NCBI RefSeq assembly: GCF_000003815.2
Contig: NC_049988.1
Location: 23,179,488 to 23,243,487 of the forward strand
DNA: 64,000 bases
Origin: Branchiostoma floridae
Lineage: Eukaryota > Chordata > Leptocardii > Amphioxiformes > Branchiostomatidae
Reading direction: 5' to 3'
The notes under the pieces were generated by a model. It ran no database searches. It was not told where the DNA came from and saw only the letters and a program-made list of their open reading frames with translations. A program made the position numbers and the translations under genes. Shown here piece after piece: positions 1-64,000 of this stretch. Each line of letters starts with the position of its first letter. The stretch's first letter is position 1.

Positions 1-108
1 GATCTACGGCGTCTTTGTGGTGTACTCTCACTACCAGAACCTACGTGATGGCGTCGTGGATGATGGCCCGCCCGGTATTGCAGTCGGAACCGCTTCCAGC
101 AATGAGGT
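1..108 (+). CDS. Possible 3' end of an internal coding exon
   Basis: The first 108 bases read without a stop in one frame (36 codons; it begins IYGVFVVYSHYQN and ends ASSNE). They run into a GTAACC that could be a splice donor at 109. The stretch mixes hydrophobic and polar residues and I do not recognise it. If real, it is an internal exon of a gene lying mainly to the left of the window. An open stretch this short could also be chance, so confidence is low. Confidence 0.3.
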
Positions 109-493
109 AACCTCTTCAGCAGCTTTTCTGCTGTAAACACACCGTTATGATCACAGAACACAGTTTTAGTCCGCAACTTTCAACAGTAGTTCGGGAATAG
201 AGCAGAACATTACAGTACTTGGTTCATTCTGCTCCTGGTACGATTACAAGGTTGCAGAAGACAGTATTTATCCGCGACCCCCGCAGACGCATTTCAAAGT
301 GGTCCTGAGAGGTTGGAAAGCTGACAGGAATCTTTAGAAATATTTTGTGGCTTGCACCCTAAACTCAAATATGATTCATTTTTGGTATTAATCAAGTGCA
401 CCTTACTGTAATTTTTTCCGGGCTTAAGCTGGTCACCCTGTGCCCTTTAATTTAGAAATCCCCATAGGCCGAGAACTGTGTTCTGCTTCCTTC

Positions 494-695
494 GCGTCAA
501 GCTTGCGTCACTGCGGGGTTCGTTTACTGCGTCATTGTTTTGTTATTTTATCAGATTTTTATAATTTAGATATTGCGTTATACGTACAAGTATGACTTAG
601 AGGACAACAAAATACACAAAAGTAAGAAAATCCATTCTTTATCTCTGACATTCGTTAAGTAGCTTTCGAACCCCGCAGTGACGCAAGCTTGACGC
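494..695. mobile_element. MITE, about 0.2 kb, with 29-bp inverted ends
   Basis: The left end GCGTCAAGCTTGCGTCACTG recurs inverted at about 667-695 after an AT-rich centre. Arms of about 29 bp match almost perfectly. There is no coding capacity, and no clear target duplication was seen. Confidence 0.7.
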
Positions 696-1526
696 AAGTG
701 CACCTTTACAACCTAGCTTCTACTGTGTGTCAGATGCAGTTCATATGAACTCCGCCGAGCGTGATATATTTTGAAAATGAGCGTGTTTTTGGAAGGCACC
801 AAACGTTCCATTTTACTTATTTTGGGCCTGTCGACAATGACAAATTCTCTGTGTGTTGTCACTTATATTATGAACGGTGTAACGTCTGAAACTTGGGAGA
901 ATCCTCAGATACTCTTCAAAAATGTTTCAATTGTAGGATATGAAGTGTTGGTCTTACATCGAGCATGTTTAAGTTCCCACCTCACATATCGCAAGTTGAT
1001 CAAATCTCGACTTGCAGCTCTTCAAACCACGAGGTAGTTTACCCGATATACAAAACAAACAAAAACGACCGACGTTCCAACGAGACGCTGGGGGAGGACA
1101 TTTTTTTGACGACCATCCACTAGCCTACATCCATGTTGATGACGTAGCTGTACCACGTAGTAACGTTTTGTTTTCACTGTCCTCTATAGATGCAGAACAC
1201 AGTGACTGATGATGATGATGACGAGGACAAGAAGAAGCGGGGGAATCCACAGAAAGGATTTTTTTCTTTCCTTTCTCCGAATATGACAGGAGTTACATCC
1301 CATCAGTAATTTTCTTCCTGGAAGATACATTTTCTGTGAGGAAGCAAATGAAGATAAACAAGAAAAAGCATTTTTGACAGTGTAAGGAAACGAATCTGAA
1401 ATCGTCTCAAAAACTTAACAAGCAAAAACATCCATTGGACAAGCACATTTTTCTAAGATTTCTTGGGGACAGAGTAATTTTCTTCTTGGAAGATAAATTT
1501 TCTGTCAGGAAGCAAAACAAGATAAA

Positions 1527-2380
1527 CTAGAGTTCCACGACCCCATACCTTCGCCAAATAATCCTACCCTTAACAACTGCTGTATTAATTGTGTTTGTCA
1601 TTAATAATGCAAATAAGGTCCTCATTTGCATCAATTGTATTACTTGATCATCTCTTTCACCAAACAACAGACGTCCACGATCTATATTAAGAAAGAAGGC
1701 TTGTATCGCATTTTCTGATAATTTATGCAAATGAGGACATCATTTGCATAATTAATGTTCAACGATGTTCACCTGTACATAACTTCCAAATGCAACAAGT
1801 ATGAAGTTCCCATCATTTACCAGAAGGATATTATGTTTATAACATTTCCTCATTAATTATGCAAATTAGGTATTTATTTGGCATAATATATATCTGCCAA
1901 TATTCTTTTCTCTCAATTACAAATGTCACATGTTGGAATGGTCCTCTACTGGAACCGAGCGTGTTTAGACAATTTGCTCATTAACTATGCAAATTAGATA
2001 CTAATTTGCATAGATGATATGTAATTATATGAAGCATTACTCCAGCTATCTACATACCAAAAATCATGACAATCCGCCGACCCCTTCCTGAGTTATTCGC
2101 TTTCAAAATCTGGCACTAAACCTGCCCTGCAGTTCCAAAACAAGCCGCTAGGGGCCCCAAACCAATACCACTCACTCTTGGCATCAAGAGCTGTCTACCA
2201 CTAAAAAATCATAGCCTAAGCATTTCCAGAACTCGAGATATCAAACCAGGAAGTTCCGCTGCAATACCATAACAGGCCGCTAGGGGGCCCAAAATCTAAT
2301 CGTTTTCAGGTCTCATCAAGACCTACCTACATACCGAATATCAATACTATCCATCCAGGCATTCTTGAGTTATGCTGGTC

Positions 2381-2417
<37 letters not shown>

Positions 2418-2450
2418 CTACCCAAAATATAACCTTCTTGGCGAGGGTAA
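1527..2450. repeat. Dispersed repeat, copy 1 (CA tract near one end)
   Basis: This region is similar in order and content to 2,869-3,840. Both begin with a GAGTTC-cgacc-CATACCT block and carry several ATTAATTATGCAAAT units. Both have repeated CCGCTAGGGG(G)CCC motifs, then a CA run (2,385-2,413), and end with a sequence inverted relative to the start (ACCTTCGCCAA against TTGGCGAGGGTA). This suggests a non-autonomous DNA element family with imperfect inverted ends. Confidence 0.6.
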
Positions 2451-2868
2451 CAAGAAAAAGTATTTTTGGCAGTGTGTATTCATACGTGACTGATGAAGCT
2501 CTTCAACGTTACAGAAGTCTGTTTTGAATGTCATCAAGGCAAGGGTCAGCAGGTTTGTGCTATGGTCATTCGGACACCCAGACTCAAAGTATTTCTCCCA
2601 GGCGTTACTGTGTTACTTGTATAATCTTTTACGATGATTTACATTTATAGCCGGTTTTATCAGCATAGATCTTTCGGTGAACTACTTCAGAGAAGATATT
2701 GTCGTCTAATCTTGGTGAAAGGATAACAGCTTTGCTCAATATTGTATAGTTTTGGCGTTAAGGCAATCGTCTTAGAAGATAAGACTGGCTGTCCTCTTAT
2801 TTCCAAGTTCGTGTTAGAAATTTGCAAGTACATGATAGAAACGTAGGGACATATACATGTATGTAACT

Positions 2869-3840
2869 AGAGTTCGGCGACCTCATACCTCCATGAAATA
2901 TTTAGAGCTTTTGTAAATTTCATGCAATTGACTAACACATTAACATAATTTATGCATATCATTACCGTATTTGGTATCTGCTTATATTCCACCTATTATA
3001 ATTAACAAGTGTTACGCTTATTGAAGTCCAGCTATAGCAAACAATGGAATTATACAATTTCCTCATTAATTATGCAAATTAAGTCCTCATTTGCATAACA
3101 TGCATATCATTATGAACATCTTTGTCCAGGCTACCTGCATGCCTAAAATGCAGGCAATCTGTCATTCCTTTCTGCAGTTATCCTCTTTAGAGTGTCTTGA
3201 CAAAAACGCCCCTGGAGTTCCGAAATTAAATGTTAGGGGGCTGAAACCTACCCCACTTTGTCATGGCACTAAAAGCTATCTACCATCTAAATGTCAAGAC
3301 CATATCATGTCTGGAACAAGAGATACATTGAAAAAAACTGCTATGATAGAATATTCTCATTAATTTTGCAAAGGTAATCCTATTTTGCATAATAAGTATC
3401 TTATCTTGTACAACATTGTCTAAGGTACCTACATATCAAAAATCATGAATATCCGTTGTTCCCTTCTTGAGTTATCCTCTTCAGACGTTTTTGACAAAAA
3501 TGCCCCTGCTATCCCAAAACTAGACGCTAGGGGGCCCAAACTTATGCCATTTCTTCCTGAGCACAAGAGCTAACTAATACTAAAAAAGCGTGACCATAGC
3601 ATGTTCAGAACACCGACATAGCAAAACCGGAAGTTGCACTGCAGCACCAAGGGAAGCCGCTAGGGGGCCCAAATCTAATCATTTCCAGCTTTCATCACAC
3701 ACTACCAACACACCAAGTATGAAACCAATCCTCCGAGCAATTCTTGAGTTATTTTGTTTGCACACACACACACACACAGACACACACACAGACAAACGCA
3801 GGGTAAAACATAACCTCCATGACATTTCATGGAGGTAACA
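2869..3840. repeat. Dispersed repeat, copy 2 (CA tract near one end)
   Basis: Second copy of the family at 1,527-2,450. The ends CCTCCATGAAAT and ATTTCATGGAGG are inverted. CCGCTAGGGGGCCC motifs and the CA run at 3,761-3,792 sit in the same relative places as in copy 1. The open frames inside are not conserved between the copies. Confidence 0.6.
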
Positions 3841-3855
3841 ATGCAGTGCAGTGAT

Positions 3856-4737
3856 TAAACCTATCCAGACTGGGCTTTTTGGGCCTTCCCTGGACGGGGG
3901 TGGGGGTGGGGGGTTGGCACCTCGTAATTTCAAAACGACTTACTGTACGATCACCAAATTTGCAGGGAATGATATGCTCGTTACGTTTTATAATTCCTGA
4001 ACTTTTTATATCATTATGACGTAATATGACGTAATTATGACGTCCTTAATTGACTTTTTTGGCTAAAACGGGGAATTCCCATAATACCTGAATATTTCAC
4101 ACAAAAAGTTACCAATAAGTTTTCTTATCAATATCTAAGTGTTATAAGACTTCTGCTGCCAAAAGCCGACGAAACGACGTCAGAAATCTGCCAACTTGGA
4201 TTAGCAACTTTAAATGTCTTAAGGTACATATTTTTTGTAACATATAACGCTAAAATCCCATGAAAATGGATTGAAAACGTTCACATGAATGTTTTCTGTA
4301 AGAAAATACCAAGTAGTAATGAAATCCGAGTGAAAATAAGCTGGTTATACTTTTCATTATGATATTGTCGGCCATCTTGGATTTTGACCAATTACGTCAT
4401 CTCATTAGCATAATTTATGAATATTTAATTACAAATGTCCAACTAAGATATTTCAGATATTAAAGATATATGAAAAGAAGTTCAGTTTAACAAGAAAATC
4501 TTAAAATGCCATTGATTAAACCAAAATGAGAGATTTTTATAAAATTTGCCTTTCAGAAACCTGTTGCCACTGCAACACAAAAACGTATTAACTTACTCTA
4601 TTTTTTGTTAATTGTTGCCACTAATATTCTAGGAAAAGTCACTAAGTTCGGTTGTTGTAGCACAAGCCGTTTTGGAGATATACGACGTCGAAGTTGGCGC
4701 GGGCACTTTTAGCTCCCCCCCAGTCTGGATAGGGTTA
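3856..4737. mobile_element. MITE-like element, 0.88 kb
   Basis: The left end TAAACCTATCCAGACTGGG matches the inverted right end with one mismatch. The interior is AT-rich with repeated TGACGTAAT motifs (3,998-4,045). It has no coding capacity. A TTA/TAA target is possible but not certain. Confidence 0.65.
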
Positions 4738-5179
4738 GCATATCAAATTCTAACATATATTCTAAGAAGTTATTGTTTTTTTCCTCATTGACATCGATTG
4801 CCACAGTTTATCTATACTATTGTATATTGCTCCTTCCGACTTCATATGTAAGCCCGGAAAGCTCTGTGTGTGCGCGTTTGTTAACTATACTGTGTGGTCT
4901 CGTTGTATCTGCCAATAACATATGCGCTCTTTGAAACCTTGCCTATTCTCTATCTTAACTTCATGAGAGAAATCAAGACTCCCGCTATTGTTAACGTTCA
5001 CAGAGTGACCATTTGTTAGATTCAGTAGATGTGTATGTAAAGTAAAGTTGGAGTTTGTGTGGTGCACGTCGGTCTCGTCTACTATCTGTTGTAAATTGAA
5101 GATGTAGCGTTCAAGCATAGAACATGGATCTACTCTTACTGTAATACTCCACATGAATAGTATATATTATGTATATAAG

Positions 5180-5688
5180 GCTACAGCAAATAAATTTTAT
5201 GGATGACATCGTCTGCAGACTGGAGAAAATAATGAGATAGGGCGAAAAAAAAAGTTGAAACAAAAACAAAGATGGCAAAATTTCCAAAATGGACACCAGA
5301 AACAAGAATTGAAGTGACAAAGTATGGTATCACAGCCAACAAGGCATTCATTCCAGTATTCAAGAAGTGCACTGGTGTAGTAATAGTGACACTAGTGACG
5401 TAGTGTGGTAGACTGGTATCACAAACCATGTTGGCAACTGCTCTCATGGCCTCCACATTGGTGCCACTCTTATAAATATCTAGCAAGTCTCACTTCTGCA
5501 ACTACAGTCAATTCTACATTGTATATATTACAAAAATATATATAAGATGACCTTTTTACCCATTTTGGTGTTCCTGGCCATCCCTAAAGAAGAAAAAAAT
5601 CTTGTTTTTTTTTCTTTCTGAAATCAGGCGAAAATTAATGAGCGCGTGGATGTCATCCATAAAATTTAAAACTTGCTGTGGCCTAACT
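5180..5688. mobile_element. MITE-like element, 0.5 kb
   Basis: TTTTATGGATGACATC at about 5,196-5,213 is repeated inverted at about 5,650-5,670. Outside it on both sides lies a shared GGC-(C)-ACAGCAA block. The open frames here overlap the arms and look fortuitous. Confidence 0.5.
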
Positions 5689-5746
5689 AAGCCAATGTGT
5701 GTTTCATGCTTTTGTATAAGCATCACTCTGAGATATTCTGTCTCTT

Positions 5747-6056
5747 GGCTGATCCATTCCCCTACGCAGAGACATCCAACGGCACCAGCAAACCGCCTCT
5801 TGTCTGTACTCTGCTATATCAACCGTCACCATCAGTTCCTGACCGCCATAATCATGGATATCAATGAGCTTACCCTTATATATGCGAGATCCCTTTTGAA
5901 AACTGAAAGGTCTATTCTCTGATTTGCTGACTGCTGGTTTGTGGCGACGCCCACAGGAACTGATGGTGACGGTTTAGATAGCAGAGTACAGACAAGAGGT
6001 GGTTCACTGGCGCCGTTGGATGTCTCTGGCTCTGCGCAAGAGAATGGGCTGATCAC
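5747..6056. mobile_element. Long palindromic element (inverted arms of about 95 bp)
   Basis: An arm at about 5,750-5,840 (it contains GACATCCAACGGCACCAG and CCGTCACCATCAGTTCCTG) is present inverted at about 5,955-6,053 with few mismatches. The spacer is about 110 bp. The two arms could form a long hairpin, as in a foldback or MITE element. Confidence 0.7.
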
Positions 6057-7224
6057 TCCGATGTAACTCACTCATTACCAGGATCATTGCTTTCCAAGAC
6101 TATTCTTGCAATATTTAACCTTGATAATGATGATAAGCTTGCTGTGTTTTACTGTGACTTGAGGCGTTAGTTGCAAGTACGGATGCATTAGACAACCGCT
6201 GGATAGAGCTTCGGTTTAACCGACCACCTAGATTTGGCTAACGTTAACTATTGGCGACCAGGGTAAAACAGATCACTAGCTCGCAGCACGACTTTCATTG
6301 TGAATGTTAGCATGACGTGTGTATTTATGTGTATAAACAGTGTGTAAAACAGACGTTGTCCTGCTGTTGGGATTGATGAGCGAATAAATACCCAACCGTA
6401 CCAGTGACGGTGAGCTCACTACCCTAACGGCGTGTGTACTTGTTTGTGAAATAGACGGAGCTTGCATGCGAAGAAGAGAATTGTGATGATAATGATGATA
6501 ATTTTATTATAGAAGGCTCATTATGAGAACATGCACATATACGATAACGTATAGTCTTATGTTCTATATGATTTATTGAATCTGATGTCTCTGATTTTGA
6601 CAAGGTGTGCCCACATATGGGGCCATTTTGATTGCTGATATCCACTTGTATACAAATAGTTACCTATTCTTCCTACGCAGCGATTGGCTCATTCATATGA
6701 AGCTATGGGGTAGTGCCTGGAGTTGCGTGACGATATTGTTAGAATACATTTTCCTCTATTAAGGTCTCATAAAACAGTTTTTCGCCTGTGACAATTAACA
6801 TGGTTAAGGACCCCAAAATGAAGTGGTTTGACGACTCAAAACCCATAGTAATTTTTTGAGTTGGGGTATTTTCAGGCCACAAATATCAATTATGGCTCCT
6901 ATGTTACTGTCAAATGACCTTAAATTTGGTATGAGAGTACCTATGACATATGACCACCACACTTATGGTATTTATTCGTGTTATTTTGAGGCCAAACATT
7001 ATATCTTTGGCATGTATTGTCACTGTATGACAGTGAAATGGCCTGAAATTTGGTGTGGGGTTGCCTTGAAAAAATGCCCACATGACGTCATCCAGATTGG
7101 TGACATCCATCCCTTCAAAGCTGTTCCTTTGGGGATTTAAGGCTATTTTTAGACCATAAATATAGGCTTTGGTCTCCCATCATATCGTAATGTATCTCTC
7201 TCTCTCTTTCTCTCTCATGTGGAT

Positions 7225-7474
7225 CGTTGGGCTAAACCGCCAACGCGCCCGGGTACGGTGAATCGAGCCGAGATCCAACTTCTTTTCCCAGAAAATTAGT
7301 CTGCCTCTTGCAGAAAAACAAAATGTCATCTTCAGCACGTCATAACGCGCCATCCCTCCAAATATGGGCAAAGACATCCTCACATCTCCAGACTTATCAC
7401 GGCATTATTGTCAATATTCATGCACATTGACGTTGGCTGCTGTACAGTTCCCTTGTTGTCTGTACAGTACGGTC
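7225..7474 (+). promoter_or_regulatory. 5' flank and leader of lectin gene A, shared with gene B
   Basis: This stretch resembles 31,240-31,521, which precedes lectin gene B. Shared blocks include the GGGCTAAACC start, a GAGATC-aACTTCTTTT block, TTAGTCTGCCTCTTG followed by AGAAAAACAAAATG, and a shared CTTGACGTTGGCTGCTG-type block just before the start codon. The homology outside the coding exons shows that the genes are tandem duplicates that kept their promoter and leader. No TATA box was identified. Confidence 0.5.
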
Positions 7475-8689
7475 ATGTACGAGCAAGCAGAGCCGGTCCG
7501 GTCCCCTTTCTCTCGCCCTGACAGCGGTCAAACCGACGGGCCGCCGTCCCAACCCCTTGGGCCTCCTGTCCATCAAGGTGGTTCGAATTCCCGCGGGCGT
7601 GTCCGCCATGGCAACGGCCCTTCTGACAAATTGCAAGAAGACAAAGAAGCGTCTTCACACACGTACGAAGAAGCCGAGGTGGTGAAAGGTTACGCAACGT
7701 GCACGTCAGCAGGTAGCCGATGATTTTGTAGCCTGCAATATTAGGTGCAAATTTGCACCATCAAGAAACTACTTTCTGTGCGAGATGATCCATTGATATT
7801 GATGACCTTGAATTTAGATTTTTATCTAAAATTTTCTATCTTGGATATACGTGTAGAGTGATGATTAGATACCGATAACGAGGAAAGAGTAATCACATTG
7901 ATATGCTATCATTCTCTTAGTGATTTGCATGTCTGAATGACATTTACAATATGCAGTCTAAAATACACTGTTCCCGCAATGAAAACCTTAAATCTTGTCA
8001 TTGTCTTATGTTCTTCCTGTGTCATTCCTTTTGTTGATTTTTGCATTGACTTATAGAGTTGATCTTGAGCTCAATATTTTTATTTTCTCGCAGACCGCAC
8101 GTATCCGGGTGGAGCAAGGTGCCGTACTCTCTGTAGCTTCATCCGCTCCCACCGCAGCTGCATCGCAGCCGGCATTGCCGTACTGATCGCTGTTGGACTT
8201 GCCCCTCTGACTTTCATCAATAAAGAGGTAAACACTCTAGTGCAGGTTTTAACACTGTTTGTCTTGTTAATTTACCCGCGAGGCTAACCAAAGAGAACGT
8301 GTCTTTGTGTTCCCACAAGCTATTCTAAGGTTTAGTATTCTGACCTATGTTTTAGGAAATATCACAACTGTCAACAGCCTTGAAGCGCGACCGAGACGAC
8401 ATGCGCCAACTGTCCACCACTGTTGACGCCTTGAAGCGAGACCAAGACGACATGCGCCAACTGTCCGCCACTGTTGACGCTTTAAAGCGCGACCGAGACG
8501 ACATGCGCCAACTGTCCGCCACTGTTGACGCCTTAAAGCGCGACCGAGACGACATGCGCCAACTGTCCACCACCGTTGACGCCTTGAAGCGCGACCAAGA
8601 CGACATGCGCCAACTGTCCTCCACTGTTGACGCCTTGAAGCGAGAGCTAGACGACATGCGCCAACTGTCCACCACTGTTGACGCCTTAA
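7475..8689 (+). pseudogene. C-type lectin gene A, 5' part (tail, membrane anchor, coiled coil), cut by a TTAA insertion
   Basis: Three exons are visible: 7,475-7,712 (start MYEQAEPVRSP; a hydrophilic cytoplasmic tail of about 79 residues), 8,094-8,227 (CSFIRSHRS, then the hydrophobic stretch IAAGIAVLIAVGLAPL, a type II signal-anchor) and 8,356-8,689 (coiled coil). The coil exon has six tandem 51-bp units, each encoding 17 residues of the LKRDxDDMRQLS type. Phases agree at every join. The exon stops at TTAA (8,686-8,689). Its continuation, the same LKRD unit, begins at 27,418-27,421 with the same TTAA, and the two halves joined at one TTAA (334 + 54 nt) give the phase needed by the lectin exon. 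Gene B (31,522-33,442) has the same tail, membrane and coil order with a shorter stalk. Gene A was therefore a type II membrane lectin of about 390 residues and is now interrupted. Confidence 0.85.
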
Positions 8690-8692
8690 GGT
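8381..8692 (+). repeat. Coding minisatellite, six 51-bp units, in the lectin A stalk
   Basis: Six near-identical 51-bp units each encode 17 residues (LKRD-x-DDMRQLS-x-TVDA). The unit length keeps the reading frame, so copy number can change stalk length without a frameshift. Gene B has only one related unit (ISQLTSTVDALEHRL). Confidence 0.9.
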
Positions 8693-8900
8693 GTTCCGGA
8701 GGTATGAATGCGACATATCTGGAAGTAAAATTCAACCAAAAGAAATGGCAGCCATAAACATCTATTTTTAAAATTCAAGACCGTTTTGCCGTCAATGCCA
8801 CCGCCCCAATTCTACGTTTGTAGCAAACTCGACGTTTCTAGCGCATTAAATGGGTGTCGACAGTTTCGGAACAGCCGCACGTGACCCACGCGCCGGGCCC

Positions 8901-9030
8901 TGACCAATGGCAACGAAGGTCCGGTGGCGCCAAAGTTTCCGCGACCCAGCCAATCAGATTGCGCTGCTGAGTGACATCATGCATATATTACTAGGCCGTG
9001 AGGAGCGCGATCATCTTCTGTCATAATTTC
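8901..9030 (+). promoter_or_regulatory. CCAAT/E2F/TATA-type promoter of the 132-codon gene
   Basis: Two CCAAT boxes (GACCAATGG at 8,902 and AGCCAATCAG at 8,949) flank an E2F-like pair (GGCGCCAAA and TTTCCGCG, 8,926-8,943). A TATA-like CATATATTA follows at 8,982-8,990, about 100 bp before the start codon. An E-box-like CACGTG lies just upstream (8,879). This arrangement is typical of S-phase-regulated animal promoters; the regulation itself is inferred. Confidence 0.55.
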
Positions 9031-9091
9031 ATCAACAGCAACAGTTTCGACTTCTCTCACACGCTCTACTCGATTTTTCTTCTCCATCTAG

Positions 9092-10561
9092 ATGCCAAAG
9101 AAGAAAGGTAAGATTTGTTTTTACTTGTCTACATTTCTGAACCGATAATCCGCGACAGTGCCAAAGTTTGAGGTCTGTTTTTAAATTCTTTTTGTGTGTT
9201 TTTCTTCCCTTCCCACATGGTAACAATTTTGATCATATCAATTCGCCACGTTGCGACCAAGAAACTTTTCTGTTTGCCGCGGAGAAAGTTGTATATAATC
9301 GTTGTATATACTGTTTGCAAATAAAAAATTGTTGCAAGAGTACTTCCCGAAATTTTTACCGTGTTTAGTTTCGAACGTTTCGAGGTATAATTTGAATATG
9401 TGCTACAACTATTGATGTCACGTGCTCGACAAAGTTTGTTTCTCGATCTTCATAAATGACGATAATGTTAAAAAAAACTCACCGGTACAAGTTTTCAAAT
9501 AATGATTTTTGATTTTCTTCCCAAAGCCATGCCGGCGCCCGCGTCCAGGACCCCGACTGCACAAGAGACCGCCCTGGAGACGCAGGCGATCCTCCAGCTT
9601 CGCAGTATCGGGAACGGCTTGGGGTACGTTTGCTGTAGTCGTTGACTTTGAAAAAGTTGAATAGAAATGTGGACGATCGGGCTTAAGATTTGTTTTCTCA
9701 ATTTTTCTATGAGTGATATACCTTCAAGTTTAAAACAACAGCATCACAAGCAGTCATGAGGGCTCATTGTGGGAAGATTTGCCGAAAAGATAAGCGGTAC
9801 TCTTCAAAGGGGCCGCTGTTGTTTTATCCCATTCTTATGCATGTCGTAGTGGTGTACAGATCTTGACACGTAAGTTCTAAGTTGTTGGTCTGGAATTTAT
9901 TGTCTTGTTTTTCTCATCACAGCTATCAGCGGCTCAGCGCCAGGGTCGTGACGGCGTTCAGACAATACCGCTACGTAGTCACAAACATGCAGAGGCGCAA
10001 CCGGGTGTACCGTGCCCTCAGTGGCCTCTTGACATACGTAGGTAGATTTCTTCAAAGTTTTCCATGGGAATTACCTATATTTTCCAACAAATTTCTAATC
10101 CCATTATATTCTTGGGGGAATTCTGCTTTATTTACAAAAATAGTCCTTGATTTGTTCTAAGGAAAATATTTGGCATCAATGTCCTGTGATAATTGTAGTT
10201 CAAGCGCGAAGTATGAATTACTTGTCCTTAGAGAAGTCTAATTCATTTTCTTTCATTAGTACACATTTACTTCTAATGTCCATGACTTCATGCTGTATTG
10301 TTGTTCTGTACCAATTATCCATTCAGACAATTATTTTGTATTTTCATTAGAAAAAGATATTCATTGTACACACTTCTATGTCACTTGCAGGGCCTTCGAC
10401 GCGCTCCCCCGGGTACGTACTACTTGTACAGTAGCGAGCTGCTCAACATCGTACGTGATTGCTACCCCTCTGGCGAGGACGTTGCTTGGCTCCTGAACAA
10501 CAGCAACAACCAGCCCACCCTGGACGTCGAGGTGTCCGATCTTTTTGACGACAAGCCCTGA
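9092..10561 (+). CDS. Spliced 132-codon transposon protein, copy 1 (unknown function)
   Basis: Four exons: 9,092-9,107, 9,527-9,623, 9,923-10,037 and 10,391-10,561. All have GT/AG borders and agreeing phases, for 399 nt including the stop. The protein starts MPKKKAMPAPAS (basic, then Ala/Pro-rich). It has a predicted helical, Arg-rich middle (RVVTAFRQYRYVVTNMQRR) and a C-terminal part with TYYLYSSELLNIVRDCYPSG, and ends acidic (SDLFDDKP). I recognise no family. A Lys-rich N-terminus with a basic middle would suit a nuclear or nucleic-acid-associated protein, but that is inference. It lies about 400 bp inside the left end of the TTAA element and converges with the transposase-like gene, so an accessory role in transposition is plausible. 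An AATAAA lies at 10,878. The second copy at 18,934-20,403 is identical where compared. Confidence 0.7.
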
Positions 10562-10877
10562 ACAGCAGGCTCTACCACCAGATGCCCATCGTTCTTGGCC
10601 TCTGTTTGTTTAGAAGTATTAGTTTTTCTTAGGTTTTAGACATGTAGTTTTTTCTTAGGTTTTAGACATGTAGTAAACACTTTCCCTGCTTTTTTCATCA
10701 TTTCATACCCCTGCCTATCCTATCCTACTCCACTTTGTACAGTATTCAGCAGATTATTTTTATAAAGGAGAAGTACAATCTTCAACATAGTATTTTTATA
10801 AAGACAACATATTACATGTATATCCATAATATGTACAGTGTTCTAAACAAGATCATGCTAAATAACAGGAAATGGAA

Positions 10878-10883
10878 AATAAA
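10878..10883 (+). terminator. Candidate polyadenylation signal of the 132-codon gene
   Basis: AATAAA lies about 320 bases after the stop codon in AT-rich sequence. The same signal is present in copy 2 at 20,720. Confidence 0.4.
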
Positions 10884-11818
10884 CATGAGCACCATAGGTA
10901 TTTGTTTGTTGTTTCTTTCTGTATGTATCAAACTAAGGAATGAAAGCTATGAATATTTACAAAGTGCTGGACCAGTTATAAAGCTTGCACAGAGAAATAT
11001 GACATTGACAACACCACACTGGTGTAGCAACTTTTGAAGCAATTTTGGTCAAATGTGTAAACAATACATACTTGCCAAGACATTTTTTCAATGTAAGTCT
11101 TATATGATGAATGTACCAAAACAGATCTATTGTATTCCTTGGCTTCCATCATAATCCTTCACGATAATTTCACAGACTTCTTATGGAGGTAGTGCTGGGA
11201 TGGAAACAAAATAGCAAGTAACTTGTCACTGATATTCTACACATCGAAACAAATACGAGCATGAAAAATATGTACATATCTCTCAGCAAGGAAGCATCGT
11301 GTAAACAATACATACTTGCGAAGACATCTTTTCAATGCTTCCATCAAAATCATACACAGTAATTTCACAAACAGTTCAAATTCCATCAATGCTTACGGAG
11401 GTAGTACTGTCATGAACAACTTGCAAGTAACTTATGTCTGATGTCTGATGTTCTGCACAGATAATACTAACTGTATTAGAAGTGTAGTCCACTAGTACTG
11501 GTAGCGCTACTACTATGTTTTTAACGTCCAAACAATTTTAGAGGAGCTTAGTGCTGAATCAGCATGTATCATTTTTAAAGTCAAAATGATTTGGCTGGAA
11601 TTCAAACCTATGATTTACTGTATGCAAAGCCAGGACTTTACCCACTTAGCAGAGGCAGAATATTCAAATTAAGATGTTGCTATAGTATGGACAAAGGGAA
11701 TGAAATGTTACGATAAAAGTCAAAACTAAACTTAAGTGGCTGAGATGTATTTGTTTCACGATAACCAAGAAAAGTAAAATTCAATGCTGCTTGACTCAAC
11801 AGTTTTGTATTTTTCCAG

Positions 11819-14701
11819 CTCCATCTAAAACTGCCCATGTGATGCACAACACAGAACACCCCCTCACCTGTTTTGCCATCATGGACTCAGGCACATGTCT
11901 AGTAGCAGACAGTAACTTCAACCAGCTCATGACAAAACTCAAGGTAAATCCTACAAAGCTATTTTTCCAGTTTTATTTATGCTTATTCACCATTTTCATC
12001 AAAATATGAATAGAAAGTATATATAAAGTAACACCATGGCAAGTATACAAAAGTAACAGGTTCCACACTGGTGTTCCAGTGCTGAATCAATGGGTCAGGG
12101 CTTTAGCCAGCGTCCGTTTTTCCGTCAATTGACGGAAATTTGCTGCGTGTGACGGAAAAAAATTTCAACCAATCCGTCAACCTTGACGGAAAAAAAATCG
12201 TTGATTGAAGCAAGGAGGCCAAGTTGAAAAGAGGGAAGCTACGGCTTGGGGACGCCCGGACAGCCCATTGTCGGAAAGCCACACACTGTTTGTTTTGCTA
12301 TTGTCATGATTGTTGACGATTGTGTGTCGGCACCCTTTCGCATACGATAATCTCATTAAAAACCCGTTTTTCAAGGTCTCACTCCAAGAACAGTGCATTC
12401 TACGAACTTTGTTTGGAATCTTGACACTCATCAAAACCTAACTTGTACCATAGCGTGCCGGGGCTGGCGGCCGTACAAATTATTTTCGCTCGCCCAGCCG
12501 CGCCGCTTGCGACAACGCAAGGTGCCTGAGTCGCAGCTAAAAGAACCGGCACATCATGCTATCCACAAATAGTTTGATCAACATAATCTTTAGGATCTAA
12601 AATGTTGCACGGTTCTCTTCAGCGGGAATTTTGTTTTTGTTTTGACGAGAAAACGCTAATTTTGCAGCGACACAGATGAGATACCCACGCCACGTTGTTG
12701 TTGGCACACTTCCGGGTTAATTGAACGCCAAAATTCCCCCAAATGCACCATAAATCCGTATATGAATGCATGTTTTCTCAAAAGAGTCTTTGAGTAATTG
12801 TGTTCTTAATTAGAAAATTGTCGTGTAATAGAAAAATATAGCGTTCTCCTGCCTTTACAAATGTAACATTTTCAAACAAATAAAATATTTGAACGCTGGT
12901 GCAGGCGGTGCATCGTGGGTCGGTATCCATAGCTTTACCAATCAGAGCGCGGGATCTGAGGAGACGCCCCTCCAGATGTTACGATCAACCAATCAACAGT
13001 GCGTATTGAGAATATGTAATGTTAGATTTGCATACCCCGCGAGTTGATTTTAGCGCCGTGTTTTTGCGGGGAAAACGCAAAGAAACGATGTTTTACTGTT
13101 CACATTATTACAAAACGTCAGCGTGGTGTCATATTTTCTCCCAATGACAACATTTATATCGGACGAGGTAGACATTTTTGCAGTCAATGACGGAAATTTT
13201 TACGCGATGACGAAAAAAAAAAGATTCTTGACAGGAATTTTCCGTCAATGGGAATTGGCTGACGGAAAAAAATCTCGAGCTGGCTAAAGCCCTGCAATGG
13301 GTCGAATTGGCCTCAGCACTGGTTTTCCAGTGCTGAACGGCCTTGTTCCAGTACAGTGCTGAAGCTGCCTCAGCACTGGAATTCCAGTGCTGACAGAGGA
13401 GACCGTTACTTTTGTATATTTGCAACACCATGCATGTATTTTGTTTTATGTGACAGCCTTTTCCACTATTTTAATATTTCTAAAATTAGCAAGAAGTTGT
13501 GCTATATCAACAACTGTAACATTTCGTTTTCTTACCAATGAACCTACCTTGACACTTCACACGTCTCTTTTTTCCATAACTGCTGTACCACAGAATTTGT
13601 TTCAAACTCAGATTTAAACACTTTTTCCTTCTAACGAAAAATACAACCACTGCAGAATTAAATGAATTTACTGTATTGTGGCCATTTGAGTCTGTGGTGG
13701 GTAAGTTATGCTGAAGAGGGCTGTAGATTTTCCGAGTTTGCACTGCTTGTTTTGGAAGGACTGTTTCCTACATAATCAATGTGGTACAATTCACCAACAA
13801 ATTCCCGAGCTTTGTGGTAATATTCTCTCTCCTGTTTTGTACTCCAAGGGTTTTTACGCACCAAGGAAAGGAGCTAAGATTGAGGTGAAGGGACCAAGAT
13901 ACGAGTATGTAGACTTCATAGTAAAGATTGGAACTGTGACAACTGGACCCACGGCAAGTTCCAGAGGAATTCTAGTAGAGGTATGAATGTTGGTCACATT
14001 CTCTGCAAATTAAGAAAAAATGGAACTAACACATAAAATGTTCTTTCTTTCCTTGTGGGCCCTGCTATTGCACCCTTGCGTAAAAGGCCCTTTACACAAA
14101 CTTCCTCTGGACCAGGGTAGAAATCTAGCTTTGGTCAGGGACATCCTCTAAAATGGGATGTAAAGATGAAGGTCCTGTGTTTGAGATTGAGAACCACACC
14201 TAAAGCAATGAACACACAACACCAAAAATAGTGAGAAAGTGACAGAAGTCGGCTATGCTGGAAAATATCATATACAGCACAGTACATTAGTTATGTTTGA
14301 AGCGGGTCCGTATGGGCGTACTTGGATTTAGATAAGTATTATTGTCGAAAAGACAAATGTGATAACTTTGCAAAAAGTAGAGTGCATTTGTATCCCAAAA
14401 AATCAACTATCAGAACATAACAGTCGCTTTTATAGTGGAATGCATCTTTAAGGTAATTGACAAAAGTGATTTCATACTGGTTTATTCCCCCTTCCCCCAG
14501 GTTGAATACACGTCATGTGTGGTACCAAATGACTGTTGGAATCTCCTAACAGAGTTCATGGGAACGTTCATGGGAGACAACAAGCCAGCTATCCCACAAG
14601 TCCTAGCCAACAAGCAGGATGGGATATACTCCCCAACAGACACCATCCTGCAGTACTTAGAACACTTCAACAACTACAGAAAAAGCACAGGGAACAAGTA
14701 G
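11819..14701 (+). CDS. MED20: Mediator complex subunit 20, 5' exons missing
   Basis: Three exons: 11,819-11,943, 13,849-13,980 and 14,501-14,701. Borders are GT/AG and phases agree, giving about 152 residues. Characteristic stretches are HVMHNTEHPLTCFAIMDSG, LVADSNFNQLMTKLK, RYEYVDFIVKIGTVTTGP and CVVPNDCWNLLTEF, closely matching animal MED20 (human form about 212 residues). MED20 is a head-module subunit of Mediator, the nuclear complex linking transcription factors to RNA polymerase II; the family fold pairs with MED18. The N-terminal 60 or so residues are absent. No exon for them exists between here and the transposon segment ending near 11,444, which points to an assembly break rather than gene loss. 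A hAT-like MITE sits in the first visible intron. UROC1 lies tail to tail downstream. An AATAAA at 15,131 may be the poly(A) signal. Confidence 0.92.
12096..13294. mobile_element. hAT-type non-autonomous element in a MED20 intron
   Basis: The element starts CAGGGCTTTAGCCAGC and ends with its inverse, GCTGGCTAAAGCCCTG. It is flanked by a perfect 8-bp target duplication, CAATGGGT (12,088-12,095 and 13,295-13,302). The CAGGG terminus and 8-bp duplication are hallmarks of hAT elements. TGACGGAAA motifs recur, in both orientations, near both ends. It has no long open frame. Confidence 0.9.
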
Positions 14702-15130
14702 AGACAACTAGCTGACGTGATATTTTATTTTTCTATGTTTCTTAATGCACCTTTTATTATCACTAAGGCCAAGGAGGTTAAAACCTCCTGCTAAGGCAAA
14801 AAGTACTGGCAACAAAAGTACTAGCAAGAACAGTGCTACCTGGATCCACATTCGATATGTCAATCACATATAATGTGAATTTGTAATGTTCAAGTCCACA
14901 ACTGTTACCATAACATGATTTAACTTCCAACTTCATTCTAATAATAATCTTTATTGATTTCTTATCTAATTGCCTAATACATTATTAGCAGCTCTACCAA
15001 CACCAATCTTTTTGAGGCAGCTTAAGCTACTATACTATAGTGTTGTCACTGTTACAAATGACAATAGCTACATGTAGTAATAACATATGCCAAATCCATG
15101 ACACACTCAGTGATTTCATAGAAATAGTTC

Positions 15131-15136
15131 AATAAA
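15131..15136 (+). terminator. Candidate polyadenylation signal of MED20
   Basis: AATAAA about 430 bases after the MED20 stop codon; it is the first plausible signal noticed downstream. Confidence 0.4.
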
Positions 15137-15823
15137 ATTGTCCTACAAAAGTCATATTTTTTGTATGGCTTCTTTTTTTTCAGTCTCTATATTATTTATC
15201 ACAGTTTGTTTATCCTGAGAACAAGGTATTTAAACACAGTGTAATAGTTACTCATCACAAGCAACTAGACATTTGGAAATTTCAAATTGCATGCTTCCAA
15301 ATTCTATCCACCTGGATGTCTAACCTTTGTCAAAATAATGTACTAAACATTTTAGAATCCTAAAAAGACTGCCCAGTGAAGCTTTCAATCTGTCTTTTCT
15401 TTTTAGTACTGACAAACATAATAATACTATGCTGGAAGTTCTGTATCTATCTACATGGACCACCACAACAAAGCTTAGCTTTGGCACCAACCATCTTCTA
15501 AAAATCTCTGCATCTTCTAAAGAAGTAGAGTTCAACCAGAAAGTGGCAATTTTCTTGCAAAAATCTTTGTTCTAATGACAAGATTGCAACTAACAGCAGC
15601 AACAGTTACATAAGAAGCTTTAGGTAGTATCTTAGTATCAATGTACACACTCTCTTACATGTACATACATTTATATACCTATATGTACAAGATTGTACAC
15701 TCTGCTTTGGAACTGTCTGTGGTTCCAACGTACAGTATGAAACATACTATTGGTGACCCTAGCCTCTCTTCTAAGATCAGTTTCACAATTACTCAAGCAA
15801 TGTTTTCCTTATAAAAGGACATG

Positions 15824-18395
15824 TTAGTTGCGGAAAGCCCTCTCCAGCAAAGTCTCGTCCTCCACTGCGTGAGGCATGGTGACCTTCAGCTTGCTGTTCT
15901 GGTCCATGGCGCGGCAGATCGCCTCCTTCGCGTTCTGGTTGCCACACCAGCTCCGCCTGGCAACCTGGGAGCAAAAGAAGGATTGTGAAATGTATAGAGA
16001 CCCTTTTTACAATTGCCTTATTTATACCAACATTTCAGTGACTGTCTGTCACCCTCCTCTGGGCGATTCTGATGGTTTCACATTGCACTGCAGCACTATG
16101 TGTCACTGCTTACAGTTACATATGCAGTCACAACGTAAAGTATTTACTTAGAAGACTGCCTTATGCAAATAAATTCTACTATGCGGTCCCAAAGGTGAAG
16201 GAATGTAATACATTTTACACCAGTCTACTTTTCAATTATTGTGATAGACTAAGAATTTCTGTGGTTATTGAACAGAAAATATGAACTGTTTTCTGTTGTT
16301 CCCTGGTGCAAATACAGACATGTCTTACCCCATTGGATACGTCCCATTGAAGCATCATCTTAGCCCTCTCACCAGCATCCTGTTAGAGTGGGAGGGTGAA
16401 AAAGCTCATTATTTACTACATGTAACTGGAAAATGATTACCTGCAAATAAAAAAATCAGCTACAGCAAGCACCACAATAATGGTAGAAGTGCCGGTGTGA
16501 CAGCGATCTCGCCCCCCCGGGGGCGAAATCACTAGCGATCTCGCCCTCCCCGGCTAGTGATCTCGCCCCCCTACCTCGCCCCCCTTTAGCGATTTCGCCC
16601 CCCCCCCAAAAAAACGGGTTTACATGACATTTTAGAAGTTGATTGGTATAAATCACAAAATGTAGTTTCAGAATGATATAAGTACACGAGTTTGATACAT
16701 AACTCCATTCATAGTATCAATATTAACGTAATTACATGGTAATAAGATAGTTGAACTTGTTTCAGACAAGGAGGGTTTGGTCCCTTGTATTCCCATTATT
16801 GCATATACCTGAGTCTTGACATAAGATGTATTTCATTGTATTCACCTGTCCTCAAGCAACCTATATATCTCCAACATGAAGTCTCTACCATGAAGTGACC
16901 ACAAAAGAACTATGTAATGTCTTTATTAATTATGCAAATATTAGGTATTAATTAGAATAACGCACAATTTGGTATATGCACCTGGCCAAGGGATATCTTC
17001 ACCTCAAACATGACTGTTTTTTCTAGTATTTAGGAACTGATGCATTTACCCGTGTTTCTTAAGACAGGTACTTTACCAGTGTTTGTGTAGCATTTAGCAA
17101 CAGCTATATCAACTTGCGCGTAGATAGTGTTTCTAATGAGAAACTATTATTCACGTACGTGTGTTTTTGTTAGTGCTTTGGAAATGTTTCCAGCTCAAGA
17201 GAGAAAACACTGTGACAAATTGAAAACATATAGCTGACGTATTCCGTACCATAGACGGTGTTGATTTATACGTTCGCAGTAGCACTGTTTTTATGCCACC
17301 TCAGCTGAAAAAATTGTCTTTTTCATTTCAATGTCATGTTTGCACCAAACAATATAGTATCGACTTTCGAGGTATGACATCTTACGGTACGGTAATAAGG
17401 TGCCATATAGGTACCAGGTAACACACCATATACGTTACTCCCCAGGTGCAGTATAGTACCAGGTAGCGCACCTGTAATATGTAGTAACCAGCTGCTCTTG
17501 GGGGGGGGGGGCGAAAACGCTAAAGGGGGGCAAAAATGCTAGTGATCTCGCCCCCCGGGGGGGCGAGATCGCTGTCACACCGGTATATCAACTTCTGCAC
17601 AGCAAACTTGCCCGTACATCTTTAACAAATCCTTAGGGTGGTGCCCATCTCTATATCTGTAGCCCTTAGGCCACACATTTGTGCATGCCACTACAGCTGA
17701 CTTACAATTAAGTCAACATTTATTTCCAAAGAGTTGACTTAGTAAACGTTTCCTTTATATACAATGTAGGATAACAAGGCTTTAGCTAATATTTTGACAA
17801 TGTAAAAAGAGGACAATCCTACCTCTGAACCATCCAGCACAAGACCAAACCCACCATTCATAACTTCACCCCTGTGGAGAGAGCAAAAAAAAAGATGAGA
17901 TTTTATTTTCCAATATACTGTCCAGTGACTGTCAAGTTGCTCCAGCATTTATGTTTGGTTATGAACAGTTCAAATGTGCATGTATAAGAACAACACTGTA
18001 GTACATGTAACACATGCCTTATACCTCCTTTCCACTAGAACGGCGCTCTTGCCGCTCTCTCTCTGCGACGTCAAATTTTACAGATCGCTCATTGAAATGT
18101 ATGGAAAAAAAACAAATGTTTTTACACTTTGTGTGTTTTGTTGTTCTGTCAATCACACTTTTACATTCTGTATGATATACAAAGTAAGAATTCAAAGGTT
18201 ACATATATCTTATTTAGGTCACAGTCAGAGCGCAGCGCGATCGCCGTCTAGTGCAAAGGGAGCCTTATCAATAACAGAAGTTTGAAGACCAGGCAAAAGG
18301 AAGTTCCACCTACCAGCCACACCCCCCACCGTTGTGTAGGGCCACCCATGTGGCACCTCGGAAGGAGTCACCGACAAAGTTCTGTACAGCCATGT
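15824..18395 (-). CDS. UROC1: Urocanate hydratase (urocanase), last four exons only
   Basis: On the minus strand the exons are 18,395-18,314, 17,871-17,823, 16,379-16,329 and 15,964-15,824 (stop at 15,824-15,826), with agreeing phases. Together they read FVGDSFRGATWVALHNGGG, then EVMNGGFGLVLDGSE, DAGERAKMMLQWDVSNG and VARRSWCGNQNAKEAICRA, and end AFRN. These are the C-terminal signatures of urocanase, the cytosolic NAD-dependent enzyme converting urocanate to imidazolonepropionate in histidine breakdown. The HNGGG and GGFGLVLDG segments belong to the conserved C-terminal part of the family. About 107 of roughly 650-700 residues are present. The upstream exons would lie beyond the N gap at 18,582-18,681 but do not continue on its other side, so the gene is truncated by assembly. 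A GC-rich inverted-repeat element occupies one intron. Confidence 0.92.
16492..17583. mobile_element. 1.1 kb inverted-repeat element with GCGATCTCGCCCCC ends, in a UROC1 intron
   Basis: The left end reads CCGGTGTGACAGCGATCTCG followed by a C run. The right end is its inverse, finishing CGAGATCGCTGTCACACCGG. Both ends also carry several shorter units of CTAGTGATCTCGCCCCC in either orientation, giving nested hairpins. The interior is AT-rich and has no open frame of note. AGAAGT and ACTTCT flank the two sides at slightly different distances; no clear target duplication is visible. Confidence 0.8.
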
Positions 18396-18581
18396 CTGAA
18401 ATTGTGGTGATTATCATTTCATCAATCAAATATATAAGGTATCATGAACTTAGATACAGATAAACAGAGATGGTGGATGAGTGGTACATGTAACATGGGC
18501 ATCACCACAATGTTGAAACGACATTTAGGGATTGTTACTTCATGAAATATGACGGTATATGTTTATGAAGGTAAGATATCC

Positions 18582-18681
18582 NNNNNNNNNNNNNNNNNNN
18601 NNNNNNNNNNNNNNNNNNNNNNNNNNNNNNNNNNNNNNNNNNNNNNNNNNNNNNNNNNNNNNNNNNNNNNNNNNNNNNNNN
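18582..18681. other. Assembly gap (100 N)
   Basis: Exactly 100 N, the usual placeholder for a gap of unknown size. It separates the UROC1 fragment from the second copy of the duplicated transposon segment. Confidence 0.99.
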
Positions 18682-18742
18682 TAGCGCATTAATGGGTGTC
18701 GACCGTTTCGGATGAGACGCACGTGACCCACGCGCCGGGCCC

Positions 18743-18872
18743 TGACCAATGGCTACGAAGGTCCGGTGGCGCCAAAGTTTCCGCGACCCAGCCAATCAGA
18801 TTGCGCTGCTGAGTGACATCATGCATATATTACTAGGCCGTGAGGAGCGCGATCATCTTCTGTCATAATTTC
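18743..18872 (+). promoter_or_regulatory. CCAAT/E2F/TATA-type promoter, copy 2
   Basis: Same arrangement as at 8,901-9,030: two CCAAT boxes, GGCGCCAAA and TTTCCGCG, then CATATATTA. Confidence 0.5.
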
Positions 18873-18933
18873 ATCAACAGCAACAGTTTCGACTTCTCTC
18901 ACACGCTCTACTCGATTTTTCTTCTCCATCTAG

Positions 18934-20403
18934 ATGCCAAAGAAGAAAGGTAAGATTTGTTTTTACTTGTCTACATTTCTGAACCGATAATCCGCGACAG
19001 TGCCAAAGTTTGAGGTCTGTTTTTAAATTCTTTTTGTGTGTTTTTCTTCCCTTCCCACATGGTAACAATTTTGATCATATCAATTCGCCACGTTGCGACC
19101 AAGAAACTTTTCTGTTTGCCGCGGAGAAAGTTGTATATAATCGTTGTATATACTGTTTGCAAATAAAAAATTGTTGCAAGAGTACTTCCCGAAATTTTTA
19201 CCGTGTTTAGTTTCGAACGTTTCGAGGTATAATTTGAATATGTGCTACAACTATTGATGTCACGTGCTCGACAAAGTTTGTTTCTCGATCTTCATAAATG
19301 ACGATAATGTTAAAAAAAACTCACCGGTACAAGTTTTCAAATAATGATTTTTGATTTTCTTCCCAAAGCCATGCCGGCGCCCGCGTCCAGGACCCCGACT
19401 GCACAAGAGACCGCCCTGGAGACGCAGGCGATCCTCCAGCTTCGCAGTATCGGGAACGGCTTGGGGTACGTTTGCTGTAGTCGTTGACTTTGAAAAAGTT
19501 GAATAGAAATGTGGACGATCGGGCTTAAGATTTGTTTTCTCAATTTTTCTATGAGTGATATACCTTCAAGTTTAAAACAACAGCATCACAAGCAGTCATG
19601 AGGGCTCATTGTGGGAAGATTTGCCGAAAAGATAAGCGGTACTCTTCAAAGGGGCCGCTGTTGTTTTATCCCATTCTTATGCATGTCGTAGTGGTGTACA
19701 GATCTTGACACGTAAGTTCTAAGTTGTTGGTCTGGAATTTATTGTCTTGTTTTTCTCATCACAGCTATCAGCGGCTCAGCGCCAGGGTCGTGACGGCGTT
19801 CAGACAATACCGCTACGTAGTCACAAACATGCAGAGGCGCAACCGGGTGTACCGTGCCCTCAGTGGCCTCTTGACATACGTAGGTAGATTTCTTCAAAGT
19901 TTTCCATGGGAATTACCTATATTTTCCAACAAATTTCTAATCCCATTATATTCTTGGGGGAATTCTGCTTTATTTACAAAAATAGTCCTTGATTTGTTCT
20001 AAGGAAAATATTTGGCATCAATGTCCTGTGATAATTGTAGTTCAAGCGCGAAGTATGAATTACTTGTCCTTAGAGAAGTCTAATTCATTTTCTTTCATTA
20101 GTACACATTTACTTCTAATGTCCATGACTTCATGCTGTATTGTTGTTCTGTACCAATTATCCATTCAGACAATTATTTTGTATTTTCATTAGAAAAAGAT
20201 ATTCATTGTACACACTTCTATGTCACTTGCAGGGCCTTCGACGCGCTCCCCCGGGTACGTACTACTTGTACAGTAGCGAGCTGCTCAACATCGTACGTGA
20301 TTGCTACCCCTCTGGCGAGGACGTTGCTTGGCTCCTGAACAACAGCAACAACCAGCCCACCCTGGACGTCGAGGTGTCCGATCTTTTTGACGACAAGCCC
20401 TGA
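18934..20403 (+). CDS. Spliced 132-codon transposon protein, copy 2 (unknown function)
   Basis: Exons 18,934-18,949, 19,369-19,465, 19,765-19,879 and 20,233-20,403 encode the same 132 residues as copy 1, with the same MPKKK start and acidic end. This copy is the one physically continuous with the transposase-like gene: the two are convergent, with their stop codons about 1.6 kb apart across a tandem-repeat region. If the duplication is an assembly artefact, only one gene exists. Function unknown; see copy 1 for composition. An AATAAA lies at 20,720. Confidence 0.7.
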
Positions 20404-20897
20404 ACAGCAGGCTCTACCACCAGATGCCCATCGTTCTTGGCCTCTGTTTGTTTAGAAGTATTAGTTTTTCTTAGGTTTTAGACATGTAGTTTTTTCTTAG
20501 GTTTTAGACATGTAGTAAACACTTTCCCTGCTTTTTTCATCATTTCATACCCCTGCCTATCCTATCCTACTCCACTTTGTACAGTATTCAGCAGATTATT
20601 TTTATAAAGGAGAAGTACAATCTTCAACATAGTATTTTTATAAAGACAACATATTACATGTATATCCATAATATGTACAGTGTTCTAAACAAGATCATGC
20701 TAAATAACAGGAAATGGAAAATAAACATGAGCACCATAGGTATTTGTTTGTTGTTTCTTTCTGTATGTATCAAACTAAGGAATGAAAGCTATGAATATTT
20801 ACAAAGTGCTGGACCAGTTATAAAGCTTGCACAGAGAAATATGACATTGACAACACCACACTGGTGTAGCAACTTTTGAAGCAATTTTGGTCAAATG

Positions 20898-21960
20898 TGT
20901 AAACAATACATACTTGCCAAGACATTTTTTCAATGTAAGTCTTATATGATGAATGTACCAAAACAGATCTATTGTATTCCTTGGCTTCCATCATAATCCT
21001 TCACGATAATTTCACAGACTTCTTATGGAGGTAGTGCTGGGATGGAAACAAAATAGCAAGTAACTTGTCACTGATATTCTACACATCGAAACAAATACGA
21101 GCATGAAAAATATGTACATATCTCTCAGCAAGGAAGCATCGTGTAAACAATACATACTTGCGAAGACATCTTTTCAATGCTTCCATCAAAATCATACACA
21201 GTAATTTCACAAACAGTTCAAATTCCATCAATGCTTACGGAGGTAGTACTGTCATGAACAACTTGCAAGTAACTTATGTCTGATGTTCTACACAATTGAG
21301 TGTGCATGAAAATTGCAAGGAAGGAAAATGTGTAAACAATACATACTTGCAAGGACATCTAGTGCTGAGGTAGTGCTGGGATGAAAACAAAATGGCAAGT
21401 AACTTGTCACTGATATTCTACACAGGCACAAGTATGTGCATGCAAAAGTACATCTCTCTCATAAAGGAAGCAACATGAGTAAACAATACATACTTGCAAA
21501 GACATCTTTTCAACACTAACAGGTGAGGCACACTGAAGCCATGATACATCAAAGTAGGGTGAGGGAAGAATGTACCAAAACAGATGTTATATTATATTAT
21601 GTTATATTATATATTTCATTGGCTTCAATCATAATCATACACATTGACTTTACACAAATTCCATCAATGCTTAGTGCTGTGATGAAGCAACTTACAAGTA
21701 ACTTCTTTCTGAAATTCTACATGTAGGCACAAGTATTGTATCTCTCTCAGCAAGAAGGCAAAAATGTGCGAACTATACATACTTGCCAAGACATACTTTC
21801 AATGCAAAACTGACAGGGTGAATGTAACAAAACAGATCTATTGTTTTTCTTGGCTTCCATCATAATCCTACACGATAATTTCACAAAAAAAAGGTCAAAT
21901 CCCATCAATGCTTATGGAGGTAGTGCTGGAAGGAAACAGAGCATTACTCCTTTGCTTTAC
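20898..21960. repeat. Central tandem repeat between the two convergent transposon genes
   Basis: At least five imperfect units start with (G)TAAACAATACATACTTGC at about 20,900, 21,144, 21,333, 21,482 and 21,772. They also share TGGCTTCCATCATAATCC and GGAGGTAGTGCTGG blocks. Unit length varies from about 150 to 290 bp. Copy 1 (11,055-11,440) keeps fewer than two units before diverging. Confidence 0.75.
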
Positions 21961-21971
21961 AGCTTCCTTTT

Positions 21972-24900
21972 TCAGTTGCGTTGCTTTGTGGGTTCCTTGT
22001 AGAGGGGACATTTTTTACTGGAGCGTCTCATGTGGTCATCCCCTCCACAAACACACTTCTTTCTGGACACAGCGTCCTGGTTCCTCCTCTTCTTCGCAGG
22101 GGGTGTTCTCGGGAGGTCCTCTTCTTCCGACTCCTCTTCACTGGTGACATGATCACTGTCGTCACTGACATCGTCTTCTTCACTGTCATCTCTAGCCTCC
22201 ATCTGTTTTGGTGGTTCCTGATATAGGGGACACTTCTTATTTGAACGTCTCATATGGTCGTCCCCACCGCAGACGCACTTCTTTCGGGACACAGAGACAA
22301 CAGTTAACCTCTTCTTCTCTTGGGAAGGCATGGCTGTTGTACCTAAAATGTTCGTTGCCTCATTGTCCTCATCTGCACTGCTGTCGCCGCTATCGCAGTC
22401 TTCTACACCTCCCTCTTCTTCTCCATAGGAGTGACGAATGGGCCTCCTCTTGTTCCATCTTTTCCTTTCTTCTTGGTCCTGAGCTCTGGCCACCTGTGAA
22501 ATGGAAATGATGGTTCCATCAAAATCCAGATTGACAACATACATCTTGTGTCACCAGTTGCAGCTACATATTTATTATAGCTACATGACTATACAAACAA
22601 ACATATATAGAGAGATAAAGATATATATAGAGATATATATAGATATACATACACATATATGAGAGTTATACGAGCAAGAGAAAGCGGGCAAAAGAGGGAG
22701 AGAGGGCAAGGAGGGAGATACATATGGTGGCTATTGTCTTTAGCACTTTAGAGATCAGTGAAATTGACTACCTTCAAAGCTATTCTTCTGTCCTTTGCTT
22801 CCTCTGTTTTTATAGCTGCCAGGCGCTTCATGCGCTCCTCGTTCCTCTTTCGGGCCCTTTCAAGAACACCCTATGGTACAGAAAAAGGTAGGGATTAATG
22901 TATCCAGTGACAAAACAATAGAAGCACATAAGCAAACAGATTATTTATGTGGGTTTATGCGATCAATCATTACAGATATCCAGTAACAACAGAGGTCCCA
23001 CACAGGACAGCCACATTCATGCAAACGGCAAAAGTACAAAAGCATTATTCCTTACAATATGTTCAGTTATTCTGTGCCAATGAAATCTTGATTTACATCT
23101 CATTTCCTCACAGATAGTGTTAGTGTGTGTGTGTGTGTGTGGATAATGTTTGTGGCAAAACAAACAAAAATATACCTCTGGTACAGGGAGCCCCAAGTCT
23201 TGGTAGACTTCTCTAATCCAGTGGTAGTCTGGACCATACTTGTTGAAGCACCACGTCATGTTGCCCTGCAGCAGCCCGATGTCCGTCCATGTGCAATATC
23301 CTAATCTGTTCAGCGATATGCTTTTGGACCTGTACCTAAGGTTGAAAAACAGAGGAATTTCAGGACAAATTATATTTCTATCTACTATGATACCTGTATG
23401 GTAGAACAAAGGTCTACTAGTGATAATTGATTTGCTTCTTTATGCAACCTCATTTTGGATTGGCACATGTAAAGCAATTCAACAAGAAAAGACATGTTAT
23501 TTACTTATTAGCACTATAATAGCAGACAAAAACATGGAAGCATTCTGACCTTATGAGAACATTGTTGCGAGCCTCAGGATAATTTGAGTGCCCCCTGCCC
23601 ATCTCCGGGTGGATTACATCCTTACTTCTCGATGCCCTTTCTTCGCACTCGATCCGGTAAGCCATAGTGTGCATAGGACATGTTAGCGGATGCCGTACTG
23701 CATATGGTTCTCCCTCACATGTCACGTTCGGCTGATTGCAGTGTCCACATGTGCACCTTTTGTCTCCATGAAAGTCACATCTTCCCTCTTTCCAGGTGTG
23801 GACATCCCGTGCGTGGTAGTTACCCAGGGCTGTCATCCTTCTGGCGTACACTTCTGGATCCGCCCCGCTCTGGACAAGTGATGCAAAATGGTTTATCCTC
23901 ATCTGCTTTATACACTTGGGTGTCAGGCAGCCACAGGTGGGGGAATGTTTTTTGCAATGGCATTTCAGCCCATCCAGTTTATACTTGGAATGTTTGCTCT
24001 GGAAGCCAGCAGAGAAGATCTTCATAGCAGCAAGCTTTTCCAACTGCTTGCCGTGGGCTCGCCCGACATGCCCACCACAGTACATGAGCTTTGACCCATC
24101 AGCCTCAGGGTAGTACATACGAAAAGACCGTGCGCTGGTGCTGTCCGCATCCTGCCAGTGGACTTCGACCTTGAGGCCTTCATTGCTCAACTCCTCCCAA
24201 ATCAGTTCGAAGCCATACCCCTCTGCTGATTTTGCTGTCCCTTTATAAAGTTCAATGTGAGATGTGGTCTCATCCTCTCCACGCATGCAGAGATGGACAG
24301 CAGAGATGAGCGAGTTCTTTTGATAGTTCACAAGCAAAACAGTCATGTTTTTGCTGTGGTGTCCCCGAGTGTGGTAAACACCATCCCCTGACGTCACAGC
24401 TCGGCTCCAACTTCCAATCTCTGACTGGTCCATCTCCTTCATTTCCTCTCTTGCATCCGTCATCTGCTTGTCCAGAATTGCATGGATCTTTGGGTATGCA
24501 TCCTTCAAGATTTGATAGTATGTTTTGTCACAAAACACAGGGATGCCCAGACCCAGACCAAGGACCTGTGAGTATTTCTCATATGTGTGTCCATTCAGAA
24601 TAAAGGACAGGGCAACAACACGGCCAAGGACATTTTTGCGCTGTAGCTGTGTGAAAGGAGAGGCGTCAAAGGCAACTGCAGCATTTCGACAGATGCCAGT
24701 GCATCGGAACTCAGCACGCATAAGGCCACCACGCCCGGCTCTGTCTACATCACAGGGCATAAGGACTCCGGTACATCCTTCAGTTTGGCACCTTCTCTGG
24801 TCATTCACCTGTATGCAAGGAAAACTAAGTTAGCTCCATAATGTGCCGTTATGCACCGAGGGACAAAATTGATAGTGAAAAAATGGATACAATCAATTTG

Positions 24901-26640
24901 GGTACTGAAATCAGTTCACACATTCATCCATTCCTGAGAGATAAATTACTATCTTAGAGAGAACTTACTATGCTTCATTGCAAATGGATGCTGAGAAAGC
25001 AAGTAACAACAGTGTGTAGAAAACTGTATGTCCAGTATGCTACAACAGCAGAACAGATGAACTAAAAGTAGTACAACATTTTTAGTTTTGTTATGAAATA
25101 TAAAAAAGGAAAGGGTATAGCCTAACAATGACAGTCAATGCTACTACATTTGTGTCTACATACATCAAATTTGGAGATTACAACCTCAGAAATTACTTTC
25201 AGGAATTGTACAGAAAAATTATGTACTATTGTTTGCTCCCCTAGTTTCTTTAGTTTGTGTGGTTTATGTGATTCAACAAGCCTTGCTGCAATATTACCCA
25301 CCTGATCGATCAAGTATCCAAGTGATTCACCATACGCGATGAAGACAGATGGTGCCATGGTCTTCCACGTGTCACTTGATGTTCCAGTCAGACTGTTCAT
25401 CTTTGCTGGTTGGCTTGGACTGCTAGTTGTGGGCCCACTAGGAGTCCACTCCACATCTTCTGATGAGGAGATGTCATCATTCTCAGAGCAAGAGCTCTCC
25501 AGAACAAGGCTCTTGTTGAAACCCCTAGACAGATTTGAGTCACAGTAAATATACAATACAACTTCTGTGCAATCTCTGAAAGGTTTCTCAACATTATGAA
25601 TGCATATTCGGTTATTCATTCAAGGTCTGGATTTATATGCTGGGATAGTCTGGTAAGTACCAGTCATTCTCAAAATAAGTTATGAAGTAAGGTCTGCTAA
25701 CAACTCAAAATGTTATTTGCAAGTATTACATTACTCTTCAAGCAGAGGTTGGCCATGAGACAACAAGAAGAATTATAGAAAGCCCGATAAAAACGCCACA
25801 AAAAAAAAGTAAAAAAAACGGAGCCTTACATCTGCTTGGAGAGTAAAATTACACCAGATTAGCAGATTACCCTTTTACGGTACATAAGTTTTGTCCTAAC
25901 ATGAAACATTGGAACAAAATCATTATAAATTCTGTTTTTCTACGGTAATGTTAGCGATTTGGACGGGGAAACTATCCTTACCTCAAATCATTCCTCTTTC
26001 GCCCCTCCCCCCTCTCGTGCTTACGCCATACTCAAATATTTAGAATCAACACCTCCTCATAATATACAGCAAACACGACTCATCACACAAATCCTCCTCT
26101 ATACCACTGGAAATAGATTATCTCATTTATTTATCTTAAACTTGCGTTGTCAATTTCAGCAGTATCTTCATCTTGGTGTACTGTTAGGACACGCATCTGT
26201 TCACATACTAGTATACGAACGTGACGACCAACACAAGAAAGTCCCCAGTATTAAACATGGTCGTATGCGTTCAACTGATATTGTGACCAAGGTCATGATA
26301 GCTACAAGAGCTTTGTAGATGGAAATTTGGTGATTTAATGATGTGTAGAGTACACAAAATAACGATATCAAGCAGGTAGAAATGTGCCTAACCTGTCCTC
26401 CAAAACGTCCACCGAGGCTGCCGCACTCCGAACCCGTGTCTTCCCAGGGGTTTTCATCACCTGACTTTTCTCGTAGTTTCTGACCTCATACCCTACTGGT
26501 GGCTCATAACTGGTACTTCTCGACCCTTTACCCAGCCCTTGGGCTTCGTTCGAGCGTCTAGCAAGGTTAGCATAACGCTTGGAAGGTAGTTTCTTTTTCT
26601 TTTTCCCGCCACCCGAAGTCGTCGGCTGCTCGTCCGCCAT
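21972..26640 (-). CDS. RNase H-fold transposase-like protein with zinc clusters (836 codons, six exons)
   Basis: Minus-strand exons 26,640-26,393, 25,524-25,302, 24,808-23,550, 23,335-23,176, 22,870-22,772 and 22,493-21,972 sum to 2,511 nt in frame. The start ATG lies in AAAATGGCGG. Order of parts: Lys-rich N-terminus (1-80); Ser/acidic linker (85-130); a Cys cluster (C164, C169, C176, C193, C197); a catalytic-type core with GDGVYHTRGHHS (D299), WQDADS (D377, D379) and CGGHVGRAHG (401-410); a Cys/His-rich module (about 440-536); HPEMGRGHSNYPEA (557-570); basic helices; and two C-x-C-x4-H-x7-C knuckles (736-751 and 810-825). The DG-RGH, DADS and CGGH spacing resembles the Mutator-like transposase domain family of animals. 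It would act in the nucleus on the element's ends. The frame is intact. Domestication as a host gene cannot be excluded, but the flanking TTAA duplication argues for a transposon gene. Confidence 0.82.
22612..22660. repeat. TA/GA-rich simple repeat in a transposase intron
   Basis: Alternating TATATAGAGATA units between exons 5 and 6 of the transposase-like gene; a simple low-complexity tract. Confidence 0.6.
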
Positions 26641-27417
26641 TTTGATTTTCAGAGCAGGGAGGTTGGCGGGGATGACGTCACGAGGCTCACGTGACTCCGT
26701 GCGGGGCAGGGCTTGTTTTGGCTGTTACTTACGCCCTCTGGAAAGATGGAAATTCGTGTTCTGGCTTCCAAATAGGGAAATAACGCTTGTTGAGAGGTCA
26801 ATGACCGCGATTCAACCCGGAAGTAACCGGGCCATTAGAACGCGGCACAGAAATCTGCGATTTTGGCCCTTTTTCGACATCAGAATGGTGAAATTACCAC
26901 CCCTATACTACGTACTTAATTTTTAGGGCGTCTCGCCCCAAAAACTACTCATCAAAAATGGGTAAAAAGGGTCTTATTTTGAAGTTTACCCCGTAAGGTA
27001 CAACTTCCCGCGTAGCCGCCTCAAGGGGACGCTATTTTGCGCTCCTGACTGCCGGTAGCGTAAGGGGTAATTTAAAATCGAGGAAAAATATTCACAAAAA
27101 ATCTGAATTGCAAAATATCATCAAAAACGCGCGCAGATCGGTTTGTATCACTATTATCTACATTTCTGCAAAGTATCGATGATGATAATTGAACTACAAG
27201 CGGGGCGCTACACCTTTTTACCATTTTTTCCTAAAAATGGGCGTGGCCTTATAGCTCTTGATGACGTCATCATGACGTCATACCAATTTGCATAAATTAT
27301 CTTAAGACAATAAGGTACTACCTGAAAAAAAATCAAGGTCCATGCATTATTTTAAATGGTATTTTCAGAACACCAAAAACACCCCAAAAAAGGGCTCAGG
27401 CACCATTCCTGAGTACC
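26641..27417 (-). promoter_or_regulatory. Transposase 5' flank and right end of the TTAA element
   Basis: No exon is seen here. Next to the start codon the sequence is CG-rich with CACGTGAC (26,689-26,696). The YY1-like AAAATGGCGG overlaps the ATG. Towards the end lie short palindromes (ATGACGTCATCATGACGTCAT around 27,260-27,282) and a GGGCTCAGG-caccatt-CCTGAG hairpin (27,392-27,414) close to the terminal TTAA. These are candidate transposase-binding and promoter elements (inference). Confidence 0.4.
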
Positions 27418-27421
27418 TTAA

Positions 27422-28350
27422 AGCGCGACCTGGACAGCGAGCGCAGCCGAGTCACCGCCTTGGAGCAGCGTCTTTGTAAGATGCCAGTTTATTTGTTTAA
27501 TTTGTTGTGTGTACTATTTGAGAGGATGAAATTTAAAATATCATTGGTATAAAAACAGGAACTTTTGTGATATGACTAGTATGAAACAAATAATGTGTGG
27601 CATTAATCATCACATGAGATTAAATATCTTGTTAATGATTTTAATACTCTTTGCTGTCTTTATTTACTCGTTATGCAGGTACTCTATGGAAGCATATCTA
27701 TGAATGTTTAGATTTGTATTGCTGCGTTTTCAATATCACCCATGTCTATACGTTAGTCCGATGTTAATAGAAAACTTGTTTTCCAGCATCTTGTCCTACA
27801 GGTTACACAGAGTTCCGTGGAATCTGCTACAAGGCCTTTGACACAGACAAGACCTTCGGCGATGCGGCCGCGGCCTGTGGTGAAGACGGCGGCACCCTCG
27901 CCATGCCCCGAGACGCTGAGACCAACGCCTTCCTGATATCCCTGCACAACTCCGTGAGCGACAAGGTGGGATTCTGGTTCGGCCTGCACTATCAGCGCGA
28001 AGAGAGAAGCTTTGAGTGGGTGGATGGTTCTGCACTTGGGACGTACAACTCCGGGGCAACCGAACAGCTATCATGGCAACGCGGATTGCGTTATTCACTC
28101 CGCACTCCCAACCCGGAAGGACAAGTGGGCCGACGTCTCATGCGACTTGCACTTTCGCTACATATGCCAGGCTGTCCCAGGTATTTCTTATAACCGTATC
28201 ATTTCCTGAAACCTTTCTGTCTAGTAAACATGGTACAGCTCAAGTGTCCATCAGACCAAGCACGTTAGACCATTGATTATTATAAACCATTTCACAACGC
28301 ATCATTACTCTATATCTCATGTCTCCTGTTTGTTTTCAGGTCGTCCCTAG
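27422..28350 (+). pseudogene. C-type lectin gene A, 3' part (stalk end and lectin domain), frameshifted
   Basis: Exon pieces: 27,422-27,475 (rest of the coiled-coil exon, KRDLDSERSRVTALEQRL), 27,787-28,180 (lectin domain) and 28,340-28,350 (last codons and stop). The domain opens SCPTGYTEFRGICYKAF and contains GGTLAMPRDAETNAFLISLH and FEWVDGSALG, all closely matching gene B. After TYNS (28,052) gene A has 4 bases where gene B has 12, which shifts the frame. The rest of the domain (GQPN, then DCVIHS, KWAD, FRYICQAVPG) is readable only in the next frame. The total joined length is 1,165 nt, one more than a multiple of 3, and the 8-base loss accounts for it exactly. The sugar-site motifs are QPN and WAD instead of QPD and WND. 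With the TTAA insertion upstream, the gene is very probably non-functional. Confidence 0.85.
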
Positions 28351-28886
28351 GCGACAGGCGGAACTATCTCCACCACGGTAAACCGGCCCTCCGGATATCT
28401 GCCGTAAACTACTAGCCAGTCAAACGATGAATATACAAATGTAACAATGGGTCAAAACAAAGTTTGTTTACAAGTTTGTTGAGTAGTAAAATAACGCACG
28501 AGAAAGAGTGAATACGCACCAAAGCAATGATGCAGTTCTTTACAATGGTAGGCATGTCTCAGTTTTATCTGAATTGCAGAGAATTTACATTAATATATTT
28601 TCGTCACGTAGCCAGACGGTTTTACATCGGGAACGTTTTAGAAAACGAAACGCTCCTGGTTTGGCCTTATCAAATCCATTACTGCTTCAACAGACAGGAC
28701 GGTCAATATGCAAGCACTAAAAGACTTGAAACTTCGCTGTTTTCACTGTAGATTGACTACTTTTTGCTGTACTAAACGACGTAAAAGCCTAATGCCAGAA
28801 TATTCGGTATTCGTTGATGGAAGCTCCTTTGTTATAGGTCTGCAAATTTTGCTTAATATATAAAAAAAGATGGTATACTAGTACTG

Positions 28887-29059
28887 CGCCACTATGTGAT
28901 GACGTCACTATTGAGTGACGTCAGTGTTAAGGGTCACGTGGTCGCTCTCTTCCATCATGGCGTAATTGTACCACACATGTGTGAATAAAGCTCCCTTTGA
29001 ATCGAGTTGCATCGTGCCTCTGAGTCTCTCATCAGCACCTTCCTGCATCAATGTTGGCG
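28887..29059 (+). repeat. 5' LTR, 173 bp
   Basis: Direct repeat of 30,204-30,376. It contains a palindrome-like TGACGTCA pair (28,900-28,921), CACGTG (28,935), an ATGGCG motif (28,958) and an AATAAA (28,984). Confidence 0.85.
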
Positions 29060-29277
29060 TGGTGGCAGCGGCTGGGAAACGATACCCATGTCGAAACCCG
29101 AACTTTGTGCCTGGAGGAGTCGCAATAGAGGGAACGGGCCAATCGTAACCAAAAGGATGTAGCTACAACAATGGCGGACGTCCTCACTTGTGTAGGAGGG
29201 GTTCTGGCGTTTCACCTCCTTCGCGGAGACCCCGGTCGGAATTTACGCCGTGCCGTCTACACCTAATCCCTGCACCA

Positions 29278-29400
29278 GCTTCGCTGTAGACCCACAGAGG
29301 TTTCAATAGAAGTTGCAGCTTCGCTGTAGACCCACAGAGGTTTCAATAGAAGTTGCAAAGAGCTTCGCTGTAGACCCACAGAGGTTTCAATAGAAGTTGC
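29278..29400. repeat. Short tandem repeat inside the LTR element
   Basis: Units of CTTCGCTGTAGACCCACAG followed by AGGTTTCAATAGAAGTTGCA repeat about three times, with a degenerate fourth to about 29,440. Confidence 0.8.
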
Positions 29401-30203
29401 AGGGAGCTTCGCTGAACAACCCCCAGAGGACTCATAGAAGTTGTAGGGAGTAGCCTCGGCTTATTTATCCGGCAACCCTTATTTTTCCGTTCCCCCGACC
29501 GAGTGTTTGCGGCGTCCATCAACAACAACATCCGCCATGTTTTCCTGGTTCACCCGACTTCGACCGAGACCGCCCACGGACTTTGCTACCGGAACTTTAC
29601 CCGTAACTGTAACCTGTGATCTACTAAGAGGAGCATCAACCCACGGAACTGTAGCTGCCTGTAGGAACATCTCAACCAGCGAACACTGACTTTTCGTCTG
29701 CCAAGAAGAGCGCTAAACACCAAGATCGCGTCGCCCTACACTGAACTGGGACAACTCACAAGCCAAACAGAACTCTGATCCATATCTTATCAGTAACCTT
29801 TTTGATTATTGCTATATTTGTATATCATTCCCCATGTTACGTTAATCTAGACGCGGTAATTCTATGGTAACATTGACATTTTATGCCATTCAACTGTCTC
29901 AATATTCAGACGTAATGTATTCACAATCTGATGTTAAATGTTATTTGTTACATTATGATCTACAAACCTTACCTCATCAGTCAACAATTTCTTTCACATA
30001 CATTGTCATGTTGCTTTCTCTTCACCGGTTCTAAATTTTCTATTTCTGTAACAGGGGGAGGGGTATTTCATGGATAATACCATTATAGTTCATGTCCGCT
30101 CTGCAGATTTATCACTAAAAATAGACAACATTGTCAGATTTTATTCTGTTTCAATCAGAATCTTAAGGCAGAAAGAAGAAGAAATGGAAAAGAAGATAAA
30201 TCA

Positions 30204-30376
30204 CGCCACTATGTGATGACGTCACTATTGAGTGACGTCAGTGTTAAGGGTCACGTGGTCGCTCTCTTCCATCATGGCGTAATTGTACCACACATGTGTG
30301 AATAAAGCTCCCTTTGAATCGAGTTGCATCGTGCCTCTGAGTCTCTCATCAGCACCTTCCTGCATCAATGTTGGCG
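30204..30376 (+). repeat. 3' LTR, 173 bp
   Basis: Second LTR, apparently identical to the 5' copy. Confidence 0.85.
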
Positions 30377-30479
30377 CTGTGTATGCGTTCATGTGAGTCT
30401 GGACCACTGAAAAAGCCACATAGGCGAAACCTGTCTGTGTGACAGACTGAATAAAAGTTGTAAACTGGAACTATGTGGC

Positions 30480-30830
30480 TCCGACTGTCTTACATAGGGG
30501 TGACTGTGGTGAGAAAGATGTCGGTTATTGTGGTAATTAGTGTGCTCTATATATAGTAGGTATCTAACCGTTGGACACTGATCATTAAAACCACACGAGG
30601 CATGAAGGTGCGGTGTTTATGGTGTGTCTGAGGTTGAGTTTAATGTGCAGTTAGTGCAACAGTCTTTAAGTTACTAAGCGGTGACTGCGGTGAGAAAGAT
30701 TTTAATGGTTGTAGAATTGGTTATATCCGTATATACTAGTTATCAAACTTTTTGGACAATGACTTTTATAAACCACACGAGGAATTGCAGTCCTTAAGGT
30801 GTGTTTGTGGTTGTTTGTTGTGATAGTATA
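30480..30830. repeat. Two-copy tandem repeat of about 180 bp
   Basis: Both copies contain GGTGACTG-ggtgagaaagat, a TATATACTAG/TATATAGTAG segment, then AAACCACACGAGG and GGTGTGT-tg. The divergence is moderate, and no gene is seen between here and lectin gene B. Confidence 0.5.
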
Positions 30831-31521
30831 TTCACAAGAGTATTCTTAGAATAAACACTCCGTCTTGCTCGACAAAGGTAAGATCCTCGATTCAGAGCCG
30901 CCGGAACTTTTTGCAAGAGGAGTTAAGGAGGCTGTACATCCGCGCATACCGTCCTTTCCTGAACAGAGACGGGGGGCGACACAGGTTATCTGGCATTTAC
31001 GACCTTTTGCTGCAGTCACATATCTCTGACGTCACGTCCGGAAGCTACATTAGACGAGGCCATTCCGTGAACAAGGCTGGCGGAGTCGGTTGAAAATTTG
31101 GGGTAAGTCTCAATTAATTTTGGTGTTGGTTAGGTAAAGTTTAGTTTATCCATAATGTCATTTACCAACACAGATGAACTTTTATGATAAATTCAACACT
31201 TTATATTGGTTAAATACATGTTTTCCTAATAATGGGACCTACAGGTCGGGTGGGCTAAACCACCAGCAAGCTCGAGTACCACGCACGCGGAGATCTAACT
31301 TCTTTTTTTCTAGAGAATTAGTCTGCCTCTTGTAGAAAAACAAAATGCCGATCGGTGCACGTCATACGGCGTCATCCCTCCAAATGTGAGCAGAGATGCT
31401 TCCAAATATGGGCAGAGATACCCTTACTTCTTCAGACTAATCATGGCATTGTTGTCCATATTCATGCACCTTGACGTTGGCTGCTGCACTGTTTGGCAGT
31501 TGTCTGCACAGTATGGCAGAA

Positions 31522-33442
31522 ATGTACGAGCAAGCAGAGCCCGTTCAGTCACCTATATCTGGCACCGGGCAAACCAGCGGGCCGCCGTCCCAATCCCCTC
31601 CTGTCCGTCGGGGTGGTTCCCGCGGGCGTGTCCGACATGGCAACCGCGCTCCTGAAACACCCTCACAAGGGGACGAAGATGAAGCCGATGCGGTGTACAC
31701 GTTTGCAGGTAGTTGGCGATTTTGTAACTTGCCGTTTTCAATTTTACAGGGCGCTTGTGCAAAAAGATAACAAAATCATCAATGATCAAATACTCATCAT
31801 ATTTTATACGTACTTTTCTGCAGTATCAGTTTGTTGAGTCAACTTCTTTGCGTAAATTTACTTGAGCCAATCACATTTTTGACAGACTGCACGTATCCCG
31901 GTGGAGTAAGCGGCCGCCGTGCCCTCTGTAGCTTCATCCGCCTCCACCGCAGCTACATGGCAGCCGGCATTGCCGTCCTGCTAAGCCTAGTTGCTGTTGC
32001 ACTCACTCCTCAGACGTTCATCAATAAAGAGGTAAAACTCTTGTAGTACAAAGCACTCTTAATGACAAAGCCTCTCATATATCCATCCATTTCGACACGG
32101 ATTCTGTATATTATATCTGGCATTATGAGAGGCTTTCAACAAGCGAAAATGTCACCTATTTTTCCTCATATGTTTTACGTTTTGATATTTTTAGAATATC
32201 TTTGCGACAAACCTGAGTCTGAGAACACATGGACCCTATCTGTTTGTCAATAGCCGAATCACTTTTGCCTGCATGGTACAGTATTCTTACGTACATATTT
32301 ACCCTTACAGGGCATATCTCAGTTGACCAGCACTGTTGACGCCTTGGAGCACCGTCTTCACCAGATGAGTAAGACGCTGCGTAAGTTTGGTTTTAGTTGT
32401 TATGTGTGTTATCTGTGATGGTTTATTTGAAAGCACCATTCGGATAAGAGGAGTAATGTGTTGCGCTGATCATCAAAATTCCATTGCATTATTATATTTT
32501 GTCATTAACTATTCCTATAGCTACAGAATTTACAATGATAGTCTTTGTTCACAGTCAATTTTCCCACTAAGCTTCTTTCAGCTGCCTTCATCAGAGTACA
32601 ATAAGTCCACCGTAATGTCATAGCATTCCTCGTCAACTTTAACACATAAAAATGGCATAAAAAATACAACCTCACCATAAGACAGACCAATCAGTCATTG
32701 TTGTGCGGCTGTCGTCCCTATATGTCTTTCCGACAAGTACACAACTAAAAGCTTATAACATTCCACGACAGATCGTAAACACATCAAAATCGCTTGCGAC
32801 ATCACTTTGCATCATGCACCACTACCTTGGGACAAAATGGCGGCGCCCGTGGACACCAACGAAACCGATACAGGCTTTGCTATCGCAAATATGTAATAAC
32901 AAGTTACTCCTTACCGCATCGCATCTTCTGATGATGAAAATGTAGCGAAATTCCGGAATGTTTTTATTATTACCAATGTCTACCAATGCCTATTGTTGAC
33001 TGTATGTTTTGCAGTATCTTGTCCTAAAGGTTACACAATGTGGCATGGAATCTGCTACAAGGCCTTCAACACATTGAAGACCTTCGACGAAGCCGCAGCG
33101 GCATGTGGTAAAGACGGCGGCACCCTCGCCATGCCCCGAGACGCCGAGACCAACGCCTTCCTGATCTCCCTGCACAATGCCGTGAGCGACGATCGGGCCT
33201 TCTGGTTCGGCCTGCACGGTCGGCGGGAAGAGGGAAGCTTTGAGTGGGTGGATGGTTCTGCACTCGGCGCGTACAACTCCTGGGCTTCTGGACAACCTGA
33301 CAACTTTGAGGACAACCAAGATTGCGTTCTGTACTCCGCACACGTGACCCGGAAAGACGAGTGGAACGACTATCATTGTGAGTTGCCGTATCGCTTCATA
33401 TGTCAGGCTGTTCCCGGTGCTTATTGTAACTGCACCATTTAA
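31522..33442 (+). CDS. Type II membrane C-type lectin, gene B (intact, 276 residues)
   Basis: Exons 31,522-31,708, 31,886-32,031, 32,311-32,380 and 33,015-33,442 join in frame to 831 nt. Parts: hydrophilic cytoplasmic tail (1-62; MYEQAEPVQSP start, as in gene A), Cys/Arg-rich juxtamembrane segment, membrane anchor (about 87-108, AAGIAVLLSLVAVALTP), short coiled-coil stalk (112-134) and C-type lectin domain (136-270). Cysteines 137/148, 165/264 and 238/256 fit the long-form disulphide pattern. QPD (228-230) and WND (251-253) are intact. In the C-type lectin family QPD favours galactose-type sugars and WND binds calcium, so a calcium-dependent surface receptor for galactose-like glycans is inferred. 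No ITAM-like tyrosine motif is obvious in the tail. A weak donor after CCCG (33,416) could add a last exon as in gene A. Confidence 0.87.
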
Positions 33443-33599
33443 CCTAGGGCTATTCGGTCTGGTAACCATGGTATAGCCTGATGTTACATGATCTGGTGTC
33501 ATGTTCTCAATAGGCAGAATGGTTCAAGTATCTGATGTTTACCACATAGAGACAAAACAATTACCAAAACATATACCGTCCCACCCCAACCTACACCGC

Positions 33600-33830
33600 C
33601 AAACACACACATAAACACACACACATGTACACACACACACACACACGCACACGCACACACATGCACATACACACACACGCGCGCGCGCACACACACACGC
33701 GCACACACATACGCACACACAGACACACACAGATACACACACACAAACACACGCACGCATGAACACACGACCACGTGCACACACACACACGTGTACACAC
33801 TCTCACACACACACTTAGGAACATATACAA
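33600..33830. repeat. Compound CA/CG microsatellite
   Basis: About 230 bases of alternating CA with CG and TA interruptions, including GCGCGCGCGC near 33,679. It generates long spurious Cys/Val frames on the minus strand. Confidence 0.95.
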
Positions 33831-34429
33831 GCACACAATGCCATTTCAAAGCAAACGTTTATTACGACACCCTTGTCCATCTGCTTTATAATACATACAT
33901 GTATTTCAATCAATTTTCAACGTTTTTTAATATATGAAGCACTTGGGTAGAATTTCCTCACTTATAAATGTTGTCAAGTTGACAATGAACTTGATATGTT
34001 GATTTAATCGATAAAAATCAGATCATTTACTGCAGATTATGTTGTATGATTGATGGCTTTGGATTATGCATAGCTGTTCATTTACAGCATTGAAATATGC
34101 TAATTATGAAAACAGCTGTCGACCAGCAACAATTCCAATAAAAGCAACATCTTGTAAGCTCGGAAATCAGGCTACATCAACCTGGTATAAAAACCTATTG
34201 GTCGAACTAATTATCATTTCTGATTTTGAATATTTATGTAATATTTGTGTGATTTTTGTAATATTTTCACCAGGTTTGACTAACATTATGAGAAGCGTGG
34301 CATACAAAATATATACAAGGGAGATTACTACCAAAATACAAATATTATACATTTGATAAGTGTGTTCACAAAATTAGAAACAGATTAGCTCAGATGCACA
34401 AACACGTCACAAAGAGTTCCTTAATGCTT

Positions 34430-34545
34430 ACCCCGTGTTTACACTGTTTTTCTCTCGCTGACTGGGGTTAATGACCCCTCCCAGGGCGGCGGCAATGGGG
34501 CCGGCCGCTAGAGGCGCGATTTTAGTCAGGCTACTTTCTTCTTCT
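34430..34545 (+). repeat. Dispersed repeat with GACTGGGGTTAATGACCCC core, copy 1
   Basis: About 115 bases recur inverted at about 37,578-37,692 inside the mucin gene. Shared blocks are TGTTTACAC, GGGGTTAATGACCCCCTCCC-like, GGCGGC and GGCCGGCCGCTAG, and GCGCGATTTTAGTCAGGCTA. Confidence 0.75.
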
Positions 34546-35340
34546 TCTTAATGCTGCGGTAATTGAAGAAAACAAAACAGGAATAGACAATTTTAAGTTA
34601 ATAAACCGGGAACGGAAGTAGCTGTCGTCCATACACGTGTATCAGAGTCATCACCACTGTTTGAAGTTATATCATCATGGAAGGTCTTAACTTATTTAAA
34701 ATCTTCTTTATCTGCATAAAAAATATATTTATAGAAAAACTCTTTGGATATGTCTAATATATATCTAGATACTTTTTTGCGTTGCTCATTGCATAATAAG
34801 GTAATGTTTTGACATTATGCACCTGTAGCCGTTTTAATGATCTAGTATTCTAATTACATGTCATATGATATCCTCTCATGACACCACTGTGTTTAACACT
34901 GTATATCGTGCTAACATTCATAGGTAGTGTACATTGTACTATATTATCATCACTGTTTTATATATTCATTCTTCTCTCTTTTTTTGTGAACAATGTGTTT
35001 AGCCCAAAAGGGTAAAATGCGTACACTTGCAGCAAGCCTTCGTTCTGTGCTATATCATATCAGTTTTTCAAGAATGGTTATTTTCTTTTGCATAAGTTTG
35101 TTTTCAACATTTCGTATCTAAAGTACAATGATGATGCGTGTAGCTGAATCTCACTTCATAGTATGTCTTCTTGTTTACATGTAGTTGATAATCATGTATA
35201 AACAGCACTTCTGTAAAAAAAACCTTAAACTTGGAATCCTACTATCAATATAGCATAAATATAGCATAAAACGTTGTTGCAAAATGACTATCAATTAATG
35301 CAGCGTTGAAACTGTTGGTGAAAAACGCCGGATCTGGTCG

Positions 35341-38300
35341 CTACATCTTCGTTTCTTCTCCGCCAGTCTGGGCAAAGTTGATCTCAAAACTCTGGAGAGA
35401 AACAAAGAGAATAAAAAATTAACCATGAATAAGTTGAAACTAATATTTATCTAATACTAAATTGCGTCCTGTTTGACACCAAATACCTATTTCTATTTAC
35501 ATTGAATTAAATACCATGAATTAACCCTCGTGTTAAGTACCCTCTACCTTTATCAGTAATATTAACAATTATACCCAATTTTTGAGAGATACGTGAACAA
35601 GAGAGACAAAGTCATTATTTGAAGAATTCGCTTCAAAATGTTACGCAGTTTGAAATAAAATTGAATTACGCTATGAATTCTTGGTTAAGGAATTAGCCTA
35701 ACACGGAAAGCGTTTAGAATGAAAGGCATCAAGTAAAAGGCTTAGCATTAAAAAAAAAATAAAAAAAATAAAAATTCACGGGTCTCAGTGGCATGTGTGC
35801 AGATGTTGACACACTGGCAACACCAAATCCGTAGGTGTTTTTTGGCACCTTTAGACAGATTAGCCGTAAGGCTTGGTGGGCGTCACTCCACCGTCATGGG
35901 GGCAGGGGCATGGCGAGTTTAGAACTCAGGACCTTCTGATTCTGACTCCAACGCTCTAGCCGTTGCGCCACACAGACACCCCGCATAGCATAAATATACC
36001 TGAATACATATGCTTTTGGCCTCCCTTGCACTGTTCATGTTTCATAATTCATTAAAATGTACTTATTGTTGTTGTTTTTGAAGTGCGAAACAAATAAACA
36101 AATTAACATAAACTGCGTTTGAACTTAAATTTTTCGTCTAGTAGTTGTAGTTAATAAGCTGTTCTATAGCTACAAGTCTTACTTTCTATGTACTGTAACG
36201 ACTATGTCTATGCTGTTGAATCAAGGAAGATTAGGATGAAGTTATTCTATTCCGATGGATATCTAATAAAAATTAAACGATGAATGAAAAGACAATGAAA
36301 GAAGAGTGGAATTCCAACTTACCTGGCAGTGGTCTTCGTCTTTCGGGAAAACTTTGTCGTACGCCGTGGCTGGACGCGGGATCTTAAACTGGGGAAAGAA
36401 AAAACGCGGTTGCAATTGTGAAGTGGGAACGTCTTAATTTCAATGCAAGAAGCATAAAGTATAAAGGTCATAGGTGAAGGTCATGGGTGAGGGGATAGTA
36501 ACGGTAAAGTAACCTACCCTGGCAACAGGTTAATTATCACGGGTGTTACCTAATCTCCAAGCAGATTCCTCCGTGGCAAGACAGTAACATAAGCTGGGGA
36601 AGGACTTTAGCCGGCAGAGGAGTAAAATTAGCCACGCGGTCCTTCCCCAGCTTATGTTACTGTCTTGCCACGAAGGAATCTGCTTGGAGATAAGTTGTTA
36701 CCCTGATCTACGGGCCTACGAGTCCGTGTACAAGGTTTGATTGCAGATGAGTGTTAGAGGTGAGAGTTAGATGTGAGGAGTTAGAGATGAAGTGGAAAGG
36801 TGAGGGTAGAGGGGTTAGAGGAGAGGGATTGGCAACAGTAACGTACCTGTCCCGCTGGAAGGTTGTGCATAGACGGGTTCCACCCAGGCCTGGGCCGGCC
36901 GCGGTCCCGTAGAGAGTCCGTGTAGAGCGATAGGGTAGAGGTGAAGGGTTATAGATAAGAGATTAAATGTGAGGGGTTAGTAACAGTAACGTACCTGTCC
37001 CGCTGGTAGGTTGTTTACAGACGGGTTCCACCCCTGCCTTGGTCGGCCGCGGTCCCGTAGAGAGTCGGTGTAGAGGGGGGACTTCGCCGGAAATAGGTCC
37101 ACTTCAGACCCCTGGAGGGACATTAAGGAGACAAGAAAAGTCAGAATCCTACATCACAAGAACAGAAACAAAACAAGACCGTAATAAAACGCTCAAAACA
37201 TTCCGCGTCAAAATGAGCGCATCCAAATGGTAACTCATTTTCTTATTATGCACCACTCCCTTGGGAAACAAAATGGCGGCGCCCAAGGGCGGAAATGAAA
37301 TCAATATAGGTTAAACATGTAATCAGAAGCATACATCTCCAAGCTGATGTAGCACTTGGGCTTGATTTGTCCTGTAATTTCAAATAAAAGAAATTGAAAT
37401 TTCCGAAACTTATGATCCACTGCTCACCGAATATTCTATCCACATAACATGACATCACAGGAGCAGTGGATTGACCATTCTTTGTCAAAGACTGGCGTTG
37501 ATCAGTCAAAGATTTAGGTAAGTCCAATTTCTTGTGTTGGAATTCACATTTTACTTTATCCAGAAGAATGACATGTTTACTGACTAGCCTGACTAAAATC
37601 GCGCTCCTAGCGGCCGGCCCTACAATTGCCGCCGCCCTCGGGGAGGGGGTCATTAACCCCAGCCAGTGAGAGATTGTGTAAACACAGGCTAGCTTACTGA
37701 CCATTTCCCTGTAGTCGTCCCTGCCCAGTGCAGCCCTCTGGAAAGCCGGCTGTCCCATCTCCGGGTTGTACACGTTATAATTTTCCAGGACGATGCCGGG
37801 AGGCTCGTATCTGTACCTGAAAATTAGTAACGAGTTTCAGTCTTCATTTGTCATGTCTGCACATACAAATTAGCGACCAGTTTTAGTCTCAGATGCCGAG
37901 AGGCTCGTAGCTGTACGTGCAAATCAGTAACCGGTTTCAGTCTTCATTTGTCTTGTCGGTACATACAAAATAGAGACCAAATTCAGTCACAGTTGCAAAG
38001 GCTTATTCAGGCCGAAATTCAATCACAAAGATAAGAATCTGTAGTCACAAACTAAATGTAGAAGTCTGAAGAGTTACTAAAATTTCCAGTGACCAGAGGT
38101 ATAGTCTAAATGAAATCGGAAACGAACACTCTACCAGTTACGCCACGCACGACGCCAAGTGCCTCAAGCTCACCTTTCTTTCTTCTTCTCCTTCCTTAAG
38201 AAGTTCTTCTCCCGCTTGGCCAGGTACACGGCGGCCAGGCACATGCAAACCAGTCCGAAGCAGAGGCAGCCCACGGCTATGCCGATGATGGCCAACTGGG

Positions 38301-41300
38301 TAAGCACGTTATCACACTTCTCACCGCTGTACCAGGAACCCATCGTCGCCGGGCAACTATGGACAAACAAACAAACAGACAAAAAAAAACAACGTTTATT
38401 AAGATTTTATACCACACAAACTAAAGCACTTACCAACAAGCTTTCTGTCATTCCTTTCGTCCATTTCAAGCTGAAACGACCCGAAGCCTATGTCACATAT
38501 CCTGAATGGAAGTGTGACGTTAGCAACGGTTCAAAGGTAATCGACAGGCAATATCAGCCTCCGTCTCGGGAAGTGAAATCTTTATAATGTGTTTTAGGTT
38601 TTCAAAATATTGTAAGTACCTTCCATCGACTTAACGATCCCCAAATACCCATTTAAAAAAAATACAACGGATATAGGTTACCCTACGAATAAAGGTGAAC
38701 TAACGATATACGTTGCAGTAAAAGAAATAAAGAAACGTTTTCATCGGGCCGTTTTTGTACTTACGTGCACCTCGGCCCCTGGTCAACGATGACCTCACAG
38801 GTTCCGGCGTGGCAGTAGTCCTGTTCGCACACGCACTCCGCGCTAAGCACGCTGGGAGACTGCGCGGTCAGCTGACACCGGGCCCCGTCCCCACACGTCA
38901 GCGTGCAGAAGGACGACCCGGTCGTGACCTTGTCCAGCTCTGACATACAGTCATAGATAAAAAAAGTGGAACAAATAAGTCTTTAAGTGATTACAAATAC
39001 AAGTAAAGTATTGCTGTTATTAATGTCAGATGAACGTTGAAAAAAATAATATTCTACAGTAAGCGATATCTCTTTGGTAACTGAAAGTCACTCTACGACA
39101 TACAATAATTCGTTGTAGAATCAACACCAGACTGTGATATGACATATTATCTACATCAAATCTGTAAAATGGCTAACAAAAGATGAAGAATCACTTAGAG
39201 ATAAAGAGAGGAGTACAAGGAGAAACCAGAAACACTTTTTGTACCGAAAACAGACTATGAATGTGTGGGCTTCCTCTTTGTTGGAACTCTGTTCTAGTAA
39301 AATGTTCTACAACTAGGAAACAAACAAGATGCGAACCTGCGGGAGTTGGGGTTGTTCGCTGCAGTGCCCGGCAGCTAGTCTACGGGGGAAAATTTTTGGC
39401 CTAGGAGCCCGACCTGGCCTAGTCTATTCGACAGGTCAGCAGGCAGACAGGCATTTACCTGTTTTCCTGACTTTTTATGGCGACGGAGGGATGTGCAATT
39501 CCTTCTCCACCCTCTCGTCTACTAGCGCACTAAGTCTCACAGGCACAGAACTGTATGCCACGTGTGAGACGGCTCCAGCAGAAGCAGCTTTGTTGTTCGG
39601 AGTATCCGTCATGCGGATGCATCATGCCCGAACATGCCCCTAAAGCCTGTCTCGGCCACAAAGGCTCATTTACACCCGAGTTAAGTGAGGAAAGTCGTGT
39701 AAAGTCCCTTTCCCAAGAGCACAAGATCGGTGACAAGGCAGCCGGATTCGAACCCGCTACCTCTCGGTCTCGAGCCGAACATGCTGCCACTACGCCACAC
39801 GGTCCCACACTTTTGACTGGTTACCTTACCACGCAATCGGGACCTACGCCTAAATTAGTCTATAACTGATGAAAAAAATAAGATGCGAACCTTCTTGAGT
39901 TAGGGTTGTCCGCTGCAGTGCCTGTGCGTCAGTAACGTTAAGGCTGGTGTTAAAGTTTCCTCCATCGATGGCTGCCGTGAGGTTCGCCCGGGCTTGCTCC
40001 TGGATCACGCTGTCTGACTCCGCCTGGTCTGCAGCGAACACCGCCACGTAACGGGCCTCCACACTTCCCGGGCTGGTAAAAACATACAATTTTTTCCTAT
40101 TTAGTTTTAGACTGGTAATGATGATCTGGCACTGCACTCAACTTTGTGACTTATATCAACAGTGCCACAAACAGTGAAAGAAGGTCTACGGAAGTAGTTG
40201 TACCATTTACCTCCATGAACCGTTTTTTAAAGGAGCGGAGATATCTGTAGGGGGCAGGCTCTCTTCAGCTGTACTGGAATCCGCGGGAAAGGGTTGGTGA
40301 TATTGGGAATTGGGACGATCAATAAAAAGATCAAACTTACACAAATCCGATGATGATGATTTCAATGAAGCCACGGATTCCAATGTAGATGGCAGTGAGC
40401 TGAAAAGGCAATGACAAACTACGATTGAAAATGGTTATCAACACCACGAAGGGAAGCAATGCATTTTCAAGAAGGTGGTACAATCAGGGTGATTGATTGA
40501 TTGATTGATTGATTAATTGAGTGAATGAGTGACCCAGTGAGTGAGTGAATGTGAGTAATGAGTGTGTATGCATGTGACTGAGTTAGTACTAGTAAGTAGA
40601 TTTGATTGTATGTGTGTGGTAGTGAGTGCTTGCACGAGTCAGTAAGTTTACTACACATTCTAATTTGATGTACCCACCGACTTTGTCACCTCAACGGACA
40701 GTTCGACAAAAACGGGAGAAGTTTCGTCGCGCAAGGCTGGAGTGAAGTCCAGCTGCATCGACAGGACTGACGGCACAATCCTCTGTTCGGGTTCTGTTGC
40801 AATGGCAAGACATACCAAGTTCAAAACTGGAGCAAATAACTACTATACATGTATCTGCGAGAACATAATGTCTGAAATGCACTTCCATGGCGACTGCTGC
40901 ATGAATCAGGCCTAATGAAATCATTTGCAGATTATGAATTGTAACTACAAAGCAATGTATTAAGTTTTAGATTACAGAAAAACGATGTTAAATCTAATAC
41001 AGCTCACATATCGAATCCAGTTGTACCAACCAACCTGGTCTTGCTGGTGTAGTAACCCGTGGAGCTGCTGTAGTTGGTCTAACTGTTGTAGGTGTTCTGG
41101 CTGTTGTAGCGGTCTCATTGGTTGTATTCGGTGGTGCAGTAGCTGTTGGTGTAGTAGCCGGTGTAGTTGCCATAGTGACGGCTTGTGTAGTGGTCGCTTG
41201 TGTAATGGTCGCTTGTGTAGTGGTCGGTTGTGTAGTGGCTGCTTGTGTAGTGGCCGCTTTAGTTCCCATAGTACCAGCTTGGGTAGTGCCCGCTTGTGTA

Positions 41301-44300
41301 GTGGTCGCTTGTGTAGTGGTCGCTTGTGTAGTGGCCGCTGGTGTAGTGTCCGTTGGTGTAGTGGCTGCTTGTGTAGTGGCCGCTGGTGTAGTGGCCGCTT
41401 GAGTTCCCATAGTACCCACTGATGTGGTGGTCGCTTGTGTAGTGGCCGCTTGAGTTCCCATAGTACCCGCTAGTGTAGTGGCTGCTGGTGTAGTGGCTGC
41501 TGGTGTAGTGGCTGCTGGTGTAGTGGCCGCTGGTGTAGTGGCCGCTGGTGTAGTGGCCGCTTGTGTAGTGGCCGCTGGTGTAGTGGCTGCTGGTGTAGTG
41601 GCCGCTGGTGTAGTGGCCGCTTGAGTTCCCATAGTACCCGCTAGTGTAGTGGCTGCTGGTGTAGTGGCTGCTGGTGTAGTGGCTGCTGGTGTAGTGGCCG
41701 CTGGTGTAGTGGCCGCTTGTGTAGTGGCCGCTGGTGTAGTGGCCGCTTGAGTTCCCATAGTACCCGCTAGTGTAGTGGCTGCTGGTGTAGTGGCCGCTGG
41801 TGTAGTGACCGCTGCTGTAGTGGCCGCTGGTGTAGTAACCGCTGGAGTAGTGGCCGCTTGAGTTCCCATAGTACCCGCTAGTGTAGTGGCTGCTGGTGTA
41901 GTGGCTGCTGGTGTAGTGGCCGCTTGTGTAGTGGCCGCTGGTGTAGTGGCCGCTGGTGTAGTGACCGCTGGTGTAGTGGCTGCTTGAGTTCCCATAGTGG
42001 CCGCTGGTGTAGTGGCCGCTGGTGTAGTGACCGCTGGTGTAGTGGCCGCTGGTGTGGTGGCCGCTGGTGTAATGGCAACTTGCGTTCCCATAGTACCCGC
42101 TGGTGTAGTGGCCGCTTGAGTTCCCATAGTGCCCGCTAGTGTAGTAATCGCTTGTGTTGTACCCGCTTGTGTAGTGTCCGCTGGTGTAGTGTCCGCTGGT
42201 GCAGTGTCCGCTTGTGTAGTGGCCGCTAGTGTAGTGGCCGCTTGAGTTCCCATAATACCCGCTGGTGTAGTGGCCGCTGGTGTAGTGGCCGCTGGTGTAG
42301 TAGACTCTTGTGTAGTGTCCGCTGGTATAGTGTCCGCTGGTGTAGTGTCCGCTGGTGTAGTGTCCGCTGGTGTAGTGGCCGCTGGTGTAATGGCCGCTGC
42401 TGTAGTGGCCGCTTGAGTTCCCATAATACCCGCTGGTGTAGTGGCCGCTTGAGTTCCCATAGTACCTGCTTGTGTAGTGGCCGCTGGTGTAGTGACCGCT
42501 GGTGTAGTGGCCGCTTGAGTTCCCATAGTGCCCGCTAGTGTAGTAATCGCTTGTGTTGTACCCGCTTGTGTAGTGTCCGCTGGTGTAGTGTCCGCTGGTG
42601 CAGTGTCCGCTTGTGTAGTGGCCGCTAGTGTAGTGGCCGCTTGAGTTCCCATAATACCCGCTGGTGTAGTGGCCGCTGGTGTAGTGGCCGCTGGTGTAGT
42701 AGACTCTTGTGTAGTGTCCGCTGGTATAGTGTCCGCTGGTGTAGTGTCCGCTGGTGTAGTGGCCGCTGGTGTAGTGGCCGCTGGTGTAATGACCGCTGGT
42801 GTAGTGGCTGCTTGAGTTCCCATAGTACCCACTGGTGTAGTGGCCGCTGGTGTAGTGGCCGCTGGTGTAGTGGACTCTTGTGTAGTGTCCACTTGTGTAG
42901 TGTCCGCTTGTGTAGTGTCCGATGTTGTAGTACCCGCGTGTGAAGTGGCCGTTGGGGTTGTAATGGTGCCGGCTGGTGTAGTGGCCGCTGGGACTATCAT
43001 GGTGCCGGCTGGTGTAGTGCCGGCTGGTGTAGTGGCCGCTGGGACTGTCATGGTGCCGGCTGGTGTAGTGCCGGCTGGTGTAGTGGCCACTGGGACTGTC
43101 ATGGTGCCGGCTGGTGTAGTGGCCGCTTGGACTGTCATGGTGCCGGCTGGTGTAGTGGCCGCTGGGACTGTCGTGGTTCCGGCTGTTGTAGTGCCAGCTG
43201 GTGTAGTAGCAGCTGGGACTGTCGTGGTGCCGGCTGGTGTAGTACCGGCTGGTGTAGTGGCCGCTGCGGCTGTCATGGTGCCGGCTGGTGTAGTGCCGGC
43301 TGGTGTAGTGGCCGCTGGGGCTGTCATAGTGCCGGCTGGTGTAGTGGCCGCTGGGACTGTCATGGTGCCGGCTGGTGTAGTGCCGGCTGGTGTAGTGGCC
43401 GCTGGGACTGTCATGGTGCCGGCTGGTGTAGTGGCCGCTTGGACTGTCATGGTGCCGGCTGGTGTAGTGGCCGCTGGGACTGTCATGGTGCCGGCTGGTG
43501 TAGTGCCGGCTGGTGTAGTGGCCGCTGGGACTGTCATGGTGCCGGCTGGTGTAGTGCCGGCTGGTGTAGTGGCCACTGGGACTGTCATGGTGCCGGCTGG
43601 TGTAGTGGCCGCTGGGACTGTCATGGTGCCGGCTGGTGTAGTGCCGGCTGGTGTAGTGGCCACTGGGACTGTCATGGTGCCGGCTGGTGTAGTGGCCGCT
43701 TGGACTGTCATGGTGCCGGCTGGTGTAGTGGCCGCTGGGACTGTCATGGTGCCGGCTGGTGTAGTGCCGGCTGGTGTAGTGGCCGCTGGGACTGTCATGG
43801 TGCCGGCTGGTGTAGTGGCCGCTTGGACTGTCATGGTGCCGGCTGGTGTAGTGGCCGCTGGGACTGTCATGGTGCCGGCTGGTGTAGTGCCGGCTGGTGT
43901 AGTGGCCGCTGGGACTGTCATGGTGCCGGCTGGTGTAGTGGCCGCTGGGACTGTCATGGTCCCGGCTGGTGTAGTGGCCGCTGGGACTGTCATGGTGCCC
44001 GGCTGGTGTAGTGGCCGCTGGGACTGTCATGGTGCCGGCTGGTGTAGTGGCCGCTGGGACCGTCATGGTGCCGGCTGGTGTAGTGGCCGCTTGGACTGTC
44101 ATGGTGCCGGCTGGTGTAGTGCCGGCTGGTGTAGTGCCGGCTGGGACTGTCATGGTGCCGGCTGGTGTAGTGCCGGCTGGTGTAGTGGCCACTGGGACTG
44201 TCATGGTGCCGGCTGGTGTAGTGGCCGCTTGGACTGTCATGGTGCCGGCTGGTTTAGTGGCCGCTGGGACTGTCATGGTGCCGGCTGGTGTAGTGCCGGC

Positions 44301-45780
44301 TGGTGTAGTGGCCGCTGGGACTGTCATGGTGCCGGCTGGTGTAGTGGCCGCTGGAGTTGCCGTAGCGCCGGCTAGTGTAGTGGCCGCTGCTGTGGTGGCT
44401 GCTTGTGTATTGACCGCTGATACCGTAGCCGCTTGAGAACTTGCCAGTATTGTTGTGGCCGCAGATGTAGTTTCAATTGGTGCAGATACCGCACTAGTTA
44501 TCGGCCCTGTAGCTACTATAGTTGTAGGGTCTGTAGTTGCCGTGGTTATTTGTCCTGTAGTTACCGTAGTTATTTGCCCTGCAGTAAACGTTGTTGTTTG
44601 TCCTGTAGTGACCGTAGTTGTCGGTCTCGTAGTTTCGGTAGTTGTAGGTTTTGTAGTTGCCGTAGTTGACCCTACAGTGGTCTGTGCTGCAGTGCTTCCC
44701 CCTACAGCGGTCGATCTCATAGTTCTTCCCCTTGTAGTGGTCGGTGCCATAGTGCTTCCCTCTGTAGTGTTCGATGCCATTGTGCTTTCCTCTGTAGTGT
44801 TCGGTGCCATAGTGCTTCCCACTGTAGTGCTCGGTGCCATTGTGCTTCCCTCTGTAGCGGTCGGCGCCATAGTGCTTCCCTCTGTAGTGTTCGGTGCCAT
44901 AGTGCTTCCCTCTGTAGCGGTCGGCGCCATTGTGCTTCCCTCTGTAGTGTTCGGTGCCATAGTGCTTCCCTCTGTAGCGGTCGGCGCCATTGTGCTTCCC
45001 TCTGTAGTGTCCGATGCCATTGTGCTTCCCTCTGTAGTGTTCGGTGCCATAGTGCTTCCCTCTGCAGTGTTCGGTGCCATAGTGCTTCCCACTGTAGTGT
45101 TTGGTGCCATAGTGCTTCCCTCTGTAGTGTCCGATGCCATTGTGCTTCCCTCTGTAGTGTTCGGTGCCATAGTGCTTCCCTCTGTAGCGGTCGGTTCCGT
45201 AGTGCTTCCCTCTGTAGTGTTCGGTGCCATAGTGCTTCCCTCTGTAGTGTCCGATGCCATTGTGCTCCCCTCTGTAATGTTCGGTGCCATAGTGCTTCCC
45301 TCTGTAGTGTTCGGTGCCATAGTGCTTCCCACTGTAGTGTTCGGTGTCGTAGTGCTTCCCTCTGATATGGCTGCAATCGTTGGAGAAATATGGCTTTACA
45401 CAATAACAATGTTTATCCTGATGTAAATGCACTGACTTTTATATACTGCACAAAGATTTAATTCTACAGCCCAATATTGTTCTTATTGTTTGAAAAGGTT
45501 TAGTGCAAAATTCATACATTGAAACATGCCTGAATGAAACCTTAACAAAGGCATTTAAATTTAAGAAATTAATGGATAGTGTTTACCTCGATATCACCAT
45601 TAGCAGTGTTTTTCTTACAAAATGATTCCACTTGAAATAGCATTCGACAGAGTTAAATTGGACTATTAAGCTGTTTGAAAATGTAATAACTAAATACATG
45701 TAGATGAATAATTCATTACCATACACGAGTAGCAGAGAGACTCGCAGCCCAAATGCCGCACTTCTACTCGGAAACGCCAT
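35341..45780 (-). CDS. Membrane mucin: repeat region, SEA, EGF-like, transmembrane (11 exons)
   Basis: Minus-strand exons: 45,780-45,720; 45,370-41,035; 40,793-40,690; 40,399-40,341; 40,072-39,891; 38,939-38,765; 38,356-38,174; 37,816-37,702; 37,111-36,995; 36,388-36,323; 35,391-35,341. Exon 1 encodes a signal peptide ([20 protein letters not shown]). The giant exon 2 encodes about 1,440 Thr/Ser/Pro-rich residues in three repeat blocks, expected to be densely O-glycosylated. Exons 3-5 form a SEA domain with a GSV motif at the usual autocleavage place. Exons 6-7 give EGF-like cysteine modules (CVCEQDYC, then [16 protein letters not shown]) and the membrane segment ([18 protein letters not shown]). 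The tail has about 130 residues. Domain order fits membrane mucins of the MUC3/12/17 kind: apical epithelial, lubricating and signalling. Exons total 5,449 nt, one too many; an extra C at about 43,999 explains it. Corrected length would be 1,815 residues. Confidence 0.86.
35755..35990 (-). mobile_element. tRNA-derived SINE in the last mucin intron
   Basis: On the minus strand it starts with TGTGTGGCGCAACGGCTAGAG (A-box-like) and, about 30 bases on, GGTCCTGAGTTC (B-box-like). A tRNA-unrelated body and a T/A-rich tail (35,745-35,785) follow. It is not a functional tRNA: no cloverleaf closes. Confidence 0.6.
36551..36693. mobile_element. Near-perfect hairpin MITE (TAATCTCCAAGCAGAT ends)
   Basis: An arm of about 60 bp (TAATCTCCAAGCAGATTCCT and so on to AGCTGGGGAAGGA) is repeated inverted after a short loop of about 30 bp. 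Family members or single ends with the same terminus occur near 51,472, 51,652, 52,245 and 53,880. Confidence 0.85.
36847..36930 (-). pseudogene. Tandem duplicate of mucin exon 9, lacking a splice acceptor
   Basis: On the minus strand this encodes [19 protein letters not shown], like exon 9 (36,995-37,111; [19 protein letters not shown]), and ends with the same GACAG/GTACGT donor. The copy begins mid-exon and has no upstream AG. The offset is 148 bases, and flanking intron sequence is also duplicated. Confidence 0.7.
37248..37335. repeat. Short dispersed repeat (ATGGCGGCGCCC core)
   Basis: TATGCACCACT-cCTTGGGA-acaaaATGGCGGCGCCC is also found at 32,814-32,900 in the long intron of lectin gene B; similarity continues past the core. 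No inverted ends were seen. Confidence 0.6.
37578..37692 (-). repeat. Dispersed repeat, copy 2 (inverted relative to 34,430)
   Basis: Shares AGCCTGACTAAAATCGCGC, GCGGCCGGCC, GGGTCATTAACCCC and TGTGTAAACAC with the inverse of copy 1. It abuts mucin exon 8. Confidence 0.75.
39655..39808 (-). mobile_element. tRNA-derived SINE, family 1, copy 1
   Basis: The minus strand reads GTGTGGCGTAGTGGCAGCATG (A box) and, some 30 bases later, GCGGGTTCGAATCC (B box). A body with CTTGGGAAAGGGACTTTACAC follows. The same body occurs at 52,535 and 53,300. It lies in a mucin intron. Confidence 0.75.
40490..40516. repeat. GATT tetranucleotide microsatellite
   Basis: About six GATT units in a mucin intron, followed by degenerate GAGTGA units to about 40,560. 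Confidence 0.9.
41120..42950 (-). repeat. Mucin repeat block III: 15-bp units (ATTPA)
   Basis: About 1.8 kb of 15-bp units encodes ATTPA-type pentads, broken at intervals by TMGTQAA. Longer-range duplications are visible: the segment around 42,120-42,340 recurs almost unchanged at about 42,520-42,740. All units are multiples of 3. Confidence 0.95.
42950..44370 (-). repeat. Mucin repeat block II: 36-bp units ([12 protein letters not shown])
   Basis: Units of 36 bp encode [12 protein letters not shown], some with an extra 15-bp TTPAG, over about 1.4 kb. The units are very homogeneous, which suggests recent unequal exchange. The extra C near 43,999 lies in this block. Confidence 0.95.
44740..45365 (-). 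repeat. Mucin repeat block I: 30-bp units ([10 protein letters not shown])
   Basis: About 21 units of 30 bp encode [10 protein letters not shown] variants (ASDTTEG, PTATEG). Most units carry an N-T-T sequon, so N-glycosylation as well as O-glycosylation is likely. A 60-bp higher-order period is visible. Confidence 0.95.
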
Positions 45781-48700
45781 CTGGTCTACTTCCTTTCTTT
45801 CTCGATCAGTGTTCTATAGGAAAATATAATAAAACATTTAAGTGTTTGCCCAAGTGTGTGTGTGTGTGTGTCCGTATATGTATATTACGGATACGTTTGT
45901 GTGTGTACTTGTGTACGTGTGCGACCAGAATGCAGGTAACTAAACTGAGCGGGCCAAGGTCGCGCGGAACGTGCGTTCACTTCTAGTGGAACGCAGCCAC
46001 TGTTTGTGTTTCCCTACACCTGAACAGAGTAGCAACACTGATTCTACTTAAAATCAACATATATTTGCCCCCTAAAGTTAAACAGTGCACAGTACGTAAC
46101 AATTGCATACCTTTATCCATTTAGATATCCGTCAGTGTTTTGAAAATATTGCAATTTGAATATTGCATGGGATACTAAAGACTACCTAGATACTATTACA
46201 GGTAGTGCTACAATCGAAGAATTGGATACAAAATATCTAGAGCTATGCTATTACTAAAACTATTGTTTACATGCCTCTTCCCTCTTTTTAAAACAAGTAT
46301 ATACGAACTCACAGAGTTTTTGTTGTACAACAATATCCCTATATACCCTGTTTTGAATTAAAAACAACGGATATAGGTCACCCCGCGGATAAAGGTGAAC
46401 TAGCGTTACCTCACCTTACATATCAGTACCGCAATGCACGAAGATCAGGTGAACGGGCCACTGCCGAGTGGAACGTGACATTGTCTTCATCTGAACCCGA
46501 ACCACGCCTTTGTTTGTGTTTCCCCTAGTCTCTACCAGACTGAATACACAAGCTAATAGTTATCATAGTGTGCCAGGGGATTTTTGCTGCCAAAGGGTTT
46601 CAATTGTCGAGAAGTGGAAATTTTACCCATGGCGTGGACTGACTCCCCTGGCCAATTATTCCCTTTTAATGACGAATTCTACGATCCTTACGATCCCGTA
46701 GGAAGGCTTGGTGAAGACTTTATTTTTCTACCAGCGCAGTCAACTGTTAACGGTGTACTTCAAACTAAGCCTTGTCTTTGTACAGCATGTCGCGATCATC
46801 TGTGTTTCTTTCGACTATTTCTATTGCCGTTACTCCTAGAAATGACGTGGATCAAAGAAATGACTTGGACCTGCCCCAAACATCCGCAGGTACGGCGTCT
46901 CACCTGCATATTTTAGACAGGTGTCGTGTTTTGGGATGAACCCTGGGGGGAAATTTCTGTGCTGTTTGTTTATCTTTTCAACGAATTTCAGAGTGTTGAC
47001 GGGACAGGCGAAATGTTCAGCTGAAAGGCATGTGCACATCTTTGCCTGTACTAAAAAGCAATACTGAATAAACATTCTCGAGTCCGCTTTTATTACAGTT
47101 TAAACAGGAACACTACAAGTTTGTACCTGTATGATTGGGCATTTTGAATTTGTATGTCTCGATGCATGTAGAAAACATTAATGTAACGAATAAAACAATG
47201 TAGCGACAACAGGTAGTATCTATAATTTATAGGTCAATTTTGAATGCATTTGGTGGCGCTCACAAACGTCATACTGTCGCAAAGTGAAGGCTTTGTTGTT
47301 ATAGTCATGCATCGTGCAAAATACAACAGTCTTGTTGCAGGAAAGGCTGTCTTACATCATTATAATTTTTAGTACTTGGCTCAATCAAAGGCGGTTTAAA
47401 AATTCTAAAGCATAAAAATAGCGTACGATGACCTACGCTTGTTTTAAGCCGTAAAGTTAAAGCATGCCGCATTAGCGCCCTACACGGAAATAAAACCAAC
47501 GTACGTGGCCGGTGACAAGGCCCTTTTGTTTTTCCCCTACCCGTTTTTCTAAGTTTGAGTTTCATGCAAACCATTACTCTAACTTCCTGCCGCATTGGCA
47601 TAAGTGCAAGTTATTGTAGTTTTAATAAGCCAAGAAACAACTACAAACATAAACGTTCATACGTTCATACTACTCCTCTACACTAATGCACAGGATCAAA
47701 TTCAGATGTCTTCCTTGAAAAGTTCTAATTACACGAACAGGTATTTTTAGCCCACAACATATCAGTGCACAACTTCGGCTGTCATTAAAGCGTTTAAACT
47801 TTGTGTGGATCTACGCACATTACAAACGACACAAGCAATCTTAAGTTAGCTTACGTCCGTGTATGATAGAAAAAAGAACACACCTGTATTCACCTGTGTC
47901 TCACCTGTAGCGTTCGCAGGTGTCTTCCCTTGCGGGACGTCTCACTGCCACGGCCGACACCCCAACTCAGGCGTTGCGCAAGACTCCCACTCTAACCCCG
48001 TGTAGTCCTTCTACCAACGCTATCTCTTTACTACCTTGATTTTCCTGTTCCGACGCGAAGTTTACAACTATCCTGATTATCATTAGCCCTGTAATAAGCT
48101 ACGGAACTTGCCGGACGGGCTCTGCAGTGAAAACACTCGCCAAACTGTCGCCGCCCTGAATATAAAGTTGAAGTTGGGCGTTGGCACGCGCAAACTCAGT
48201 GAGCCTGCCATACTGGGGGTGAAGGGGACCGTGACAGTGGCGGGGGTCCATGTGAGATCTGTGAACGAGATAAAGAAAAATACACGGAGCTCAGGCTCAT
48301 GGTGGCAACCTGATAATACTAATCACATGAGGCCAGTCTGGTAAAGGTGCCATGGCTGTTACAACCCGCGAAAAAGACTCGCGAAGGCTTCGTAGTGGCT
48401 ACCAGTTAACATGATAAAGGAAAAATACACGGAGCTAACCTCGTACGGCCTTCACGGTGGCAACCTGATAATACATATCACATGGCGCAAGTCTTGTACA
48501 GGTCATGTTGGCTGTTAGCTACATCCCGAGAAAAAAAGGCTCGTGAAGACTTCGTGGTGGCTATCAGTTACAGCACACAGTGTTTAGACTCGTACAGCCC
48601 TCATGGTGGCTTCTCTCTACAACACACGTTGATCTGTTAACACAATGAAAAAAGGGGTACAGTCTCGTATACAGGCTTCATGCTGGCTGGCAACTTCAGC

Positions 48701-49500
48701 ACATGGTGACAGGCTCGCACAGGCTTCCTGGTGGTTACCCTCTACAGCACACATGGTCGTCAGGCAAAAAAAACAAAGTCGGTCTGATATAGGTTAAGAA
48801 AGGCGATAAGTATCAAGACACTCGGGGCTTGCAAATCATTATCTCACACAATCTGTTAAAATATTGAAAATAGTCATCATGATATATTGGAAATGGATTT
48901 AAGATATTTGTTCTTGATTTAACTTTATTTTTTTATTCAGCAAATTATTCAACAAAACAAGTCTAAAGGTACAGAATTTGTGTATGCATATATAGAGGTG
49001 CTTGTTCATTTAGTGAACTCCGGACATGCAGACGTCATGTCGTCACTGAACCATGGCCTAACCCTGAGGTAACTGTACCATCTCGTGCAGGTATGTCTGA
49101 GTGGAGTAAGAAATAACAATGGTCCTACACACCTGTACACACCTGTGCCATTACCTGCTGGGTAAATAAATGGGGTAGTTTAAATTGTATAGGCGGGTTC
49201 AGACGTGCGTATATATTCAAGTCCGTATGAGGTCCGTATGGAGTTCTTGGCCTCTACCATGCGACGCAAGTGATGGAAAAATAATAGAAATTGGACAAAT
49301 ATTGACAGATGATATGCCAGACGAGTAAGCTGGGTAACAAACCATACTCCTCGGACAGCTAACTCATTTGGCATGTTACGCATCTTTATTTGTCGACTTT
49401 CTCCTATTTTTCCAGCGACCTTTGGAGCCTGGTAGAGGCTAAGGCTTCCATACGGAGCTCAAACGGACTGGAATATACGTACGTGTGAACCCACATTGAA
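45781..49500. other. Gene-free stretch upstream of the mucin gene
   Basis: It probably includes the mucin promoter just above 45,780, but no TATA or CCAAT box is convincing. A TG microsatellite lies at 45,856-45,872. The block at 46,360-46,405 resembles 38,657-38,695 in a mucin intron (ACGGATATAGGT and ATAAAGGTGAACTA). An open frame at 46,584-46,916 (110 codons, Cys-rich in its second half) has no recognisable domain and I do not call it a gene. Confidence 0.45.
48270..48760. repeat. Degenerate tandem repeat
   Basis: AAAAATACACGGAGCT with TGGCAACCTGATAATAC recurs at about 48,276 and 48,420. Related GGCTCG-gAAG-CTTCGTGGTGGCT units continue to about 48,740 with increasing divergence. Confidence 0.6.
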
Positions 49501-49503
49501 TGA

Positions 49504-49856
49504 AGGTCTGCATGGGGGGGGGGGGGTCCCGACAACGATTTACGCTAAATTCAGAACCCCCTACGTATTACGCTAAATCAAGGAAAGCAATTTCGCTAAA
49601 TTTGGTCGCCTCGCTACAGATTATGAAGATAAGATGAGGGTCAGCATGGGGGGATCCGACAACGATTTACGCTAAATTTGGTCGCCTCACTACGAATTAC
49701 GTAGATAAGATGGTTTTCCCTACGAGTTACAGGAAATAAAAATAGGCTGCCTACGCTTTACGCAAAAGAGCATGCAGACCCTCTAAGATGGTTTTACGAA
49801 TTACGGGACATAAAAATAGGCTGCCTTCGCCTTACGTAGAAGAGCATGCAGACCCT
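49504..49856. mobile_element. Inverted-end element with internal ACGATTTACGCTAAA repeats
   Basis: GGTCTGCATG at 49,504 is inverted as CATGCAGACC at about 49,782 and again at about 49,847. Inside, ACGATTTACGCTAAAT and GTCGCCTC-cTACG units repeat. A run of 13 G lies at about 49,515. No coding capacity. Confidence 0.5.
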
Positions 49857-49859
49857 CTT

Positions 49860-51400
49860 GAATAAATGGTGTAGTAATTACGTGCTAGTTACAGTGTGGT
49901 GGTGTGTTTCCTACGCTCGTTCACAGAGCAACATACACACTCGTGCTCACGTGTCTACACGACTGTATCTCCTAAGATCCAGACATTGTAGAGCGGGCGA
50001 AATGTCAGGTATATTTGTCCTGCTCCGCGCGACTGTTTTGGAAACATGACAGACAGACATGCCCACTTAACGTGTAGAAATGTGTACCTTCACACGTAAA
50101 TACATATGTTTCTATGTTTCTACGCGTACGTATACCTGCGTATATGTAAATTCCGACATTTCTACCTGCGTACATATAAATTGAGATGTTTCTACCTGCT
50201 TGTCATTTTTTCATTCATTAGGGTGTGATCACATTGGTCGTGCGATCGTCGTATTTTGGGGGACAAAATGTACGTCTCCTGCAAATTTCAAGTGTCTTGG
50301 TACACAAAATGCTGTTTTGGATCCATGTCGGTGGTTGGTTTTGTCACGGCCTGCTTGAAAATCATTTGGCCTTACAACGATCGCACGGCCTACGTGACCG
50401 CGCCCTTAATCAACTTTCTTGTGTCGGTGAGTAGAGTAGAATGACAAGAAAATGACGACTCGACATAGAAGAAAGTTGAGATTTCTATGAGGACAAAAGA
50501 AACCAATTTTGAGGGCTACAGGTGGTGGCAGACATCTTAATACAAACAAGTGGACGACTAACACTTTCTGTAATGCTGCATTACCTGAAAATGCTGCTAG
50601 GGGGCTCAAAGTCCAACAAGTATCAACAAACAAAAAGATCATGTTATATGATGATCCTTGCATGGAGAGGAGGAGGTCATAGCTTAAAAAATTTCATGAC
50701 TCATCGGTCCCAACCGTACCTGCTTGTACTCATGACGCTAACCTCACATGTCCTACTCCGAGGTCAGTGAACCCGGAAATAACGCAGAAAACGTCCGTCC
50801 GTTCCGAGAACCCCGCCAGTGAGCCGTGTGCGTACCTGTCTCGTGTTCACCTGGCCTTTGTCTGACGTCAGCAGAGGATTAAGTCGCCATATTGTAACCC
50901 TGTAAGCGTGACCACCGTGTGACAGTTAGAGACGGTGCTGAATAAGAATAGGAAAAGGTTACGGGTACAGGTCACATCAACGTTTGTCATACGATATAGG
51001 TTCACTCCCTGTAGTGCCTAGTACATACATGTATATAGGACAACAAGTTTCCTTGCTTGTTCTGTACAAGGTATATTGTCACAGCGAGAGGTTTCACTCC
51101 CCCCTTCTTTTCACTTGCTGTTTCTGTAGAAGGGTTTGAAGATGATTTTGAGGAAATGCTGAAGGTACAGAAGACAAAGAAAACGCTAGGGACTGGGCGA
51201 GGCTAGTCGAGTCTTCCGTAGAAGAAAGAAAACGGTGTTTTGTGAAAAAGGTGACAATCACCTGTTTTTCTTACCCTGTCAAAAACAGACGCAGCGTACA
51301 TAAAATAACCTCCAGTCGTTTCCTTGACTACTTGTTAATTCGAATTGCAACCTCCCAGTCATCCGAGACGGAGATCGTCTTCAAGATGACCTTTCGGTGA
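49860..51400. other. No gene recognised
   Basis: Short open frames only, without domain signatures or consistent splice borders. Around 50,040-50,200 there is a loose repetition of TTTCTAC and CGTA(C/T)AT motifs. Confidence 0.45.
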
Positions 51401-51471
51401 CGTCTTGGTCTCATGCCCATGCAGATCTTTTGTTTACAGACAACAGCACGGGGAGCTAATCTCAGCTAATC

Positions 51472-51652
51472 TAATCTCCTGGCAGATCCTACGATGGCAT
51501 AAAATAGTACCAAATTGGCCAATTGCAAGGAGTGTAGTCAACCAAGAGATGTACATTTGCCTACGGTAGCAAGACACACCCCTAGGCCGGCTTTCCTCCT
51601 CTGCCAGCTTTTGATACTATATTATGCCACCGTAGGATCTGCTTGGAGATTA
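51472..51652. mobile_element. MITE with TAATCTCC(A/T)(A/G)GCAGAT ends, 181 bp
   Basis: The left end TAATCTCCTGGCAGATCCTA matches the inverse of the right end (CGTAGGATCTGCTTGGAGATTA) with few changes; the arms extend about 38 bp. Termini resemble the hairpin element at 36,551. Flanks on both sides share a block of about 40 bp containing TGTTTACAGACAACAGC. Confidence 0.75.
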
Positions 51653-51698
51653 GGTCTCATCGTCATGCAGATATCCTGTTTACAGACAACAGCGGAGA

Positions 51699-52028
51699 GT
51701 GTTATGTGGCCTTGTGATGGGTCGTTGCGGAAAGGTGTTATGTGGCCTTGTGATGGGTCGGTGCGGAAAGGTGTTATGTGGCCTTGTGATGGGTCGGTGC
51801 GGAAAGGTGTTATGTGGCCTTGTGATGGGTCGGTGCGGAGAGTGTTATGTGTCCTTGTGATGGGTCGGTGCGGAAAGGTGTTATGTGGCCTTGTGATGGG
51901 TCGGTGCGGAAAGGTGTTATGTGGCCTTGTGATGGGTCGGTGCGGAAAAGGTGTTATGTGGCCTTGTGATGGGTCGGTGCGGAAAAGGTGTTATGTGGCC
52001 TTGTGATGGGTCGGTGCGGAAAGGTGTT
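51699..52028. repeat. 36-bp minisatellite, about nine copies
   Basis: Units of GTGTTATGTGGCCTTGTGAT plus GGGTCGGTGCGGAAAG are nearly identical. One unit has GGAGA in place of GGAAAG and two have one extra A. Because of these indels the 163-codon frame across it (51,515-52,006) is best read as a by-product, not a gene. Confidence 0.95.
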
Positions 52029-52534
52029 AAAGTCCTATGCCCGCACCTGGGGGGATAGTGGGAACTCCCAGTCACCTGAGTGGCGCAGAATGGCAGACAA
52101 TTGCGATTTAGCCCCGCCTATTGTAAGCTAATTGCAATTCAGCCCCTGGCTGCCAAGAGAGAGTAGTCTGCCCACCCAATAACCCAATAAGAATTTTCAT
52201 AGTGGTTATAGTTTAGTCTCTTGGATACTGCCTGTCCCCGGTAGATCTGCTTGGAGATTACAGTTTGGCCTCGTCTCGGGTCATTGACGCTTGGACTGGG
52301 AACTCCCTTATGACGTCACTCAGGTGAGTCTGTTTCTCACCTGTGCGTTCCACACGTGGCGTAGCTAAGCTAACACCTGCGTGTGACAGGTACTGTGGAG
52401 AAGATAGAACCTGGCGCACGCTGAAGCACAAAACTATTTCTATTTTGCTTTGGACAGACGAGAACAATTTGGTACTGCACTCAAGTACAGACAGAAGGTA
52501 AAAGAAGTCTTTCTTTTACCTCCCCGACCGAACT

Positions 52535-52682
52535 CAGATACCCATTTTTACACCTGGTTGAAGTGAGGAAGGTCATGTTAAGTGCCTTTCCCAAAGGCGC
52601 AACGTCGGGGGTACGGTGGGCATCGAACTCGGGACATATTATAGATTCCGAGCCGAACGCTCGCGACGCCACACCGGTACCT
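52535..52682 (-). mobile_element. tRNA-derived SINE, family 1, copy 2
   Basis: The minus strand has GGTGTGGCGTCGCGAGCGTTC (A box degenerate), GAGTTCGATGCCC (B box) and the family body CTTTGGGAAAGGCACTTAAC followed by AGGTGTAAAAATGGGTA. Confidence 0.7.
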
Positions 52683-53299
52683 GCTCATAGCTGATTGCGC
52701 AAACTTTGTCAATCTGTTTGCCACCCTTTGGCTTCAAAGTGTGACGTGTGAATACCCGCGGCTGGTGTAGGAAAACATTACCTGACGTCAGAACCGGACT
52801 CGTAATAGTCGCTGGTAAGAGCTCTATTGTTTGGGTATGTTAAAGGTCGTCATGCAGCCGACTTTGTTGTTTTTCTTGTTTCTACAAATTATCAGGAAAG
52901 CAGATCACAACTTAAAGCTATGGTAACAATCGAGAAGGGCAAGAAAAACAAACAAATACCCTTCTTCTGTTTGAAGACATAGGTAATGAAAAGATAAGGG
53001 TTAAGGCCTTAGGGTGCCTTCGCTTGGAACTCGCCGACGTTCGGCACCCGCTCGGGTGGTCCCGAGTACATGTACTTCATTTATGGTCACACTCGGAACA
53101 TCCATCTAAACTGTATCTCTGTTATATGAGTTGTGTGACCCTTGCCTCTTCCCCCATAACCTCAGTGAAAAGCGGTCTGCAGGCCGATTTGAGCTTTCAT
53201 GAATAAACAAAGGTTCAAACAAACAAACAAACAAGTTCAACACGGGCGATCCGAAAAACAATTCCTTGGCTTACCGCCCGTGCTTTAGCCTGCCCAATA

Positions 53300-53475
53300 T
53301 TTTAGGTACCCATTTTTACACCTGGGTGAAGTGAAGAAGGTCGTGTGAAGTGCCCTTTTCCCAAGGGCACAACGTAGGAATGCCAGGAATCTAACCCGTG
53401 ACCTCTCTTGACCTCGTTTGTGCCAACCTAGGCACTCGGTCGTCGAGATTTGATATAATGTGTCCGATTTTCTGG
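53300..53475 (-). mobile_element. tRNA-derived SINE, family 1, copy 3 (decayed)
   Basis: The body GGGAAAAGGGCACTTCACAC and AGGTGTAAAAATGGGTACCT match copy 2 closely. The tRNA-like head is degenerate. Confidence 0.6.
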
Positions 53476-54378
53476 TCATGTGAGTTTTATTTGCTCACAC
53501 TCGCGATGTAAATCAGTATCATTTCCAGATCACTTGTTTTCTGTGCTGCAGTTCACTAAAGTGTCGCAAGAGGCGCTCGTGCTTGCACCACATGTGTTTC
53601 GAGGCAAAGCGTGATGACATGACAAATGTCACGCGCTCCAGGGGTCACCTACCCTTCAACAACTAGCCTCCTTACGCATATGTTACATTTCTGACCCTGG
53701 ATCGACCGGGCTGTTCGACGAAACAAAACAAAACAAAAATACACTTTTGTATCAAGAAAAATGCAGAAATTGAGGTCATGACTAATAGATTTTACGATCT
53801 ACGTGTTTTGTTTTCTTGTATATCCTGGTCGCTTTTTTCTTACGGCAAATACTACCCAATGTTGACTCTAGACGACCAAAGCATCTGCTTGGAGAATAAT
53901 TAATCACACATGAACATGGAGAACTTTCAGCCTTCGGGTCTTTTACAGTGTTGTCTTGGTGTCTTTTTATGTCTCCATGTGTTTCAAAAAGAGAGAAGAA
54001 CATGTTAGAAGCAGCCATTAGAGATTGTAACACATACATGTAGTGTCTTAGTTCCTTTTCCATTTAGACTAGTTTAAAATCATTGTAGAAGTCTAGTTTC
54101 TTTTTTCCTCTGCATCCATAAGACCATATGTGGTCCCTTTGTGCATTTAGCCCTCGGGCATGAATATGTAATAAAGATTATTATTAAAGTCCCATTTGTA
54201 ATGTGAATCACCGTTTAGTACGAAGTCTTTTCCTTTTTGTTTCACAACAAATATAGATTTTTTTCTTGTTGTTAGTCCTACTTCTTTCCAGTATAATCTT
54301 CCACTAGTAACACATTATCCCTATCTTTATTCGTTCTTATCAATAAACATTACATCCATGTATGCCTATCTAATACAC

Positions 54379-54766
54379 CTTTCTCACGCGGCGGCCATGA
54401 TAGATTGAAGACGAGGTCAATGAGGCAAACAGACAAAACTTATTTCTTAAATCAGCTCCCATTTAGTTTTTCCCCAGATCACACAAATTTTCACAATATA
54501 AGAACAAATGATAAACATTATAACTAACGTTATGCGGCGAAATATGTAGCAATTTTGACTCGCATACTGATCCCATAGTCCCTTAATTAAGAGATGCAAG
54601 ATAAAAACATAATAATGCAAATGTTTGACGGGTATGCAGCCATTCTCTTATTGGTCAATTTTATAATTTCCATGTTATCATTGGTTGAACTACTTATTAT
54701 GATGGACAGTCTTTTGTTTGCCTCATTGAACTCGTTTTAGATCTATCATGGCCGCCGCGTGAGAAA
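54379..54766. mobile_element. 388-bp MITE, copy 1 (TTTCTCACGCGGCGGCC ends)
   Basis: The ends TTTCTCACGCGGCGGCCATG and its inverse CATGGCCGCCGCGTGAGAAA are perfect over at least 26 bp. The interior is shared with the copy at 59,654, including GAGGTCAATGAGGCAAACAG and TATGATGGACAG. Confidence 0.9.
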
Positions 54767-55554
54767 GTTATCCATCAAAATGCACTGTAACTGCAAAACG
54801 ATAGCTAAGTATACAAACGCACGCGTGTTACAAATTCTCCGGCTAGTTGGGTAGCCCTGTCAGAATTTCTTTCTATACGGTCGAATAAATCAAATCAAAA
54901 TCAAATACAGTAGAACATTTAGAATTTCATGTGATTGCTATAGCACTATTCACTAGACACCTTTGCCTTTTAATGTATTTAATCGGTGAACCATAAAGAC
55001 AATGGCGTTGCTACTATACATTTCCTGCTGTTTCATATGCCGATAATAGCCACGTCAGCAGTATTTGTGCACTGTACACCATTACATCATCAATGTCTGA
55101 GCACACCTGTTTGAAGAAGAACATCACAAATGTTTAAAACATGAAACGTTGCGAGTTCCTTTGAAGAAAACGTGCGAAGTTTTGAGACGGTCCCCGAACC
55201 GTAAGCGGCTTACAGAACGGATTTAATGGCTTTGTATGGATTATTACATTAAGTTCATCACATGTAGCTAATGATAATTCTGCACTAATCTACACCAGTA
55301 CCACAATGGTAAACCGCAACCGAAGTCATAATGTAAGCCACCGTTTCAAATTTCATGGGTTCAAATGGCGGGAATGGAATGTGATTGACAGGTGTTTTGG
55401 GCGATAAGCAGAGGAAAATAACCCGTTTATTCCCGCGCTTCTGCGGTAACCTCGATATTCGCGTCTGCAAATCACTCCCGTGTGCCATGAAACCTCCCCG
55501 TGATGACGTAGGGACACCTTACGACCCGCGGAGCTGTGCCGAATGAAACATCAC

Positions 55555-55774
55555 CCGGCAGTTTAGTGCTGCACCTATGGGGCCGTGCGTAGCGTAGGCG
55601 GTGCGACTGGGCCCAGAGAAGGGGGATCCTTCAGCCGAGCCGAGCTGGGACCGTTCTAGCAGGGCCACGGGGCGGTGGACAGCGGTCCTCGGGGCACACA
55701 GCGACTGGACACCGCAGGGATAACCACGACAGGGCGTTGGGGAGGGGTCGGGCTTGTGCGGGCCGAGATTTCAG
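55555..55774 (+). other. CpG-rich block, possible non-coding first exon
   Basis: Much richer in G+C and CpG than its surroundings. It ends GATTTCAG/GTAACC, which would serve as a donor. It may be the promoter and 5' exon of a gene starting here and continuing beyond the window, but no downstream coding exon was recognised. The call rests on composition alone. Confidence 0.25.
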
Positions 55775-56179
55775 GTAACCGGTCCTATTTGTATGGTAAT
55801 TGCTTCACGTAGGAACCGTGGGTTTAACGCTAAACGGCTTGATTTTCCTACTGGTTCCCATTCGAGACGTACAGTGAAAACGGTTTCCTTCAGTCTATCT
55901 CTTCCACATTTATTTCATCATGGACGTCCTTTAAACCATTTCTCAGCCAAATCTTGAAGCTAATTCCACTCAGATTTTCCCAAGCGAGCGCACAAAAATA
56001 ATACATCAAACCACCGGCTGGGGAAATCATCGGGGAAAACTGCGTCTGTGTGAAGCAAGGGAGTCTGTATATGAAGGCGGTGCGTTAACGTTACGTGTGT
56101 TTTTGTGAGGAGAGTGAATAAATACATGAAGAGCTGAGCGCCAGATGGGACACATCTAGCGGTGTCCGTGTGGACAGAT

Positions 56180-57150
56180 GGAGGTCGGGGGTAATTATAA
56201 AAGCCATACCAGAAAACTATAGCCTCTACCAGGCTCCACAGGTGGCTAGAAAACAGCAGAAATTGGGCCAGGAGACGGAAAACACACCAGAATAGTTATT
56301 CGTCTAAAAAGTGCTATTTAGGCTGGCAAATATATATAACTCCTCCGACGTGTGTAGGTCTAGGGTAATTATAAAGGCCGTACCAGAATCCTATAGCCTC
56401 TACCAGGTTCCACATGTGGCTGAAAAATTGAAGAAATTGACCACAAAAATGGAAGATAACACACCAGAAGAGTTATTTATCCTAAGACTGCTATTTTATA
56501 GGCTGTATAACCCCCCTGACGTGTGAAGGTCGGCTGTAGTTATAAAGACCATACCAGAAAACTAGCCAGGCTCCTTGCACAGGTGGTTACAGCCTCTACC
56601 AGGCTCCACAGGTTGCTGGAATTGGCCAAATAGACAGTAAACACACCAGAACGCACCGAAAACTGCTACACATGTATTCAGGCTGGGTAACTCCTCTGAC
56701 GTGTGAAGGTCGGTAATAATTATAAAGACCATACCAGAAAACTCTGCCAGGCTCCACAGGTAAGGCTTAGGTCACATTTCCAAACCGGGGCCCGGGCGGG
56801 CAGCTTTTGGGAGCAGAAACAATAATACAAGAATAAATAAGAATACACAAAATGTCAAAATAACATTCATGGGCATGATTTATGTATATTTCTAGGTATA
56901 CTCAATTTTGATATTTTGTTTTCTTAAAACATCCTGGCCGGGCCCAGGTTTTGAAATGTAACCTAAGCCTAACTGGATAACAGCAGACATTTGCCAAAAA
57001 GACAGATGTGGAACACACCAGAAGAGTTGGCTTGTCCAAAAACTGCTATTTAGTCTAGCTAACTCCTCTGACGTGTGAAGGTCGGTAATAATTGAAAAGG
57101 CCATACCAGAAAACCTTGCCTCTGCCAAGCTCCACAGGTGGCTGGAAAAC
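56180..57150. repeat. Tandem repeat of about 175 bp, five to six diverged units
   Basis: Each unit has GACGTGTGAAGGTCGG-aAT, TATAAAG-CCATACCAGAAAAC, GCCTCTACCAGGCTCCACAG and GAACACACCAGAA-AG blocks, at about 56,190, 56,365, 56,535, 56,710 and 57,080. A MITE (56,764-56,969) has landed in one unit. A further partial unit, in part inverted, follows near 57,390-57,545. Confidence 0.75.
56764..56969. mobile_element. 206-bp MITE with TAA target duplication
   Basis: The ends GGCTTAGGTCACATTTCCAA and the inverse of GAAATGTAACCTAAGCC form arms of about 35 bp that include the GGGCCCGG block. TAA flanks both sides (56,761-56,763 and 56,970-56,972). A 3-bp TAA/TTA duplication is typical of PIF/Harbinger-derived elements. 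A relative occurs at 59,167-59,335. Confidence 0.8.
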
Positions 57151-59040
57151 AGTAAAAAAAAATAGTAGCCTCCATGAGCAGGCTCTCTGGGCCTTTTTGT
57201 ATTTTTTTGCTCTGAATGCAATACACTTCTTGTACTGGGTCGCTAAGTATCGTACATGGGCTTTAAAGCCTCTTCCAACTCGCAAAGAAATCCGTAGAGG
57301 CTATAGATACCATTTCTTTAATAGAGTTTATTGAGTGAAAGAGGCTAGGTCTATGGTAGCCTTTACTACTAGTATCTATACTACCTATGTCGCTCGAAAA
57401 CAGCAGAAATCGACCGAATAGACAGACAACACAGCAGAATAGTTATTTATCACAAATCCCCTATTTAGGCTAGGTAACTCCTCTGGTTTGTCTATTTGGC
57501 GGATTTCTACTATACTATTTTCCAGCGACCCGGGGGAGCCTCGTAGTGTCAGGCAGAGACCTCGCCTCCTACCCAAGAAACTTTATGGAAGAAAGTTTTC
57601 AGCTATAGCCTTTACGGATTTTTTTTAGTATTAGAAGAGGCTTTAAATACGATATTTAGCTAGGAAGGGCCAGTCGTTACAGGGTTGAATGGAAAAAAAA
57701 AGTCCACTCCCGTCCCTCACAGGAAAAAAAATCCGTGTCACTCTTTCAAAAGAAAAATCATTGTCTTTCCATTTGAATTTATAAAGAAATTCAAGATGAC
57801 AGGTAAATCACTGCGTTCGTGCTTGAGAATGGCGCCCTTGGCCTTACTGCCACCGCTGATTGACTTTTGCGTAGGTCACATTTCATAAACCGTGGAATGT
57901 GTTTATAATGTGGGAGTGAAAATTAGGATATAGAGGAAAACAAAACACGTAAAACGTTAACATCTTTAGTTATGAGCGCGAGATGTTTCTTAAAACAAAA
58001 CTGTGTTTTTCGTTTCGGTAAACAGCCAGATCAGACACCGGATTGGAAAATTGACCAAAGCAGAAACAGGGTGAATACTGGGAACCTCTTTAAAAAAACA
58101 GCGAGTTTTCACCCGGTAAGGCCAATTTTTCCTATTCTCTTGGCTCCGAAAGTAGTGTGAGAATTATAAGGTTTTGCATCTAACGTCACACGCGAAGGAA
58201 ATCCCGCCACACGCCATCACATTGCGTCGCACGCGTTCCACGTGGGAGGGGGAAATTCACGGGTTAAGTGAAATAGAAGACTCATTTCCGCCTTATGAAT
58301 AATGATGATAAACGAGGTAGAAATGGTCGACTGTGTATTAAAATAATGCTACACTCAATAAGAGTATGACAATATATGTATAGAGTACACACAGAATTGG
58401 TGTGTTGAGCCATTTGAGATATTTATACTTCGTAACCCCTTCGCCTATTGGGTCCTCACTCTTAGTTAGCCTGATTAAATCTCGCTTATAGCAGCCCACA
58501 AGGGGCCAGTTACAGCCCTGGACAGCAGAGTTTGTGTTACACATGTACAGACTTAGTGAGCTGGTCTCAATCATGATGTTTCTGACCTAGGGCGAAGAGA
58601 TGCTTTAACAGTTACAATGTAACCCCATAACCTTGGAGTGTCCTTCGGGTCACACCTTGAAATGACCTTATGTAGAGGTGGGCACTAGGACAGGTTTGAC
58701 TGTGTATAAATGAGCAAGTTGTCCTTATGTGAGTTGAAATAAAGGATAATGTATGTATGTATGTCACTTGTACAAATTTGACTGCATATCAATGGCCAGG
58801 TGGTCCGTATGCGGCAGCGTACAGACCACAACCAACCAAACTGCGTCTCTTGTTACTACATCTGATTCCTTGTACCCCCCCCCCTAAGCCTTGTCCCCAG
58901 ACTACCCCATTGTCCCCAGATGACCGCAGTTTTACACGCAGACAGAAATAAAAACCAGATGTGAGCTTCTTACACAACACTTAAGCTTGCGCAGTGCTGT
59001 AGTCGAGTCAGACGGTGTATTACTTACAGCACTGTTGGGG
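57150..59040. other. No gene recognised
   Basis: Short frames only. It contains the degenerate end of the 175-bp repeats, a TATG microsatellite (58,751-58,764) and a C run (58,876-58,885). Confidence 0.45.
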
Positions 59041-59062
59041 TTATACCGCCCCTTGGGCTTAG

Positions 59063-59164
59063 TAGCCTGGTATCCAGCCGTAATATAGCTCCCGAGTCTC
59101 TTCTCTCCTCTTTGTAATTGCGAAGAGGAGAGAAAAGACTGTATTACGGCTGGATACCAGGCTA
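59063..59164. mobile_element. 102-bp hairpin MITE (TAGCCTGGTATCCAGCCGTA ends)
   Basis: TAGCCTGGTATCCAGCCGTA at the left is perfectly inverted at the right (TACGGCTGGATACCAGGCTA). The centre adds a second inverted pair, CTCTTCTCTCCTCTT and AAGAGGAGAGAAAAG. Confidence 0.9.
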
Positions 59165-59166
59165 GG

Positions 59167-59335
59167 ACTCAGGTCACATTTCCAAACCGGGGCCCAGCCA
59201 AGCGGCTATCGGGAGGAAAAGACATCAAAATACAAAAAAACAAAATATAAAAGACATACATGATATGTACATATTTCTAGGTATATGTCTTTTTTTTTTG
59301 TTTCTTTAAAAATCCCGGCCGTGGAAATGTGACCT
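59167..59335. mobile_element. Relative of the TAA-flanked MITE at 56,764
   Basis: It begins GGACTCAGGTCACATTTCC-aaaccggggccc and ends GGAAATGTGACCTAAGC. It directly follows the hairpin MITE, and the central AT-rich part is similar in layout to that of 56,764-56,969. Confidence 0.7.
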
Positions 59336-59653
59336 AAGCGGCAGTAATGGGGTGGCATACCCTTTCTCACCGGGACATGCACCTTATCTTTTTTTAAAGG
59401 TGTGGTGGGTTGTTACGCGTTGTCAACGCGAGACTCTGATAATTTTGCTACAAAGAATTATGTTTTGAGTATCCGACGTAGATTGGCGTTTACAAATTCC
59501 ATCTTAATGTAAACAACACCAACTGCCTCTGTTTTAGACCAAGTTTGACCGTATACGCTTGGTAAAATGACAATCAATTCTCTTCTACTTCGCTCTTGCT
59601 ATTTTCTTCGATCTGTAAGTCCCAATACACGTGAACGCCAGCCTGTATACACC

Positions 59654-60038
59654 TTTCTCACGCGGCGGCCATGATAGATCCAAAAAGAGGTCAATGAGGC
59701 AAACAGACAAAACTTATTTCTAAAATCAGGTCCCATTTAGTTTTCCCCAAAACCACACAAATTTTCATGATATAAGATAGAATAATAAATATTACAAGAA
59801 GTGTTGTGCACCGAAAAATGTAGCAATTTAGAGTAGTGTAGACTGACCCCATAGTCCATTAAGAGATGCAAAATAAAAACATAATAATGCAAATTTTTAA
59901 CGAATTTGCAGCCATTCACTTATTGGTCGATTTCCTAATTGGCAGGCTACCATTGGTCGAACTGCTAATTATGATGGACAGCCTTTTGTTTGCCACATTG
60001 AACTCGTTTTAGATCTATCATGGCCGCCGCGTGAGAAA
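59654..60038. mobile_element. 385-bp MITE, copy 2 (TTTCTCACGCGGCGGCC ends)
   Basis: Second copy of the element at 54,379-54,766: same ends, same interior order, scattered substitutions. Confidence 0.9.
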
Positions 60039-60439
60039 TGTGTATAATCTGTTCATTTTCGAATCGGTCCAACATCCGGCCCACCTTATTTTCAGGCCCG
60101 TTTTTTTTCTGAACTGGTCAAGAAAAAAATGGTTTTGTACCCACCCCTAGTCGTTGTTATCCCCTGCAAAACGTGCATTTTCAACACGTGCGGTCAGTGA
60201 CTTTCCCAGTCACGCTACGTACCACGCCACAGCACCGTTACATTTTAACTATGTCGGAACAGACAAATGTTTACTTAATGACCCAAGTTCCAACTAAACA
60301 TGCGCTGATTCACAGGTCTATGCCTTCCTTTCATATGGAGTATTTTATGTTAATATTTGACTATAGTATATGCCGCCCCGTTTGTCCTTGTTACTACAAA
60401 CTCAACACTGTGAGGTTGTATCTTATTATGATAGCGGAC

Positions 60440-60640
60440 GCGCAATATAAGCTGATATTTCATACACGATACAATATGTTTGAAATATACTAATATTTCA
60501 CACGAAGCTGATATTCCATACACGGTACAATATGTGTGAAATATACTAATATTTCACACGAAGCTGATATTCCATACACGGTACAATATGTGTGAAATAT
60601 ACTAATATTTCACACGAAGCTGATATTCCATACACGGGTG
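60440..60640. repeat. 56-bp tandem repeat with an internal palindrome
   Basis: About three and a half units of GAAGCTGATATTCCATACAC plus the rest to 56 bp. Each holds the palindrome GTGTGAAATAT-act-ATATTTCACAC (one base shared), so the array can form a series of small hairpins. Confidence 0.9.
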
Positions 60641-60859
60641 TTACCTAAGTACAAAACCTTTGTTAAACAACATCTGTGACACGTACAAGGCATCGGGTAA
60701 TCGTCATTAGTATGTCCGTAATTAACGTCCAGAAGTGAGTTGATGGGGGAGGGGAACTTAGATGTTTCATAATATTCTCACTCTTGATTACACATGGATA
60801 AATATTAGCTTACATGTACATGTCCCAAAATGTAACTGTATTAAACAGCATTTATGCAC

Positions 60860-61800
60860 ACAGAAGTTTACACAGAGTACAGAGAATGACAGGTGATGTT
60901 GATTTGTGCAGATGTTTTATGAAATTGGTGGGGGGGGGGGCACACGGGTAGTTAGCTTAGTTATTCAACGGTCCACCGTACCGTTATTAAGAATGACTTA
61001 GATGTGACTTGATACCAAAACAATATGATTAAGCAACATTTATTAAATATATAGAGTATGACAGTTCAAGTTAATATGTAAAGGCGTATTCTTTATGAAA
61101 GTGGGGCTCACGCAAGTAGGTTACCATATTTCTCTTTAAAGGACTACCATACCGTTAATAGAAATGACTTAGGTTAGGTGTGACTTTATAAAACAACAAC
61201 AATGTGATTAAGCAACATTGATGAAATATATAATGACAGTTAAAGATAATGTGTAAAGACGCTTCTTTGATGAAAGTAGGGGGCTAACATGGGTAGGGTA
61301 CGTAGCTTAGATCTTTTTGAGGGTTTGCCAAAAATGACTTAGATTGATTTGATACAACAACAATGTGATTAAGCCACATTTATGAAATATATAGACAATG
61401 ACAATTAACGTTCATATGTAAGGCATTTTTTATGAAAGTGGGGCCCACACGGGTAGGTTAGCTTAGTTCTTTATAAAGGCTTGCCGTACCTTTATTGGAA
61501 ATTACTTAGATGTGATTTGATAAAACAAAATGTGATTAAAAGCACTTGAGAAATATATAGATAATGACAGTTGACGTTAATATCTTAAGACCGTTTTTTT
61601 ATGAAAGTAGCCCACACTGGTGGTTAGCTTACTTTTTGTCAAAGGTTTGCTTTTATTAAAAATTAATTAGATGTGATTTGATAAAACAACAATGTGATTA
61701 AAAAATGTATAAAATTTACAGAGAATGGCAGTTGAAGTTGATATGTAAAGACGTATGTTTAATGATAGTAGGGGGTGACAGGAGTAGTGTAGTTTGCTTC
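60860..61800. repeat. Degenerate tandem repeat of about 170 bp, five units
   Basis: Units share ATGACTTAGATGTGA-TTGATA, CAACAATGTGATTAAGCAACA, GAAATATATAGA-AATGACAGTT, TATGAAAGT-GGGG and GGTAGGTTAGCTTA blocks. Divergence is moderate and indels are frequent. No coding potential. Confidence 0.75.
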
Positions 61801-61979
61801 TTTCTACGATTTGCTGCGCAGGTACTGAATTGAATGATAGCTAACATGTTCATGCTCATATGCGATACGATATAGCTCTTATGAAATGTACCGGGCGTTA
61901 TTATCAGGTTAGACGGTTTTATGAAATTTTGCACGCGCGGGGGCAGACAAGTTTAGTGTAGTGAGGATCCATGGTCCAT

Positions 61980-63067
61980 TAAGCCCCGGTCACAAGAATC
62001 GTACGATTGACTGCGATGGAGGTTTTATGCGCGGCATAAGCGCAGTACGTCGTAAGTCGGGGAAGAATCGGAAGCAATGGTTTAAATATATGAAGCCGTG
62101 GTCACAAGGATCGTAGTGCATCGTACGATGAGGTCATTAGAGCGTATTTGCGTCAATCGCAGGTAAATCATAGTAAATCGGGGAGCCTCCTATGACGAAA
62201 ATAGGACTGAAATGGATTTTGAACATGTTCAAAATTTCGCTATCGTCGTAAGATTTTATTTGCCCCCAAAGCAGACTTCATTACGGCAATTTTTGTCTAC
62301 TGATGAGGTTTTAGATTTATGAATTTTTAGCATGTTGTGATGGTTTCAGTTTTCCCTGATATTGTCGATATTGACGAAAAGGGAAAATATATCAGTCGCA
62401 ACTGCCACAATCGCAACCAGAGAACAGCGCGCCCCGCACAGGTGATGCAGACAATTGTTTGATCGCTTCATGCACGTGAGTTGATAATTAGATCAAATCT
62501 CAGCTCTCGTCGGTCTTGGGTCAGTTTACCATAATCGTAATAACCATGGGGACAACTCAAACATAAAGGCAGGCTCTATGAGTCGGAAATATATATGATA
62601 TAATGCTTATGATATGATTTTTGTATGATGGCATCTTTTTGTTGATAGCATATCATGATACAATATTCGAAAGAGCCTGACACGTAGAGCCGGCAAGCAG
62701 GCCGAGATAACCATACCAGTACTCACGCTTGATTTGAACTTTTGCTTGTAATACTCTTGTTATCATGGTCTTTTTTAATTTATTTTTACAGTTAAAGATA
62801 TTATAGGAAGGTATTCAACAGCTATGTCCACATTTTGTTGGTTAAAGAAGCACAAAAACGGTCAGACGGCTATACAGAAGAGACACAAGTGAAAAATCGT
62901 ACGACGCTGGAAAAATTTTGAACATTTTGAACATCATCCGATGCTCTGCGATGCTCTGCGATGGCTGATTTTGCTTACGATTTAGCTGCGATCCACTGTG
63001 ATCATCGTGCGATAGGCGTAATATGCCATCGCAAGGACGTCGTACGATTCTTGTGACCGGGGCTTTA
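61980..63067. mobile_element. 1.1 kb element with CCCCGGTCACAAGAATCGTACG ends
   Basis: AGCCCCGGTCACAAGAATCG followed by TACGA at the left is inverted at the right, ending GTGACCGGGGCTTTA. A second, diverged copy of the left end lies at about 62,091. The CGTACGAT, TGCGATGG and TGCGATC motifs recur near both ends, as in subterminal binding-site repeats. The 135-codon minus-strand frame at 62,842-63,249 runs across the right end and is not supported. Confidence 0.75.
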
Positions 63068-63401
63068 CATGACATGACGTGAAGGCCGTCCAATATTTCA
63101 ATAACGATTTCTGAATTTGCAAGGCTTGTCTGAATTTGAAAGAGATCATTTTCATTGCACAGCACTTCATTCCCCTTCCTTTTGCCACCATTGTGTTTTA
63201 TACAATATACCAAATTAAGGATGCCATGGGTTGGGTGGATAGATTCCACGTGATTCCACGCTATTGTGCTGAATTTATTCTTCAGTTACAGCAGAGAAGG
63301 TGAAGGGTTTTCGTTAGAGAAGTGTATTTTGACTACCGACAATAATTTCAGCAGGTTGGTAGAATATAGGATATTGGAGAAGTCTTTTCCACATCCTGTA
63401 G

Positions 63402-63761
63402 CAGGGCTCGAAATTCATTTTTGGGATTAGGTGCACTGGTGCACCCAGCTTAAGAAATTGGGTGCACCAAAATGTTTTGGGTGCACCACTCGAATTTAAG
63501 TAGAATTTCAGAAAATCCTAATAATAAAACTTAGTTACAAGCTTTCAAATTCTGAAACAAGTAACATGACAGACATTTTTATTATCTTTCTAACACTTAG
63601 ATGTCAAGAATATGATGTATACTAGCATACTTGATATCTTTCCATACATAAACCTAAGAAAATATTTGGGTGCATCCTGTGCACCCACTGAAAAAAATTG
63701 GGTGCACAGTTCCAATTTTGAGTGCATCTGGGTGCACATGCACCCAGTATTTCGAGCCCTG
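63402..63761. mobile_element. 360-bp hAT-like MITE with GGGTGCAC repeats
   Basis: It starts CAGGGCTCGAAATT and ends ATTTCGAGCCCTG. GGGTGCAC motifs occur many times in both orientations. TGTAG directly flanks both sides, but a full 8-bp duplication is not evident. Confidence 0.75.
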
Positions 63762-64000
63762 TGTAGGTAATTACTTGGCTTACGTTTCGATGATAGCGGT
63801 GAGAAGCAGAACTCCAGTCAGAAACTCTGAGGAAGGTGTCTGATAGACATCAAAACGTAAGCAAAGTAAGTACAAACTTGTTGTGGAAAACAATTCTAGT
63901 ATATCCTGTATTTTGACTACAGTGATCTGTAACACATAAATTTACAAATATGGCGGCTGTTTTAAACTGTTCAAGTTACGTTACGCATCCAATGTCTAGT

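Follow-up and report, generated by a model that had tools for sequence, protein, structure and literature searches.

A Kolobok-superfamily transposon very probably inserted at TTAA in a lancelet C-type lectin exon

Introduction

In the window analysed here (the whole stretch of 64,000 nucleotides from Branchiostoma floridae, NC_049988.1, positions 23,179,488 to 23,243,487), the repetitive coiled-coil exon of a C-type lectin gene breaks off at one TTAA and resumes at another. What separates its two parts, and does all of the DNA between them belong to one element? An earlier note, made from the sequence alone, had attributed the break to a transposon that duplicated its TTAA target and whose ends could be placed to the base. 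This observation was confirmed overall, and its interpretation as regards insertion, duplication and ends is supported. In contrast, the treatment of positions 8,690-27,417 as one continuous element is unsupported, since this interval includes an assembly gap, identical 2,521-bp copies around it and a segment of the host gene MED20. The best explanation as a whole is that a Kolobok-superfamily transposon inserted at TTAA in the coiled-coil exon with duplication of the four bases, with a probability of about 0.93. The features discussed below are collected in Table 1.

Table 1. Features of the interrupted lectin gene and of the DNA between its parts (positions in the window)
Position	Strand	Feature	Pfam
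8356..8689	+	Split lectin coiled-coil exon, left part (51-bp repeats); last bases are the left TTAA	
8686..8689	.	Target site TTAA, left copy	
8690..8838	+	Transposon left terminus, GGTGTTCCGGAGGTATG...; second copy on C4	
8839..11444	+	Left arm, first copy; 8913-11433 identical to 18755-21275	
9092..10561	+	Gene X, four exons, 132 aa (9092-9107, 9527-9623, 9923-10037, 10391-10561)	
11485..18567	+	Host-like segment, block-wise collinear with C5:16849861-16854192 (77-85%)	
12096..13294	.	Nested MITE within the MED20 segment; flanked by the 8-bp repeat CAATGGGT, hAT-like (both by eye)	
18582..18681	.	100-N assembly gap	
18682..21286	+	Left arm, second copy; starts directly after the gap, without the terminal 149 bp	
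21975..22550	-	ORF; zinc-knuckle-like motif CxCGxxxHxRxSxxCPLY present twice (by eye)	
23504..24829	-	Transposase core ORF	PF20700, 7.8e-12
25125..25619	-	Upstream transposase exon region; C1 relative matches part of it (48%)	
26371..26640	-	First transposase exon region (MADEQ...); 63% identity to the C1 relative	
26928..27417	-	Transposon right terminus, inward reading GGTACTCAGGAATGGTGCC...; about 75-79% shared with the MITE family	
27418..27421	.	Target site TTAA, right copy	
27422..27475	+	Split lectin exon, right part; GT donor at 27476	
27787..28180	+	Exon encoding the C-type lectin domain (same gene); right limit approximate	PF00059

Results

A TTAA is present at each break of the exon, as had been reported. 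Joined at a single TTAA, the two parts (8356-8689 and 27422-27475) form an exon of 388 nt in the right phase, whose translation is open (EISQLSTALKRDRDD...DALKRDLDSERSRVTALEQRL) and which ends in phase 1 directly before the GT donor. The frame continues after an AG in the C-type lectin exon, where Pfam detects PF00059 (1.5e-10 over 27783-28049). The assembled window has a single occurrence of CGCCTTAAAGCGCG (8529, in an internal repeat unit); CGCCTTAA is present at the left breakpoint (8682) as well. In comparison with three paralogous copies, the lectin domain exon carries a frameshifting 8-nt deletion that was absent from the earlier note. Because the insertion splits the gene and this exon is frameshifted, the interrupted lectin is probably a pseudogene.

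The joint (64 nt on the left and 54 nt on the right) was compared gap-free with five paralogous loci, L004-L008, fetched from a lectin repeat search with 298 matches. The exon was found uninterrupted in four of the five, with 112/118 matches in L004 and L005, which are alike over the compared stretch and may not be independent, and 102/118 in L006 and L008. At the insertion site, L006 has TTAA and the other three have TTGA. The joint was not matched in L007 (best 89/118, with 30/54 on the right side); its right part was found elsewhere (43/54), where the left side aligned poorly (33/64). These empty sites are paralogous, not allelic, and together with other copies of the element they bear out insertion with TTAA target duplication.

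The ends of the element, previously placed to the base, were upheld by a copy on C4, by a MITE family and by copies ending at the same TTAA. The search for copies whose ends lie elsewhere did not displace them, with the C4 copy beginning at the same TTAA next to an unrelated left flank (23% identity over 60 nt). This copy comprises the left end only and then runs into other DNA. With 4 substitutions between it and the left arm over 1,345 bp, the family seems to have moved recently. At the right end, 40 of 140 candidate matches were scored; 21 of the 39 non-self matches run exactly through the TTAA ending at 27421 and the remaining 18 stop short of it. Five of six fetched copies of the 1.2-kb MITE family are bordered by TTAA at each side and have differing flanks, and one of the six MITE-like loci (L016) is without the TTAAGG left end.

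When all 538 TTAA sites of the window (both strands) were scored against the MITE left end, the two highest scores fell on 8686 on the plus strand (15/21) and 27418 on the minus strand (14/21), followed by a third-best site with 12. The terminal bases are GG (8690-8691) and CC (27416-27417), within a short, imperfect terminal inverted repeat of 8 of the first 11 bases, judged by eye. A near-identical second copy with both ends was not found: C4 has the left end only, and a relative on C1 the right end only. A reading without insertion, with two unrelated lectin fragments ending by coincidence at TTAA (a sequence common enough to give those 538 sites), is refuted for practical purposes by the paralogs that pass the joint gap-free and by the other copies with the same ends.

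The transposase core ORF matches PF20700 as the sole Pfam family at E<=1. In the C1 relative, the three transposase regions are kept in order, with 62% identity in the core and a right end that reads CCTACC before TTAA (by eye). The motifs SGDG, QDAD and CGGH and a C-rich finger, assigned by eye, are conserved there as well; the last catalytic E (SNYPEAR), likewise a visual assignment, lies beyond the point at which the C1 alignment breaks off. The ORF with zinc-knuckle-like motifs may represent the transposase C-terminus; it reached zf-CCHC_6 under the Pfam cut-off (E 0.013) and had no match in the C1 relative. Compared by sequence with solved structures, the transposase gave one match (E 0.52), which was taken as chance.

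PF20700 bears the name MuDR/Mutator. Elements of that group duplicate about 9 bp of their target, and this assignment was rejected on the 4-bp TTAA duplication observed here. Kolobok elements are described as having TTAA, 5'-RR and YY-3' termini, a C/DxxH motif and a zinc finger before the last E (PMC9587614). At this locus, the 4-bp TTAA duplication is seen at both ends, against the paralogous empty sites and in the MITE and C4 copies; the termini read GG...CC; and the DDE residues, C/DxxH and the zinc finger before the last E can be assigned by eye, the last E being unsupported by C1. The minus-strand PF20700 transposase, the duplicated TTAA and the GG...CC termini thus agree with Kolobok. 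A piggyBac-superfamily insertion, which shares the duplication of TTAA as its only point in favor, is very improbable given the 5'-RR ends that set Kolobok apart (PMC9587614) and a core ORF with PF20700 alone at E<=1 in place of a piggyBac-type transposase.

Gene X, with exon limits set by hand, is open and has GT donors and AG acceptors. It had no Pfam family above cut-off (best PMAIP1, E 0.12). Similarity to a viral fusion glycoprotein, the best solved-structure match (E 0.0033, 59 residues, no single stretch passing), was taken as chance. As regards gene X being general to Kolobok elements, it was not found on C1 in the fetched stretch (about 25 kb beyond the transposase core). On C6, about 17 kb separates it from a decayed transposase remnant of 78 aa; both are on one strand, in a non-convergent arrangement. 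This second, convergent gene is a loose end alongside the possible cargo.

The claimed 18.7-kb interior contains a 100-N gap that went unmentioned in the earlier note. The identical left-arm repeat of 2,521 bases flanks this gap on both sides; the second copy differs from the first at seven places, six of them within its first 73 bases, and a 7-bp extra stretch adjoins the junction. The host-like segment matches residues 60-202 of a MED20 bait and not residues 6-59, a truncated MED20 that lies before the gap. Its nested MITE has 24 near-full-length copies elsewhere (95-99%). The 2.6-kb direct repeat first looked like that of an LTR retrotransposon, with the ORFs there partly scanned; this reading was set aside because the second copy starts right after the N gap and the intervening DNA matches host MED20. 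For the idea of a left-arm RNA, Rfam returned no structured RNA at gathering scores in 8600-27500.

Discussion

In the proposed course of events, supported at the joint by the paralogous empty sites and by the copies with the same ends, insertion at TTAA in the lectin exon would have duplicated four bases, a DDE enzyme having, by analogy with the superfamily, excised the element elsewhere and joined it to TTAA. The transposase gene starts near the right end on the minus strand and gene X near the left end on the plus strand, so that the two converge.

With other members of the superfamily, the element shares TTAA duplication, RR...YY ends, a DDE transposase with C/DxxH followed by a zinc finger, and companion TTAA MITEs (compare the Xenopus T2-MITE), as described in PMC9587614 and PMC6004289. 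A THAP domain is given as usual in Xenopus Kolobok (PMC6004289); here, none was detected by Pfam in five minus-strand ORFs, the gene model being incompletely spliced. The left arm also differs in having an unrelated convergent small gene, and the assembled interior in having a host gene segment. KolobokP, described from three Branchiostoma species (PMC9587614), likewise combines a Kolobok transposase with direct repeats. Unlike in KolobokP, the ends here are not direct repeats of each other (none between the ends at E<=1e-5 in a self-comparison of 8601-27500); the repeat is internal, with the left arm present twice, and meets the assembly gap. No His-Me finger nuclease was found by Pfam in a non-exhaustive set of eleven ORFs and spliced models inside the element.

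The simplest element is about 8.9 kb (8,690-8,838 plus 18,682-27,417), and the extra 9.8 kb, the left arm followed by the MED20 segment, represents either cargo that the element carried or a misjoin at the gap. We consider it reasonably likely that the left arm was assembled twice, the first contig having switched within the identical repeat to another locus or haplotype in which a left-arm fragment lies beside MED20-like DNA. Over 2,521 bp the two copies are identical. The second contig resumes immediately behind the gap, at a point 149 bp within the element, and its first 73 bases contain six of the seven differences. The C4 copy is likewise a left end running into other DNA. The lancelet assembly is described as built from Sanger data of roughly tenfold depth, its two haplotypes, which are highly divergent, having been assembled separately and later merged (PMC7269912), a history that favors such a fault. 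Against it, no third locus with left arm and MED20 was seen (40 of 2,196 candidates of the MED20 search scored).

A real composite, in which a left-end fragment and host MED20 DNA lay beside a full element and the outermost ends moved together into the lectin exon with the host segment, appears unlikely. In its favor, the first contig connects the lectin, the left end and the MED20 segment without any N, the sole other match to the MED20 part is C5 (79-85%, among 40 of 2,196 candidates scored), and the 7-bp extra stretch could be a repair scar. However, assemblies commonly go wrong in this way, with a perfect 2.5-kb repeat abutting a gap, and no MED20-segment DNA was detected beside the C4 or C6 left-arm relatives in the stretches fetched. 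Divergence from C5 is 15-23% in the MED20 segment, whereas the left arm is nearly identical to C4, and this contrast indicates different histories. Still more doubtful is the full composite Kolobok, in which two left arms enclose host DNA of at least 7 kb with the truncated MED20 in it, the outer ends moved the block into the lectin exon, and the conserved 132-aa left-arm protein, convergent with the transposase, is a new Kolobok accessory gene. If real, the interior would resemble Pack-TYPE elements in holding host coding DNA within transposon ends; those are described as non-autonomous and from plants (PMC8903248), whereas a transposase gene is present here and the capture is putative.

Elements of the Kolobok kind are already known, and the one described here adds a member to them. 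Should the MED20 cargo be real, it would document, in an animal, the movement of kilobases of host gene DNA by a TTAA transposon; should it not be, the locus calls for caution with transposon anatomy read across gaps in merged-haplotype assemblies. For a lancelet Kolobok family, the transposon at this lectin exon provides ends known to the base, empty sites in paralogs and a young related copy, and its excision and insertion are therefore directly testable.

The transposon and the interrupted lectin exon

The coiled-coil exon of the split C-type lectin gene, built of 51-bp repeats, is interrupted, as the earlier note had claimed, by a transposon with TTAA at both breakpoints (see table), here assigned to the Kolobok type. 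Joined at one TTAA, the halves form an open exon of the 388 nt that the note gave; a GT donor follows directly 3', and the phase fits the lectin exon starting at 27787, where the frame runs on. The uninterrupted sequence that the note had placed in internal repeat units, CGCCTTAAAGCGCG, occurs once in the window (C10:23179488-23243487), at 8529, within an internal 51-bp unit.

Coordinates of the annotated features (window positions)
Feature	Position	Strand	Description
TTAA target site, left copy	8686-8689		
TTAA target site, right copy	27418-27421		
Split coiled-coil exon halves	8356-8689 + 27422-27475		388 nt joined, open frame
Assembly gap	18582-18681		100 N
Gene X	9092-10561	+	four exons, 399 nt, 132 aa, open; all introns begin with GT and end with AG

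For an empty-site comparison, 64 nt to the left and 54 nt to the right of the joint were compared ungapped with five fetched lectin loci, which are paralogs and not alleles and were drawn from 298 matches to the lectin repeat. Identity across the joint was 112/118 in both L004 and L005, which with equal scores may be non-independent, and 102/118 in both L006 and L008; thus, four of the five compared paralogs carry an uninterrupted exon. L007 reached just 89/118 (right side 30/54), and its right part was found at another position (43/54) where the left side matches poorly (33/64). L006 has TTAA at the site; L004, L005, and L008 have TTGA there.

Ends of the transposon

The left end recurs on another contig (C4:31581220), beginning at the same TTAA; over 1,345 bp this copy is set apart from the window by four substitutions, two gaps of one base each, and an insertion of 243 bp on the C4 side, and its 60-nt left flank has a mere 23% identity to the lectin. 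The C4 copy (31581220-31582813) breaks off inside gene X exon 3 and gives way to other DNA. No right end was detected in the following 28 kb, a stretch holding three N gaps, and the copy is either one-ended or an assembly effect.

A right-end query (26700-27421) gave 39 non-self matches with 40 of 140 candidates scored, 21 reaching the TTAA at 27421 exactly and 18 ending short. Five of six MITE-like loci have in common a 1.2-kb unit that is bounded by TTAA at either end and lies in differing flanks, the sixth (L016) being without the TTAAGG left end. The window right end is 79% identical to the MITE over 463 columns, and the MITE left end, GGTAGCCAGGAGGTATG, is similar to that of the window, GGTGTTCCGGAGGTATG. 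When 538 TTAA sites on both strands were ranked, as an unbiased test, on how well they matched the left 21-mer of the MITE, 8686(+) came first with 15 and 27418(-) second with 14 (third, 12); for the MITE right end, 27418(-) was top of 536 sites (score 46.5; next, 21.0). The C4 copy, right-end matches, MITE family, and TTAA ranking support ends defined to the base.

The interior of the element

While the outer ends of the claimed TTAA-bounded element stand, its interior is not proven to be one element, given the N gap, a repeated left arm, and a MED20 segment. The left arm (8839-11444) is repeated right of the gap (18682-21286), with 8913-11433 and 18755-21275 identical over 2,521 bases. Of the seven differences, six are confined to the 73 bases immediately right of the gap, a pattern to be expected where a contig end is poor; the remaining one is a run of 7 bases in the first copy alone, directly before the copies part. 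The end of the left arm is also partially repeated (11051-11409 and 21317-21928, 84-94%), the latter in the second contig right after the copies part.

The segment that separates the first left arm from the gap (11485-18567) aligns collinearly, in blocks, with C5:16849861-16854192 (77-85%). Against a MED20 bait, C5 matches residues 6-51 and onward and the window residues 60-202 only; Pfam Med20 matches two window ORFs. The MED20 exons differ little between window and C5 (dN 0-0.03, dS 0.05-0.18). As the search scored 40 of 2,196 candidates, a closer MED20 copy elsewhere could have escaped. The segment contains a high-copy 1.2-kb MITE (12096-13294; 24 near-full-length copies at 95-99% among 49 non-self rows listed); its ends are inverted (CAGGGCTTTAGCCAGC), a repeat of 8 bp flanks it (CAATGGGT), and by eye it is hAT-like. 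Another insertion with inverted-repeat ends (16492-17583; 95.7% over 46 columns) is located between blocks matching the C5 locus.

The C5 and left-arm comparisons therefore place older host-like DNA next to a young left arm. We lean toward an assembly artefact (probability roughly 0.6), in which, within the left-arm repeat, the first contig passes into a different locus or haplotype. A wrong join of this sort is plausible because, according to PMC7269912, divergent haplotypes were assembled apart by ARACHNE from Sanger reads and then merged. The artefact would leave a minimal element of 149 + 8,736, ~8.9 kb. That the interior arrangement is genuine and a composite moved appears rather doubtful. 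Among the papers listed on Kolobok elements (including those of B. floridae and those with captured host genes), on gene capture by DNA transposons in amphioxus, and on composite or Pack-TYPE elements, no title or abstract describes this insertion or a Kolobok with host gene DNA, a weak negative.

Transposase and gene X

The core ORF on the minus strand has a Pfam match to PF20700, 'Mutator-like transposase' (7.8e-12). A relative at C1:30526849-30530825 keeps the window order (first exon region 63%, middle 48% in part only, core 62%); no match to the C-terminal ORF was found in it, and its right end, by eye, is CCTACC directly before TTAA. SGDG, QDAD, CGGH, and a C-rich finger are common to both transposases; the last E (SNYPEAR) was assigned by eye, the C1 alignment ending before that residue. 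Kolobok elements are characterized, according to PMC9587614, by duplication of TTAA, termini of the form 5'-RR/YY-3', and a C/DxxH motif followed by a zinc finger. A THAP domain is usual in Kolobok, according to PMC6004289; none was found in the five minus-strand ORFs scanned here. About 7 kb from the C1 relative, a 1,414-aa open frame (L042:1759-6000, minus strand; C1 ~30537758-30541999) has Helicase_C, RQC, and RecQ zinc-binding domains within its first 315 residues and no further Pfam match at E<=0.01, and is perhaps part of a helicase-bearing transposon.

Gene X, which lies in the left arm and is convergent with the transposase, was compared with a relative on C6 (27878346-27876176) over part of each of exons 2-4. 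There, dN is low (0.02-0.12) and dS is high (0.54-1.4), so the gene X protein is or was under selection. Against 27878346-27876744, introns are 91-93% alike and exons 2-4 78-87%, with exon 3 taken 4 bases too long; the exons diverge faster than the introns by mostly synonymous changes, with the protein kept, which could reflect mosaic history or constrained introns. By eye, a splice donor is shifted in the C6 copy. Gene X may be the transposon's own or may have been picked up from the host.

State of the lectin gene

The lectin-domain exon is missing 8 nt in comparison with three paralogous copies (the window gene at 33009, L004, and L005); Lectin_C matches the window gene at 33009 with 4.5e-21 and L004 with 4.9e-18. 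Because it carries two lesions, the split lectin gene is probably a pseudogene.
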